Positions 1-48,431 of a DNA stretch of 48,431 bases are shown here, one piece after another. The notes under the pieces are model-generated. The model searched no databases. It was not told the origin of the DNA and saw only the letters and a program-made list of their open reading frames with translations. Source of the stretch: a virus. Within the stretch, counting starts at the first letter, position 1, and each line of letters starts with the position of its first letter. The translations under genes and the position numbers were made by a program. The stretch lies in the IMG/VR virus record IMGVR_UViG_3300035216_001536, positions 1-48,431 of that record; one strand, written 5' to 3'.

Positions 1-353
1 GATCCTTCGACGAGAGAAGAGCCCTTGGTAAGAGACGAGCCTGTTACGGAAAAATCTCCACCAATATAAGAATCGGAAACTGTATAATTATCTCCCTCGA
101 TAACGGAAGATCCAGAAACAGTAAAGCTTCCGCCTAGTTGGCCATCCCCGTTAACATGAAGCGGGAATGCTGGGTCTATTATCCCTATACCTAATTGACC
201 AGATCTTAAGGAAATTATATTTGATCCAGACCCCGTTCCAAATTGATTGACGGGCGCAGTAAAAACAGATTTTGCACCTGTGGTTTTAATATCATCAATA
301 TACAATATCTGACCACTAAAGACATCTGAGTTGAATATAAGTTCGGAAATCAT
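1..353 (-). CDS. Tail fibre-like structural protein (3' part missing)
   Basis: Open from an ATG at 353 to the window edge, 117 codons visible and no stop reached. The reading contains LGIGIIDPAFPLHVNG, the kind of motif common in long phage fibre proteins, followed by short Gly-Ser beta-type repeats (SFTVSGSSVIEG, DFSVTGSSLTKG). It resembles the next fibre gene on the same strand in composition and repeat style, so the two probably form one fibre module. The ATG is preceded by TGTAAATA with five bases between, a late-promoter-like arrangement that would place the transcript start on the ATG. No SD is present. The fibre assignment rests on repeat style and context; the exact role is unknown. 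Confidence 0.7.
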   Translation of the reverse strand, partial: MISELIFNSDVFSGQILYIDDIKTTGAKSVFTAPVNQFGTGSGSNIISLRSGQLGIGIIDPAFPLHVNGDGQLGGSFTVSGSSVIEGDNYTVSDSYIGGDFSVTGSSLTKGSSLVEG

Positions 354-358
354 ATTTT

Positions 359-366
359 TATTTACA
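359..366 (-). promoter_or_regulatory. Late-promoter-like element TGTAAATA
   Basis: On the minus strand TGTAAATA lies five bases before the ATG at 353. It differs by one base from the T4 late consensus TATAAATA. In T4 the element covers about -13 to -6, so the start would be the A of the ATG. The same TAGTGTAAAT string with the same five-base gap precedes the gene starting at 6614. Confidence 0.45.
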
Positions 367-377
367 CTAGTTTTAAC

Positions 378-2000
378 TTATCGGACTGCATGTGTATGAA
401 TTCTAGAATCCGATTTAGATAAGGAAGAAAATATTATGTGATACGAGTCTCTACTGACCCCCGAAACTAAATAGGGAATCATGACCCCTTCCGACTCAAT
501 AACGGTAGAAACAGAAGGTATCGCGTGAAAAGAGCATGGATATTGAACCTCGAAAGAATTAACTCCTTCGGGTATATCTGTAGCAAATGATTGAGTGGTT
601 GTTTTATTCGCTGATGATTGTCCGGTTGGCCTTGCGTTTATATGAAGTTTATAATTATCGTTCTGCAGTTCTGATCCAAAATTTACCGCAAATCTAAATT
701 CATTTAAATCTGAGATCATATATGGGACAATCGGTCCGCCTTGGGAGTTTTCTAAAGATAATGTCAGCGCCGGCTTTTCTCCGAAGGTTTTTGGGAAATC
801 TAGGTAAAAATTATCGCTACCTTTATTAAGCGAAGCAACAAAAGAAACAACTTCATCGGACCCTCCAAATATACGTTCCCATCTTCCATCTTCGCCAGTG
901 GTATAAGCTTTTTCGAGATAAGACGAACCTGTTACCGAGAGTTCTCCGAGCGTGTCTACAGTATTAATTCCAACAAATCCAGAATTGTCTATTCGCATTT
1001 GCTCTTCCCCAGAAGTGGAAAAAGAGATAAAGTCATTATTTGATTCGCTGATTAAAATTTCTGAATCCCCTCCCGCAGTTAAGGAAATCTGATTTTCGTC
1101 AAGTTTAATAAATGTATCTTCGTCTTGGTAGTGGTAAATGTATTCTCCAACATGAACATCTCCCGTAACTCTTTCGTCCCCAAAAATAGTAGAATTCCCT
1201 GTTTGGGTAAAGTCTCCAGTTAAATAATAGTCGCCTTCCATTTTGACATCGCCAACCATTAGCGAGTCGCCAGTAATCGAGAAGCCTCCAAGAAAATTAG
1301 ATTCGCCTATTCTATATAGGTCGCCTTTTTGTGTGTGGTGCCCAGAGTGAGTAACGCTTCCAACCACAAACTGATCTCCGTACCTATTAGAATCTCCGGT
1401 TTGAGTAAAATCTCCAGTTAGGTGATACTCCCCTTTCATTCTAACATCACCAATTCTCCAAGAATCTCCGGTGGTATTAAAACCACCCAGAAGGTTTGAA
1501 TGTCCGATCCTGTAAATATTGCCTATGTGTCTATGGTATCCGGTGTTAGTTATGTCCCCCAAGAAACAAGAACCCCCAGAAACATGCAACGTATAAGATG
1601 GCTCATCACCTCTTTCGTGAAAAATATTTGATATGCCAATTTTCTGAAATAAGCCGCTTGTGCCAACAAAAATATTTCCACTTATATCCCCTGTCTGCGT
1701 TTCATCAAAAATTTCATTAATGTTTGTTCTGCTTAAGAAAGTACAAGGGTCTTTGAAAGTTTTTTGACCGCTGATAAGTTGATTTCCGGTAAGCAAAACG
1801 CTCTTGTCTAATAAAGAGGATTTTAAATGATTATAGGAAATTTTCTCATTGTGAGAGTTTGCTCTTGCTATAATTAAAGAGGCGTTATTGTCTCCGTTTC
1901 CATGCCCAGAAATTTGAGCTTGCGTCGGAAAAGAATCCAGAATGTTCTCCGATCGCAACGCAAAAGCTTCTTTAAGTTCTGAAATTTTACTATTTGGCAT
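378..2000 (-). CDS. Tail fibre protein with tandem 66-residue repeats and a duplicated C-terminal domain
   Basis: 540 residues from the ATG at 2000; an in-frame GTG at 2021 would add seven residues. Neither start has an SD; ATG is preferred. Order (numbered from the GTG): a helical N-terminus; residues 70-95 with VLLTGNQLISGQKTF, a common fibre motif; LHV-type motif near 145; two consecutive 66-residue repeats at 167-298; a second fibre motif MRIDNSGFVGINT near 342; and two related C-terminal beta domains, about 400-462 and 485-547, both carrying P..F...P followed by a VPY/IPY motif. Those paired domains resemble compact trimeric carbohydrate-binding heads and are the likely receptor-facing end. 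No cleavage or S74 chaperone motif is present. Fibre identity is fairly safe, the receptor is unknown. Confidence 0.8.
   Translation of the reverse strand: MPNSKISELKEAFALRSENILDSFPTQAQISGHGNGDNNASLIIARANSHNEKISYNHLKSSLLDKSVLLTGNQLISGQKTFKDPCTFLSRTNINEIFDETQTGDISGNIFVGTSGLFQKIGISNIFHERGDEPSYTLHVSGGSCFLGDITNTGYHRHIGNIYRIGHSNLLGGFNTTGDSWRIGDVRMKGEYHLTGDFTQTGDSNRYGDQFVVGSVTHSGHHTQKGDLYRIGESNFLGGFSITGDSLMVGDVKMEGDYYLTGDFTQTGNSTIFGDERVTGDVHVGEYIYHYQDEDTFIKLDENQISLTAGGDSEILISESNNDFISFSTSGEEQMRIDNSGFVGINTVDTLGELSVTGSSYLEKAYTTGEDGRWERIFGGSDEVVSFVASLNKGSDNFYLDFPKTFGEKPALTLSLENSQGGPIVPYMISDLNEFRFAVNFGSELQNDNYKLHINARPTGQSSANKTTTQSFATDIPEGVNSFEVQYPCSFHAIPSVSTVIESEGVMIPYLVSGVSRDSYHIIFSSLSKSDSRIHTHAVR
1128..1523 (-). 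repeat. Two tandem 198-bp (66-codon) repeats inside the fibre gene
   Basis: The first unit is about 1326-1523 and the second 1128-1325 (minus strand). Both encode IYRIG/LYRIG..SN.LGGF, then GDSW/GDSL, GDV, YHLTG/YYLTG and the shared DFTQTG. The DNA is diverged, so this is an old duplication, probably one extra turn-set of a beta-rich shaft. Confidence 0.8.
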
Positions 2001-2010
2001 GGCGGTCTTT

Positions 2011-2018
2011 TGTAAATA
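2011..2018 (+). promoter_or_regulatory. Late-promoter-like element TGTAAATA
   Basis: TGTAAATA stands 32 bases before the ATG at 2051. By T4 spacing the transcript would start near 2024 and have a short leader containing AAAAAGG. One mismatch to TATAAATA. It lies between divergent fibre and tube genes. Confidence 0.4.
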
Positions 2019-2050
2019 CACTTAATTGATAAAAAGGTGTACTTCATTTA

Positions 2051-3169
2051 ATGGGTAAATCCAAAGTAGATCGAATAACTTACGAAAGGTTTGGTGTTTT
2101 AATAACTGATTTTCCGGGATACAAGAGTACAACTTCAACTTCCGGAGATTTAACTAGGGTCCAGAGTATGGAGTACAGCTTTTCTCATCCAGCTTTAGAT
2201 ATAAAAGCAATAGGCTCTGATATACTAGTTTCTCAGGACGACGAGTCCCCCATTATTCGCCAGCCAGAAATCGACTGCAGCATCTCCTATATATTCTCAA
2301 GCGGAGAAAACGAAGAAAATTTAGGGATGTATCTAGGCTCCGACGGAAGCGTATTAAAAAATTTTTACAATACTCCGGGCACCGACGATGTTAATCTATT
2401 CTTGATTGCTGATGCGGGAGGTTGCGGGCATAGAGATCTAAACAACGCAACAGATGCTCAGGGGTTTTCTGGTTATAACGTAGTGGGTTTCGGGAATTCT
2501 TTTTTAAAGAATTACGAATACTCAGCCTCTGTCGGCCAGCTTCCCACTTGCGCTGTATCTTTTCTTTGCAGCAATATGAAATTTGATGAATATAAAGAAT
2601 ACAACCCTCCTAATTTTCCATCTATCAAACTTGGACCTGAAAACATACCCTCCGAGGAAAAATTGTTTTTAAACGAAGACTCTTTAAATCCTCATACAGA
2701 TAATGATGTGCCTGCAATAATGCCTGGGGGTATCATGATAAACATAACAAAAAACGCAGGAGAACATGGGGGCGCTGTATTGGACGATATAGAAGCAGCT
2801 ATACAAAATGTAAAAATAAGCCTTCCGATTCCTAGGCAAGACATTTATGGTTTTGGAAGTAACTATGTGTTTGATCGAAAACTTAAGTTTCCTGTTATTG
2901 GGTCTGTATCTATGGATATGATTCTTAGAGAATTCTACACAGGAAACGTAGATTCTTTTTTCACTCAAGGATCAAGATATGATATGGTAATATCGCACAC
3001 AGAAAGAGACGGTTCTGGAGGGATAACCAACATAAACTCTTTTAATATTGAAAACGCGCAACTCAAAAGCCAAAACTATAGCCAGTCAGTAGGGCAAGAT
3101 TCCTCAGTAAGCTCTTCTTTTTCGTTTGGGGTTACTGCTAGCGGAGGCTTGAAGTTCTACAGAGCTTAA
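2051..3169 (+). CDS. Tail tube-type structural protein, paralogue A
   Basis: 372 residues. It shares four blocks in the same order with the protein at 3236-4618: an N-terminal RVQSMEYSF block with NEENLGM, a middle block FGNSFLKNYEYSASVGQLP, a block ISLPIPRQDIYGFGSNY with GSVSMDM and TGNVDSFF, and a C-terminal block SQSVGQDSSVSSSFSFG. Weaker versions of the same blocks occur in the proteins at 15659 and 16537. The beta-rich make-up, the position beside the neck genes and the fourfold family suggest a tail tube or tube-like ring protein. It lies alone on the plus strand and converges with its paralogue. Which of the four is the main tube subunit cannot be decided from sequence. Confidence 0.6.
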   Translation: MGKSKVDRITYERFGVLITDFPGYKSTTSTSGDLTRVQSMEYSFSHPALDIKAIGSDILVSQDDESPIIRQPEIDCSISYIFSSGENEENLGMYLGSDGSVLKNFYNTPGTDDVNLFLIADAGGCGHRDLNNATDAQGFSGYNVVGFGNSFLKNYEYSASVGQLPTCAVSFLCSNMKFDEYKEYNPPNFPSIKLGPENIPSEEKLFLNEDSLNPHTDNDVPAIMPGGIMINITKNAGEHGGAVLDDIEAAIQNVKISLPIPRQDIYGFGSNYVFDRKLKFPVIGSVSMDMILREFYTGNVDSFFTQGSRYDMVISHTERDGSGGITNINSFNIENAQLKSQNYSQSVGQDSSVSSSFSFGVTASGGLKFYRA

Positions 3170-3182
3170 TCCAAGCAAATCC

Positions 3183-3210
3183 AAAAAAACCTACCCTTTT
3201 TGGGGGTAGG
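3183..3210 (-). terminator. Rho-independent terminator between convergent tube genes
   Basis: CCTACCC (3190-3196) pairs with GGGTAGG (3204-3210) across a seven-base loop. Read leftward it is followed by seven T (complement of 3183-3189), a good terminator for the minus-strand operon ending at 3236. Read rightward it is followed only by CTTTAAAG, so it would be weaker for the gene ending at 3169. Confidence 0.8.
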
Positions 3211-3235
3211 CTTTAAAGAATTAATTAATTATTAA

Positions 3236-4618
3236 TTAAGCGAATGTGCCAGTAATAGTGAGTGCATTTCTCGACCCCAGTATCCTTAAGCCTCTTGCAA
3301 GGTCTTCGGGGCCGCCGATTTGAGCAGTAAATGTTAAATCTACAGATTTATTATCTCCTATCGAAGAGCTGAAAGATTCTCCTTCTAGCAATGCTCCTTT
3401 AACTATATATTGCATTGCGACAGATCCTGTACCGTATTGGTTTGGTTCTCTAAGGGTAAATACTAGATCGTGCTCTTCTGTGTTCCAAATGAGATCCGCT
3501 ACGTTTCCAGCTTTCAAGTCCGCCATTATAGCGTTTACGCTCACAGAAATATTCAAGGGGTAATCAACAACTCTTGAGTATCCATAAGGAGTTCCAAGTC
3601 TGTTGAGCACGGTTCTGGACATCGGAACATCCACGCTAAAGCTTTGTACATGAGCTGAACCATCAACGGAATAATCATGCATTGGGTTATCGTTAACACC
3701 CTCTCCGCCCAAAGCTCCTGTACTAATTTCGAACCCTCCGGCTGTCTTTCCATAACCAAGATCGCCTCGAGGATCATTGCCTGGAAGAAGTTCGAATTCT
3801 GCAGCTCTTCCGTCTGTTCCTAGGGACATTGTTATGTCTCCAGGGCGTAAACAGGACCAACCTTCTTCTTCGCTGTCTAAACCTCCTGCCGCGCTGTCGT
3901 TAAGAACGCCGCTAACTGCTGGAGGAATATCAAAATGTATATCTGAAATTGGGATTCCAAAATTAGAATTTACTGCCGGAATGTCCAGCCCCGTGCTTCC
4001 AACATAACTTTTTAAGTTTAATCCGTCAACAGTGACATTTGCGGTTGGCATGCTTCCTACGGAAGCTTCTATAGAATAATTTGACACATAGCCATTGCCT
4101 AATGCAATAACGCTTTTGCCGTCATCCATGTCTTTATTTCCTACCGCATCATGACCTTCGCAGGTAGTTAATATAAAAAAGTTTTTTCCATCTGCATTTA
4201 AATTTTCTCCGCAATCGGTGCCTCCGATAATATCATCCGCTAGAGCGCTTGTAGCTCCATCAACATTCATGCCGAGAATTCTTTCGTTAATTCCGTTTGT
4301 TAAATAATAAGAGAAATCAAGAGTTACTGTCGGCGGCTCAATAGAAACCGAGTCAATCCTGGCTAATTGGCCAAATTGATTAACGTCTTGCCTGTTAACG
4401 CTGAAACTATAATTCGCATTTTGTACTCTGCGCAACTGCTCAATTCCTGTTCTGACTTCGTAGCCAGCTGGAACTTCTGAGAGTTTTGCCACTCCTGATT
4501 TTGTTGACCAAGCGTCATTGGAAACGCTAAAATGGTGCCCTGTAGCATTTACCGTCCCAGCATATAATGCTTCACTCTGGTAAATTACTCTTGCTCGTCC
4601 TGGTAAATTTTGTGCCAT
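3236..4618 (-). CDS. Probable major tail tube protein, paralogue B
   Basis: 460 residues starting MAQNLPGRARVIY, rich in Gly, Ala, Ser and Val. The blocks shared with paralogue A are RRVQNANYSFSV with NERILGM, LGNGYVSNYSIEASVGSMP, FSVDVPMSRTVLNRLGTPY with AGNVADLI, and SFSSSIGDNKSVDLTFTAQIGG. A Cys pair sits near residues 133-155. It is last of a four-gene minus-strand set (neck protein, completion protein, unknown, this one) and is followed at once by a strong terminator, the usual place and arrangement for a highly expressed tube gene. Upstream is an AT-rich stretch with TTAATAAATATT next to the ATG and no SD. Tube function is inferred from order and family resemblance. Confidence 0.6.
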   Translation of the reverse strand: MAQNLPGRARVIYQSEALYAGTVNATGHHFSVSNDAWSTKSGVAKLSEVPAGYEVRTGIEQLRRVQNANYSFSVNRQDVNQFGQLARIDSVSIEPPTVTLDFSYYLTNGINERILGMNVDGATSALADDIIGGTDCGENLNADGKNFFILTTCEGHDAVGNKDMDDGKSVIALGNGYVSNYSIEASVGSMPTANVTVDGLNLKSYVGSTGLDIPAVNSNFGIPISDIHFDIPPAVSGVLNDSAAGGLDSEEEGWSCLRPGDITMSLGTDGRAAEFELLPGNDPRGDLGYGKTAGGFEISTGALGGEGVNDNPMHDYSVDGSAHVQSFSVDVPMSRTVLNRLGTPYGYSRVVDYPLNISVSVNAIMADLKAGNVADLIWNTEEHDLVFTLREPNQYGTGSVAMQYIVKGALLEGESFSSSIGDNKSVDLTFTAQIGGPEDLARGLRILGSRNALTITGTFA

Positions 4619-4680
4619 AATATTTATTAATAAGATTAGATTCTGTTTCTATTACATTTTTTGTATAAAAAAGGGAAGTT

Positions 4681-5532
4681 TTAAGAAAAGCGAGGGTACC
4701 TTAGATTAGTTATTTCAAAATCTACGAAGCCAACAAAAAGAGATGGGTCTATATTCTTGCTTATTCTGTCGCTTAATTTTGAAACCCTTGCCTCTTCTAT
4801 ATGAAAGAAAGTTTCTCGTTTTGCTGTTGCAAGCTCTTTATAATTAAAGCCTGTGGTGTCTCCATATTCTGTTAGTGGAAAATCTTCAAAGCCTAATTTA
4901 GCAAAGACTTCGTTTTTTGCATCGGTAAAAACCGATAAGGCCCCATCTAGCTGGTATGTATTTTCTGCAAAAACAACGCAACGAATACTTGTTGTGGTTT
5001 TATCTTCGCCCCCAAACGCAAACGGTTCGTTTTCTGCCATTTCCGAGTTTACAAAAATCGCAGGTATAACTTGTTTGTAAGGTTCGATTCCTCCTAGCGA
5101 TTGCTTGAACCTGCTATTTGAATCAAATTTGCTTTCAACTATCAATTGCTCTTCTGTTTGGTTTGTTATATAAAAGTTAAAATCTTTTACTGTATAATCT
5201 CCACTTAATGTAGTTTTATTTGCTCCGAAACTTGAATCGAATATCACTCGACCATTATCAAAGTCAATTTTTAATCCGTCTTGACCTCTTGGAATGAATG
5301 CTCCGTTGTCGTAAACGCCGCTAGGTATATTTACTCCATCTATACTTTCGTCACTAACCCATTGTTTGAAGGGGCTATTATAAGATACCAGTCCAGGCCC
5401 AAGCCTCGCGTCTCCAGTGTCTGCGTAAAAATCAGACGACTTGTTTGAAAATGCGTCCGCCTTTTTAGTTATAAAATTATCAGCCCATAAAACAAAGCTC
5501 GTGGTGACTTGATGTTGGAATTGTGGTTTCAT
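4681..5532 (-). CDS. Phage structural protein of unknown function (possible tail terminator position)
   Basis: 283 residues with no domain I can name. The N-terminus has FVLWADNFI, then FYADTGDARLGPGLVSY, a Gly-rich turn region, and FDNGRVIFDSSFG; the C-terminal half is mixed alpha/beta and ends in FVGFVDFEITNLRYP. It begins directly after the stop of the upstream gene (TAA followed by ATG) and precedes the tube gene. In lambda-type order this is where the tail terminator gpU stands, but the protein is about twice the usual length of a terminator. It could also be a neck or baseplate component. No signal peptide or membrane segment. Confidence 0.5.
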   Translation of the reverse strand: MKPQFQHQVTTSFVLWADNFITKKADAFSNKSSDFYADTGDARLGPGLVSYNSPFKQWVSDESIDGVNIPSGVYDNGAFIPRGQDGLKIDFDNGRVIFDSSFGANKTTLSGDYTVKDFNFYITNQTEEQLIVESKFDSNSRFKQSLGGIEPYKQVIPAIFVNSEMAENEPFAFGGEDKTTTSIRCVVFAENTYQLDGALSVFTDAKNEVFAKLGFEDFPLTEYGDTTGFNYKELATAKRETFFHIEEARVSKLSDRISKNIDPSLFVGFVDFEITNLRYPRFS

Positions 5533-6156
5533 TTAAAAATAAGATTTAGATAATCTTGTTGCAGATAGCGTGTTTAAGTTGGTTTCAAATTTTTTCAATA
5601 AAGGTTTTATATATTGTTTTTTTAAGCTACCCCCCGACTGCCTGCCGGATTGAATCCCTGCTCCTGATCGCCCTGTCGGAGGGCTCTGTGTGTGCATGTA
5701 TTGACCTAGATTAGCTATGCCTTGACCCTCTAGCTGTTGTAGCCAGCTAGCCCCCTTTGCCCAGGGCAAAGGGGTGGCTTCATAAAGCTCTTTTAGTGTT
5801 GGTATATTTACAGCATAACTCCAAACAAAACCAAAAGATCCAAACTTTCTTCTTTTTATTAAAATATTCGTGCTTTGAAGAAGAGCTTCCAGTTCTCGTA
5901 CTGGGTCGTCTCCCATTTCAAAACCTATAAACCCAAATAAATTTCCCTCTGGTAGTGTTCCGCTTAAATTTTTAGAAGACGGACCTCTTTTTAATTCTAT
6001 TGTTATTGGGTTAGACATGAAGTCTTGCATTAATTTTGTATGAGCAACTTTAAATTGAGATTCAATTATTAATCTTCCTTCATTTATTAATTGTTTGTTT
6101 TTTCGAATTTCAAGATCTAATGCCCTCTTGACTCCTTTGTCTATCATCTTAGTCAT
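5533..6156 (-). CDS. Probable tail completion / neck protein
   Basis: 207 residues, basic, with a helical N-terminus (residues 1-50) and a central LFGFIGFEMGDDPV motif followed by IKRRKFGSFGF, WSYAVNIP and a Ser-Gly-rich stretch (SGAGIQSGRQSGGS) before a helical end. I associate the LFGFIGF..G.DP motif with neck or tail completion proteins of marine phages; that is from memory. Its start overlaps the stop of the upstream gene by one base and its stop touches the ATG of the next gene, so the four genes are co-translated. A gpZ/gp10-like role between the head connector and the tube fits the order, but is not proved. Confidence 0.5.
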   Translation of the reverse strand: MTKMIDKGVKRALDLEIRKNKQLINEGRLIIESQFKVAHTKLMQDFMSNPITIELKRGPSSKNLSGTLPEGNLFGFIGFEMGDDPVRELEALLQSTNILIKRRKFGSFGFVWSYAVNIPTLKELYEATPLPWAKGASWLQQLEGQGIANLGQYMHTQSPPTGRSGAGIQSGRQSGGSLKKQYIKPLLKKFETNLNTLSATRLSKSYF

Positions 6157-6614
6157 TACTCTATGGGCCTTAATAGCAGTGAATAAAATTGTATAACATC
6201 AAAAAGCCCGTGAGCCCTTGGGTCAGAATCTACGTGAAACATTCTTCCATCCAGCTCAATCCTTTTTGCTTCTTTGATGTATGCATAATCTTCAGCTTTC
6301 AATTTGATCCTTACTAAACTACTTCCGTCTGGTCGGCTTACTTTTATTTGAGCTCCAGCTTCTCCAAAATTTTCCAAACTTCTATCCGAGTCGTACCTGA
6401 TTCTTGCTTTAAATATTTTCTTTACAGGAATGTTCTCCACGCTTGTGGTAGAAGCTCCGCCTGTTCCGTACAGATAATTAAAATTAGGGTCTGTACTAAC
6501 TATAACTTTTTGAGCTTCTTTATATACAACAATATCTCTTCCGAATGTATCATGAAGGTCTAGTAAGTTCGCTGCCACGCTCGCTCTTTCTGCCGCTGTC
6601 AATAATTCTGCCAT
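6156..6614 (-). CDS. Probable head-tail joining (stopper/adaptor) protein
   Basis: 152 residues, mostly beta after a helical N-terminus (AAERASVAANLLDLHDTFG). It carries IVVYKEAQKVIV near residue 28 and a C-terminal half with AKRIELDGRMFHVDSDPRAHG and a terminal FYSLLLRPIE. Size, fold type and its place as first gene of the neck-to-tube operon fit a head-closure or adaptor protein such as lambda gpFII, though no diagnostic residue proves it. The ATG is five bases downstream of TGTAAATG, giving a possible leaderless transcript. No SD. Confidence 0.5.
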   Translation of the reverse strand: MAELLTAAERASVAANLLDLHDTFGRDIVVYKEAQKVIVSTDPNFNYLYGTGGASTTSVENIPVKKIFKARIRYDSDRSLENFGEAGAQIKVSRPDGSSLVRIKLKAEDYAYIKEAKRIELDGRMFHVDSDPRAHGLFDVIQFYSLLLRPIE

Positions 6615-6619
6615 GAATA

Positions 6620-6627
6620 CATTTACA
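6620..6627 (-). promoter_or_regulatory. Late-promoter-like element TGTAAATG
   Basis: Reading leftward, TAGTGTAAATG is followed by TATTC and the ATG at 6614. The string TAGTGTAAAT and the five-base gap are the same as before the fibre gene at 353, which makes chance less likely. It would drive the neck-tube operon 6614-3236. Confidence 0.45.
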
Positions 6628-6684
6628 CTAAAGATTTTTTTTTGTGTATATCGTTATAGGTACAAGGATCTACAACAATAATAT

Positions 6685-6972
6685 ATGGAAGCAGAAGACA
6701 TTTTTAAGAAATGTTGCCACAGGAATACGGTTTCCCTTTTTAAGGGTTTTCTCGTTATGCTTGAGGATTTACATAAGGAGCATCAAATTAACTTTAATAA
6801 ATTAAGGAATAATTTGCCAGAGGGCTGCGTGCCCGTTGTGGATCAAGCTGACTACTTCAGCTTAGATAAGTTACAGTACTTAAGAAAAAGAACTTTAGAT
6901 ATTGGTAACGAAACTATTAGAAATATCGAAATGGATTTAGATAATTATACTATAGGCTTTACATTTAAATAA
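6685..6972 (+). CDS. Small protein of unknown function
   Basis: 95 residues with no family I recognise. It is mostly helical: CCHRNTVSLFKGFLVMLEDLH near the start, then a short LPEGCVPVVDQADYFSLDK linker, and a second helix KLQYLRKRTLDIGNETIRNIEMDL. It contains three Cys, two of them adjacent. It stands directly before the two chaperone-position genes (10-bp gap) and divergent to the neck operon, so a tail assembly accessory role is possible. No SD. A weak GTGTATATC string lies about 40 bases upstream. Confidence 0.55.
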   Translation: MEAEDIFKKCCHRNTVSLFKGFLVMLEDLHKEHQINFNKLRNNLPEGCVPVVDQADYFSLDKLQYLRKRTLDIGNETIRNIEMDLDNYTIGFTFK

Positions 6973-6982
6973 AATAAAAATT

Positions 6983-7792
6983 ATGTCAGACACCGCAACA
7001 CCAACAATAAACGATACTCGCAAAAAACTGCGTGAAATTTACAGCTTCACTTTTGAAAAAGAAGAGAAGATTAAAAAAACAGAGACAAGCAAAGTTAAGA
7101 ACGAAGAAACTGGCGAAGAGGAAGAGGTTTCTGTAACTAAGGAAATTGTTGAAGCGATTCCTTATCGACTCATAATGAAACAGCCAACTCGAAGACAGAT
7201 TGAGGATGCCGAATTAGAATTTAGTGTTGAAATGAGTAACTGTATAAAGCGAGGAATTTTAACAAAAGCCATGCTCGCAAAAAAATATAGCGATACAGGA
7301 GGATTGCTTGCGGAAGAGGACGCTAAGGCTTTGACAAAAATGTACGTAAAATACGGAGAGCTCTCACAAGAAAGCGAAAAGCTTCAGATAAAAAACGTTA
7401 AAACAGAAAAGGATACAGCTCGATTAAAAGAAATCGCTGGAGAGATAGCTCTTTTAAGGAAGGACATTATTAATGTCGAGACTTCATACTCTAACCTTTT
7501 TAACCACACCGCTGACGTAAGAGCCGAGAATAAAGTTATTCAATGGTATATTTTAAATCTCACTTTTGTTCAGAAGTCTGACGAAGAGGAAATATCTCCT
7601 TTATTTGAGGGTCGCGATTTTGAGCAAAAGCTTCAAACTTATTACGAGCTTGAGGAGGAAGGGAACGATCTTTATGATATAGTCGGAGGAAAGGTCGCTG
7701 CATTTTTTAGCTTTTGGTATTACAGTTCTGGCGCAGTTTCGAAACTAGATTTCGAAAAGCTAGACAAAGATATCGAGGACGGTAGTATTTAA
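6983..7792 (+). CDS. Putative tail assembly chaperone (gpG position)
   Basis: 269 residues, acidic and strongly helical. Residues about 15-55 form a Lys-Glu-rich segment (KKTETSKVKNEETGEEEEV). Then comes IPYRLIMKQPTRRQIEDAELEFSV, a coiled-coil-like region 120-175 (YGELSQESEKLQI to ALLRKDIINVETSY), and a C-terminal FEQKLQTYYELEEEGNDLYD. In siphophages the two genes between tube and tape measure encode the chaperones that coat the tape measure; this gene and the next occupy that place. There is no sequence proof. The start lacks an SD (AAAATAAAAATT before ATG). Confidence 0.5.
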   Translation: MSDTATPTINDTRKKLREIYSFTFEKEEKIKKTETSKVKNEETGEEEEVSVTKEIVEAIPYRLIMKQPTRRQIEDAELEFSVEMSNCIKRGILTKAMLAKKYSDTGGLLAEEDAKALTKMYVKYGELSQESEKLQIKNVKTEKDTARLKEIAGEIALLRKDIINVETSYSNLFNHTADVRAENKVIQWYILNLTFVQKSDEEEISPLFEGRDFEQKLQTYYELEEEGNDLYDIVGGKVAAFFSFWYYSSGAVSKLDFEKLDKDIEDGSI

Positions 7793-7797
7793 TATAT

Positions 7798-8784
7798 GTG
7801 GAAGCGGTCAAGCGCAGAAAGATATTTAGGGATGTAGTTAGAGGTTACTCTTCTACAATTCTTGAAGAGGACTTTGTTTACGTCAAGCATTTAACTCCTC
7901 ACGACCAAGTAGAGCTTGAGGAAATTGAAGATAAATACTTTAATACAGCTCTGCGTCGAGGTGTGCCCACAGAAGAAGACATGTTAATCTTTTTAAAAGA
8001 AGAGGGAGACTGGGGAGAGAAGGACGAAAAATTCATAGAGGACAAAAAATATTTTCTTGAAACTTTAAAGACCGCCAAAACAAAAATGGTTATCAAGAAC
8101 CAGATCGACAAACAAGAAAAAACAATAGAGGAAGAAACTCTCGCTCTGAACCAAAAACTTGCTCAGAGAATGTCGCTTGTTGGAAACACTTGCGAGAAAT
8201 ACGCAAAAGATAGATTAAATGATTTTTATATGATTAAAAGTTTTTTTAAAGATAAAGATTTATTGATTCCTTTATTTGGTGAAGATGAGTTTGATGAATT
8301 AGAAAATCAAGATTTAAAAAGAATTGTTTCTGTATATAACGATATCTTTCAAGACTTTAATGAAGAAAATATACAACATACTATATTAGAAGATTTTTAT
8401 AATCCATATTTAAGTTTTGCTGAAGATAGTATGCAATTTTATGGCAAGCCGTTTTGTAATTTAACATATAATCAAATAAGATTAATAGTTTATACTAGAG
8501 TATTTAAAAATATATTTGATAATAATGAAAATATACCAGAGAATATAAGAAAAGACCCCGCGAAACTGTTAGACTTTGGAGGCTCCTCAAGAGAAGAGCG
8601 AGACAAAGCCAAGGATAAACTAAATCAGGGTAGCGCTGGAACTCTTGTCGGAGCAAAAGATGAAGATTATGAATTTCTTGGGATAGACAAACCCAAGGGA
8701 GGAATAAGTCTTCACGAGGAAGCAAAAAAGAAAGGCGGAACTTTAAATATGGAAGATTTAATGAAATTACATGGAGTAGGATAG
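7798..8784 (+). CDS. Putative second tail assembly chaperone (gpGT position)
   Basis: 328 residues from a GTG at 7798; no ATG occurs in frame until residue 62 and residues 1-60 look like genuine protein (FVYVKHLTPHDQVELEEIED), so GTG is the likely start. The ATG at 7796 is in another frame and closes after 13 codons. The protein is helical and acidic, with a central part rich in Phe, Asp and Ile (residues 140-250). The end is Gly-rich and charged (FGGSSREERDKAKDKLNQG). It follows the previous gene by five bases in the -1 frame, which invites comparison with G/GT, but no slippery site is present. The central third is far more AT-rich than the rest. Confidence 0.5.
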   Translation: MEAVKRRKIFRDVVRGYSSTILEEDFVYVKHLTPHDQVELEEIEDKYFNTALRRGVPTEEDMLIFLKEEGDWGEKDEKFIEDKKYFLETLKTAKTKMVIKNQIDKQEKTIEEETLALNQKLAQRMSLVGNTCEKYAKDRLNDFYMIKSFFKDKDLLIPLFGEDEFDELENQDLKRIVSVYNDIFQDFNEENIQHTILEDFYNPYLSFAEDSMQFYGKPFCNLTYNQIRLIVYTRVFKNIFDNNENIPENIRKDPAKLLDFGGSSREERDKAKDKLNQGSAGTLVGAKDEDYEFLGIDKPKGGISLHEEAKKKGGTLNMEDLMKLHGVG

Positions 8785-8792
8785 TTTTGGTG

Positions 8793-8800
8793 TATAAATA
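8793..8800 (+). promoter_or_regulatory. T4-type late promoter TATAAATA before the tape measure gene
   Basis: Exact match to the T4 late consensus, in the sequence GTGTATAAATACC, 22 bases before the ATG at 8823. By T4 geometry transcription would begin near 8806. It is the only exact copy I find directly upstream of a structural gene and would serve the long tail operon to 34027. Confidence 0.6.
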
Positions 8801-8820
8801 CCTTATAACGGAATAAGGTA
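8799..8820 (+). promoter_or_regulatory. Hairpin sequestering the tape measure ribosome binding site
   Basis: TACCTTAT (8799-8806) and ATAAGGTA (8813-8820) form a perfect eight-base-pair stem with a six-base loop. The right arm holds the only SD-like bases (AAGG, 8815-8818) before the ATG at 8823. Read-through RNA from upstream would hide the SD; RNA started near 8806 from the overlapping late promoter would lose the left arm. Confidence 0.6.
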
Positions 8821-8822
8821 AT

Positions 8823-11800
8823 ATGTCTATAAATCTCAATGTAACAGGTAATACGCAACCGCTTGAAGCGGCTGTTAATGCTGCGATAAATCGTATTCGC
8901 AAGACGCCGATTAAAATAACCGTAGATGACAAGGGAGCTACTCAGCCGCTTGGAAATATGAAGCGCGGAGCTGATGAGTTTAGTAAGTCGATGGAAGCAG
9001 CTAACTCTCGTATTATTGCTTTTGGCGCGAGTATGGCGATAATCAATGGAGTAGCTGACGGCTTTAAAGCTTTGGTTAAAAACGTTGTTGAAGTCGAAAA
9101 AGCTCTTGCTGATATCAATGTAGTTATGAATTTATCTACAGCGAATTTAGAAAAATTCTCAAACGGCTTATTTAAAACCGCCAAGGAAACTGGAGCAGCT
9201 TTTAATATTGCCGCTGAAGCAGCTACCGAATATGCTCGTCAAGGCTTGACGATGGAAGAGTCTTTAAAAAGAACTCGAGACGCTCTTATTTTGACCCGAT
9301 TAACTGGAATGGATTCTGCAAACGCAGTAAAAGCTTTGACTGCGGCCATGAATACTTATGGAGATCAAATAAAAGACACTACTCAGTTGGTAAGTAAGTT
9401 TGCCGCTGTTGATGTTAAATTTGCAGTTAGCGCTGAAGATTTTGCGGATGCTATATCTCGTACTGGACAAGCAGCAAGAAGCGCCGGAGTAGATATCGAC
9501 GAATTAGTCGGTCTTGTTACGGCCGCTCAACAAAAAACTGCTCGAGGCGGTAAAGTGATCGGAAATTCATTTAAAACAATATTCACTAGAATAGGCAGAA
9601 CAGATACTTTAAATCAATTGGAAAATCTAGGTATCGCTGTAAGAGATTTGGAAGGCAATACGATTGGCGCAAGAAGAATTTTAACTGATCTCGCTAACAC
9701 TTTTGATCATCTAACAGAATCTCAAAAAGCGCAAATAGCCCAGACGGTTGGTGGAGTTTTTCAAATCAACATATTAAAAGCTGTGCTGAGTGATGCTGCG
9801 AAGCAAAACGGTATACTTGCAAATGCCACACAAATTTCTGCAGGAGCAACAACGGAAGCTATAGATAAAAACGATCAATTAAGGCAGACCATGTCTGCAA
9901 TGGCCACAGAAACCGGACTAGCTTTAAAAGAATTAAGCGCACAGATTGGAGAAATTATGCTTGCTCCAGGAATGGAAAAAGTTTTGAATGTATTCAAGGG
10001 ATTGGCTGAAGGAGCAAATGAAATGCTTGGTGGTGGAGAATCCACTGGTAGCGATTTCGCTCAAGGTTTTTTAAAGGGCTTGGGTAATATAATAACCGGT
10101 CCGGGCTTGGTTGTTATTTCTGCCGTATTTATCAAGTTATTTGCAAAAGCTTTGGTTTATGCAAATCAAAGTTTAAAGTCTTTGATTGGAGTAACAAGCG
10201 AAGCTCACAAGCAAAAGGCAATACAAACTTCTCTTGTTACTTTGTTTGGGCAAAACGCAGCGATCAGCAAGGAAATGTTGCGAACTGATATTTCCAGAAC
10301 AGAAAAAGAGAAAATAATCCTTGGCCTTTTGAAGGCTCAAGTTGTGGAAGCTAATATGTTAAATTCTGTATCAAAAAGTGTTGCCGCTAGTTTATACACG
10401 AAAGGGTACAATGCAAGCCTTGCTCCTCGAAAGGGAAGATCCGGCGGACACATTCCAAACTTTGCAGATCCAGAACGCGCACAAGCTGCGCGAGGAGGAT
10501 ATGCGGCCGGAACAATTCGTTCGATGGATATGCCTGGCCAAGGTTCGGTTATATACAACAGTGCAGAAAAAGTAAAGAATTTCAAAGGCATGAGCCAACC
10601 TGCAATTATGCCTCCTCATTCAAGCAAGGCTGGAAAAAACTATCAGCAAGCATTTGGGGACGTTCATGGATTTGATCCGTATGCGGCGGGAGGATACATA
10701 CCGAATTATGCTAAATCGGGTGCGCACATCGCTAAATCGGATGGGCGCAGTATTATAAATGATGATAAAAGCATGGTTGTTTTTGCTGCTTCCACGGATC
10801 GGGGCGGTAAATATGCTGGAATTAATGATGAAAAAAATAATATATTTTCAATTAAACCAAAGGATAAGGGCTTCGTGCATTCAAGTGATCCTATGGCAGG
10901 ATATTCTAAAGGAGGCGGAGTTGCTACAGACGAAGACTTCGACGGTTTTAGTTTAGTTAATGTGCCTTATTTTGGCATAAGCGAGAAAGATAAACAGATT
11001 GGTGAACATAAGGATTTTCAGTCATTAATTAATAAAAGACTGATTGACGCTGGCCGAAAAGTAGCTGGAGAAATTTCTACAAAAATATTCGGAAAAAATT
11101 ACAGCGTAAGAAAACTTGAAGAAGGTGATGTAGCTGCCGCTTCTGGAAATGTATTCGAGGCTGCGATTATGGCGCTACAGGATACGGTTGCGGAAGAAGC
11201 AAGAAAGAAAGATCCTGGCAAAAATTCTTTATTGGATATTCCTAGACCAGGAAGAAATAAGCTGTGGGACATTTTTGGTGCTGGCGGTTTTGGCAGTGGT
11301 GGTGCCGAGGCTAAAATAGCTTTAGGGGGATCAGGTAAAATAGGTTCCCACCTAAAAAGCGCAGCTGAGAAATTTTATAAAATTGAAACAAGGGGAGCTG
11401 ATGCCTTTACTAGAAAGAAAACTACTGGTAGTAAGACCAGCGGCTTGCAGGGATTTATTAATCAAAAAGGCGGAGAGAAAGATTCGAGGGTTGGAAAAGG
11501 AAAAAGCAGAATGATTGCTAACTGGCCAACAAGTAGGGAAGGAGATTTGGATTCTTTAAGAGCAGAATACGACAGCTTGCCGAAAAACAGAGCTTATGGC
11601 CACATTCCCAACTTCGCCGATCCACTATCTGATGCGATAGGTCGCGAGACAGCTGCTGGCGTTCCAGTTTCGCAAATCCGCGTTGGCTCTCATCCAGCCC
11701 TTATGGGCAAAAGTAATCCAATTGGTTTAGGCGTAACCAATACACACGACGAACCAAATGGTCTGCGCGATGTAATTGGTGCGGCAGGCGGGTTTGTGCC

Positions 11801-14800
11801 AAACTACGCAAGTCAAGACTTTCAGGGAAAAGACTTGCAGGGACAAGGGATTTCTAAAACTCAAAGAAAAAGACTAGCAAAAAGTATTAATGGTCAGATA
11901 AAATCCGGAACATTAGTTATAAAGAGCCAACAGGAATTCGCCAAAGAACTGAAAAAACTACATCCAAAACTCTCGCTGCATGCAAGAGGGATTTCTAAAG
12001 CAGATGTTGAAATTCAAAAAAACACCGCCACTCGAAGAACTCTTGGCTCAAGGTTAAAAGCTTCAGCAAAAAGTGTAGGCAGTGGCGTCAGCGGCGCTAT
12101 GGGGGCATGGGGGAAAGCGAATTCAAAGTTTGAAGGGACGAGAATCGGAAAAGCGATTGGTTCAAATGCTGGTCAAATGGGGCTTATGATGGGCGCTCCA
12201 ATGCTCGGAGGAATGCTTCAACAGGGACAAGCAGGAGAAACCCCCCAGCAAAGAGTAGAAAGAATGAAAGGGGGCACGTACCAAACAGGCGGAGCAATGG
12301 TGGGTGTTGGTACTGGAGCGGCAATGGGAATGATGCTTGGGCCTCTTGGCTCGGTTATAGGGGGAGTGATTGGCGGAGTTATGGGCTTTGCTGGAGCGCT
12401 GGAAGACGCGGAAAAGGCCGCACTTCAACTTGCCGAATCTCAAGCAAAGGCGAACGCAGCGGGAATGATGTCTAGCATATCATTAGCCTTGCAAGCTTTA
12501 CCTCCAAAAACTTTAAATCAATTCGGTCCAGAGCTGAAAGTTTTAGCCGAAGGAACCAACCCTAAGAATATTAGCGACAACGATACTTTTGAACAAGTGG
12601 ACTTATTAAAAAAGATGCTTAGTGCGCCCGAAGTTGATCAAGACAAAAAAATCAAAATTGACGAAAAAGTGTTGGAAACAATAGGTTTAACAAATACTGG
12701 TGGAATTGCAACAGTCGGTCAGATAGGAAAAAGCGTTTCAGGTATAAAAGAAAAAATTCGCAAACAGAGCGATTTCGATAAAAATCTCGACGGTTCCGCG
12801 GAGGAGGGCGACCTAAAAGCAAACCAAAGCCACAAAAAAGAACTTCAAGAAGGCTTGCTTACGCTTTTGGTCGCCTTAAATGCAGATACCCAGATAAGTG
12901 CTCAAGCAGAAAAAGCAAACAGTCAGGCTGTGATCAAGAGGCTGAATCTTCAGAGAGCTGGATTGAAATTCCAAGAAAAACTAAATAAAGATTTATCTTT
13001 AATGAAGATCAAAAGCCAAAAAAGCCTTTCCATATACTCTTGGGTCGAAAAATTCGGCTTACAAGGGAACGCTATCATTTCTAGCCAGATTAAGTTTGCA
13101 AAAGCTATGGATAAGTTGACGAAAGATATGGAGATTTCTAATTTTTCAGTCGAGCAAAAACAGGTTATTGGCGCTGTAGATATGATATCAAAAAGCACTG
13201 GGTCAAATATTGATTCAGACCTAAAACAGTTTCTTTCCAACCCAGAAAAAATGAGCGGCATAACGGGCATTGATAAACAGACTCTTGACCATATTACGCA
13301 GCTAAGAGAGTTAACCGATGCCGATTACACAACCATTTTGCCCGAATTAAATTACGATCAAGTGCTCGAAGTGCTCGAAAAAATTGGCGAAACTAATCGA
13401 GACGCACTAGATGTAAGAACTAAGATGATAGACAAAACCGAGTTGGAGAAAAAAGCTTTAGGTAGGATATTAAAAGAAAAAAGCTCCATGCTCATCATAG
13501 ATAACAAAATAAACAGCAAGCATTCGGAGAGGCTAGAGCTCCAAAAGAGCATAACTCGAGAAATTTCCGCTCAAAACGAAAAAATTAAATCACAGAACGC
13601 CCAAATAGATATATCCCGAAAGATAGCAGACTTGAAATTTAAAAACGCCAACCCATACGCAACCAAAAAGCAACAGACTGAATACGATATTGGAAGCCAG
13701 GAGCAGCGCTTGAATCAAGATTTACTAACAGATTCCGCAGCTTCTTCAAGGCGCATTGCGGATAAAATTGAAGATATATACAAGAAGCTTGGATCGGTAG
13801 CTCCCAAGTCTCTCCTCGATGCTAGAGCACGCGGCGACATGGGAAAAGTAGAGAGTGAGATTTCAGAAAAAAAATTAAGGCCCTTGCTGACGGATAAAAA
13901 CTTAAACGCTAAAAAACAAGAAATGCTTAAAACAAGGGTGCATGCCGAGAATTTTTTATTAAGCCCAGAGCAGCTCGAGCTTATAAAAACAGAATATGAA
14001 GGATATAAAAATCAGGGCGCTGATATGACAATCGGTAAGCCCTTGGGATTAACTAATCAATTAAACAGTCACAACGAGGCTTATGAAAGAGTAACCGAAA
14101 TCAAAAAACAAAGCCACGAACTCGATAAATTAGCTAAAATGAGCGAAAAACAAAGATTAAAACTTGTTAAAGAACTCCTTGGAAACCTTGACGAATCCAT
14201 AGTAAGCGAAAAGGATATTTTAAAACTCAAAAAACAAAATAATGAGGAAGCAAAAAAAGCCGCAAAACTAGCTCTTCCTGGAGGCAGCGCTAAGGGGTTT
14301 GCTCGCGCAAAAACAGCCGCCGCAAATAGACTAGACTTTTTCGACGAAACCTTTGCTGAGGACATGACTAACAATTTTAGAGACGGCCTTGTTGATGGAA
14401 TGCAAGCAGCAATAAACAAAGCCGATGACTTGAGCGATGTTATGAATAATATTGCAATGAATTTTCTTGGAGCAATTCAACAAGCTTACCTTGGAAAAGC
14501 TGCCGATGCAATCGTTGGAGCTTTACCGTTTTCTAGCGGAGGAGGAGTAAGAAAATATTCTAAAGGAGGCGGAGTTCCTGCAATGGTTACTGATGGCGAA
14601 TACGTTATGGGGCGCGACGCTGTGAAAAAATACGGTGGCGGATTCATGCATCGCCTTAATGCGGGAGGAAAGCTTCCAGGGTATTCAAATGGAGGAAAAC
14701 CGGACGAGACTCAGCCAGGATCTGCTCTCGCTGCAAATTTTGGAGGAGGAGAAGGTTACAACACAGGAAGAAGATATCAAACTCAAGCAATGTCTGGATT

Positions 14801-15656
14801 TTTCTATAGCGGACAATCTGGAAACTTAGGGCTTCAAGAGGATACTCAATATACAAAAGGTATTATTCAAGAAAGAATGAGGAAAGAAGCCGAGAAAAAA
14901 GCCAAAAAAAGAGCTTTAATGCAAATGATCGTAGGTACCGCTTTAAGCGTTGGGATTGGATCTCTTGCAAGTGCAGCTGTTGGAGGTGGGGGGCTAACTG
15001 CTAATGCAAAAGCAGATGGCTACACCAATGCGACTCCAGCAGGTGTGAAATCTGCGACGCAAGGAGGCATGAAATATAGCCTTTTGCCTGGCGCTGATGC
15101 TACCGGATTTGATAACGTACAAAGCACAAGAAGCTTTAATCCTTTTAAGGTTTTTGGTTCATCAAGCGTAGACGATTACGGTTCTCCACTGGCCGAGGAG
15201 TTCTCCTCGGCATACAGAACTGGGGCTTATAGAGGAGGGAAAATCAATGGTTATGCCAACGGCGGCCACATATCCGGCAAGTCTGGAATCGATCAAATTC
15301 CCGCAATGCTCAGCGAGGGAGAGTATGTAGTTCGCGCAAGCAGCGCTCGTCAACTTGGCAAGCCAATGCTTGACCGAATCAACGCAGGAAAATTTAATGA
15401 TGGTGGAGCAGTAACTCCCTTAACAGAAAGCTCAGAAACTGGAACTTCTGGAGGAAATACAAATAATATTAACATAACGGTTAATATGGACAAGGGAAGT
15501 GGAAAGTCAGAAAAAAAAGATGATAAAGGAGGAGCTAATCCAAAAGATTCATCGGCGGACCAAGAAAAAAGCTCACAGCTAGCAGAGAAAGTAAAGAGCC
15601 AAGTCATTTCTGTGATAATGGAAGAACAGCGACCAGGAGGCTTATTAAGTGACTGA
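8823..15656 (+). CDS. Tail tape measure protein
   Basis: 2277 residues, the tail length ruler and a probable DNA-injection protein. Residues about 40-330 match the TP901-type tape measure core (SANAVKALTAAMNTYG, ARQGLTMEESLKRTRDALIL, GKVIGNSFKTIFTRIGRTDT). Hydrophobic stretches lie near 420-445 and 1155-1200 (Gly-rich, MVGVGTGAAMGMM). An insert at about 540-1000 carries four copies of an IPNFA/IPNYA/VPNYA motif, at about 540, 622, 926 and 988. A long charged helical part covers about 1250-1850. Two copies of a motif common at tape measure C-termini (GGGVPAMVTDGEYVM near 1915, IDQIPAMLSEGEYVV near 2150) precede the Lys-Asp-rich end. At roughly 0.15 nm per residue the tail could be up to about 340 nm, less if the insert is not helical. 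Its stop lies three bases before the next ATG. Confidence 0.93.
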   Translation: MSINLNVTGNTQPLEAAVNAAINRIRKTPIKITVDDKGATQPLGNMKRGADEFSKSMEAANSRIIAFGASMAIINGVADGFKALVKNVVEVEKALADINVVMNLSTANLEKFSNGLFKTAKETGAAFNIAAEAATEYARQGLTMEESLKRTRDALILTRLTGMDSANAVKALTAAMNTYGDQIKDTTQLVSKFAAVDVKFAVSAEDFADAISRTGQAARSAGVDIDELVGLVTAAQQKTARGGKVIGNSFKTIFTRIGRTDTLNQLENLGIAVRDLEGNTIGARRILTDLANTFDHLTESQKAQIAQTVGGVFQINILKAVLSDAAKQNGILANATQISAGATTEAIDKNDQLRQTMSAMATETGLALKELSAQIGEIMLAPGMEKVLNVFKGLAEGANEMLGGGESTGSDFAQGFLKGLGNIITGPGLVVISAVFIKLFAKALVYANQSLKSLIGVTSEAHKQKAIQTSLVTLFGQNAAISKEMLRTDISRTEKEKIILGLLKAQVVEANMLNSVSKSVAASLYTKGYNASLAPRKGRSGGHIPNFADPERAQAARGGYAAGTIRSMDMPGQGSVIYNSAEKVKNFKGMSQPAIMPPHSSKAGKNYQQAFGDVHGFDPYAAGGYIPNYAKSGAHIAKSDGRSIINDDKSMVVFAASTDRGGKYAGINDEKNNIFSIKPKDKGFVHSSDPMAGYSKGGGVATDEDFDGFSLVNVPYFGISEKDKQIGEHKDFQSLINKRLIDAGRKVAGEISTKIFGKNYSVRKLEEGDVAAASGNVFEAAIMALQDTVAEEARKKDPGKNSLLDIPRPGRNKLWDIFGAGGFGSGGAEAKIALGGSGKIGSHLKSAAEKFYKIETRGADAFTRKKTTGSKTSGLQGFINQKGGEKDSRVGKGKSRMIANWPTSREGDLDSLRAEYDSLPKNRAYGHIPNFADPLSDAIGRETAAGVPVSQIRVGSHPALMGKSNPIGLGVTNTHDEPNGLRDVIGAAGGFVPNYASQDFQGKDLQGQGISKTQRKRLAKSINGQIKSGTLVIKSQQEFAKELKKLHPKLSLHARGISKADVEIQKNTATRRTLGSRLKASAKSVGSGVSGAMGAWGKANSKFEGTRIGKAIGSNAGQMGLMMGAPMLGGMLQQGQAGETPQQRVERMKGGTYQTGGAMVGVGTGAAMGMMLGPLGSVIGGVIGGVMGFAGALEDAEKAALQLAESQAKANAAGMMSSISLALQALPPKTLNQFGPELKVLAEGTNPKNISDNDTFEQVDLLKKMLSAPEVDQDKKIKIDEKVLETIGLTNTGGIATVGQIGKSVSGIKEKIRKQSDFDKNLDGSAEEGDLKANQSHKKELQEGLLTLLVALNADTQISAQAEKANSQAVIKRLNLQRAGLKFQEKLNKDLSLMKIKSQKSLSIYSWVEKFGLQGNAIISSQIKFAKAMDKLTKDMEISNFSVEQKQVIGAVDMISKSTGSNIDSDLKQFLSNPEKMSGITGIDKQTLDHITQLRELTDADYTTILPELNYDQVLEVLEKIGETNRDALDVRTKMIDKTELEKKALGRILKEKSSMLIIDNKINSKHSERLELQKSITREISAQNEKIKSQNAQIDISRKIADLKFKNANPYATKKQQTEYDIGSQEQRLNQDLLTDSAASSRRIADKIEDIYKKLGSVAPKSLLDARARGDMGKVESEISEKKLRPLLTDKNLNAKKQEMLKTRVHAENFLLSPEQLELIKTEYEGYKNQGADMTIGKPLGLTNQLNSHNEAYERVTEIKKQSHELDKLAKMSEKQRLKLVKELLGNLDESIVSEKDILKLKKQNNEEAKKAAKLALPGGSAKGFARAKTAAANRLDFFDETFAEDMTNNFRDGLVDGMQAAINKADDLSDVMNNIAMNFLGAIQQAYLGKAADAIVGALPFSSGGGVRKYSKGGGVPAMVTDGEYVMGRDAVKKYGGGFMHRLNAGGKLPGYSNGGKPDETQPGSALAANFGGGEGYNTGRRYQTQAMSGFFYSGQSGNLGLQEDTQYTKGIIQERMRKEAEKKAKKRALMQMIVGTALSVGIGSLASAAVGGGGLTANAKADGYTNATPAGVKSATQGGMKYSLLPGADATGFDNVQSTRSFNPFKVFGSSSVDDYGSPLAEEFSSAYRTGAYRGGKINGYANGGHISGKSGIDQIPAMLSEGEYVVRASSARQLGKPMLDRINAGKFNDGGAVTPLTESSETGTSGGNTNNINITVNMDKGSGKSEKKDDKGGANPKDSSADQEKSSQLAEKVKSQVISVIMEEQRPGGLLSD

Positions 15657-15658
15657 TC

Positions 15659-16540
15659 ATGACTTTCTCAAATTATGAACAAACTATAGTCGTAAACAAT
15701 ACCGCTCTTTCTGGAGTAGTAAATGTTAATGGAAGTTACGGAATAACAGAAAAGCCAATAAAAGTTGCTGGTGTAGGATTTATAGATGCTTTTGTTAATG
15801 GACCTCTTGAGGGTAATTTTTCGATTTCAAGAAAGATGGTAAGCAGGGATCCTATACTGGATCTGGATGTAGATGGGCAGTACGTCTACGACGAAAATGA
15901 AATAAGCGGATCAATCTTGTATGACAATAACACAAAGGGTTTTGGGTTCACAAAAGGAAGAGTTACTCGTTATGCAGTCAACTGTACAGTAGGCGATCTT
16001 CCTGATATTGAAACTGATATCACTGTATTTGGAGATCTAGGAAGCGGAATATTAATTCAAGAAGCTACCAAACCTCATCCCCCTATACAATTCACTGACC
16101 AAGCAAGCATTTCAATAAACGTAAGCGATTTTTCGACAGATGCAGTAACAGATTTCAGCTTTAGTCGGGCTTTAAATTTGCAGCCAATGTATGCAATTCC
16201 AAAGGGAACCGAAGCCGAATGGTATGCCGACAGCAAAACCGCTTATGAAAATCATGATCCAATACAAATAGATACAATTTATCCAATCGAAACAGATATC
16301 AATTTCACAATGATTGTAAATGAATACGAAGTAAGACAAACCAAGGATCGCCTTAGAGCAGCTCCAGAAAGCGATGTCGTTATTCAAATAAAAGATTCTA
16401 AAACAAAAGAAGTTATTAATGCTTTTACTGGCGTTAAGGCTAGATTAATAAGCGAATCTATAACATCGTCGGTCGAAGGAGAAATGAGTATATCTTTAAC
16501 TTATAAATCATATGAGACCCTTCATAATCCAGTAATATGA
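15659..16540 (+). CDS. Tail protein, tube-type paralogue C (distal tail?)
   Basis: 293 residues. Its middle block FTKGRVTRYAVNCTVGDLP lines up with LKNYEYSASVGQLP and VSNYSIEASVGSMP of the tube-type proteins at 2051 and 3236. A later block with FSFSRALNLQPMYAIPKG and a C-terminal SESITSSVEGEMSISLTY follow in the same order. A tube-type fold placed between tape measure and M-type protein suggests a distal tail ring joining tube and tip. Start after GGAGG with a rather long gap, two bases after the tape measure stop. It overlaps the next gene by four bases (ATGA). Confidence 0.6.
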   Translation: MTFSNYEQTIVVNNTALSGVVNVNGSYGITEKPIKVAGVGFIDAFVNGPLEGNFSISRKMVSRDPILDLDVDGQYVYDENEISGSILYDNNTKGFGFTKGRVTRYAVNCTVGDLPDIETDITVFGDLGSGILIQEATKPHPPIQFTDQASISINVSDFSTDAVTDFSFSRALNLQPMYAIPKGTEAEWYADSKTAYENHDPIQIDTIYPIETDINFTMIVNEYEVRQTKDRLRAAPESDVVIQIKDSKTKEVINAFTGVKARLISESITSSVEGEMSISLTYKSYETLHNPVI

Positions 16541-17454
16541 GCAAGCCTTTTTTAAGATTTGAAGATGGTAAGATTTCTTTGGGGGGAAAAGATCTAATGG
16601 TTCAGTCTGCCAATTTATCAATAACTCCAACTCTCGAGCCAGAAAGAGTATATGGAGATCTTGATCTATCGATAGTCGGAGCAAAAACCGAATTCGTTAA
16701 TTTTGCAGCCACCGCAGGTCTTCGCGGCAAGCTCGATATTTCTTTTGTAATTACTGCTGAATTTTTTAAACAAAATAATACTATTAATTCTATTGATAGA
16801 TTATTTGAAATAAAAGATGGTATGAGTGAAAATCCTATTGATGGAAATATAGTAGGTCGTTATTTATTTGATAATATGTATTTAAATAATTTTAATTTTA
16901 GCATTTCTCCTTTTCAAGTTATACAAGCTAATGCAAGTTATGATATATATGGTACTATATTAAAAACAGTAGATAGAAGGTTTCAAGAATTAAGTATTGA
17001 TCCAGCTCATGGCTTAAAATCATTTGGAGAAGTAAAAGCAAGCAATACGAATATGGACACCGCAAATAAAAAACAATTTGAGGTATCTAAATTAAATTAT
17101 AATATAATAGTAGGAAGAAAGGTGCATAATCATATAAAAGACGGCGAACATACCTCTATTAATACAACCGCGAATGGAGTGGTTCCTACTCGCGTATCAA
17201 TTGAGAATATTGAAGCAGAGATGAATATAGAATCTAACGATATAGTAAGAAATTTAAATCCAGACGGGAATTACCAATCAGGAACAACTCCCGAAGGTTT
17301 AAACGACTCTACTATACAAGCTTTTTTATACAGTCTGCAGGGAGAAAAGATAGCCAACTTCTCTTGCTCTGGAAAAATACATAGCCAGTCAATATCGATA
17401 TCAGAAAGTTCTCATGCAATGGGCTCAATATCTGTAAAGCAGATAATTAAATAA
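16537..17454 (+). CDS. Tail protein, tube-type paralogue D (distal tail?)
   Basis: 305 residues. Beta-rich; the recognisable family blocks are YLFDNMYLNNFNFSISPFQ in the middle and a C-terminal SQSISISESSHAMGSISVKQ matching the last block of paralogues A-C. It is coupled to the preceding gene through an ATGA overlap, so C and D are probably made in fixed ratio and could form a mixed ring at the tail end. The region 16745-17000 is strikingly AT-rich with almost only A/T-ending codons, unlike its flanks, but the reading frame is intact. No SD. Confidence 0.55.
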   Translation: MSKPFLRFEDGKISLGGKDLMVQSANLSITPTLEPERVYGDLDLSIVGAKTEFVNFAATAGLRGKLDISFVITAEFFKQNNTINSIDRLFEIKDGMSENPIDGNIVGRYLFDNMYLNNFNFSISPFQVIQANASYDIYGTILKTVDRRFQELSIDPAHGLKSFGEVKASNTNMDTANKKQFEVSKLNYNIIVGRKVHNHIKDGEHTSINTTANGVVPTRVSIENIEAEMNIESNDIVRNLNPDGNYQSGTTPEGLNDSTIQAFLYSLQGEKIANFSCSGKIHSQSISISESSHAMGSISVKQIIK

Positions 17455-17456
17455 TT

Positions 17457-19745
17457 ATGACAATCTCCGCTCCAGGCTCAGACGTTTCTGAAGGAAGAAT
17501 GGGTAACCTCGTTAATTATAGCGGAGTTTTTCAGACCGGACAAAATTACGAACAATTTGATTTTGTTTATGCCACGGGCGATGGATTATATTATTACGCA
17601 AAGCAAAATATGGTTTTCGGTGGCGGAGTCTCTGTCTCAGACGATCAAAGATTTACATTACTACCTCACGAAGTCGCAGCTAATTCTCACTATATTATTG
17701 ATGAGTTTAATAGGCCCGACGATCTAAACGCAACATTTAAACCTGGGAACATAATAAATATAGCTGGGTCTACTGGATCTAGCGATGGGGCTTATTCTAT
17801 ATTAAATATACAGAAAAATTACACAAGCACCACTGTTCAGGGCTTAACTGGCGCAGCAATAAAAATAAAGGGGACATCCGAAACTAGTTTTATAGAGAAT
17901 TACGAACCTTCCTCTGCTAATGTTCTAACAATCTCAACAATCAATGCGTTCCCTGAATCTAATCCAGATTTATGGACGAGTAATAAGTTTTTTTACGACG
18001 CAGATTATGGATCGACGGTCAATTTTAGAGCGAATAATATAAAACACGAATATGGAAATGGCTACTATACCCTGCAGCCAAAAGGAATAAACGCATTAAC
18101 TTTTGAGGTTGATTTAAAATTCGACAACAGAACGAATAAAGAAGCTAATTCTATAATACATTTCGTAGAAAATCATTTGGGACAGTTAGAAGTCGACTCT
18201 TCTTCTCCTAATCTCAAATACAAACAAGGAATATCAGGGTTTCGGTGGGATGGGAACGCGATGTTTAACCCTTATCGGTCAACAGAAAATGAAACTAAAA
18301 CTTTTTATTGCTCCGAGTTTAATCACGCTTTAAGTTTTGAGAATAGTAATAATATAAGTTTAAAACTCAGAAACTTAGACACCTCTTCATTGAGAAAGTC
18401 TGAGCAGTTATTTATAAGGAAAGCCGAAACGTTTGATCCGACAATGGTTTACGAAAAAAATGATGTAGCTTTTTACACTGGCAGTCATTCATATTATTAT
18501 TGGCATAGCGATTCAAGCACCAGTAATAAAGCTCCCGCAGAGATAACTACAGGATTTAACGGCAGGCTTGATTACAAAAAAGATTTACACACAAGCTATT
18601 GGACTCGCGATTTCTTTTGGAAGCCATCTCTAGGGCTAAGCGTTAATCAAAAGCCAAGAATGAACGAAATAGAATTAGGGGGATACCTTCAGATTTATAA
18701 CGACGGTATAAACGAAAGCCTTTTAAATTTAGATTTGCAGTTCAATAATAGAGATGACGAAGAAGCTTACGCCATACTTCATTTTCTTGAACAAAAACTA
18801 GGACACCAGCCTTTTAATTTTACCCCTCCGGCCCCATATAATAGAAAGCAAAATTTTGTATGCCAAGAGTGGAGCCATACTTACAATTACAAAAATAATC
18901 ATAGCATATCCGCTAAATTCGAGCAGTTTCCATTTAATATAGATGGGGAGGATTTTACTAATTTAGATACGCCCCCCGATTTGGCAGAAGGAGAGTTAAT
19001 ATTTACATCTCCAATGTCGTTTTCGATCAAAGATCAAGGAGAGCAAATAATTCCTGGAGAGAAGGGTAAGGCTAGAGTTAAATTAATGAATATAGGAGAC
19101 AAACCTTTAACTTTAAATACTGCAGAAGCTATCGAGAGAGAGATTGGAACTTTTTCGATTATAGGTCAAAACTCAAGCGCGGGCGTCCCCTTTATTGGCG
19201 ACGGGCTTGATAGGGGGGATTATATATACGATCTTCCATCTGCAGGTTTTCCTTTCGGGCTTAACGGCAAAACGATTAAACTAAGCAAGTCCTACACTCC
19301 TGGCGTTAGCGATGGCGGTCAGATTTTTACGGTGGTTACAGGTTCTCCCGGTAATTACAAATCAGAAATAGTCAATTCGGTTCCAAATGTTTTTTTTCAA
19401 AATAATAGGGGGCAAATAAAGTCTGGAGTGAGCGAACCGTTTAATACTGCATACAGAGAATGCGATAAGTTTGCAGTTGAAAATTTCTTTATCAATAACC
19501 AAAAGAGCACAATAGAAGGAGGCGAAGAAGGTTATATTGATATTGAATTTTTCGGAATTAACGATTCAGATGTGAATGTTTTGTTAATTGATCAAGATTC
19601 TCATCAAATTATAGACGGTAATTCAGATAATATTCTTGTAGCACTTACGGATAGATACTATTTTGGGGATCTACACATAAGGAGTACAGCATCAAGCAGC
19701 CTTCAGGTAGGCGAATTAAAAATATTCGTCGCAGCAGAAAAATAA
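17457..19745 (+). CDS. Tail tip protein with two gpM-like domains
   Basis: 762 residues. Two copies of a domain related to lambda minor tail protein gpM occur at about 202-305 and 404-498. The second is clear: DLQFNNRDDEEAYAILHFLE, then FTPPAPYN, FVCQEWSHTY and SISAKFEQFPF, parallel to the EEATVLESFLEEHGG, WTPPYEW, TCAKW and AEFEQ pattern of gpM. The first copy has NRTNKEANSIIHFVENHLG and FYCSEFNHALSF. Each copy is preceded by a similar Tyr-rich module (VYATGDGLYYYAKQN; AFYTGSHSYYYWHS). Near 525-560 an immunoglobulin-like stretch follows (KARVKLMNIGDKPLTL), then a beta-rich C-terminus. Lambda gpM has about 109 residues, so this is a doubled and extended form. It is separated from its neighbours by two bases on each side and has no SD. 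Confidence 0.75.
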   Translation: MTISAPGSDVSEGRMGNLVNYSGVFQTGQNYEQFDFVYATGDGLYYYAKQNMVFGGGVSVSDDQRFTLLPHEVAANSHYIIDEFNRPDDLNATFKPGNIINIAGSTGSSDGAYSILNIQKNYTSTTVQGLTGAAIKIKGTSETSFIENYEPSSANVLTISTINAFPESNPDLWTSNKFFYDADYGSTVNFRANNIKHEYGNGYYTLQPKGINALTFEVDLKFDNRTNKEANSIIHFVENHLGQLEVDSSSPNLKYKQGISGFRWDGNAMFNPYRSTENETKTFYCSEFNHALSFENSNNISLKLRNLDTSSLRKSEQLFIRKAETFDPTMVYEKNDVAFYTGSHSYYYWHSDSSTSNKAPAEITTGFNGRLDYKKDLHTSYWTRDFFWKPSLGLSVNQKPRMNEIELGGYLQIYNDGINESLLNLDLQFNNRDDEEAYAILHFLEQKLGHQPFNFTPPAPYNRKQNFVCQEWSHTYNYKNNHSISAKFEQFPFNIDGEDFTNLDTPPDLAEGELIFTSPMSFSIKDQGEQIIPGEKGKARVKLMNIGDKPLTLNTAEAIEREIGTFSIIGQNSSAGVPFIGDGLDRGDYIYDLPSAGFPFGLNGKTIKLSKSYTPGVSDGGQIFTVVTGSPGNYKSEIVNSVPNVFFQNNRGQIKSGVSEPFNTAYRECDKFAVENFFINNQKSTIEGGEEGYIDIEFFGINDSDVNVLLIDQDSHQIIDGNSDNILVALTDRYYFGDLHIRSTASSSLQVGELKIFVAAEK

Positions 19746-19747
19746 TT

Positions 19748-20827
19748 ATGGCAAAAGCAGAATCAAACTTTAATAAACAACTAATCTCAATAACTCCCGA
19801 TTCGGTCGTGGATATGTACGAAATTGACTTTAGCAATCTTCAGTCAAACTTTGAAATGCTTAAGGATTTATACGGAGTTAATCTAGGCGCGGATCCTATA
19901 TATAGGTTTTCTCCAATGAAAAACTCAAGCAACCCTGTTTATTGGCAGGGTAACGCTTACCAGCCTTTGCCTGTAAAAATGGAAGGTTTCGAGACTCAGT
20001 CAGACGGAAGACTTCCTAGGCCAACAATATCAATAGCTAACCCCGAAGGGCTTTTGTCTAAAATCGTTAGATCCAATAAGGATTTTGCTAATTGCAAAAT
20101 AACCAGAAAAAGAACTTTCGTTAAATTTCTTGATGACGAAAACTTTCAAAATAGAAATCTAAATGAATCAGGCAAGAACCCTTTTGGAGAATCCGATCCA
20201 AGGTCACATTTTCCTGATGATGTATTTTTCGTAAGCAAAAAAACAGTGGAAAACAAAAACGTAATTACTTTCGAACTTGTTTCTTCGCTAGAGCTTCAGG
20301 GTTCAAGCGTTCCTGCGAGAATAGTCATGCCGTCTCATTGCTCTTGGATGTATAGATGCTCTATTGGTTGTGGCTACAAGGGTTTAGCTATAGAAGATAC
20401 CGAGGGTAGAGACCTAACTCAGAAGTACCCTCATGATCCTTACAACAATGGGTTGGGGGATATTCCCAGATGGAGTAAGCACGGGCTCTTGGATAACAAG
20501 CTAGTTCCTGGCGGATACGACTCTGGCAATTTGGTAAAAATCATTCCCCAAAGCTCATCTGACCCTTACAAGTCAACCCCTGTTGTTTTTTTATGCATAA
20601 AAACTCACGCTATCGCATCTGATCATATACCATTTTTTGACATCAATCACTGGGTAAAAGACGAATGTCAGAAAACAATAGATTCTTGCAAGAAAAGATT
20701 CTCTAAGTCTCATAAAGATTCTCTAGGCGGATCTAGAGATATTACCGATTATAACAAAGCAAACATAACTCATGGAGGATTAAGGTTTGGGGGTTTCCCT
20801 GGTACAGAAAGATATCCATCTGCATAA
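19748..20827 (+). CDS. Tail tip protein gpL-like, iron-sulfur type
   Basis: 359 residues, longer than lambda gpL (about 230). The N-terminal half has VDMYEIDF, a RFSPMKNSSNPVYWQGNAY segment and PRPTISIANPEG, typical of gpL. The Cys cluster HCSWMYRCSIGCGYKG lies near residues 197-210. A second pair, C-x6-C in DECQKTIDSC, is near 306-313. The end is GLRFGGFPGTERYPSA, like the FGGFPG end of the family. Lambda gpL binds a [4Fe-4S] cluster through four Cys and these positions match that layout, with about 95 residues inserted between the pairs. It sits between M-type and K-type genes, as in lambda. Its end overlaps the next gene by 41 bases. Confidence 0.88.
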   Translation: MAKAESNFNKQLISITPDSVVDMYEIDFSNLQSNFEMLKDLYGVNLGADPIYRFSPMKNSSNPVYWQGNAYQPLPVKMEGFETQSDGRLPRPTISIANPEGLLSKIVRSNKDFANCKITRKRTFVKFLDDENFQNRNLNESGKNPFGESDPRSHFPDDVFFVSKKTVENKNVITFELVSSLELQGSSVPARIVMPSHCSWMYRCSIGCGYKGLAIEDTEGRDLTQKYPHDPYNNGLGDIPRWSKHGLLDNKLVPGGYDSGNLVKIIPQSSSDPYKSTPVVFLCIKTHAIASDHIPFFDINHWVKDECQKTIDSCKKRFSKSHKDSLGGSRDITDYNKANITHGGLRFGGFPGTERYPSA

Positions 20828-21143
20828 AGCTATACTTAAACAGGTTAAGGCTTATTGCTTGGGTTCTTTAATAGAAGAAAGGTGTGGATTGATAGTTGAG
20901 TCCGCTTCAGGTATGAAGGTTGTATCCTGCAAGAACGAAAGCTCTTTTCCTGAATATCATTTTATGATTAATTTAAATATTTTTATAGAAAATAAAGTTT
21001 TATATGTTTATCATTCTCATGTGAATTGCTCAGTTAAACCATCTATTACAGATAAGCTATATTCTGATGAATTATGTATCCCGTTTTTGATCTACAGTAT
21101 TAGGGATGATGAATTTGGTATATACGATAATATAAGTGTATAG
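20787..21143 (+). CDS. gpK-like tail assembly JAMM peptidase, without NlpC/P60 domain
   Basis: 118 residues from a TTG at 20787. GGAGG at 20774-20778 stands eight bases before it, the best-spaced SD in the tail operon, and the only in-frame ATG (residue 43) would remove the catalytic Glu. The metal-binding JAMM motif is complete: Glu30/31 in IEERCGLIV, His76 and His78 in YHSHV, Ser86 and Asp89 (H-x-H-x7-S-x2-D). Lambda gpK has this JAB/MPN domain followed by an NlpC/P60 domain; here the second domain is absent and the gene ends 21 bases before the I-J fusion. A zinc isopeptidase or peptidase acting in tip assembly is expected, with the adjacent ubiquitin-like gpI domain as an obvious substrate candidate. 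Confidence 0.85.
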   Translation: MGVSLVQKDIHLHKAILKQVKAYCLGSLIEERCGLIVESASGMKVVSCKNESSFPEYHFMINLNIFIENKVLYVYHSHVNCSVKPSITDKLYSDELCIPFLIYSIRDDEFGIYDNISV

Positions 21144-21164
21144 TTATTTAAGGTTTAAGGTCAA

Positions 21165-24100
21165 ATGAAAACGGTATATTTATATGGAAAGCTTGGAAAA
21201 CGCTTTGGTCGAAAGTGGAGCTTGAACGCGGACTCAGCTGTGGAGGTTTTTGCCGCTATAGAGGCTAACAAAGAAGGGTTTCTTGAATACCTCGCTACAA
21301 GCCAAAGGGATGGTGTTGAGTACGCTGTTTTAAATAAATCCCCAATCAATATTTCTTCAAAAAAAGAATTAAAAAACCATATGATCTCCGAGTCTATGGT
21401 CGAAATAAAGGACAAGAAGCAAGAAATGCATATTGTTCCCGCGCCGCAAGGTAACGCGGTCGCCATAAGCTCCCTCTTTGTAGTCGCCGCGACTGGCAAA
21501 TTAACTCTTCTTGGTAAAATAGTTGTGGCTATTGCTGTGTCTTTTGTTGTTGGAGCTATAATGAAAGCGTTGTTTAAGCCGCCCGAAAGAAAGACCCCCA
21601 CAACAACAAAATCTTATTTGCTCAGTGGAATGTCCAATAGGCAAAGCCAGGGCGTTGCGGTGCCTTTGGGTTATGGAAGATTAAAAATAGGTTCAACAAA
21701 TATATCTCAACACAAAATATCAAAAACAAAATCCGTACCTGGGAAGCCTCATGTTTTGGAATCTTATACTGAAATAGAGTTTTTGGATTTATTAAGTGAG
21801 GGTCCGATAGATGGGCTTTGTGATCAGAATGGGAACTTAATAAACCTTAATCGTTCTAGCATTGTTGAGAGACTAGTGCAGAAGATCTTGGGTCATGACC
21901 TTCGGGAGGGTATTTTTTTAAATAATGTACCCGTTGTAAATACCCCAATAAGCGAAGCCGAGGTTGGAACTGCGAATTATATACTCAACGAAAACGGCGA
22001 GCAACCTGTAATAAAAAAAGGAGAAGAAAAGGATACCTTAATTATTTCAGATTTTAATTGTTTTGTGGTTGAGCATGGCGTATTATTATACGGAGCTGGA
22101 CCTTACACAAACAACGAAAAAAAGGCTGAGCATAGAGACAGTGCGTCATCCGCAAAGGAAAACGGTGCCAAAATAGCGGCCCATTTTGTGGCAAATAAAA
22201 ACGTTAATAAAATCCGAATCGAAATGAATACAAGCTTATCGATACAGAATAATGACGGATCTAACCAAAGCAACAATGTTCAATTTGTAATATTAATGGA
22301 GAAGGACTATGTCGAACATAACGTTTTGTCTTCAAGCTCTGGATGTACGGTTAGTTTTGATGACACGTTGGGAGCTATAACAACAGACGAAAGCTTCAGT
22401 AAAGACTTCGAAAAATATGTAGATGATTATTCTGACTTGCTTGCTAATTTTGCGACCCATGGAAACGGAAGAACTAAAGCTCAGTATGGATCGGACCACT
22501 GGGTAGCTAATGGCAAAGCCGAGGGTAGATCAATTACAAACACAAACGGTAGCAAGTTTATAGTTGAAGGTCTTTGTACTTCACTCTACGCTTTTGATAT
22601 TGTTATCAACTTCGACCGACCAAGAATAAGCTCCAGAGGTATCACTTTTAAATTAATAAAACTAAGCAATGAATACGACCCCTCCATAAAAGGAGCTTTG
22701 GGGGGCATAGGTAGAGACAGAAGCTTGAAGTTGTCTTCTGTAGCTGAATATGTAGAAGAGCCTTTGCTTTATCCTCATAGCGCTATCGTGAAACTCAAAT
22801 TTGACAGTAGGAATTTTTCTAATTTACCTGACAGGTCTTATCATGTGAAACTAAAAAAGGTTTTAATTCCTTCGAATTACGACCCAATATCAAAACATTA
22901 CGACGGTGCGTGGAATGGATTATTTAAAGGTCAGCCAGATTCTGCTTCGTCTATACATTCTATTGATGATGATGATAAATATTGGACAGATAATCCCGCT
23001 TGGGTTTTTTATGATTTATTATCTAACGCTAGATATGGGCTTGGTAAATATGGTTTGTATGAAGAAAATATTGACAGATGGCAACTATATAAAATATCAA
23101 AATACTGCGACGAATTAGTTAGAACCGATTACGAAATAGAAACCTCCTCAAATTCTCCTGTGAATTTTACATCCGAAGTTGATTCAAGCAGTAGCCCAGA
23201 CTCTTTTAGTATAACTATAGACCAAAGCTCGTACAGCTCCGGTGATTTTATTAAGGATTTTGGGACAGGGAATCAGTTTAAAGGCAAAAAGATAGCTTTT
23301 TTCGTTCCATCAAGAAATCAAGATATTGCAGCTTTAACCGGGACAAAGAAAAGCGAAGCTATACAAAAATTACAGTTAAGAGCCTCGCAATTATCTGGTG
23401 AAATAAAAATAGAACAGAGAGATATTATATCAAGCAATCCAGATAAAAATGGAGGAGGCACCCTCGTTATCTCAGGGCCAGATTTAAGAGACTTAAGCTC
23501 ATCGTTCCAAGAAGGGGGCTCCATTAAAACTATTGGGGGCTGCGCAGTTCAAATTAATCATGCTATAGTTGAACCAAGATTTACCTCTAACTTGTATATA
23601 ACTGACGAAGGAGAAGCTCTTCAATCTGTTAATAATATAGCATCTATATTTAGAGGGATTACCACTTTCTATAATGGGAAAATAATGGCGATTCAAGATT
23701 CATTTAAAAATCCTATTCAATTATTTAATAATTCAAACGTAAGCCGAGACGGCTTTTTATACTCTGGAGTAAGTAAAGATCAAAAAGTAACAAGTTCTAT
23801 TGTTAGATACAATAATAAGGACGACAGTTTTAAGCCCGCAACTGTTCAAGAAGAAGATAAGGACGCAATTAGAACTTTCGGATTTAAAGAAAAGGAAACT
23901 TTGGGGTTCGGTATAACATCCTCTAGTCAGGCCAGAAGGCTTGCTAAGTGGGTTTTGTATACCACTCAACTAGAAACAGAATCTGTTTCTTTTGAGACCT
24001 CCGCCGAAGCTTCGTATTTATATCCCGGATCAATTTTCGAAGTTTCAGACGAAATGAGAGTGGGCAAGTCGAAAAGCGGTAGGGTTTTAGATATAAAATT

Positions 24101-25979
24101 CTATAGAAAGCAATACGAATTTGAGCAGTCTGGAGCAGATAGATTACTCAAAAATTCTTTTGATGTTTATCTTCCATCTATATTATTAGATAAGCATATG
24201 TTTGATGAGCCATTTGTATCTATGATTGAATTAACAGTATGTACTGGGCTGGGCAACTCTACGGAGGAAAAATTAAATTTAAGAGCCCCTTTTGAGCGAT
24301 CCTCTCTTGATCAAGATGCTGAAATAGAATCCGTTTCAGTTCCTCAAATAATTAAGTTTGAATGCTCTATTGCATACGACTTACATATGGCAGAAAAGGG
24401 CCCACAGGGGCAGAATGTAATAGCATATAATTTTTATTTAAAAATTCCTTTTGAGATATCTTTATCCGATAATACGTTTTCAATATTTAATCATGGCTTT
24501 GTTGACGGTGATAGAATTAGATTCACAACCGAGGGATCCATCCCTTCTGGCTTGAGTATGGGCAGGAGTGGGAGTACCGCTTATTTCATAAAAGACTCAA
24601 CAAAACACACTTTTAAAATAAGTTTATCTGCAGGGGGCGGCGAAGTAAACGTTTCGAGCCAGGGTTTAGACTCTCTCGGAAACAGCGGCGGCTTGCATTA
24701 CATATGCCCAGAAGACGAAGAGAAAACAAAAGAAGCTTTAACCAAAATAATGATCGGCTCATCTTGGAGCGCTAAGGGTGTAATGGCAGCAAAAACAGAC
24801 GAAGAGCTCGAGGCAGTTATTACAGATAAACTACAATTAACGTCCCCGTCAGTCGTAAGGCCAGGGTGGAAGATCTCATCTTGGCTTGGTTGGGTTTTGC
24901 TCTTTGGAAATGATTTTGCGTATAGCCCACTATTAGGTTGGGTGTTCCTTGGAGAGTTAAAAAAATCTTCGGGAAACAGTGGGTTTTGGTTTTATACTTC
25001 ATCTGCACAGAATTCTGATTCTAGCGGTTGGATATGGACTAACGATTCTATTAAGGAAACTTTTTGGTATTTTTATTCATTATCTTCTGAATCTGATACC
25101 GCAAGCGGCTGGGTTATACCCTTTTTTAATGATGAGCAAAATCTAGTCGAGTTTTTTGTTTATGATTCTGATCTTACAAAACAAGTCGGAAGCAGCTATA
25201 TTTTAAATAAAAACAAATATATTATAATCCAAAAATATTCTACCATTGACTGTAAGGGGTATTTTATTAGAGCCTCAATCAGCGATGCAGGGAACAAAGT
25301 CGCGCGCGGAAGCTCAAACCTAGCTAACTCTGGCCCTTCAGATCTCGGCGGGCTAAGCCTTAACGAAAGAAGAAAAACTCTTACTGAGTCAGGTTATTAT
25401 AAGGAAATAAGCATAGAATCTTTTGATTTTTTAAACGAAGCTTCTTCATTGCAAGCTCAGGAATCCATAAGAATAAACCTTAGCGAAACCCATTCAGAGA
25501 TTATAAAAGATGGCCAAGAAGTATTTATTGAAGACGTAACAGATTCTTCTGGGGATTTTGATGATTATATAAATAATGTTTATGTGTACGATAATACAGA
25601 TAAACGATGGACGACATCAGTTAACCCCTGGATCTTAATTAAGATAAATGATTATCAATTTGAATTAACAAACTCCTCTACTCTTGCATCCAAACTAAGC
25701 TCTGGCAATATAACATCCTATGGGGAAATCAATTTCACTCCCCCTCCTGTTTCTGAGACAGAAAGATCTTTAGAGGGGCAATTATTTAGGACAATGAGTG
25801 TAACAGAGAAAGCTCAGAATAAGTATGAAATTGTTGGTCTTGAATATAATCAATCTAAATTTGACGCAGTTGATAAACAAACAGTTGTGCGGCAGCCAGT
25901 TATGCCCATACCCCCTCAGGCGGATATGAGAATACCTGAGGCTCCTGACACTTTAATATTAACCGATTTGACAATATAA
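21165..25979 (+). CDS. Fused tail tip protein gpI-gpJ
   Basis: 1604 residues. Residues 1-95 match the ubiquitin-like domain of gpI (YLYGKLGKRFGRKWSL to MHIVPAPQGNAVA; lambda has IHIVPRVAG). Residues 100-137 are hydrophobic, then SYLLSGMSNRQSQGVAVPL and YGRLKIGS match the end of gpI. From about 200 the protein continues as gpJ (EIEFLDLLSEGPIDGL, WVFYDLLSNARYGLG near 620, GFKEKETLGFGITSSSQARR, ending with EKAQNKYEIVGLEYNQSKF). In lambda I and J are separate genes. A Trp-rich cassette is inserted at about 1230-1330 (SSWLGWVLLFG, LGWVFLG, GWIWTND). The far C-terminal part of gpJ is in the next gene. Start after AAGG; no membrane anchor role is implied for the hydrophobic stretch, which gpI also has. 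Confidence 0.88.
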   Translation: MKTVYLYGKLGKRFGRKWSLNADSAVEVFAAIEANKEGFLEYLATSQRDGVEYAVLNKSPINISSKKELKNHMISESMVEIKDKKQEMHIVPAPQGNAVAISSLFVVAATGKLTLLGKIVVAIAVSFVVGAIMKALFKPPERKTPTTTKSYLLSGMSNRQSQGVAVPLGYGRLKIGSTNISQHKISKTKSVPGKPHVLESYTEIEFLDLLSEGPIDGLCDQNGNLINLNRSSIVERLVQKILGHDLREGIFLNNVPVVNTPISEAEVGTANYILNENGEQPVIKKGEEKDTLIISDFNCFVVEHGVLLYGAGPYTNNEKKAEHRDSASSAKENGAKIAAHFVANKNVNKIRIEMNTSLSIQNNDGSNQSNNVQFVILMEKDYVEHNVLSSSSGCTVSFDDTLGAITTDESFSKDFEKYVDDYSDLLANFATHGNGRTKAQYGSDHWVANGKAEGRSITNTNGSKFIVEGLCTSLYAFDIVINFDRPRISSRGITFKLIKLSNEYDPSIKGALGGIGRDRSLKLSSVAEYVEEPLLYPHSAIVKLKFDSRNFSNLPDRSYHVKLKKVLIPSNYDPISKHYDGAWNGLFKGQPDSASSIHSIDDDDKYWTDNPAWVFYDLLSNARYGLGKYGLYEENIDRWQLYKISKYCDELVRTDYEIETSSNSPVNFTSEVDSSSSPDSFSITIDQSSYSSGDFIKDFGTGNQFKGKKIAFFVPSRNQDIAALTGTKKSEAIQKLQLRASQLSGEIKIEQRDIISSNPDKNGGGTLVISGPDLRDLSSSFQEGGSIKTIGGCAVQINHAIVEPRFTSNLYITDEGEALQSVNNIASIFRGITTFYNGKIMAIQDSFKNPIQLFNNSNVSRDGFLYSGVSKDQKVTSSIVRYNNKDDSFKPATVQEEDKDAIRTFGFKEKETLGFGITSSSQARRLAKWVLYTTQLETESVSFETSAEASYLYPGSIFEVSDEMRVGKSKSGRVLDIKFYRKQYEFEQSGADRLLKNSFDVYLPSILLDKHMFDEPFVSMIELTVCTGLGNSTEEKLNLRAPFERSSLDQDAEIESVSVPQIIKFECSIAYDLHMAEKGPQGQNVIAYNFYLKIPFEISLSDNTFSIFNHGFVDGDRIRFTTEGSIPSGLSMGRSGSTAYFIKDSTKHTFKISLSAGGGEVNVSSQGLDSLGNSGGLHYICPEDEEKTKEALTKIMIGSSWSAKGVMAAKTDEELEAVITDKLQLTSPSVVRPGWKISSWLGWVLLFGNDFAYSPLLGWVFLGELKKSSGNSGFWFYTSSAQNSDSSGWIWTNDSIKETFWYFYSLSSESDTASGWVIPFFNDEQNLVEFFVYDSDLTKQVGSSYILNKNKYIIIQKYSTIDCKGYFIRASISDAGNKVARGSSNLANSGPSDLGGLSLNERRKTLTESGYYKEISIESFDFLNEASSLQAQESIRINLSETHSEIIKDGQEVFIEDVTDSSGDFDDYINNVYVYDNTDKRWTTSVNPWILIKINDYQFELTNSSTLASKLSSGNITSYGEINFTPPPVSETERSLEGQLFRTMSVTEKAQNKYEIVGLEYNQSKFDAVDKQTVVRQPVMPIPPQADMRIPEAPDTLILTDLTI

Positions 25980-25983
25980 AAAA

Positions 25984-28900
25984 ATGTTATCTACCGCAAT
26001 AGGAATTCAATTCGATGTAAATGACCTTAACGCTAATTACGAAGTGGTTGGGTCGTCCAATAATTACTCATTTCAATACGACTTAGGAAAAGGAAGCAAG
26101 CTTGTAGATTTTGAAGGAGAGACTGCTCAAAAAACCATATCGTTAAATGGTAATTATGGCATTTTTTCGATTAGGATATTTGCTGTAAGCGACGTAGGTA
26201 TTCGTTCTGAATTTATTGAGAAAAACATATCCATTAGCCCTCCTTTATTTGATGACACTTTTACCTTTTCCGAGATCAGAGTTTCAAACCTTCCGGAAGA
26301 TTCAAATATAGGAAGTACCATCGAAATAGAACCTTCTGAAACTGGTAATTTATTAGCAGTTAATTCTGAATATATTAATAGGAATGTAGAAATAGAATGG
26401 AGGCTGTCCCCTCCTCCAGGCCACGCTAAAGAAGGAAAGTCGTTGGGTAATGAATTGCTTAGCGATAAGCTCTTAAGTAACTTTTCTCTCCAGATTAGGA
26501 ACACAGAAAACGGTAATGTAATATCTGATAGCCAGCTAAATAACTCGATAGCTCTTAAGTCAACACTTAACACTGCCTCCGTGTCTGATACGATGGACGC
26601 TTATACGGGTTTTTCTTTTACAGTGTCAAATGACACCATAACAGAATTAAGTCTAGATAGAACTCTCGCGTTGGAAGTTGTCTCTAACGACGCATTTGGT
26701 CGTCAAGCAACCGGGGTATTGACTGGAATAAATTATTTACCTACGGTTGATTCATTAAGCTATAATTTAAGGGGGGCGAAAATGTCTTTTAGTTGGTCTG
26801 CTCAAGACACTGATTTTTATGCAGCTCGAATCTCGTCCCTTGCTATTCCTGGTGACGAAGAAATATACGATCCTTATAACCTTCAGCAAAGCATAGATCA
26901 TTACGAAAGTCTGAGCAGGGCTCCTATTTGGGAAAAGCACAATAATTATAGAGTCGGAGATAAAGTCGTTCACAATTCAATTGTATTTGAATGTATACAA
27001 AATTACATATATTCCAGCTTTCCAAATATAAATACAAGCGACACTAGCTATTGGACAAATATAGGGCCAGTGATAGACCATTCTTTTACTCAAGAAGATG
27101 TAACTCAAAACAATAAAGAATTTAATCAAATATGGGGATATAATCATTATTATTCTTTCGTGCCTATTGACGGTTATGGTACAGGAGTAAGAGACAATCT
27201 AACTGAAACTGGTTTACATCCAGGGGGCGCGTTAGCTTATTTTAAGTCTGATGTCAAAATCGATAATTTAAATTTTATAGAAAGAGAAGACGATTTAATA
27301 TTTAGATGGAATATAACTGATCAAGATAATAATTTAGTAGATTTAAATCAATATAAATTTTTAGTTGGCGCAACTGATAAACCTACTATTCTTGGTATAA
27401 GCGGATCTTTGTACGATAGTGATACGAATTCATTTCTAACTGGAATAACTGAAGGCTTGAATTCTAGAACGTCTGTAACCGAAAATGGGGTTGAAAATAT
27501 ATCTGAAGATCTTCCTGGAACAAAAGTTTTTGAGACTTACGAATATACGAGAACTATAAACAACTCAATTTATAAAGTTGGGGGTTTTCCTGAGAGCAAA
27601 GATTTTTCTTTTTCTGGCCAGTATAATAATGGCGATCATATAATATTCGATAACTCACTATATAGGGCAACTAGCGAAACCGCCAGCAACTCTTTTAGGT
27701 TAACCACTCCTTCTATAGGAGCTTGGGACTCTAGCACAAACTATTTATTCAGAAGCGGTTTAGACTGTTCTGATTTGCTTACTTATCAGAGCGGTGTTTA
27801 TTCTGTTGTTGGGTCTGTTAATAATGAAATTATTGGTCCGGACGCTAGCGATGTTGTTGGATTATACAATGAGCTTGAAAGCTATTCCGTTGGGGATTTA
27901 GTCATATCTCCAGACGGTTTAATCGAGATTTATAATGGAGGAAAGTTTTTTGATGTTGGCGATGCTGTTTTGCATGAAGGTTCTTTATATAAATGCCTTA
28001 CCCAGCAGGAAACTTCTGACTATATATCCCCGGGCACCGGAATAAAGCACTGGGGGAACGCTTCGGCTTTTTCGGATGTTTCTGCATCTATTTATAAAGC
28101 CACAAGTCCGGTACCACAGTCTTCAGAAATACTCCCTTCTACGGGAAGCGCTCATTGGCAGGTCCAAAACCCAGATACATCCAACAAATATTATCTACTC
28201 GCTGAGGATTATGATTTTCCGGTTCGTAATTGGTCTGAGTTCGATGATTTTTCTAGCTTTGATTTTGTTGCATACGCTAACGATATATGGAGCGGAGTTG
28301 ACTCAAGCGGCCCAAACACATCTGCGGGAGCAAAAGCTCCAAGCTTGGCAAATGGCAATTATTGGGTTAACACCGACAACCAGTCAAACGACTTCTCAAC
28401 AAGTCACCAAGTTGGGGATAAAGTTTTTTCTAACGGAGCTATATATAAATGTTTAGCTAACAATCCGACGGGGGCGCCTCTTGAAGCTGTAGTCGACAGC
28501 ACTTCGCAAATAAACTCTTCATATCAATCGTCCCAGTGGATTCCTTATTGGGAGTTAAATACGGGCTTTGAAAATACAATTTTTAAACACGAAGGTATTC
28601 CAGAAAGCGGAAAAAGAAGCGTCGGTCTTAAGTTGGCGATTTTAAGCCCTTTGGGTGAAGTTTTAAGTTCAAGGAAGATTGTTGGAAATAACCCAGAGCC
28701 AAGTATATTGCCGCAAGGTTTTCAGGTTGATTCGTTGAGTAATGTAACCCAGGTTCATTTTGATTTCAATTATTCTTATGGCTCAAGAGAACAGACGAAG
28801 AAGGTTCAGGTATATAGATCTAGCGATCCAGTTTTTTCAATACTAGATTCGAATGGTTTTCCTGGTTCTGGGGCGGGCTCTTTTGTGTCAGAGATATTAG

Positions 28901-31900
28901 GGCCTGGAGAATCTACGTTTGGGGAAAATATCACATCGATCACTGACTCGCCTCCAATACCAAACGTCTCAGGTTTGGGGGATCAAATAACTGGTTATTA
29001 TTACAAGCTGCTACCTTTTGATGCTTTTGGTAGTGGTGATTTGTTTAATGTAGTAGATAATCAAGGAGATCTTGAGCGGGTTTTGGTTTATCCTCATGGA
29101 TACAACAATCAAAACAAAAATGGATACATGGGTCCTGTTTTTTCTACAAACGAAGATGCAATTCCCGGACCAGTTAAGGATTTTAAGGGAGACACTGCCT
29201 TTAAGAATTATTTCTTGAACTGGAAAATGCCCGATGCTGAATTCGATTCTGTAAACAATATAATAAACACCTCTCCAAATGACATAAGCCACTATGAAGT
29301 TTGGGAGTCAGAGGATAATTATCTTTACTTCGGCGCTGAAGACACCACTCTTGACGAAACAAGGAATCTATCTGGATACAGAAGAATAACTGGAGATCTG
29401 GCCAGCCTTGGACCGATACCTAGCGAAATTAATGACCCAGCTTTGGGAATAACTAACGCAACAAACGTTTTAAACATTTCGGCGATATCTCCAAGCGTAC
29501 AAGTAACGCATCAAGGGGAGCCTAATGACAAAAGATATTTTTGGGTTAGACCTGTAGATCACGCAGGCAACAAAGGCCCATTTACTGGTGATGCTGACCT
29601 GGGATCTTCTAGTGATGTTATAGGTTTGGACTTAATTTTGGGGCAAGCTAGCACTACAGATGTTTCAGATTTTGAACAAAACATAACCAAGACATTTCCT
29701 AATACTCTGGCTTTGGTTCCAAATAACCCTTTTACAGCTAACCAGCCATACGGAGGAGAAGTTGCGTGGGACCGACATTTTGTATATAGTGACGGAGTTG
29801 GTTATGTTATTGGACATAGCGACACTCACGAATTAAAGACTAGTCAGGGATTAAGCACGGCCAAATATATTTATTGGAAAAGAAGTGATATGTCCAGCTT
29901 ATCTACCGAACAGTACTCGATCCTAGGGCTTGCTCCTCCAGGCGATAAAGTTGTCCGGCTGATTGACGCGGAAATAGATGGAACGCAAAATATAACCAAT
30001 AATCAATTTTCTATTAAAGAAACCAATTATGATTTAGGGGTAGCTAATCAATACAATAATCATTATATTCGATTTAAGAATGGTTTACTGGACACTCAGG
30101 AGAGAAAAATTTCTAATTATCAGAAGTTTGCTAATTACGCAACAATAACTCTAGACAGGTCGCTTTCTCTGTCTCCTTTGAATGGTGACGATATAGAAAT
30201 TCTGGAAGAGGTTTCCGTAAGCTCTGCTATCACGAACCCCCTTCGCAGTATTCAATTCTCCGGGCAGTACAGAGTTTCTGATTATCATCCAGCTGGAGAA
30301 GGAGAAACAAACAACCCGAATGGTTACGCAGGGCCAGACATGGATTTGGAAAAACCAAGCCTGCTTGATGATAATGATTTTATAATCGCAAGGAATGCTG
30401 GGGGGACCCCGACCCCGATGTGGCACGCTTTTGCGAACGCAACGATAGGTACGGCCCATATAGAAGAAGCTGCGATAACTAATGCAAAAATACATAATTT
30501 AACGGCCGATAAAATAAGATCCTCTGTAATACAATCTCAAGATATTCAGGTCGGCGGGGACAGTAATAGCGGACAAATCAGAAGCGCTGGTTTTGGATTG
30601 CTAAACGATGTAGGCGGATATGGATATGATTGTGTGGACGCTCCAGGAGCAGGCTTTGCGATCAGCGGAAACGGTTCTTTTATTTTTAAAACAGAAAGGG
30701 GCAAGTTGTTTTTTGAGGAGGACGAGTTAACTATTCACGGAAATATAAGACAAAAGGACGGCTCCGAGTTGACCGTAATGTCAATGAACGCAGAGCCTGC
30801 GGTTTTTAATTACGATGAGACTGCGGATGGCGTTTTTGATCCAGAGCTACTTCAAACTTCAAACATTACCGTAAGATTTAATAATAGCGATATTACCGCA
30901 AGCGACGTTAGGTTTAAAATGGAACTTCCGGATGGAACTAACATATTTAATTATACTGACTATTCAAATGGTTATAATGCTTATGGCTTTGAGTACCAAC
31001 CAAGCAATACTTATTTCAATTCAGACACTAAGGTTGCAACCGCTACGTTTAAAGTTGGGGATAGAAAAACCAACATCGATCCAGGTTTTGATAAAATCAT
31101 TCACGGAACTGATGATGTTATTGACTTTCAATCTGTTATCATATACGCTTCTGGCATAGGCACCAGCACCGAACATTCAACAACAGTAAGCATGCTTGCG
31201 AATGGATCTCCTGGACCAACAGGAAAAACACCTGTTTATAGAGGGGTCTGGTCCGCTTCGGCGAATTATATCGGAATGGAGGATGGCAATCAAGGATCCG
31301 ACACGGCAGAGGAATTGAGGGGAGATTTAGTTTATTACGATAATTCCTCATCTCCAGCAGGAGCAAATGGGCATCATTATATAGCTATGAAAAATAGCGG
31401 GCCGTCGAGCTTGGTTGTAGCTCCAGGAACGCATGCTCAAACAGACGATTATTGGAAGAAATTCGGAGCCGAATTTCAAAGCGTGGCAACTAATTTACTG
31501 CTTGCGGACGATGCGGTCATAACTCATAGCTTGACTATGGGAAGTAGCGACGATGATAATCCAGCAACCCATGGAGCGGGTGGAAAAATCGTATCTTCTC
31601 AGTTCTTGGGTGGATTTAATGATGCATTGACAGATTATCGAATTCCAGAAGATTATTCGAAAGCGGGTTTTAGATTACAAAAATCAGCAGTTGCAGATGC
31701 CGGCAGTGTTTATAACGTGGCTCTAGATGTTGGTGGGCCAAACTCATATTTTAGATATAGTAGTATAGAGGACAAGGTGGAAATAAAAGGAAGCTTTATA
31801 AATAACACAGTAGCTGAAAATATTAGCGAAGGAGCAATTACAGCAACCGACTCTCAAGCAACTTTTATTGGCGGCGGCTATAATAATGAAATTCATGAAG

Positions 31901-33231
31901 ATATCCTAAGCAGCGCTAACAGCCTCGGCTCTTCAATTGTTGGTGGGGCTCACAACAATATTACTGGAAGATTTTCTTTCATAGGAAACGGATATAATAA
32001 TTCAGTTGGTGATAATTTTTCTGCTATAGTTGCTGGATATAATAATTCCATGCCTGATGTAGACATAAATAATGAGGGTGCAAATATAATTGGAGCGGGG
32101 GTAGGTAATAAAATAGATGGCGGCTCAGCTCAATGTATATTGGCTGGCGATAAAAACATCATATCTTACGACGAAACGGATACAACATACTTAACAAACA
32201 AAGGGTTGATTGATTTTGAGTTTAGCTATCTTAATAAGAATATTCTCGGAGACGGGGTCAACACTGTCGCCCTTATTCACAATAATTCATGGGCATTCTC
32301 GAGCAGCTGGTTTCCGGCCCGAAAGGACGGAACCACGTTAACTAATTGGGACTCAGCTTTTTACGTTAAAGCTCTTGTTTCCTCGGGGAATAAACCCAGC
32401 GACGGTCAGGGTTGGATTTATGACGCGAATTTTGGATGGGTTTACTTAGGCGGGCCTGGTGGGGGGCACAATTTATATTTATCAACACGGGCAAATCCAG
32501 CTAAAGCAATGTTCGCGTGGGCTCCAGATTTAACAGGAGTAGGGGCAAGCTCCTGGAAGTTATTCTTTGAATCCCAAATATGGACGAATTCTGGGTGGTT
32601 TAAAAGCGCATTTATAAGCAACCCTACCTTGATAGGTACTTGGCAGGATGGCGAGGGAATTATTGTCTACGAAGCTAGTTCGAGCCCGCCGTGGTTTGGG
32701 CTAATTAGAAATTCTAGTGGTGTGATTTTTAGTTCACCAATACCTGTGACCTATGTTAACCCTTTAACATATAGTGATGCCTCCCCTCCGATCACCCCAA
32801 TCGTTGGCGATATAGATGGAGACGGAACCCCTGACGCTTCCGATTCTACTCCAGCTATACGTTTGCGCGGAACGAGACAATCTAATGGTTCAATAGTTTG
32901 GTTTGTGTATGTGATTTTCACAAATACCTCACTCACTAACGCAAAAATTCACGTATCAGGAGGTGCAGCGTTTGCAGGATCACTGCAAGATAGTGATACC
33001 CTTTCTAGTCAAAATTCTTACAAAGTTGGAGATTTTACAGCAAATAATATATCTAGCCTTGTAAATGGCTATACTAATTACGCTTATTTTAGGTTTCCGG
33101 TTTCTTCAGATAATGGATCGACTTACTCTAACTCTCAAACTATAGAATCTATTGAGGTTGCAATCCCAACAGTAGGAGCGAGCTCGGGGGATGAAGCATC
33201 TACCTACAAACATTTATACCAAAGTCTTTAA
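25984..33231 (+). CDS. Giant tail tip/fibre protein (gpJ C-terminal part plus adhesion modules)
   Basis: 2415 residues, starting four bases after the gpJ stop. The N-terminal 300 residues look like fibronectin-III-type domains of gpJ (YGIFSIRIFAVSDVGIRS). About four short modules with the pattern Y..GD.V...G..Y.C resemble CBM5/12 carbohydrate-binding modules (near 315-360, 543-583, 631-694, 806-859). Near 1484-1525 is the gpJ-tail motif (IGTAHIEEAAITNAKI, LTADKIRSSVIQSQDIQ). Near 1960-2085 are beta-roll repeats with G.GYNN, VGGAHNN, GNGYNN and AGYNN. After about 2099 follows a Trp-rich domain (GWIYDANFGWVYLGG, IWTNSGWF) and a thrombospondin-3-like calcium loop (GDIDGDGTPDASD, near 2278). Expected role: central fibre and receptor binding. 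No SD. Confidence 0.8.
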   Translation: MLSTAIGIQFDVNDLNANYEVVGSSNNYSFQYDLGKGSKLVDFEGETAQKTISLNGNYGIFSIRIFAVSDVGIRSEFIEKNISISPPLFDDTFTFSEIRVSNLPEDSNIGSTIEIEPSETGNLLAVNSEYINRNVEIEWRLSPPPGHAKEGKSLGNELLSDKLLSNFSLQIRNTENGNVISDSQLNNSIALKSTLNTASVSDTMDAYTGFSFTVSNDTITELSLDRTLALEVVSNDAFGRQATGVLTGINYLPTVDSLSYNLRGAKMSFSWSAQDTDFYAARISSLAIPGDEEIYDPYNLQQSIDHYESLSRAPIWEKHNNYRVGDKVVHNSIVFECIQNYIYSSFPNINTSDTSYWTNIGPVIDHSFTQEDVTQNNKEFNQIWGYNHYYSFVPIDGYGTGVRDNLTETGLHPGGALAYFKSDVKIDNLNFIEREDDLIFRWNITDQDNNLVDLNQYKFLVGATDKPTILGISGSLYDSDTNSFLTGITEGLNSRTSVTENGVENISEDLPGTKVFETYEYTRTINNSIYKVGGFPESKDFSFSGQYNNGDHIIFDNSLYRATSETASNSFRLTTPSIGAWDSSTNYLFRSGLDCSDLLTYQSGVYSVVGSVNNEIIGPDASDVVGLYNELESYSVGDLVISPDGLIEIYNGGKFFDVGDAVLHEGSLYKCLTQQETSDYISPGTGIKHWGNASAFSDVSASIYKATSPVPQSSEILPSTGSAHWQVQNPDTSNKYYLLAEDYDFPVRNWSEFDDFSSFDFVAYANDIWSGVDSSGPNTSAGAKAPSLANGNYWVNTDNQSNDFSTSHQVGDKVFSNGAIYKCLANNPTGAPLEAVVDSTSQINSSYQSSQWIPYWELNTGFENTIFKHEGIPESGKRSVGLKLAILSPLGEVLSSRKIVGNNPEPSILPQGFQVDSLSNVTQVHFDFNYSYGSREQTKKVQVYRSSDPVFSILDSNGFPGSGAGSFVSEILGPGESTFGENITSITDSPPIPNVSGLGDQITGYYYKLLPFDAFGSGDLFNVVDNQGDLERVLVYPHGYNNQNKNGYMGPVFSTNEDAIPGPVKDFKGDTAFKNYFLNWKMPDAEFDSVNNIINTSPNDISHYEVWESEDNYLYFGAEDTTLDETRNLSGYRRITGDLASLGPIPSEINDPALGITNATNVLNISAISPSVQVTHQGEPNDKRYFWVRPVDHAGNKGPFTGDADLGSSSDVIGLDLILGQASTTDVSDFEQNITKTFPNTLALVPNNPFTANQPYGGEVAWDRHFVYSDGVGYVIGHSDTHELKTSQGLSTAKYIYWKRSDMSSLSTEQYSILGLAPPGDKVVRLIDAEIDGTQNITNNQFSIKETNYDLGVANQYNNHYIRFKNGLLDTQERKISNYQKFANYATITLDRSLSLSPLNGDDIEILEEVSVSSAITNPLRSIQFSGQYRVSDYHPAGEGETNNPNGYAGPDMDLEKPSLLDDNDFIIARNAGGTPTPMWHAFANATIGTAHIEEAAITNAKIHNLTADKIRSSVIQSQDIQVGGDSNSGQIRSAGFGLLNDVGGYGYDCVDAPGAGFAISGNGSFIFKTERGKLFFEEDELTIHGNIRQKDGSELTVMSMNAEPAVFNYDETADGVFDPELLQTSNITVRFNNSDITASDVRFKMELPDGTNIFNYTDYSNGYNAYGFEYQPSNTYFNSDTKVATATFKVGDRKTNIDPGFDKIIHGTDDVIDFQSVIIYASGIGTSTEHSTTVSMLANGSPGPTGKTPVYRGVWSASANYIGMEDGNQGSDTAEELRGDLVYYDNSSSPAGANGHHYIAMKNSGPSSLVVAPGTHAQTDDYWKKFGAEFQSVATNLLLADDAVITHSLTMGSSDDDNPATHGAGGKIVSSQFLGGFNDALTDYRIPEDYSKAGFRLQKSAVADAGSVYNVALDVGGPNSYFRYSSIEDKVEIKGSFINNTVAENISEGAITATDSQATFIGGGYNNEIHEDILSSANSLGSSIVGGAHNNITGRFSFIGNGYNNSVGDNFSAIVAGYNNSMPDVDINNEGANIIGAGVGNKIDGGSAQCILAGDKNIISYDETDTTYLTNKGLIDFEFSYLNKNILGDGVNTVALIHNNSWAFSSSWFPARKDGTTLTNWDSAFYVKALVSSGNKPSDGQGWIYDANFGWVYLGGPGGGHNLYLSTRANPAKAMFAWAPDLTGVGASSWKLFFESQIWTNSGWFKSAFISNPTLIGTWQDGEGIIVYEASSSPPWFGLIRNSSGVIFSSPIPVTYVNPLTYSDASPPITPIVGDIDGDGTPDASDSTPAIRLRGTRQSNGSIVWFVYVIFTNTSLTNAKIHVSGGAAFAGSLQDSDTLSSQNSYKVGDFTANNISSLVNGYTNYAYFRFPVSSDNGSTYSNSQTIESIEVAIPTVGASSGDEASTYKHLYQSL

Positions 33232-33247
33232 CCCACAATAATTTACT

Positions 33248-34027
33248 ATGACCAATCACTCCCCAGGAACAAACCCAGGCTCAACCCCTACACAATCACC
33301 TAGCGATTATGTTTTGGGGGATGGGTATAATGCTGGAAATTTAATAGCAGCAGGATCAAACAATAAAATACAAGAATCCAGGAGATGTTCAATCATTAAC
33401 GGTGCAGGTAATTTTATACTAGGCAAGTATAATACCCATATTATTGGAGATTATGTTACTCTAGAGGATCCCGACGGAGATGCAAACCCTTCTATAATCA
33501 ATTTTAAAACAACTTTTAACAATACCGGCGCTGGTAACGTTGTACTTGCCAGTAATAATAAATATTATAGAGCTAAGACTTCAACTTCCACAGACCCTGC
33601 TGACATTGCCAACGCTAGTTACTGGGAGTTGATCGAAATACTTAATAACGCTTTTTATGTTGGATGTTTGAATGGATTACATTCTTATGGAGATGTTGTC
33701 GCTTACTCTTCATCAGACGAAAGATTGAAAGATAATATAAGAATTATCAAAGAGCCCTTATCTAAAATCTTATCTTTGGATTCTGTAGAGTTTGACTGGA
33801 ACGAAAAGCAAGAAACTTATAAAGGTCATGATATAGGACTAATCGCACAGCAAGTAGAAAAAGTTGCTCCTGAATTAGTCACCACTCGGGTAAGTGGGTT
33901 TAAGGCTGTTAAATATGAAAAATTAACTTCCCTGCTTGTTGGCGCGATAAAAGAACAGCAGGAGCAGATTAGTGTTTTGAATGACAAGGTTGAGCGCTTG
34001 CTAGAAAAATTTGACTCTATGAGTTGA
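33248..34027 (+). CDS. Fibre tip with S74-type intramolecular chaperone
   Basis: 259 residues. Residues 20-70 are beta-roll repeats (LGDGYNAGNLIAAGSNN, IINGAGNFILGKYN) that continue the pattern of the preceding gene. Residues 156-259 are a peptidase S74 domain: SDERLKDNI with the Ser156/Lys161 dyad, FDWNE, IGLIAQQVEKVAPELV, GFKAVKYEKLTSLLVGAIKE and a closing coiled coil. In this family the domain aids trimer folding and then cleaves itself off before the Ser, here leaving about 155 residues. It lies 16 bases after the large fibre gene, in another frame and without an SD. Its 3' end overlaps the convergent glycan operon by 11 bases. It may chaperone the large fibre in trans. Confidence 0.88.
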   Translation: MTNHSPGTNPGSTPTQSPSDYVLGDGYNAGNLIAAGSNNKIQESRRCSIINGAGNFILGKYNTHIIGDYVTLEDPDGDANPSIINFKTTFNNTGAGNVVLASNNKYYRAKTSTSTDPADIANASYWELIEILNNAFYVGCLNGLHSYGDVVAYSSSDERLKDNIRIIKEPLSKILSLDSVEFDWNEKQETYKGHDIGLIAQQVEKVAPELVTTRVSGFKAVKYEKLTSLLVGAIKEQQEQISVLNDKVERLLEKFDSMS

Positions 34028-34820
34028 TTATTTTCATTAATATCCTTGACTCTGTCGGGGGTATATCTGAATAACTTAACCAATCCTTTACTGAGTCGTT
34101 TTTATATTTTCCAGTCTTCCACCAATCCCTAAGTATAACTTTAAACTCTTCAAAATTAGAACAGTTTAATTTGTCGCTTACAAGGGACTCTATCATGGAG
34201 GATGGAGTTAGCGATCCGCTTGAGGCGTTCGTTGATCCTGTTTGGCTGGATTTATCTATTTCGTCATCCCCTACAATATGAACGTTTAAAAAATTTCTTA
34301 CGCATCTAACGAAAGCTCTATTGCAAGCTATGGTTTCCAGGAACTTAGTAGCAAAGCTGCTGGTGTTATCTAGGGTAGCGTTAGCCATATCTTGAAAGAT
34401 CACTGGCTCTCCAAATGTTTCGTAGTTTGGTAGGAATTTCATTCTGCATACCACAGCAACATGATTTAATTCACACCTAACTGTTTCATATGCGACATCT
34501 GAAAAACCCCTTAACTTTGCAAGCTCCTTTATTCCGCTGAGTTTTATTAATAGTTGGTAATCTTTTAGACCGATTATAGATCTGGGTAAATCTTTTTTTC
34601 TTAAGCTAAACCAAGATTTATTTGGAAAGAGGTTTTCGTCTTTAATCATAGCTCTCCAATTCACAGAGCCATCCTCCGAGAATTCGTAATCTACATTATC
34701 AAGCAATCCAAATTCATTTCTAAGAAATTTACCTGGACCGTCTTTGTAGTTTTTGATATAAACTAAATTACTTTGCTCTTCGTTTTCTGAATTATTTTCT
34801 GATGTCTTTGTTTTTACCAT
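34017..34820 (-). CDS. Conserved phage protein, possible ssDNA annealing/recombination function
   Basis: 267 residues. The centre carries ELAKLRGFSDVAYETVRCEL, HVAVVCRMKFLPNYET, FQDMANATLDNTSSFATKF and ETIACNRAFVRCVRNFLNV followed by IVGDDEI. I remember similar LRG, PNYET and NRAF.R.VRNFL motifs in uncharacterised proteins of marine T4-like phages. The helix with NRAFVRCVRNFL recalls the last helix of Rad52-like annealing cores, which is only a suggestion. A Ser-rich linker (SSQTGSTNASSGSLTPSS) precedes a small C-terminal helical domain with DWWKTGKYKN. It is the last gene of the minus operon and overlaps the preceding gene by 29 bases; nothing links it to glycans. Confidence 0.6.
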   Translation of the reverse strand: MVKTKTSENNSENEEQSNLVYIKNYKDGPGKFLRNEFGLLDNVDYEFSEDGSVNWRAMIKDENLFPNKSWFSLRKKDLPRSIIGLKDYQLLIKLSGIKELAKLRGFSDVAYETVRCELNHVAVVCRMKFLPNYETFGEPVIFQDMANATLDNTSSFATKFLETIACNRAFVRCVRNFLNVHIVGDDEIDKSSQTGSTNASSGSLTPSSMIESLVSDKLNCSNFEEFKVILRDWWKTGKYKNDSVKDWLSYSDIPPTESRILMKIINS

Positions 34821-35979
34821 GATTTTTGTCGTTATAAATTTTTAGAGTATCAATTTCTTCCCAAAATTCAGGGCAGTCTATGACTTGGTCATGTTCTCCT
34901 TCGAGCTCATTTTTCCAAGCAGCCTTACTGCTGTATGCTTGTCCTCCTGATATGATTTTCATTGAATTTTTATAACGACTATTATTACATAGTTTTTCAG
35001 AATTGTCAAGATCTTTTTTAGTTTTTTCTTTTAATAAAGTAATTGGCCAGTCGAAGAATTTTAATCTTAGTTCATTTATTATATTTTCATCTTTGCATAA
35101 TAGATTGAATCTAACTCCTCCTTTTTCTAAAGATTTGAAATAACTTTCTTTACTATCATGAGATACAAAATAATTTATTCTGTTTATATTTTTACGTATA
35201 ACATCTAAGTATCTGATTCCCATGGGTTTATTTAGAAATATATTACATTTTCTATCGTATGCCCATTTAGCTATGTTTTGTTCGTCGAAGCATTCGTGCC
35301 CCCATATGTTAACAGGCTGCCCTTTAGCGAAGCTTGCGGGCATTATGTGGTTGGGGACTACAGAGATAGCTGGGATATGGTATTGCGCGCCCAGGTGTAG
35401 AGTTTCTATTTCTGAAATAGTATTTTCGATTTTTAACAATTTTAAAATAGATGAGGCTATTTCTTCGGGCTTAATTAAATTCACCATCTTCAGCTCTTCG
35501 CTGTCAGAGAACGAGGGTTTTAGTCCGTTCCTGTGGGATTCGATTAGTATCTGATTTTCTTTGTCTCCCCAATACGGGCCGCAGCATTCTTTAAATAGTA
35601 CGCTATATAGGCACACTATTTTTTTATTAAAGCCAGAAGCTACATGAGTGCTAAACGAATCGTTTCCAAAATGTAAAAGCGAGTTCTGTATGATATATGC
35701 AGATTGTTTTATATTTGTTCTTCCGTGCAAGTGCTCGCAGCCTCTGATCGGTTTATCTTCTTTTCCACCTATTTGTATAACTTTAATTCCTTGACTGTTT
35801 AAATGAGGTAGGATCATTTCCATTACGTCATTATAGTAATCGTAATTTTTTGCCTGCATTCCACTGCTCGCATGAAGAGTTATGTATTTATTTTCAGCTA
35901 TGGGATAAAAGCAGGTTTCTATATGAGGTTTATCTATTTTGACCCCACACGATAAGGCGTATTGTTCGATTAAGTGCAT
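34792..35979 (-). CDS. C-terminal half of a GT9 (heptosyltransferase-like) enzyme plus unknown domain
   Basis: 395 residues. Residues 1-165 correspond to the second Rossmann lobe of GT9 transferases: ITLHASSGMQAKNYDYY, KVIQIGGKEDKPIRG, a LHGRT motif, HFGNDSFSTHVASGF and KKIVCLYS. The first lobe is missing here and is found at the end of the upstream gene, so the catalytic unit is divided. Residues about 190-395 are a separate domain with ISVVPNHIMPASFAKGQPVN, which I do not recognise. The ATG at 35979 lies within the last ten bases of the upstream gene, suggesting translational coupling. It is a component of the glycan operon; donor sugar unknown. Confidence 0.75.
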   Translation of the reverse strand: MHLIEQYALSCGVKIDKPHIETCFYPIAENKYITLHASSGMQAKNYDYYNDVMEMILPHLNSQGIKVIQIGGKEDKPIRGCEHLHGRTNIKQSAYIIQNSLLHFGNDSFSTHVASGFNKKIVCLYSVLFKECCGPYWGDKENQILIESHRNGLKPSFSDSEELKMVNLIKPEEIASSILKLLKIENTISEIETLHLGAQYHIPAISVVPNHIMPASFAKGQPVNIWGHECFDEQNIAKWAYDRKCNIFLNKPMGIRYLDVIRKNINRINYFVSHDSKESYFKSLEKGGVRFNLLCKDENIINELRLKFFDWPITLLKEKTKKDLDNSEKLCNNSRYKNSMKIISGGQAYSSKAAWKNELEGEHDQVIDCPEFWEEIDTLKIYNDKNHGKNKDIRK

Positions 35980-37877
35980 AAATTAAATTGTATTTTATCT
36001 TTACCGTTGTGCATATAATTCAACATTCTTTGCGTCCCTATAAACGGAAGAAATGCAACTTCAAAAAACCCTTTGTGATTTCCTTGCCCCTCCATTGAGG
36101 GTAAACTATCCAAACCTTTGCTGTAGGGTATTACTTTATGTATGTATGGGTTGCCATCTAGTATATCGAAATACTCAGGCTTTGTTGCAAAGTAAATATT
36201 ATAATCAGGGTAAGTTTCTTTTATGTTTTTTAGTAGAGATGTACATAAATAAATATCGCCAATGCTCTGAGGCATTGATATTAATAATCTATTACCTTCA
36301 TCATCTTTATCTAAAAGTTCTATGAAGTCTATTTTTTGATTTTTTTGATTATCTTGAGTAGCGACTTGTTTGAAGTATTTTAAAACGTCATCTCTTGGCA
36401 TGTCTTCAGACAATCTTTTCATCCAATGCTTGTGCCCATCGTCTGTATTGTCTAGTTCTATTTTTAATATATTTTTGTATAAGTCTACAACCCACTCTGA
36501 GTCATCTTTAACATATGGAGGTGTGTAGTTTGCGTTTTTTTCTTCCGTTTCGAAGTTAAAATCCCAATCCACCTCCGGCATTTCATCTATAATAGACTCT
36601 AGCCTCTTTCCAATAACCTCTATGCTGTAATTATTTATTACGAACTCTCTCGACCTATTTCCTAGCTCTCTCGCTTTGCTAGCCTTCATCTTGAATACTT
36701 TCTTGAGTTGGCTAGCTATGCTTTGAGGGTTCGTGCTTGCTTTTATAAATTGAGTGCCAGGCTCTCTATATTCGGTCCAGCTAAGAGGCAAGCTTCCACT
36801 CTCATCAGTACAACAATCTTCTCCACAACTGTAATTTGTAACTAAAGTTATAAGCTCTGCCAGTTTAGCTTCTTGGATTGGTATTTCTTGCCCGCCGCTA
36901 GTAAAAGGATGACAATAAACGTTCATTAAATTATATATCTCATTCAACTGCTCTTCAGAAACTCCAGCTTTAGTGTTCGTTGTTACTTGAGATTTCTGTG
37001 CGCCACAAAACCTGCAGTCCAAGCCCTCTTCTTTGTAAGGTTTTATTTCGTATTTTTTACAGTTCTTGCAGAAGTAGGTCGTCACTATTCTTTCTGGATC
37101 AATATCTTTTTCTTTAATTAACCGAGGAATGTCCCAACCCTCTTTCCAGTGGGTATGCAATAATAGTTTAGCTTTGGCTTCTGGGTTTTGGTTACAAAAA
37201 GTTTTAAACCCTTCGATTAAGTTGGGTACGCTTTTTCTTAATTGGTTTCTAAAGACAAAGCCAACCAGAAAGTCGTCTTCTTTTATATTTTGTTCTCTTC
37301 GTAACTTTATTTTATCTTCGTCTTTAAATTTGAAAAATTTAGATGTATCTAGTGCACCATGCAGGGTTTTGACGTGTTTGTGCCCCAGCCTGTTTAACTC
37401 CTTGGATGCGAATGACGCCCAAGAGTAATAGTTTTTTATTTTAGGGGCTAATTTAATAGCTTCTGGGAGAATAGGCAGGCTGTCCAGCGTGGTCCATATC
37501 ATGCAGTTAATTTTGTTCCACCATTTCTTATCCGTATATCCAGAAAAAGCCCAAATGTCTTCTATTCCTATATACACGTCAGGCTTTTCTTCTTCTATAA
37601 ATTTATCTATAGTTTGCCCTCCGTACCCAGCGCTTCTAGCTAGGCCAGGATCTTCGTTTAATTTTCGCAATAACGCTGGGTTGTTTGGTAATGAACCTTG
37701 GCATTTCCATGGTAGAGTTGAAAGTATCGGGTCCCCCCATTTAATCCCGTTGGAAAATTCAACCAACTCATATTTTCCAGTTTTCTCTAAATAAAGAAGT
37801 ATGTTTTTTGTATTCTTTCCAAAGCCAGTAAAAGCCTTACAATGGTTACTGTGGATTAGTACTTTCTTTTTTTTCAT
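35970..37877 (-). CDS. GT4-type glycosyltransferase with zinc ribbon, fused to N-terminal half of GT9
   Basis: 635 residues. The N-terminus (KVLIHSNHCKAFTGFGKNTK) and residues 315-340 with SGGQEIPIQEAKLAE (E-x7-E-like) mark a GT4/GT-B retaining transferase of about 450 residues. A zinc ribbon is inserted between the lobes, FCKNCKKYEIKPY with a second pair CRFC, near 268-292. After a linker, residues 529-635 are the first lobe of a GT9 enzyme (LLISMPQSIGDIYLCTSLL, YNIYFATKPEYF, NPYIHKVIPY), stopping just where the second lobe should start. The next gene supplies that lobe. The protein is thus one complete and one half transferase. It follows the SSB-like gene without a gap and has no SD. Confidence 0.8.
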   Translation of the reverse strand: MKKKKVLIHSNHCKAFTGFGKNTKNILLYLEKTGKYELVEFSNGIKWGDPILSTLPWKCQGSLPNNPALLRKLNEDPGLARSAGYGGQTIDKFIEEEKPDVYIGIEDIWAFSGYTDKKWWNKINCMIWTTLDSLPILPEAIKLAPKIKNYYSWASFASKELNRLGHKHVKTLHGALDTSKFFKFKDEDKIKLRREQNIKEDDFLVGFVFRNQLRKSVPNLIEGFKTFCNQNPEAKAKLLLHTHWKEGWDIPRLIKEKDIDPERIVTTYFCKNCKKYEIKPYKEEGLDCRFCGAQKSQVTTNTKAGVSEEQLNEIYNLMNVYCHPFTSGGQEIPIQEAKLAELITLVTNYSCGEDCCTDESGSLPLSWTEYREPGTQFIKASTNPQSIASQLKKVFKMKASKARELGNRSREFVINNYSIEVIGKRLESIIDEMPEVDWDFNFETEEKNANYTPPYVKDDSEWVVDLYKNILKIELDNTDDGHKHWMKRLSEDMPRDDVLKYFKQVATQDNQKNQKIDFIELLDKDDEGNRLLISMPQSIGDIYLCTSLLKNIKETYPDYNIYFATKPEYFDILDGNPYIHKVIPYSKGLDSLPSMEGQGNHKGFFEVAFLPFIGTQRMLNYMHNGKDKIQFNLCT

Positions 37878-38438
37878 TCAAAAAGGAGCTTCGTCTTTTC
37901 CTTTTGGGGTTTCGACTTCCTCTTGTTGGTTTTTTTTGTATTTTTGTATGTTTTTGATTTCTTCTCTTCTTCTGTGAGAATACAGCTCCTTGAGGTAGAA
38001 TTTTAAAAATTGATCTAAGTTTTCTACTTCTCCCGGATCAAGAGGTATTCTAAAGGATTGGTTTCCGTTTCTTGTGAAAGTTATACCAAAAGCGGGTAAC
38101 GTAATAGAGCCGCTCTGGGTTTTTGACTGCTTGTCCCATGGGACAAATTTTATGGATGTTTTGTTCTCCTCGTAGCTATGAAACGCAGAATACTCGTAAC
38201 GCTTACTTAGTGAGCTGATAATTCCCCCAATCTCAAATTCGCTAAATTTTAAATTTATATTTTTATCTGGATCATCTTTGTTTCCGGAGAAGTTCCCTGT
38301 TTTTCTTTTATCATCCCAGCTGTATTGTTGTATCGCGCTGACGTAAACAACAGGCTCTTTGTTTCTGTTGACACCGATTTTAAAATTAAAAGCGCAACCT
38401 GCGTTTTTGCTGTTTGGTTTATATAGTGATATGCTCAT
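37878..38438 (-). CDS. Putative single-stranded DNA-binding protein
   Basis: 186 residues. Beta-rich, with basic and aromatic residues alternating: YVSAIQQYSWDDKRKTGNFSG, KFSEFEIGGIISSL, YSAFHSYEENKTSIKFVPW, FTRNGNQSFRIPLDPGEV. A C-terminal helix and charged tail end in KGKDEAPF. An acidic tail closing in a PF is typical of SSB-type proteins, and the beta arrangement could be a PC4/whirly-like sheet; both are inference. It does not look like a glycan enzyme. It is one of two genes in the operon preceded by a real gap, with TACTAT six bases before its ATG, so it may have its own promoter. Confidence 0.5.
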   Translation of the reverse strand: MSISLYKPNSKNAGCAFNFKIGVNRNKEPVVYVSAIQQYSWDDKRKTGNFSGNKDDPDKNINLKFSEFEIGGIISSLSKRYEYSAFHSYEENKTSIKFVPWDKQSKTQSGSITLPAFGITFTRNGNQSFRIPLDPGEVENLDQFLKFYLKELYSHRRREEIKNIQKYKKNQQEEVETPKGKDEAPF

Positions 38439-38444
38439 AATGGA

Positions 38445-38474
38445 ATAGTAATTTTATAGAAGATACTATGCTAA
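38445..38474 (-). promoter_or_regulatory. Possible internal promoter (TACTAT, six bases before ATG)
   Basis: Reading leftward, TACTAT (38450-38445) is followed by TCCATT and the ATG at 38438. A poor -35 (TTAGCA, four of six) lies 18 bases upstream. Nearly the same string, TACTAT CCATT ATG, precedes the gene starting at 42960. These are the two largest gaps in the operon. Confidence 0.35.
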
Positions 38475-38486
38475 AATAATATTTTC

Positions 38487-39311
38487 TCAACTATTAATTT
38501 TATCTATTCTGTGGCACCAACCCTCTTCATTATACAGCGCATCGTATTTTCTATAGCTGGAGGTCCATATGTGATTAGGTAAATCTCTTATTCTTATTAT
38601 ATCAAAATGCTTGTTCATTAGTTCCTCTGCCTTTCGGGTTTCCATTTTGCTAAATCTTGATTTTGCTGGGTCGAAGTAACTCTCTATCACTGCTTGACAG
38701 AATAATTGTTCAGGGAATTGGGGTAAATTTTTTTTAGTGCATAGATTTAAGGCTTTTTCAAACACGTCCACCATTCTTTTTCTCTGTCCAGATATGATAT
38801 GATCGGATGGGTGAAACAAGTTTTCCCTTTGGTATCTAAAGTAAATATTCGAAGTTATTATTTTATGCCAAAACGAATTAGTATCTCTATTGTATTTTAG
38901 AAAATCAATCAAGGGGTCTAGGACTGGATAACTTTCGTCGGACCTAACCTTTATGCATAGATTTCCAGACGCAGCCTTTAGGCCGTTTAGTGTTGTGAAG
39001 TGCTGGAAAATCCATGGAGCTTGAGCGCCTGGTCTATTTTTTGATTTTGGGACTTTAGAATATTTATTGATGACTATTTTAATTTTATCCTTATATTTAT
39101 CTAGCCGACTTATGTCGTCTTTGTCCCAGCAACTAAATATAACTTCTCCGTATTGTAAATAATTGGGTATAGTTTTTATAGCCCTGTCCTTGATTGGACC
39201 TTGTATTATAATAGAGACACTATCCTCGATAGCCTGCATTCTTGGCAGCAGGCGCTTTAGTAGGTCTATGTGAAATTTATTTGACCAACTGACATGATCA
39301 TATATTTTCAC
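38487..39311 (-). CDS. WavE-type glycosyltransferase
   Basis: 274 residues. It matches the WavE lipopolysaccharide family: SVSIIIQGPIKDRAIKTIPN near the start, GEVIFSCWDKDD, a conserved Arg-Pro-Gly segment (NRPGAQAPWIFQHFTTLNGL) and KVRSDESYPVLDPLIDFL, the probable GT-A metal and donor site with its Asp-Glu pair. The C-terminal part is basic. WavE is an LPS core enzyme in Vibrio; the exact reaction is not known. The gene starts four bases inside the end of the upstream GDPD-like gene. Likely to add a sugar to the phage or host glycan. Confidence 0.75.
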   Translation of the reverse strand: MKIYDHVSWSNKFHIDLLKRLLPRMQAIEDSVSIIIQGPIKDRAIKTIPNYLQYGEVIFSCWDKDDISRLDKYKDKIKIVINKYSKVPKSKNRPGAQAPWIFQHFTTLNGLKAASGNLCIKVRSDESYPVLDPLIDFLKYNRDTNSFWHKIITSNIYFRYQRENLFHPSDHIISGQRKRMVDVFEKALNLCTKKNLPQFPEQLFCQAVIESYFDPAKSRFSKMETRKAEELMNKHFDIIRIRDLPNHIWTSSYRKYDALYNEEGWCHRIDKINS

Positions 39312-39730
39312 TTCAAGAAATCAGAGCATAGACCAAAACAAGGTTGTCCCTTATAGTTTCTTGCGTCCTCAACGACTATAACGCTCTTGTTGCAAACCCT
39401 CTTTCCTGGATAAGTCCATATGAAGTTTTTAGAAGTTAGCGTAAAATCATCTTCTTCGTGCCAGAAAAAATTCAAAAGTCTGAGTTCAGAAAAAAGATCC
39501 ATAGCTTCCAGGTTTTTGCAATGTATCCATAAATGCCTAAAATTAGACATTAAAAATTTTAAACCTATCTTGTATTGAGGTTTGTCGTGACCTAGCCAAA
39601 TTCCATCATCAACCCAGACGTCAACCTCTACATCATATTTTAAATCTAAAGCTTCTTGTATGTATTGTGGGCTGTTCTCTTTTTTTTTGTTTGGCCCTGA
39701 TATGTTTCCTCTATGAGCTACTAATATCAT
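39308..39730 (-). CDS. GDPD-like phosphodiesterase domain protein
   Basis: 140 residues. It has HRGNISGPN at the start (the HRG motif), VEVDVWVDDGIWLGHD with the Glu-x-Asp and His-Asp pairs of the glycerophosphodiester phosphodiesterase barrel, then WIHCKN and FFWHEEDDFTLTS. It is much shorter than full GDPD enzymes (about 240-300 residues), yet has no obvious break, so it is a compact version or a half barrel. No signal peptide. Beside a cupin and a nucleotidyltransferase fusion it probably acts on a small phosphorylated sugar or polyol, not on lipids; this is inference. It overlaps the cupin gene by 20 bases and the WavE gene by four. Confidence 0.7.
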   Translation of the reverse strand: MILVAHRGNISGPNKKKENSPQYIQEALDLKYDVEVDVWVDDGIWLGHDKPQYKIGLKFLMSNFRHLWIHCKNLEAMDLFSELRLLNFFWHEEDDFTLTSKNFIWTYPGKRVCNKSVIVVEDARNYKGQPCFGLCSDFLK

Positions 39731-40052
39731 TTATTAAATATTTATCCCCTATCACTGAGGGGTTTTTAATTACACAGGTTACCGTGCCATCTTCCAGAGG
39801 CATGAAGTCTGTAGACTCCCCTTTCTCTATTAATATAATGTCATCTTTTTTGTAAACTTCCCCTTTCATTCGCGCAGAGCCTTGTATAATTATAGAGATT
39901 TCGTCCGCTTTTTTGTGAACATGCTCGTCTTGATATTCTCCCTTTTTATACCTCTTTACAGAAACTTCGAATTGATCTGTTTTAAGAATGGTAGGGTCGA
40001 AGTTTCCAGCTACCCACCCCCCTTTAAAGTTGTTTAGGTTATATTTTTTCAA
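39711..40052 (-). CDS. Small cupin-fold protein
   Basis: 113 residues forming a single cupin barrel: VKRYKKGEYQDEHVHKKADE holds the first cupin motif (two His and a Glu), followed by ISIIIQGSARMKG and a weaker second motif (LEDGTVTCVIKNPSVIGDKY). Such cupins next to sugar-nucleotide genes are often isomerases, epimerases or sensors; the substrate cannot be told from sequence. It begins four bases after the HAD-nucleotidyltransferase gene and overlaps the GDPD-like gene, so the three appear to form one functional step. Confidence 0.75.
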   Translation of the reverse strand: MKKYNLNNFKGGWVAGNFDPTILKTDQFEVSVKRYKKGEYQDEHVHKKADEISIIIQGSARMKGEVYKKDDIILIEKGESTDFMPLEDGTVTCVIKNPSVIGDKYLINDISSS

Positions 40053-40056
40053 AGTG

Positions 40057-41478
40057 CTACTCGTTTGGGTTTGGTACGTTCGCCCAAGTGTCTGGGTCTA
40101 CATCTTCATTTTCTTGATGTTCTAGAAAGTAGTTAAGGTCCTCTGGGGTTCCAAGGCCCCACATTTTTGGGATATTAAATATTTTTATTTTTTTACCCTC
40201 CTTTATTGCTTCGTTATATACTGGGCATACGTAAAATTCATCGTTAACTCTAATGTCTTCATTTATCATTTGCTCGGCATATTTTACATAATCAGAACCT
40301 TTTTTCCAGAAATAAATCCCAACTGTAGCTTTATCGCTAATCGGTTTCTTCTCTTGAACTTCGGACACAAAGCCGGAGCTATCTAGTTTAGCGTAGCTCC
40401 ACTTAGGGTGGGTTGATTTAAATGTTAAAATGCCTCCGTCTATATTGTCGGCGACCATTGAATACATAAATTCGTTACTATCCCATTCTACAAACTGGTC
40501 TGAGTTTGCTATTAGCAAAGGTTCGCCGTTGTCAATAAAGCTTTTCGCTAGCAATGTTGTGCATGCCGCACCCTCTGTTACCCCATTAACTGTTACAATC
40601 TCGCAATCAGGCGAAATCATTTCTAGAGTTTCTTTTAAGCTGTACTTGTGATAGTGTTCTTCTTGCACTATAAATATGTGCCTCGCGTCTATGTTTAAAT
40701 TTTCTGTAACAACTTGGATCATTGGTTTCCCTCTTACTTCGATAAGCGGTTTAGGGAACGTGAAGCCAGCTTTTTGAAAGCGCGAGCCTGCGCCTGCCAT
40801 TGGTATTAATACATTCATTTTGCCTCCTTGCCATTTTTGGTTAATTTTTGAATTTGCATTTGCTTTGTCTATAGTGTATTGTATTTTTGATAATTCGAGA
40901 TCTTTTGAGTTTATTACTCCACATAAATGAGCGCCAGATAGCATTGCCGCTTTTCTGCCTATGTGCGAATCCTCCACGATGACACATTCTTTGGGCGCTA
41001 ACCCGAGGTTGATCATGGCTTTTAGGTACATCTCTGGATTCGGCTTTGGGTTGCTTACATCTTCGTTTGTTACATAGAATTCTACATACTCGATTAGCCC
41101 TTTCCTGAGTAGTATCATTTTAGTTGTCTCTCTGATAGAATTAGAACAGACGCACATCTTAAAACCTCTGCTCTTTAAGTTTTTAAATATTTTTATTTGT
41201 TCAGGATCTGGCTTTAGTTTTGAGTTTATAAAGTCTATAGTAGATTCTTGCTTGCCCTTCCAAACCGCTTCGTGCATATCTTTGGGTAAGCCTTTTAGTT
41301 CAGACAGCTTGTTTAGTTTTTTGGCAGTGGGGAGGCCATCGTATGTAGATAAATGCTCTTCTCTTTCTATGGTGAATTTTGGATCTAATAAGCTTAGAGA
41401 TTTGTTTAGGCAGCGGTAATGCATATCTCTAGAGTCAACCAATACGCCGTCAAGGTCAAATAGTACCGCTTTTATCAT
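40057..41478 (-). CDS. Bifunctional HAD phosphatase-sugar nucleotidyltransferase
   Basis: 473 residues. Residues 1-210 are a HAD phosphatase of the phosphoglucomutase-like group: nucleophile motif DLDGVLVDS (Asp8, Asp10), VCSNS, the Lys in PKPNPEMY, and VEDSHIGRKAA. Residues 221-450 are a GlmU/RmlA-type nucleotidyltransferase: VLIPMAGAGSRF, FPKPLIEVRGKPMI, NSDQF as the metal site, and WGLGTPEDLNYF at the end. It could dephosphorylate an intermediate and activate a sugar or polyol phosphate as an NDP derivative for the transferases around it. A strong internal SD (AAGGAGG, four bases before the ATG of Met221) could yield the second domain alone. The start follows the GT2 gene directly, TAA then ATG. 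Confidence 0.88.
   Translation of the reverse strand: MIKAVLFDLDGVLVDSRDMHYRCLNKSLSLLDPKFTIEREEHLSTYDGLPTAKKLNKLSELKGLPKDMHEAVWKGKQESTIDFINSKLKPDPEQIKIFKNLKSRGFKMCVCSNSIRETTKMILLRKGLIEYVEFYVTNEDVSNPKPNPEMYLKAMINLGLAPKECVIVEDSHIGRKAAMLSGAHLCGVINSKDLELSKIQYTIDKANANSKINQKWQGGKMNVLIPMAGAGSRFQKAGFTFPKPLIEVRGKPMIQVVTENLNIDARHIFIVQEEHYHKYSLKETLEMISPDCEIVTVNGVTEGAACTTLLAKSFIDNGEPLLIANSDQFVEWDSNEFMYSMVADNIDGGILTFKSTHPKWSYAKLDSSGFVSEVQEKKPISDKATVGIYFWKKGSDYVKYAEQMINEDIRVNDEFYVCPVYNEAIKEGKKIKIFNIPKMWGLGTPEDLNYFLEHQENEDVDPDTWANVPNPNE
40816..40829 (-). promoter_or_regulatory. Internal ribosome binding site before the nucleotidyltransferase domain
   Basis: On the minus strand AAGGAGG (40829-40823), CAAA and ATG (40818-40816) stand in frame at the exact border between the HAD and nucleotidyltransferase domains (Met221). 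It is the most complete SD seen in the window, where most real gene starts have none. It may allow a separate short product or be a relic of gene fusion. Confidence 0.5.
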
Positions 41479-42291
41479 TTAAATAAGATAGTTCTTCCCT
41501 GCGAGGTTTTCTATATCTTTCTCGAAATAGGGGTATGTTATATAATTTTTAGACAGGGTTTTATTGCCTGCCCTGCTTATAGTTTCTTTTGTCCAAGGGT
41601 ATGGGTCGAATCCGTATTTCTCAAGTATTAACTTTAGTGATATAGAGTTATTTATTGTGTCTGAATCGCTCCATTGTTTTTCATCTATTTTCCTAACGTC
41701 CGGATCAACAAGATACTGTCTTGATCCTTTTTCATTATTTTCCAATATTGGGTTTAACACTCTGGTGTGTCCGGTGTCTTGTATGGATGATCCATTTTTA
41801 TTATGCATGACACATCTCCAGAAGTAATCTGCAGCCTGTCTGAATAATCCACAAAACCTTTCATCCCATAGTCCGGTTTTAATTATGGATTCTGGTAGGT
41901 ACGAATGAAATTGGTCTCCGTGACCGTTCTGTATAAAAGAATATTTTTTATGTAACTCTATGCATTTTGAGGCCCAATCTTTTTTAAATACAGAATCATC
42001 CTGACTGCAAACTACTACATCGCAATCAGGATTTTTTAAAGACTTAAATCCATTAACGATAGCCTGGTTCCAGTTTCTCGAAAGATGCCCAGTGGACCAA
42101 TTGGGCCTCAGGTTATTGTTTATTACTGAGATTTTACCTTTAAATTCTTCTGGGATAATTAACTTAGTATGGTTGTTGATTAAAAACACTTCGTGTTCAA
42201 AATTATTTATGTCACTTTCGAATAAAGATGGAAGGGTCACCGGCAGCCTTTTCTCTCCCAGATAGGTAACTATAAATATTTTAATCTTCAT
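41479..42291 (-). CDS. GT2-type (GT-A fold) glycosyltransferase
   Basis: 270 residues. It starts MKIKIFIVTYLGEKRLPVTL with the usual first strand of GT2 enzymes, has NWNQAIVNGF before the metal site, and VVVCSQDDSVF as the DxD-like motif near residue 95. FCGLFRQAADYFWR follows, with an acidic-aromatic pattern expected in the acceptor site. About 270 residues is the usual length of a soluble single-domain GT2. No membrane segment. It sits between the methyltransferase (three-base gap) and the HAD-nucleotidyltransferase gene. Confidence 0.75.
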   Translation of the reverse strand: MKIKIFIVTYLGEKRLPVTLPSLFESDINNFEHEVFLINNHTKLIIPEEFKGKISVINNNLRPNWSTGHLSRNWNQAIVNGFKSLKNPDCDVVVCSQDDSVFKKDWASKCIELHKKYSFIQNGHGDQFHSYLPESIIKTGLWDERFCGLFRQAADYFWRCVMHNKNGSSIQDTGHTRVLNPILENNEKGSRQYLVDPDVRKIDEKQWSDSDTINNSISLKLILEKYGFDPYPWTKETISRAGNKTLSKNYITYPYFEKDIENLAGKNYLI

Positions 42292-42294
42292 TCT

Positions 42295-42960
42295 TTAACC
42301 GTTTCTTAGTTCATGTATCTCGAAATCTTCTGGAAGTTCGTGTGTCTTTATGTGCCACCAATCAACTGGAAATCCAAAATCAGAGTACTCTTCTGGAATT
42401 CCTGGGTGCTCATCTAGGCATGAATCAAAAAAGAATGAATCAGGCTTTTTCCCTATTTGTCTCCATATATTAAACATGAATGTGTTTACTGCAGAAACTA
42501 CCCCGATATGTTCGTAGTCATGCCCTCCTATTAACCCTCCTTTTTTTATTTTTGGATAAATAGCTTTAATTTCTTTTAGTAGGTGGTTGAATTCGTGACT
42601 CGAGTCCAAATACACAAAATCCAGAGGCTCATCTATTTCTTTGAGCTTGTCTAGAGAGTTTCCTTTCATGAATTCAACATCATCTTTTTTTATTAGTGAG
42701 GTTCCAGGCTCTCTTGGCGGGTCGTTAACATCAATCAAATATAATTTGCTTATATCTAGGTTTTTGTATATGTTTTGAGAGTTCAGACAGCTTCCTATGC
42801 CTGACTCGACCCCAACAAGATCTCTCTTGTCTTTTAAAGTTTCCATGGAGGGCCTAAGCTTAGTTAGAGTTTTATTCTCTTCCCATCTTCTGCTTGCTAG
42901 GTATTTATTTACATCGTACCAATTTCTCTGTAAATCTTGACTTCCATATGATTTGTTCAT
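42295..42960 (-). CDS. Class I SAM-dependent methyltransferase
   Basis: 221 residues. VGVESGIGSCLNS is the glycine loop binding S-adenosylmethionine, LYLIDVNDPP the acidic second strand, LDFVYLDSSHEFNHLLKEIK the fourth strand with the Asp-His found in sugar and small-molecule methyltransferases, and KKGGLIGGHDYEHIG the post-IV motif. Probably O-methylates a sugar. Unlike most of the operon it has a 23-base gap before it, holding TACTAT and CCATT directly upstream of the ATG, a possible promoter of its own. Confidence 0.8.
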   Translation of the reverse strand: MNKSYGSQDLQRNWYDVNKYLASRRWEENKTLTKLRPSMETLKDKRDLVGVESGIGSCLNSQNIYKNLDISKLYLIDVNDPPREPGTSLIKKDDVEFMKGNSLDKLKEIDEPLDFVYLDSSHEFNHLLKEIKAIYPKIKKGGLIGGHDYEHIGVVSAVNTFMFNIWRQIGKKPDSFFFDSCLDEHPGIPEEYSDFGFPVDWWHIKTHELPEDFEIHELRNG

Positions 42961-42965
42961 AATGG

Positions 42966-42971
42966 ATAGTA
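42966..42971 (-). promoter_or_regulatory. Possible internal -10 element (TACTAT, five bases before ATG)
   Basis: TACTAT CCATT ATG on the minus strand, almost identical to the arrangement before the gene at 38438. The -35 is poor (TAGAAA, four of six, 16 bases upstream). If used, the message would begin on the start codon. Confidence 0.3.
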
Positions 42972-42983
42972 TTTTTTAATTTA

Positions 42984-43868
42984 TTATTTTCTATTTAATA
43001 TGAATTTTTCGAATAATATTTTATCGCAACTGGGTATTGATACGTATTGGTCCCAGAAATTTATTGCGTTGTTTCTTATTTTTTTGTACTTGTTGTCGTT
43101 GGTGGAGAGAAGATCTATTGGGTCTGTGGCTCTTCTGGCGCATATAGAATCCCAACTAACCTCATCCTGAAATGGGTAATCAGTCATGCCTGAAACTATA
43201 GGCACCGTCCCTGACATCATTGATTGATAAAGTCTAAACGAACTACTGCCCGCCCCTCTAGGCGCAAAAGAGAACTTAGAAAGAGATAGTCTTTTACAAA
43301 AGTTTTTATTTAATTTTATTCTTTCTTCCTTATTTTTTATATGCCAGATAGGCTTTGTCTTCTCCTTATCGAACTTTGGCAGGTTGTAGTTAAATATTCT
43401 ATCTCTATTCGCATATCCTGTTTGCCCTGTAAAACAAAAATTATTTACTTTATCGGAAGCCCTGCATTCTTTTATGAAAAAAATATCCTCAATCATCTCG
43501 TATTCAAAATGCCTCATGGTTAGTGGTATTGGTATTATTTTTCGAGCGGAATTTTCTGTAGGGCCCATCAATGGTTGACATATGAATTTAGTGCAGATAT
43601 TATCTTTATACGCGAAATTCGGGTTGTCGTGCATCGCTAAGCAAAAACACTTATCTCCATATTTTCTATATATATCTGTATTTGATAGTCTATCAAAGTC
43701 CCTGTCGCATTCCAGATAATCTAAATATAGTAATATAGCATCTGCTTCGTTGTGTTTTTCTGTATAATCTATAAGTTCTAGGTTGTGGGAGAATGGTCTT
43801 CCTAGTATTGGGTCACGCAAGGTCTCTTCTGTTCCATTAATTACCGATACTTTTATTTTAGAATTCAT
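42984..43868 (-). CDS. Exostosin-like glycosyltransferase
   Basis: 294 residues of GT-B type. The C-terminal donor-site region is diagnostic: KFSFAPRGAGSSSFRLYQSM, then MSGTVPIVSGMTDYPFQDEV, as in exostosin/GT47-like proteins, where the Arg-Gly-x-x-Ser-x-Arg pattern binds the sugar nucleotide. The N-terminal half is shorter than in eukaryotic exostosins, as usual for bacterial and phage versions. Its start overlaps the sulfotransferase gene by 11 bases. TATAAATATG at the start codon resembles a late element but lies inside the upstream coding sequence. Confidence 0.7.
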   Translation of the reverse strand: MNSKIKVSVINGTEETLRDPILGRPFSHNLELIDYTEKHNEADAILLYLDYLECDRDFDRLSNTDIYRKYGDKCFCLAMHDNPNFAYKDNICTKFICQPLMGPTENSARKIIPIPLTMRHFEYEMIEDIFFIKECRASDKVNNFCFTGQTGYANRDRIFNYNLPKFDKEKTKPIWHIKNKEERIKLNKNFCKRLSLSKFSFAPRGAGSSSFRLYQSMMSGTVPIVSGMTDYPFQDEVSWDSICARRATDPIDLLSTNDNKYKKIRNNAINFWDQYVSIPSCDKILFEKFILNRK

Positions 43869-44400
43869 ATTTATAAAGCTCTATATCTCTTGCAAAAGAT
43901 CTTCCCACTATATCTTTTGTTTTTTCATCGTAGTAGTCTTTGTAATTTTTTTTGTCTCTATCTATTGATCTTGATTTTTTATTAGGGTCAACCTTGACAC
44001 CTGTAATACTCTCTAGCGACCTTAGGCCCTCTTCTCTGTTTTCGAAGTTAATTACAAGATCCATCTTTTCGTCGGCATAGTCAGCGCACTGCAGTCCATG
44101 TTCCCATGGGGCGGGCCTATAGTGTTCAAGGAAGAATAACAGACTTTTCCCAGTTCTTATTCCATAATCTTTATGGAATAACTGGTGATAAAGAGATATA
44201 ACTCTATCCCATGGATTTCTAACTACGGTAAATTTAAAATAATCATCCCATTCTTTATTTAGGTGCTGCTTTATCTGGCTTGCTCTTAGGTGTTTTTGAT
44301 GATCTGGTACTAATTGATTTTTTAGCATTTCATTCTCGATCGATGTCCCGCTCGTTCTGGGGGCATGAATGAATATGATTTTTTCTTTACTTAAAATCAT
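43858..44400 (-). CDS. Carbohydrate sulfotransferase
   Basis: 180 residues. IIFIHAPRTSGTSIENEM (residues 8-25) is the 5'-phosphosulfate-binding loop and FKFTVVRNPWDRVISLYH (about 55-73) the 3'-phosphate-binding segment of PAPS-dependent sulfotransferases of the Sulfotransfer_2 type. It is somewhat short, but both cofactor sites are whole. It probably transfers sulfate to a sugar of the glycan made by the neighbouring transferases, using PAPS from the host. It overlaps its upstream neighbour by 14 bases and its downstream neighbour by 11. Confidence 0.82.
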   Translation of the reverse strand: MILSKEKIIFIHAPRTSGTSIENEMLKNQLVPDHQKHLRASQIKQHLNKEWDDYFKFTVVRNPWDRVISLYHQLFHKDYGIRTGKSLLFFLEHYRPAPWEHGLQCADYADEKMDLVINFENREEGLRSLESITGVKVDPNKKSRSIDRDKKNYKDYYDEKTKDIVGRSFARDIELYKYEF

Positions 44401-45082
44401 TCTCTATTCTCATTCTGAAATTGTATTCATCGTGCGCTGCGAACACGTCGTTTTTTTTATCAAGAGAATCTCTTGAGTTATCGTTGTCTTTGTGGGACCA
44501 ATGCTTGTGCCTTATAATTGTTTTATTTATATATTTGCACTTTTTTAATTTCTGAGAAACTTTAGTAAATTCGTTGTCACAGTAGAGAGTTATGTATGAT
44601 GGGTGGTATATATACCCAAATCTATTGTAATAGTTTTTTCCTAGTATGCATAAAGTATTTAGTTTATCTCCTTGGTATCCATCATTATACCAAAGCACCC
44701 CGTCTGTATCTGGAAAAAAACTAACCATGTCTTTAATTATCACGGAATCGTAACCCATTAGTTCGGGGTACATGTCATCACTAGCAAGCAAGCACACGTC
44801 GAAATCCTGGTTCTTTACTCCTGAGTTTATTGCACATATTTTTGTTGTAAACTCGCTGACTTCGCCATTCTTTAACATTTTGTTCTCGTTGAATATTATG
44901 GTCGTATTTGGTAGCGAGTTTATTGTATCAATGGTTGTTTTTTGATTCATCGATAAATCGTCGTTGTCGCAGCTTACCACAAATTTGGTTTCTTTATGCG
45001 TGGACAATGCTATGTATGATTTTAGCACTTTCATGCACCTATCTAGTCTGGATCTGGTCGGTAGTACTATTAGTAGTTTCAT
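44387..45082 (-). CDS. GT-A type glycosyltransferase
   Basis: 231 residues. It starts MKLLIVLPTRSRLDRCMKVL, the first strand and nucleotide-binding loop of GT2-like enzymes; FVVSCDNDD gives the second acidic site and FDVCLLASDDMYP the DxD-like metal motif near residue 98. The C-terminus has RHKHWSHKDNDNSRD, a His-rich segment seen in related transferases. No membrane segment. One-base overlap with the upstream gene (TAATG) points to coupled translation. Confidence 0.7.
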   Translation of the reverse strand: MKLLIVLPTRSRLDRCMKVLKSYIALSTHKETKFVVSCDNDDLSMNQKTTIDTINSLPNTTIIFNENKMLKNGEVSEFTTKICAINSGVKNQDFDVCLLASDDMYPELMGYDSVIIKDMVSFFPDTDGVLWYNDGYQGDKLNTLCILGKNYYNRFGYIYHPSYITLYCDNEFTKVSQKLKKCKYINKTIIRHKHWSHKDNDNSRDSLDKKNDVFAAHDEYNFRMRIENDFK

Positions 45083-46038
45083 TATAATAAATTATTTAAA
45101 AAGTTATTTAGTTTTGTGTTTTGTTCTTCGTTGTTTATTATCTCTCTTATTTTTTTGGAGCATTTTAATTGAACCTCGTTTCTGAACTCCTTATTGGAAA
45201 GAAAAAAGTTTAACTGAGATGTGTAGTCCCCTAGGTCTCTGAATGTAAAAGCTGTCACGCCTAATTTTAACCATTGAAGATAGCTCTTGCCTTCTGTCAG
45301 CGGCTCCCAGAAAAATACAGGCCTGCCTTTTGCCATGCTTTCTATAACTGCGAAGCCATAGCCCTCTAGCCTTTTAATATGTAGTGTTGCGCAACTTTTT
45401 TTCATTACTTCGGCCGTCTCTTTCTTGCTCTTGTCTTCGCATAATAAATAATTCGCTGAGGTTGCTTTCTTTATCTTGTTGTAGCATTCGAAGTCTTCGG
45501 GGAAATTATTTTTATAATTGCATATGTAGGTCCCAATAATATCTGAATCACTCACACCTTCATAGGAAAACATTTCGTAATCAATCCATGGCCTGTAGTG
45601 AAAGTAGTGTTTTTTGTTTTTTTCGCAAAGCCTTGCGGCTAACTGGTCTGCGGGCATATAGTTCTGTATTATGTCCCACGGATAAGCGGTATCCCAATAA
45701 TCATTTCCGCTATAAAATGCTAATTTAGCTCCCCATTTTTTAGCCTCTTGCCATAATACGTTTATAACTTCGAATTGATTCTCAAACGCGCTTACAAATA
45801 TAACCTCTGGTTTTATGTCGAGAATTTCTTCTTTGCTGGCGTAGATAGTGTTTTTTGCGAATCCGTATTTTTCAGTAGATTTCTTTGAGTGAGTCTTGTT
45901 CCACGCCCACCCTTGGGGAGGTAGTTCTGATATCTCGTATTCTTCAGAAGGGATTATTAATTGGTGCCCAAGCTTCTCCAGGCTTAAGCTTAAGTTTTTA
46001 GTTAGGGTTATATGTATATCTGGAAAGAATATTTTCAT
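45082..46038 (-). CDS. GT4-type (GT-B fold) glycosyltransferase
   Basis: 318 residues. The C-terminal lobe contains HIKRLEGYGFAVIESMAKGRPVFFW, the E-x7-E signature of GT4 retaining transferases, followed by a helical end. The N-terminal lobe is short, starting MKIFFPDIHITLTKNL. Trp and Tyr are frequent in the acceptor region (PQGWAWNKTH, YSGNDYWDTAYPW). Four-base overlap with the upstream gene. It adds one sugar to the glycan; specificity unknown. Confidence 0.72.
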   Translation of the reverse strand: MKIFFPDIHITLTKNLSLSLEKLGHQLIIPSEEYEISELPPQGWAWNKTHSKKSTEKYGFAKNTIYASKEEILDIKPEVIFVSAFENQFEVINVLWQEAKKWGAKLAFYSGNDYWDTAYPWDIIQNYMPADQLAARLCEKNKKHYFHYRPWIDYEMFSYEGVSDSDIIGTYICNYKNNFPEDFECYNKIKKATSANYLLCEDKSKKETAEVMKKSCATLHIKRLEGYGFAVIESMAKGRPVFFWEPLTEGKSYLQWLKLGVTAFTFRDLGDYTSQLNFFLSNKEFRNEVQLKCSKKIREIINNEEQNTKLNNFLNNLL

Positions 46039-46826
46039 TCAGCTATTGTAGATATATGTCCCCTATTTCTCCATTTTTTGCCATCTTTACATAGGATGGT
46101 TTTTATATTCCCGAAGGAATTTGTGCCTGTCAGCTGTTTGTATTTGCATTGTTGTATGTTTAGGCACGTTGTTATTACGGACTCGGCAACTTTAATCATG
46201 TATTCTGGGTACCCACTATCCCACATGGTTTGTATAGATGTCGCCACTCTGGAGAGACAATTTGCGTATTTATCCATTTGGTCTGGGCTTCCTACCGCTA
46301 ATTGGTCGTTAACTTGATTTGGTAGCGAAGCTTTTTCATGCACAAAACTGAAGCTAAATTCATTTTTCATTTCTTTTTCATGATCATAAATGTTGTCGCT
46401 TTCGAACAATGGTAATCTAATGTATTTGTTTTTTAAGCAATCTTTTATTTCGTGCATTTTTATTTGCTCTAGTACCTGTATGTCTGGCCTTAGTCTTATA
46501 ACTAAGTCATAATTAATTTTTTTCAACGAAGCGTAATTGCTAAACATCGTGTTTGAGGCTTTTATCCCTGCTAACATCGGGATTAGCCCGGGGCTTGGCT
46601 CGCAAGGCAAGTTCTTTGTTGGGTCCAAGAGCTTCATTGTTTTCTCAAAATTAAGTATTTCCCGTTTTACGGGGTTGTAATAGTTAGCAAAGTCGTAAGA
46701 CGGTTGGTCTTCCCAGGTTGTAAGGAAGATATCTGGCCTTAATGGCCAGATTATGTTTTCTGTAATTGACTCTGCGCAATGCTTCCAATCTCCGAGTTTG
46801 CCGCTAAATAATAATGCCGTTCTCAT
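46035..46826 (-). CDS. Glycosyltransferase-like protein of the RLRPD type
   Basis: 263 residues. It starts MRTALLFSGKLGDWKHCAES and has RPDIFLTTWED, then KINYDLVIRLRPDIQVLEQ near residue 130, a pattern of GT-A-like proteins encoded in bacterial and viral polysaccharide clusters. NDQLAVGSPDQMDKYANC further on is another conserved part. I know no biochemical assignment for this type; transferase function is inferred from the Arg-x-Arg-x-Asp site and context. Four-base overlaps on both sides. Confidence 0.6.
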   Translation of the reverse strand: MRTALLFSGKLGDWKHCAESITENIIWPLRPDIFLTTWEDQPSYDFANYYNPVKREILNFEKTMKLLDPTKNLPCEPSPGLIPMLAGIKASNTMFSNYASLKKINYDLVIRLRPDIQVLEQIKMHEIKDCLKNKYIRLPLFESDNIYDHEKEMKNEFSFSFVHEKASLPNQVNDQLAVGSPDQMDKYANCLSRVATSIQTMWDSGYPEYMIKVAESVITTCLNIQQCKYKQLTGTNSFGNIKTILCKDGKKWRNRGHISTIAE

Positions 46827-47773
46827 TCCGTGATATACTCTGTTATGTCTCTCTGCGCTACAAGCTGCTCTATATTATCCAACAGGAAGGGATAGAGCTT
46901 GTACGCCGGATTCTTTAATGTGTTTTTTATTATTCTAGACGCGCTTTTTATATCATAATGCAATGGGAATACAAACTTTTCATTAAATAACCAACGTATA
47001 AGATAAGAATATTGTACGGTTCCGTATTGCTCGCAATATTTCGAAAAGGTGAACGTGGGCTTTCCTAGGTGGTAGGGTATATATCTAACCCCAGAATCAA
47101 TACCAAAGAAAGCTATACATTTGCTTGATGCGTAAAATATTTCCTCAAGAGATAGAGAGAGAAAAGATATGTTTTCTAAGTTTTCGTTCATCAGTTTTGA
47201 GTATTTGTGCTCCGACTTTTCGTCGTAAAGTATTACTAGGTGAAAGTCCTGTATTATGTTTTTTATTAATTTATTTATATACCAATCTTCCATATTAGAG
47301 TCAGCGCCGTCCCTAGCGTATAGATGCGCAAGCACGAATTCGTCAGGGAGCTCTACTCTGGTTTTTGGTTGAACCTCTGGTGTAGGAAAAAAATTAAAAC
47401 TCTTAAACCAGTCATACTCATGATTCAGCCATTCCAAGGAGTCTATGTGAAGATCGTAAAACTTGTCATAAGAGGATTCCATTCTTGCTCTAACGTCATC
47501 TGGGACATTATTTATATTTCCAGGATGGAGTTCTTCAGGAAAATTAGAACATTTAATTTTGAATTTATTGTATTTTTTGCCCTTGATGACAAATATATTT
47601 TCAAAATGAGACGGCCACATAGCATTTAGTATATTTGATTGAGCTCTGTTTCCTTCCGTGTCTGAAAAAAGATCTATAGTGCAATCTGGGTGAAGCTGTT
47701 TTATTGCAGGTATAAACCTGTTCGCTGCAAAATGGTCGCCCAAACCCCCTTCCATCCTTACGGAAACCCTCAC
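46823..47773 (-). CDS. GT9-like (heptosyltransferase-type) glycosyltransferase
   Basis: 316 residues. The N-terminus MRVSVRMEGGLGDHFAANRF matches the GLGD loop of ADP-heptose:LPS heptosyltransferases, and the second lobe has FVLAHLYARDG, LVILYDEKSEHKY, FLSLSLEEIFYASSKCIAFF and GIDSGVRYIPYHLGKP, the usual place of the donor-binding motif (here Gly-Ile-Asp-Ser-Gly). Unlike the GT9 unit at 34792-37877 it is in one piece. Four-base overlaps with the regulator gene upstream and the next gene. Confidence 0.72.
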   Translation of the reverse strand: MRVSVRMEGGLGDHFAANRFIPAIKQLHPDCTIDLFSDTEGNRAQSNILNAMWPSHFENIFVIKGKKYNKFKIKCSNFPEELHPGNINNVPDDVRARMESSYDKFYDLHIDSLEWLNHEYDWFKSFNFFPTPEVQPKTRVELPDEFVLAHLYARDGADSNMEDWYINKLIKNIIQDFHLVILYDEKSEHKYSKLMNENLENISFLSLSLEEIFYASSKCIAFFGIDSGVRYIPYHLGKPTFTFSKYCEQYGTVQYSYLIRWLFNEKFVFPLHYDIKSASRIIKNTLKNPAYKLYPFLLDNIEQLVAQRDITEYITE

Positions 47774-48078
47774 GACACCCTCCCGTTTACTAACACCTTG
47801 CCCTCTATTACAAATGTTTTGAGTTGGGTTAACATTTTATTTGCAGTCTTCCTTCTTTTTATGTGGTTGTTTTCAGAGAGCCTCTTCATGCTTGCTGATA
47901 TCTTACCGTAGGACATTCCGCCTAGGTCTTCTGCTATTTTATTATTGGAGAAGAATATAGGTTTACCGTGCCCTCCCTTCGTTAATAAGTAACTATATAC
48001 TACTAAATCATTTCCTATCAATCTTCCTCTAATCACATCTTCTTGTATTACCATTGGTATCTGTATAAATTTCCTCAT
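47770..48078 (-). CDS. Winged-helix DNA-binding protein, first gene of the glycan operon
   Basis: About 102 residues from the ATG at 48078. An in-frame TTG at 48114 would add 12 residues but forms the -35 hexamer TTGACG of the promoter, so ATG is chosen. The protein has VVYSYLLTKGG, then IAEDLGGMSYGKISASMKRL, a helix-turn-helix whose second helix would read DNA, and NNHIKRRKT as the start of the wing. This is a MarR/RepA-like helix-turn-helix layout. It may control its own divergent promoter region, where a perfect six-base palindrome lies at 48131-48147. The start has no SD and the predicted transcript starts at or next to the ATG. Confidence 0.7.
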   Translation of the reverse strand: MRKFIQIPMVIQEDVIRGRLIGNDLVVYSYLLTKGGHGKPIFFSNNKIAEDLGGMSYGKISASMKRLSENNHIKRRKTANKMLTQLKTFVIEGKVLVNGRVS

Positions 48079-48085
48079 GCCGACA

Positions 48086-48114
48086 ATAGTAACATACGAT
48101 TCGTTTTTCGTCAA
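48086..48114 (-). promoter_or_regulatory. Sigma-70-type promoter of the glycan operon
   Basis: TTGACG (48114-48109), 17 bases, TACTAT (48091-48086), then TGTCGGC and the ATG at 48078. The expected start is at the A of the ATG. Hexamers and spacing are close to consensus. Confidence 0.75.
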
Positions 48115-48130
48115 GTAGAATTCATAAAAA

Positions 48131-48147
48131 TCAACTTTAGTAGTTGA
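48131..48147. promoter_or_regulatory. Palindrome between divergent promoters (operator or weak terminator)
   Basis: TCAACT and AGTTGA pair across five bases. Read leftward the hairpin is followed by five T (complement of 48126-48130), so it could end transcription entering the operon from upstream. It could equally be an operator for the adjacent winged-helix protein. The rest of the 137-bp spacer is AT-rich and holds only the promoters listed. Confidence 0.35.
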
Positions 48148-48172
48148 AAAAATTGTACGTTGTTAATAGTAT
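48144..48172 (+). promoter_or_regulatory. Possible second rightward promoter
   Basis: TTGAAA (48144-48149), 17 bases, TAGTAT (48167-48172). Four of six in the -10 and five of six in the -35 match the consensus. Start would be near 48179, giving a leader of about 70 bases for the gene at 48252. It overlaps the palindrome. Confidence 0.35.
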
Positions 48173-48216
48173 AGAGTTCCTTACTATATTTTTTATTAAT
48201 ATATAAATATAAGATA

Positions 48217-48245
48217 TTGACATTATTGAGTTTTGATGATATACT
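48217..48245 (+). promoter_or_regulatory. Strong sigma-70-type promoter of the divergent gene
   Basis: TTGACA (48217-48222), 17 bases, TATACT (48240-48245), then GTTCTC and ATG at 48252. A perfect -35, near-perfect -10 and ideal spacing. With a six-base discriminator the start is the A of the ATG. A TATAAATA string at 48202-48209 just upstream could be a late element or an AT-rich upstream element. Confidence 0.85.
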
Positions 48246-48251
48246 GTTCTC

Positions 48252-48431
48252 ATGAAGTTTATAGATTTAAGTGATGATAGATACTTTTTAATAAAGTGTT
48301 CTGATTGGTCGGTGATTCTATCCGCCGAGGATGAAATTGAAGCTTGTACAGTGGCGTTAATCAAGATGCTGGACAAGAGGGGGAAGCGGTTGAAGCTTTC
48401 TTCAGTAATGATATCTAACGAATTAAAGCAT
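48252..48431 (+). CDS. Unknown protein, N-terminal part (cut by window end)
   Basis: 60 codons from the ATG at 48252, open to the end. It begins MKFIDLSDDRYFLIKCSDWS and goes on with acidic, then basic segments (LDKRGKRLKLSSVMI). I do not recognise it. It is the first gene rightward of a strong sigma-70-type promoter, so an early gene is likely. No SD; probably translated from a leaderless message. Confidence 0.65.
   Translation, partial: MKFIDLSDDRYFLIKCSDWSVILSAEDEIEACTVALIKMLDKRGKRLKLSSVMISNELKH

Follow-up and report, generated by a model that had tools for sequence, protein, structure and literature searches.

Identification and genetic context of the gpK gene and the gpI-gpJ fusion

Is the ubiquitin-like part of a phage tail tip protein removed by the JAMM-type enzyme encoded next to it, and, if so, at which bond? 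This question is raised by an IMG/VR virus record of 48,431 bases (the whole stretch analyzed here, referred to below as the window), in which a short gpK gene adjoins a gene for a gpI-gpJ fusion protein. In the original prediction, gpK was thought to free gpI from gpJ by a cut close to residue 195 of the fusion, in a step resembling deubiquitination.

The tail region of the window comprises, in this order, genes for the tape measure protein (8823-15656), two unassigned proteins, a gpM-like protein, gpL, gpK and a 1604-residue protein, and all features described below are located on the plus strand. The gpL homologue, a tail hub component (19748-20827; Pfam Phage_tail_L, 7.9e-45), shares 41 bases of its reading frame with gpK, and a putative GGAGG ribosome-binding site for gpK (20774-20778), recognized from the sequence, is placed 8 bases upstream of a TTG start codon. 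Both predicted open reading frames were confirmed, i.e., one of 118 aa with this TTG start (gpK, 20787-21143) and one of 1604 aa (gpI-gpJ, 21165-25979).

gpK as a predicted JAMM metallopeptidase

The gpK protein aligns with the JAB part alone of phrog_30 (positions 288-391 of 544, E 6.6e-13) and lacks an NlpC/P60 domain, while its match to Pfam Prok-JAB is weak (18.9 bits, under the 25-bit cut-off). Residues E31 (within ERCG), H76, H78, S86, and D89 fit the JAMM pattern (Glu + H-x-H-x7-S-x2-D), and the metal site is complete, as had been claimed for this JAMM-only protein. Within the 28 distinct loci of the fused clade (see below), these five residues and S77 are invariant, and outside the invariant residues the identity of gpK drops to about 25%. 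The codon of the predicted catalytic Glu31 is located at 20877-20879, those of His76-Ser77-His78, which include the predicted zinc ligands and are retained in 122/122 loci, at 21012-21020, and those of Ser86 to Asp89 (the SxxD element) at 21042-21053; the latter are invariant in the fused clade, and overall S86 is kept in 119 and D89 in 121 of 122 loci. Values of dN/dS between close relatives (about 0.1-0.27) indicate purifying selection on gpK.

A fold prediction for the 118-residue protein, suggested along with the original prediction, yielded a JAMM fold (AlphaFold2, 45-sequence alignment, pLDDT 88.9), whose best PDB match was Pyrococcus furiosus JAMM1, including its complex with SAMP2 (Foldseek, 6.3e-6), followed by AMSH and AMSH-like proteins, BRCC36, and Rpn11. 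A single-sequence search of the PDB with gpK gave no significant match, whereas a search with the alignment profile did recover JAMM proteins. PfJAMM1 (5ld9; 5lda with SAMP2) is thus the closest fold, and it is a small stand-alone JAMM protein solved together with a ubiquitin-like protein; unlike gpK, it is a cellular enzyme (18-20% identity) found outside any virion assembly cluster. On the basis of profile and model, gpK is a JAMM-fold protein with a complete JAMM site and a predicted metallopeptidase.

Domain architecture of the fusion protein

Residues 1-183 of the large open reading frame were assigned to gpI (phrog_32, E 6.5e-27) and its later parts to gpJ (phrog_31, E 1.8e-107), which bears out the claim that gpI is fused in full ahead of gpJ. 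The protein also aligns with the solved gpI and gpJ structures of lambda, T1, and F2-pyocin (gpJ part against lambda 8k35: Foldseek 1.5e-14). A typical gpI is encoded by a separate gene between K and J, whereas here it is part of a fusion; this does not exclude its membership in the gpI family, and a separate gene was not treated as family-defining because gpI-gpJ fusions were noted as early as 2006.

The fusion begins with a ubiquitin-like (beta-grasp) domain, hereafter the tag (residues 1-96, 21165-21452), which is modelled confidently by AlphaFold2 to residue 94, resembles Sulfolobus Urm1 (4wwm) and shows dN/dS of 0.017-0.137 between close relatives. It is followed by a hydrophobic linker (residues 97-135, 21453-21569) of clade-variable length, with pLDDT below 50 from residue 95 to 128, so that predicted disorder begins at 95. 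The structural (plug) domain of gpI (residues 136-182, 21570-21710) matches the C-terminal part of lambda virion gpI 9e7m (fusion residues 119-193, 4e-15). Then come the gpI/gpJ junction (residues 183-198, 21711-21758) and the gpJ hub with the central fibre part (residues 199-1604, 21759-25976), identified by phrog_31 and by the gpJ structures of lambda and T1. The plug profile stops at about residue 189 and conserved gpJ-like sequence starts at about 198, which places the boundary near 195, where it had been expected. All structure predictions were made for single chains, contacts between domains being outside their view.

Distribution and evolution of the fused clade

Scans of IMG/VR revealed 36 fusion loci (window included), 28 of them distinct in the N-terminal part, on contigs of up to 211 kb; as the fusion is shared by all 36, a sequencing artefact or a stop codon lost in this contig alone was excluded. 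The fused loci diverge to about 25-90% identity, yet they keep both the JAMM-only gpK and the fusion. Among 110 loci with enough upstream sequence, a JAMM-only gpK was found in 32/32 fused loci and JAB plus NlpC/P60 in 77 unfused ones, and one unfused locus was devoid of gpK. In this last locus the tag with its glycine is present and the surroundings look rearranged. A JAB-bearing gpK therefore accompanies the tag in 109/110 loci, a figure that leaves almost no variation in which joint loss of tag and JAMM could be compared and that has to be read with the retrieval in mind, since many loci were collected with patterns inside gpI, by which tag-less fused proteins are missed and intact tags favored. 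A second set, retrieved through gpJ, is free of this bias, but all its loci are unfused.

The combination of a JAMM-only gpK with a gpI-gpJ fusion is thus a real, clade-wide arrangement. NlpC/P60 was searched for in the window and in three related contigs (140 kb, 211 kb, and 74 kb) but not found, and relocation of the domain elsewhere in the genome was rejected on these grounds. In the phylogenetic tree the fused loci form one group (support 100/100), and the fused state requires one change, although the tree program warned of long branches; fusion and NlpC/P60 loss therefore count as one event each, not as 32. The gpJ frame directly continues past the gpI stop codon in 17/95 unfused loci, so a fusion can arise by the loss of one stop codon. 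Among the annotated gpI-gpJ matches examined in a phage collection, the genes were separate in all cases and no cultured phage with the same fusion was encountered; the nearest matches examined there to the 211 kb relative were gpI-only.

Gly96 as the candidate cleavage site

The codon of Gly96, the predicted scissile residue, is located at 21450-21452. This glycine is invariant in 129/129 loci, fused and unfused, while flanking positions vary, and lambda gpI carries the same glycine at residue 96. Gly96, inside gpI, is the only conserved candidate cut site, and a stretch of predicted disorder comes after it. The invariant glycine occurs also in loci where NlpC/P60 is present.

A cut at this position agrees with earlier work. 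The ubiquitin-like gpI, the JAB domain of gpK and the conserved glycine were all recognized by Iyer et al. (2006; PMC1779556), who suggested this glycine as the place where JAB cuts; they also noted gpI-gpJ (TAPI-TAPJ) fusions in some prophages, so that the fusion as such is not new. Cleavage of the ubiquitin-like domain of gpI by lambda gpK was reported by Davidson, according to a 2025 meeting summary (PMC12908700). The tag-cutting mechanism is thus not new either; in both sources the cut falls where the ubiquitin-like domain ends and not at the gpI/gpJ border. In the closed lambda tail, gpI density is visible only from residue 101 on (PMC11101478), and in another lambda study residues 135-223 of gpI were modelled and mass spectrometry of virions did not detect gpK (PMC10721106). 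The N-terminal domain of lambda gpI, without density, might be present yet mobile.

Proposed processing of the fusion protein

Taking conservation together with the analogy to lambda, we consider it probable that gpK cuts after Gly96, so that the tag alone is removed and the plug keeps its connection to gpJ. gpK would be a zinc-dependent endopeptidase of the JAMM type, acting on the ubiquitin-like domain that fronts the gpI-gpJ polyprotein; this is supported by the invariant JAMM ligands and by the likeness of its predicted fold to PfJAMM1, solved with SAMP2. The cut would release the tag (residues 1-96) and leave residues 97-1604, of which the gpI plug part would remain joined to gpJ and close the tail tip, as in T5 pb3. 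By analogy with lambda, cleavage would probably take place only once the tip proteins have assembled, so that the tag may serve as an assembly checkpoint. The virion protein would probably be about 1508 residues long, with the plug still joined to gpJ and without the tag. Since such a plug-gpJ chain is expected in the virion, the refutation originally envisaged, by virions containing only uncut protein, would mislead.

The best-surviving alternative is that no cut occurs in this clade, the tag being retained and gpK acting as a non-catalytic chaperone that binds it. The strong divergence of gpK outside its motif would suit such a role, and the fusion could make tag release unnecessary; however, the five invariant catalytic and metal-binding JAMM residues are more than binding alone demands, Gly96 is invariant despite its changing flanks, and the dN/dS of gpK (about 0.1-0.27) indicates purifying selection, so we regard the chaperone role as unlikely.

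Far less probable is a cut near residue 195 parting gpI from gpJ. Such a cut would bring back the two-protein state of lambda, and the gene for the JAMM enzyme does adjoin the fusion gene, but the junction has none of the features expected of a processing site. Residues 183-197 contain no conserved residue across the 28 distinct sequences and carry several indels; column entropies show poor conservation throughout the junction, which has no conserved cleavage motif (with 16 codons it is too short for reliable dN/dS). It is also compact: from the gpI Tyr-Gly to the gpJ Ser-Glu-Gly-Pro-Ile there are only 39 residues, versus 59 (29+30) at the two free ends in lambda, which suggests that this stretch lost residues and acquired no linker. 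In the model, confident strands (179-189 and 197-211) are connected by a short loop, and no ubiquitin-like domain ends at this site. Moreover, beta-sheet augmentation holds lambda gpI against gpJ, and both proteins remain in the virion (PMC10721106), so their separation is not needed. A cut at the junction was hence rejected on conservation, length and predicted order. Of the original prediction, the complete JAMM site and the ubiquitin-like gpI are supported, and the deubiquitination-like processing step, predicted in 2006 and reported for lambda, remains the most likely function; the liberation of gpI from gpJ near residue 195 is not supported.

A role of gpK mainly in counter-defence, stripping host ubiquitin-like conjugates from the central fibre (Bil/ISG15-like defence), also seems remote. 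The central tail fibre is indeed a target to which bacterial ISG15-like systems link ubiquitin-like proteins (PMC11364771), and JAMM folds in general act on such links; against this, gpK and gpI generally occur in synteny in phages, the JAB-bearing form of gpK stands alongside the tag in 109/110 loci, and a simpler substrate exists in cis. We attach just as little weight to a dual function, in which the JAMM-only gpK would cut after Gly96 to remove its own tag and would also act on host ubiquitin-like proteins on the central fibre, i.e., in assembly plus counter-defence. Least probable of all is that the freed tag is activated and conjugated as a phage ubiquitin-like modifier: a glycine does end this ThiS/MoaD/Urm1-like domain, but it is a single glycine and not a conserved Gly-Gly, and no ThiF/E1 match was found in four records of up to 211 kb, on which account a phage-coded conjugation pathway was rejected, though a host E1 might take its place.

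Comparison with lambda and other tail systems

The proposed tag removal by gpK after Gly96 can be set against known systems. Lambda shares with this clade the order L-K-I-J, a ubiquitin-like front of gpI ending at Gly96, the plug, the gpJ hub and a JAB-bearing gpK; unlike in this clade, where a JAMM-only gpK stands beside a single gpI-gpJ chain whose linker is shorter, lambda gpK also has NlpC/P60, and lambda gpI and gpJ are encoded by separate genes. As lambda gpK holds both JAMM and NlpC/P60, its sequence hardly tells which of them serves the tag. The fused clade provides a natural experiment, and this is what is new here: its members have lost NlpC/P60 but still have JAMM and Gly96. With the tag retained as well, this points to JAMM as the processing enzyme and suggests that the JAMM domain alone serves as tag remover, NlpC/P60 being dispensable for this step; the clade argues likewise that the structural gpI part can remain connected to gpJ. 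With a small enzyme and a covalent substrate, it may allow deubiquitination-like processing in a phage to be tested cleanly.

The TAPI-TAPJ prophage fusions share with the clade the gpI-gpJ fusion and the predicted JAB cut at the glycine; in the portion of that paper considered here, the TAPK proteins beside TAPI are JAB+NlpC or NlpC-only, and a JAB-only gpK beside a fusion is not described (PMC1779556). T5 pb3, as far as covered by the part of the account used here (PMC10721106), likewise unites a plug domain and a hub in one polypeptide, but its plug is inserted within the hub (HDII insertion), a gpL-like domain is included, and no front tag is described. With regard to lambda K itself, its original description as JAB plus NlpC/P60 needs one correction: in the NC_001416 annotation K covers the JAB domain only in part, the JAB coding region being split there over two frames.

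In the lambda reference record NC_001416 (locus L018 of the collected gpI loci; L018:2613-3376 corresponds to NC_001416 14112-14875), the coding region of the JAB metallopeptidase domain of gpK is split over two frames. The N-terminal part of JAB is encoded at L018:2634-2864, and the remainder lies inside the annotated lambda K gene (L018:2777-3376). Therefore, the JAB domain of lambda gpK as annotated is missing its beginning. At another collected locus, L094:4340-4969, gpI and gpJ are separate genes, and the ubiquitin-like gpI retains the conserved Gly. No gpK lies upstream of gpI at this locus, and the genes that do lie there seem to have been inserted or rearranged.

Within the window, a 762-residue gpM-like distal tail protein (17457-19745) carries two Phage_min_tail domains, at residues ~177-242 (partial) and 386-490. 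Because lambda gpM is a single-domain hexamer, the same ring could form from a trimer of the doubled protein.

Downstream of gpJ, there are genes encoding a 2415-residue protein with a carbohydrate-binding CBM_5_12 match (25984-33231) and, next to it, one of 259 residues that carries a chaperone domain of the S74 endosialidase type (33248-34027). The minus strand at 34017-48114 is densely packed with sugar genes, including those for glycosyltransferases of the GT1, GT2, GT9, and exostosin GT47 types, a WavE-like LPS gene, a methyltransferase gene, and a gene for a nucleotidyltransferase-HAD hydrolase fusion (40057-41478), and this block possibly serves glycan decoration of the virion or the host surface.
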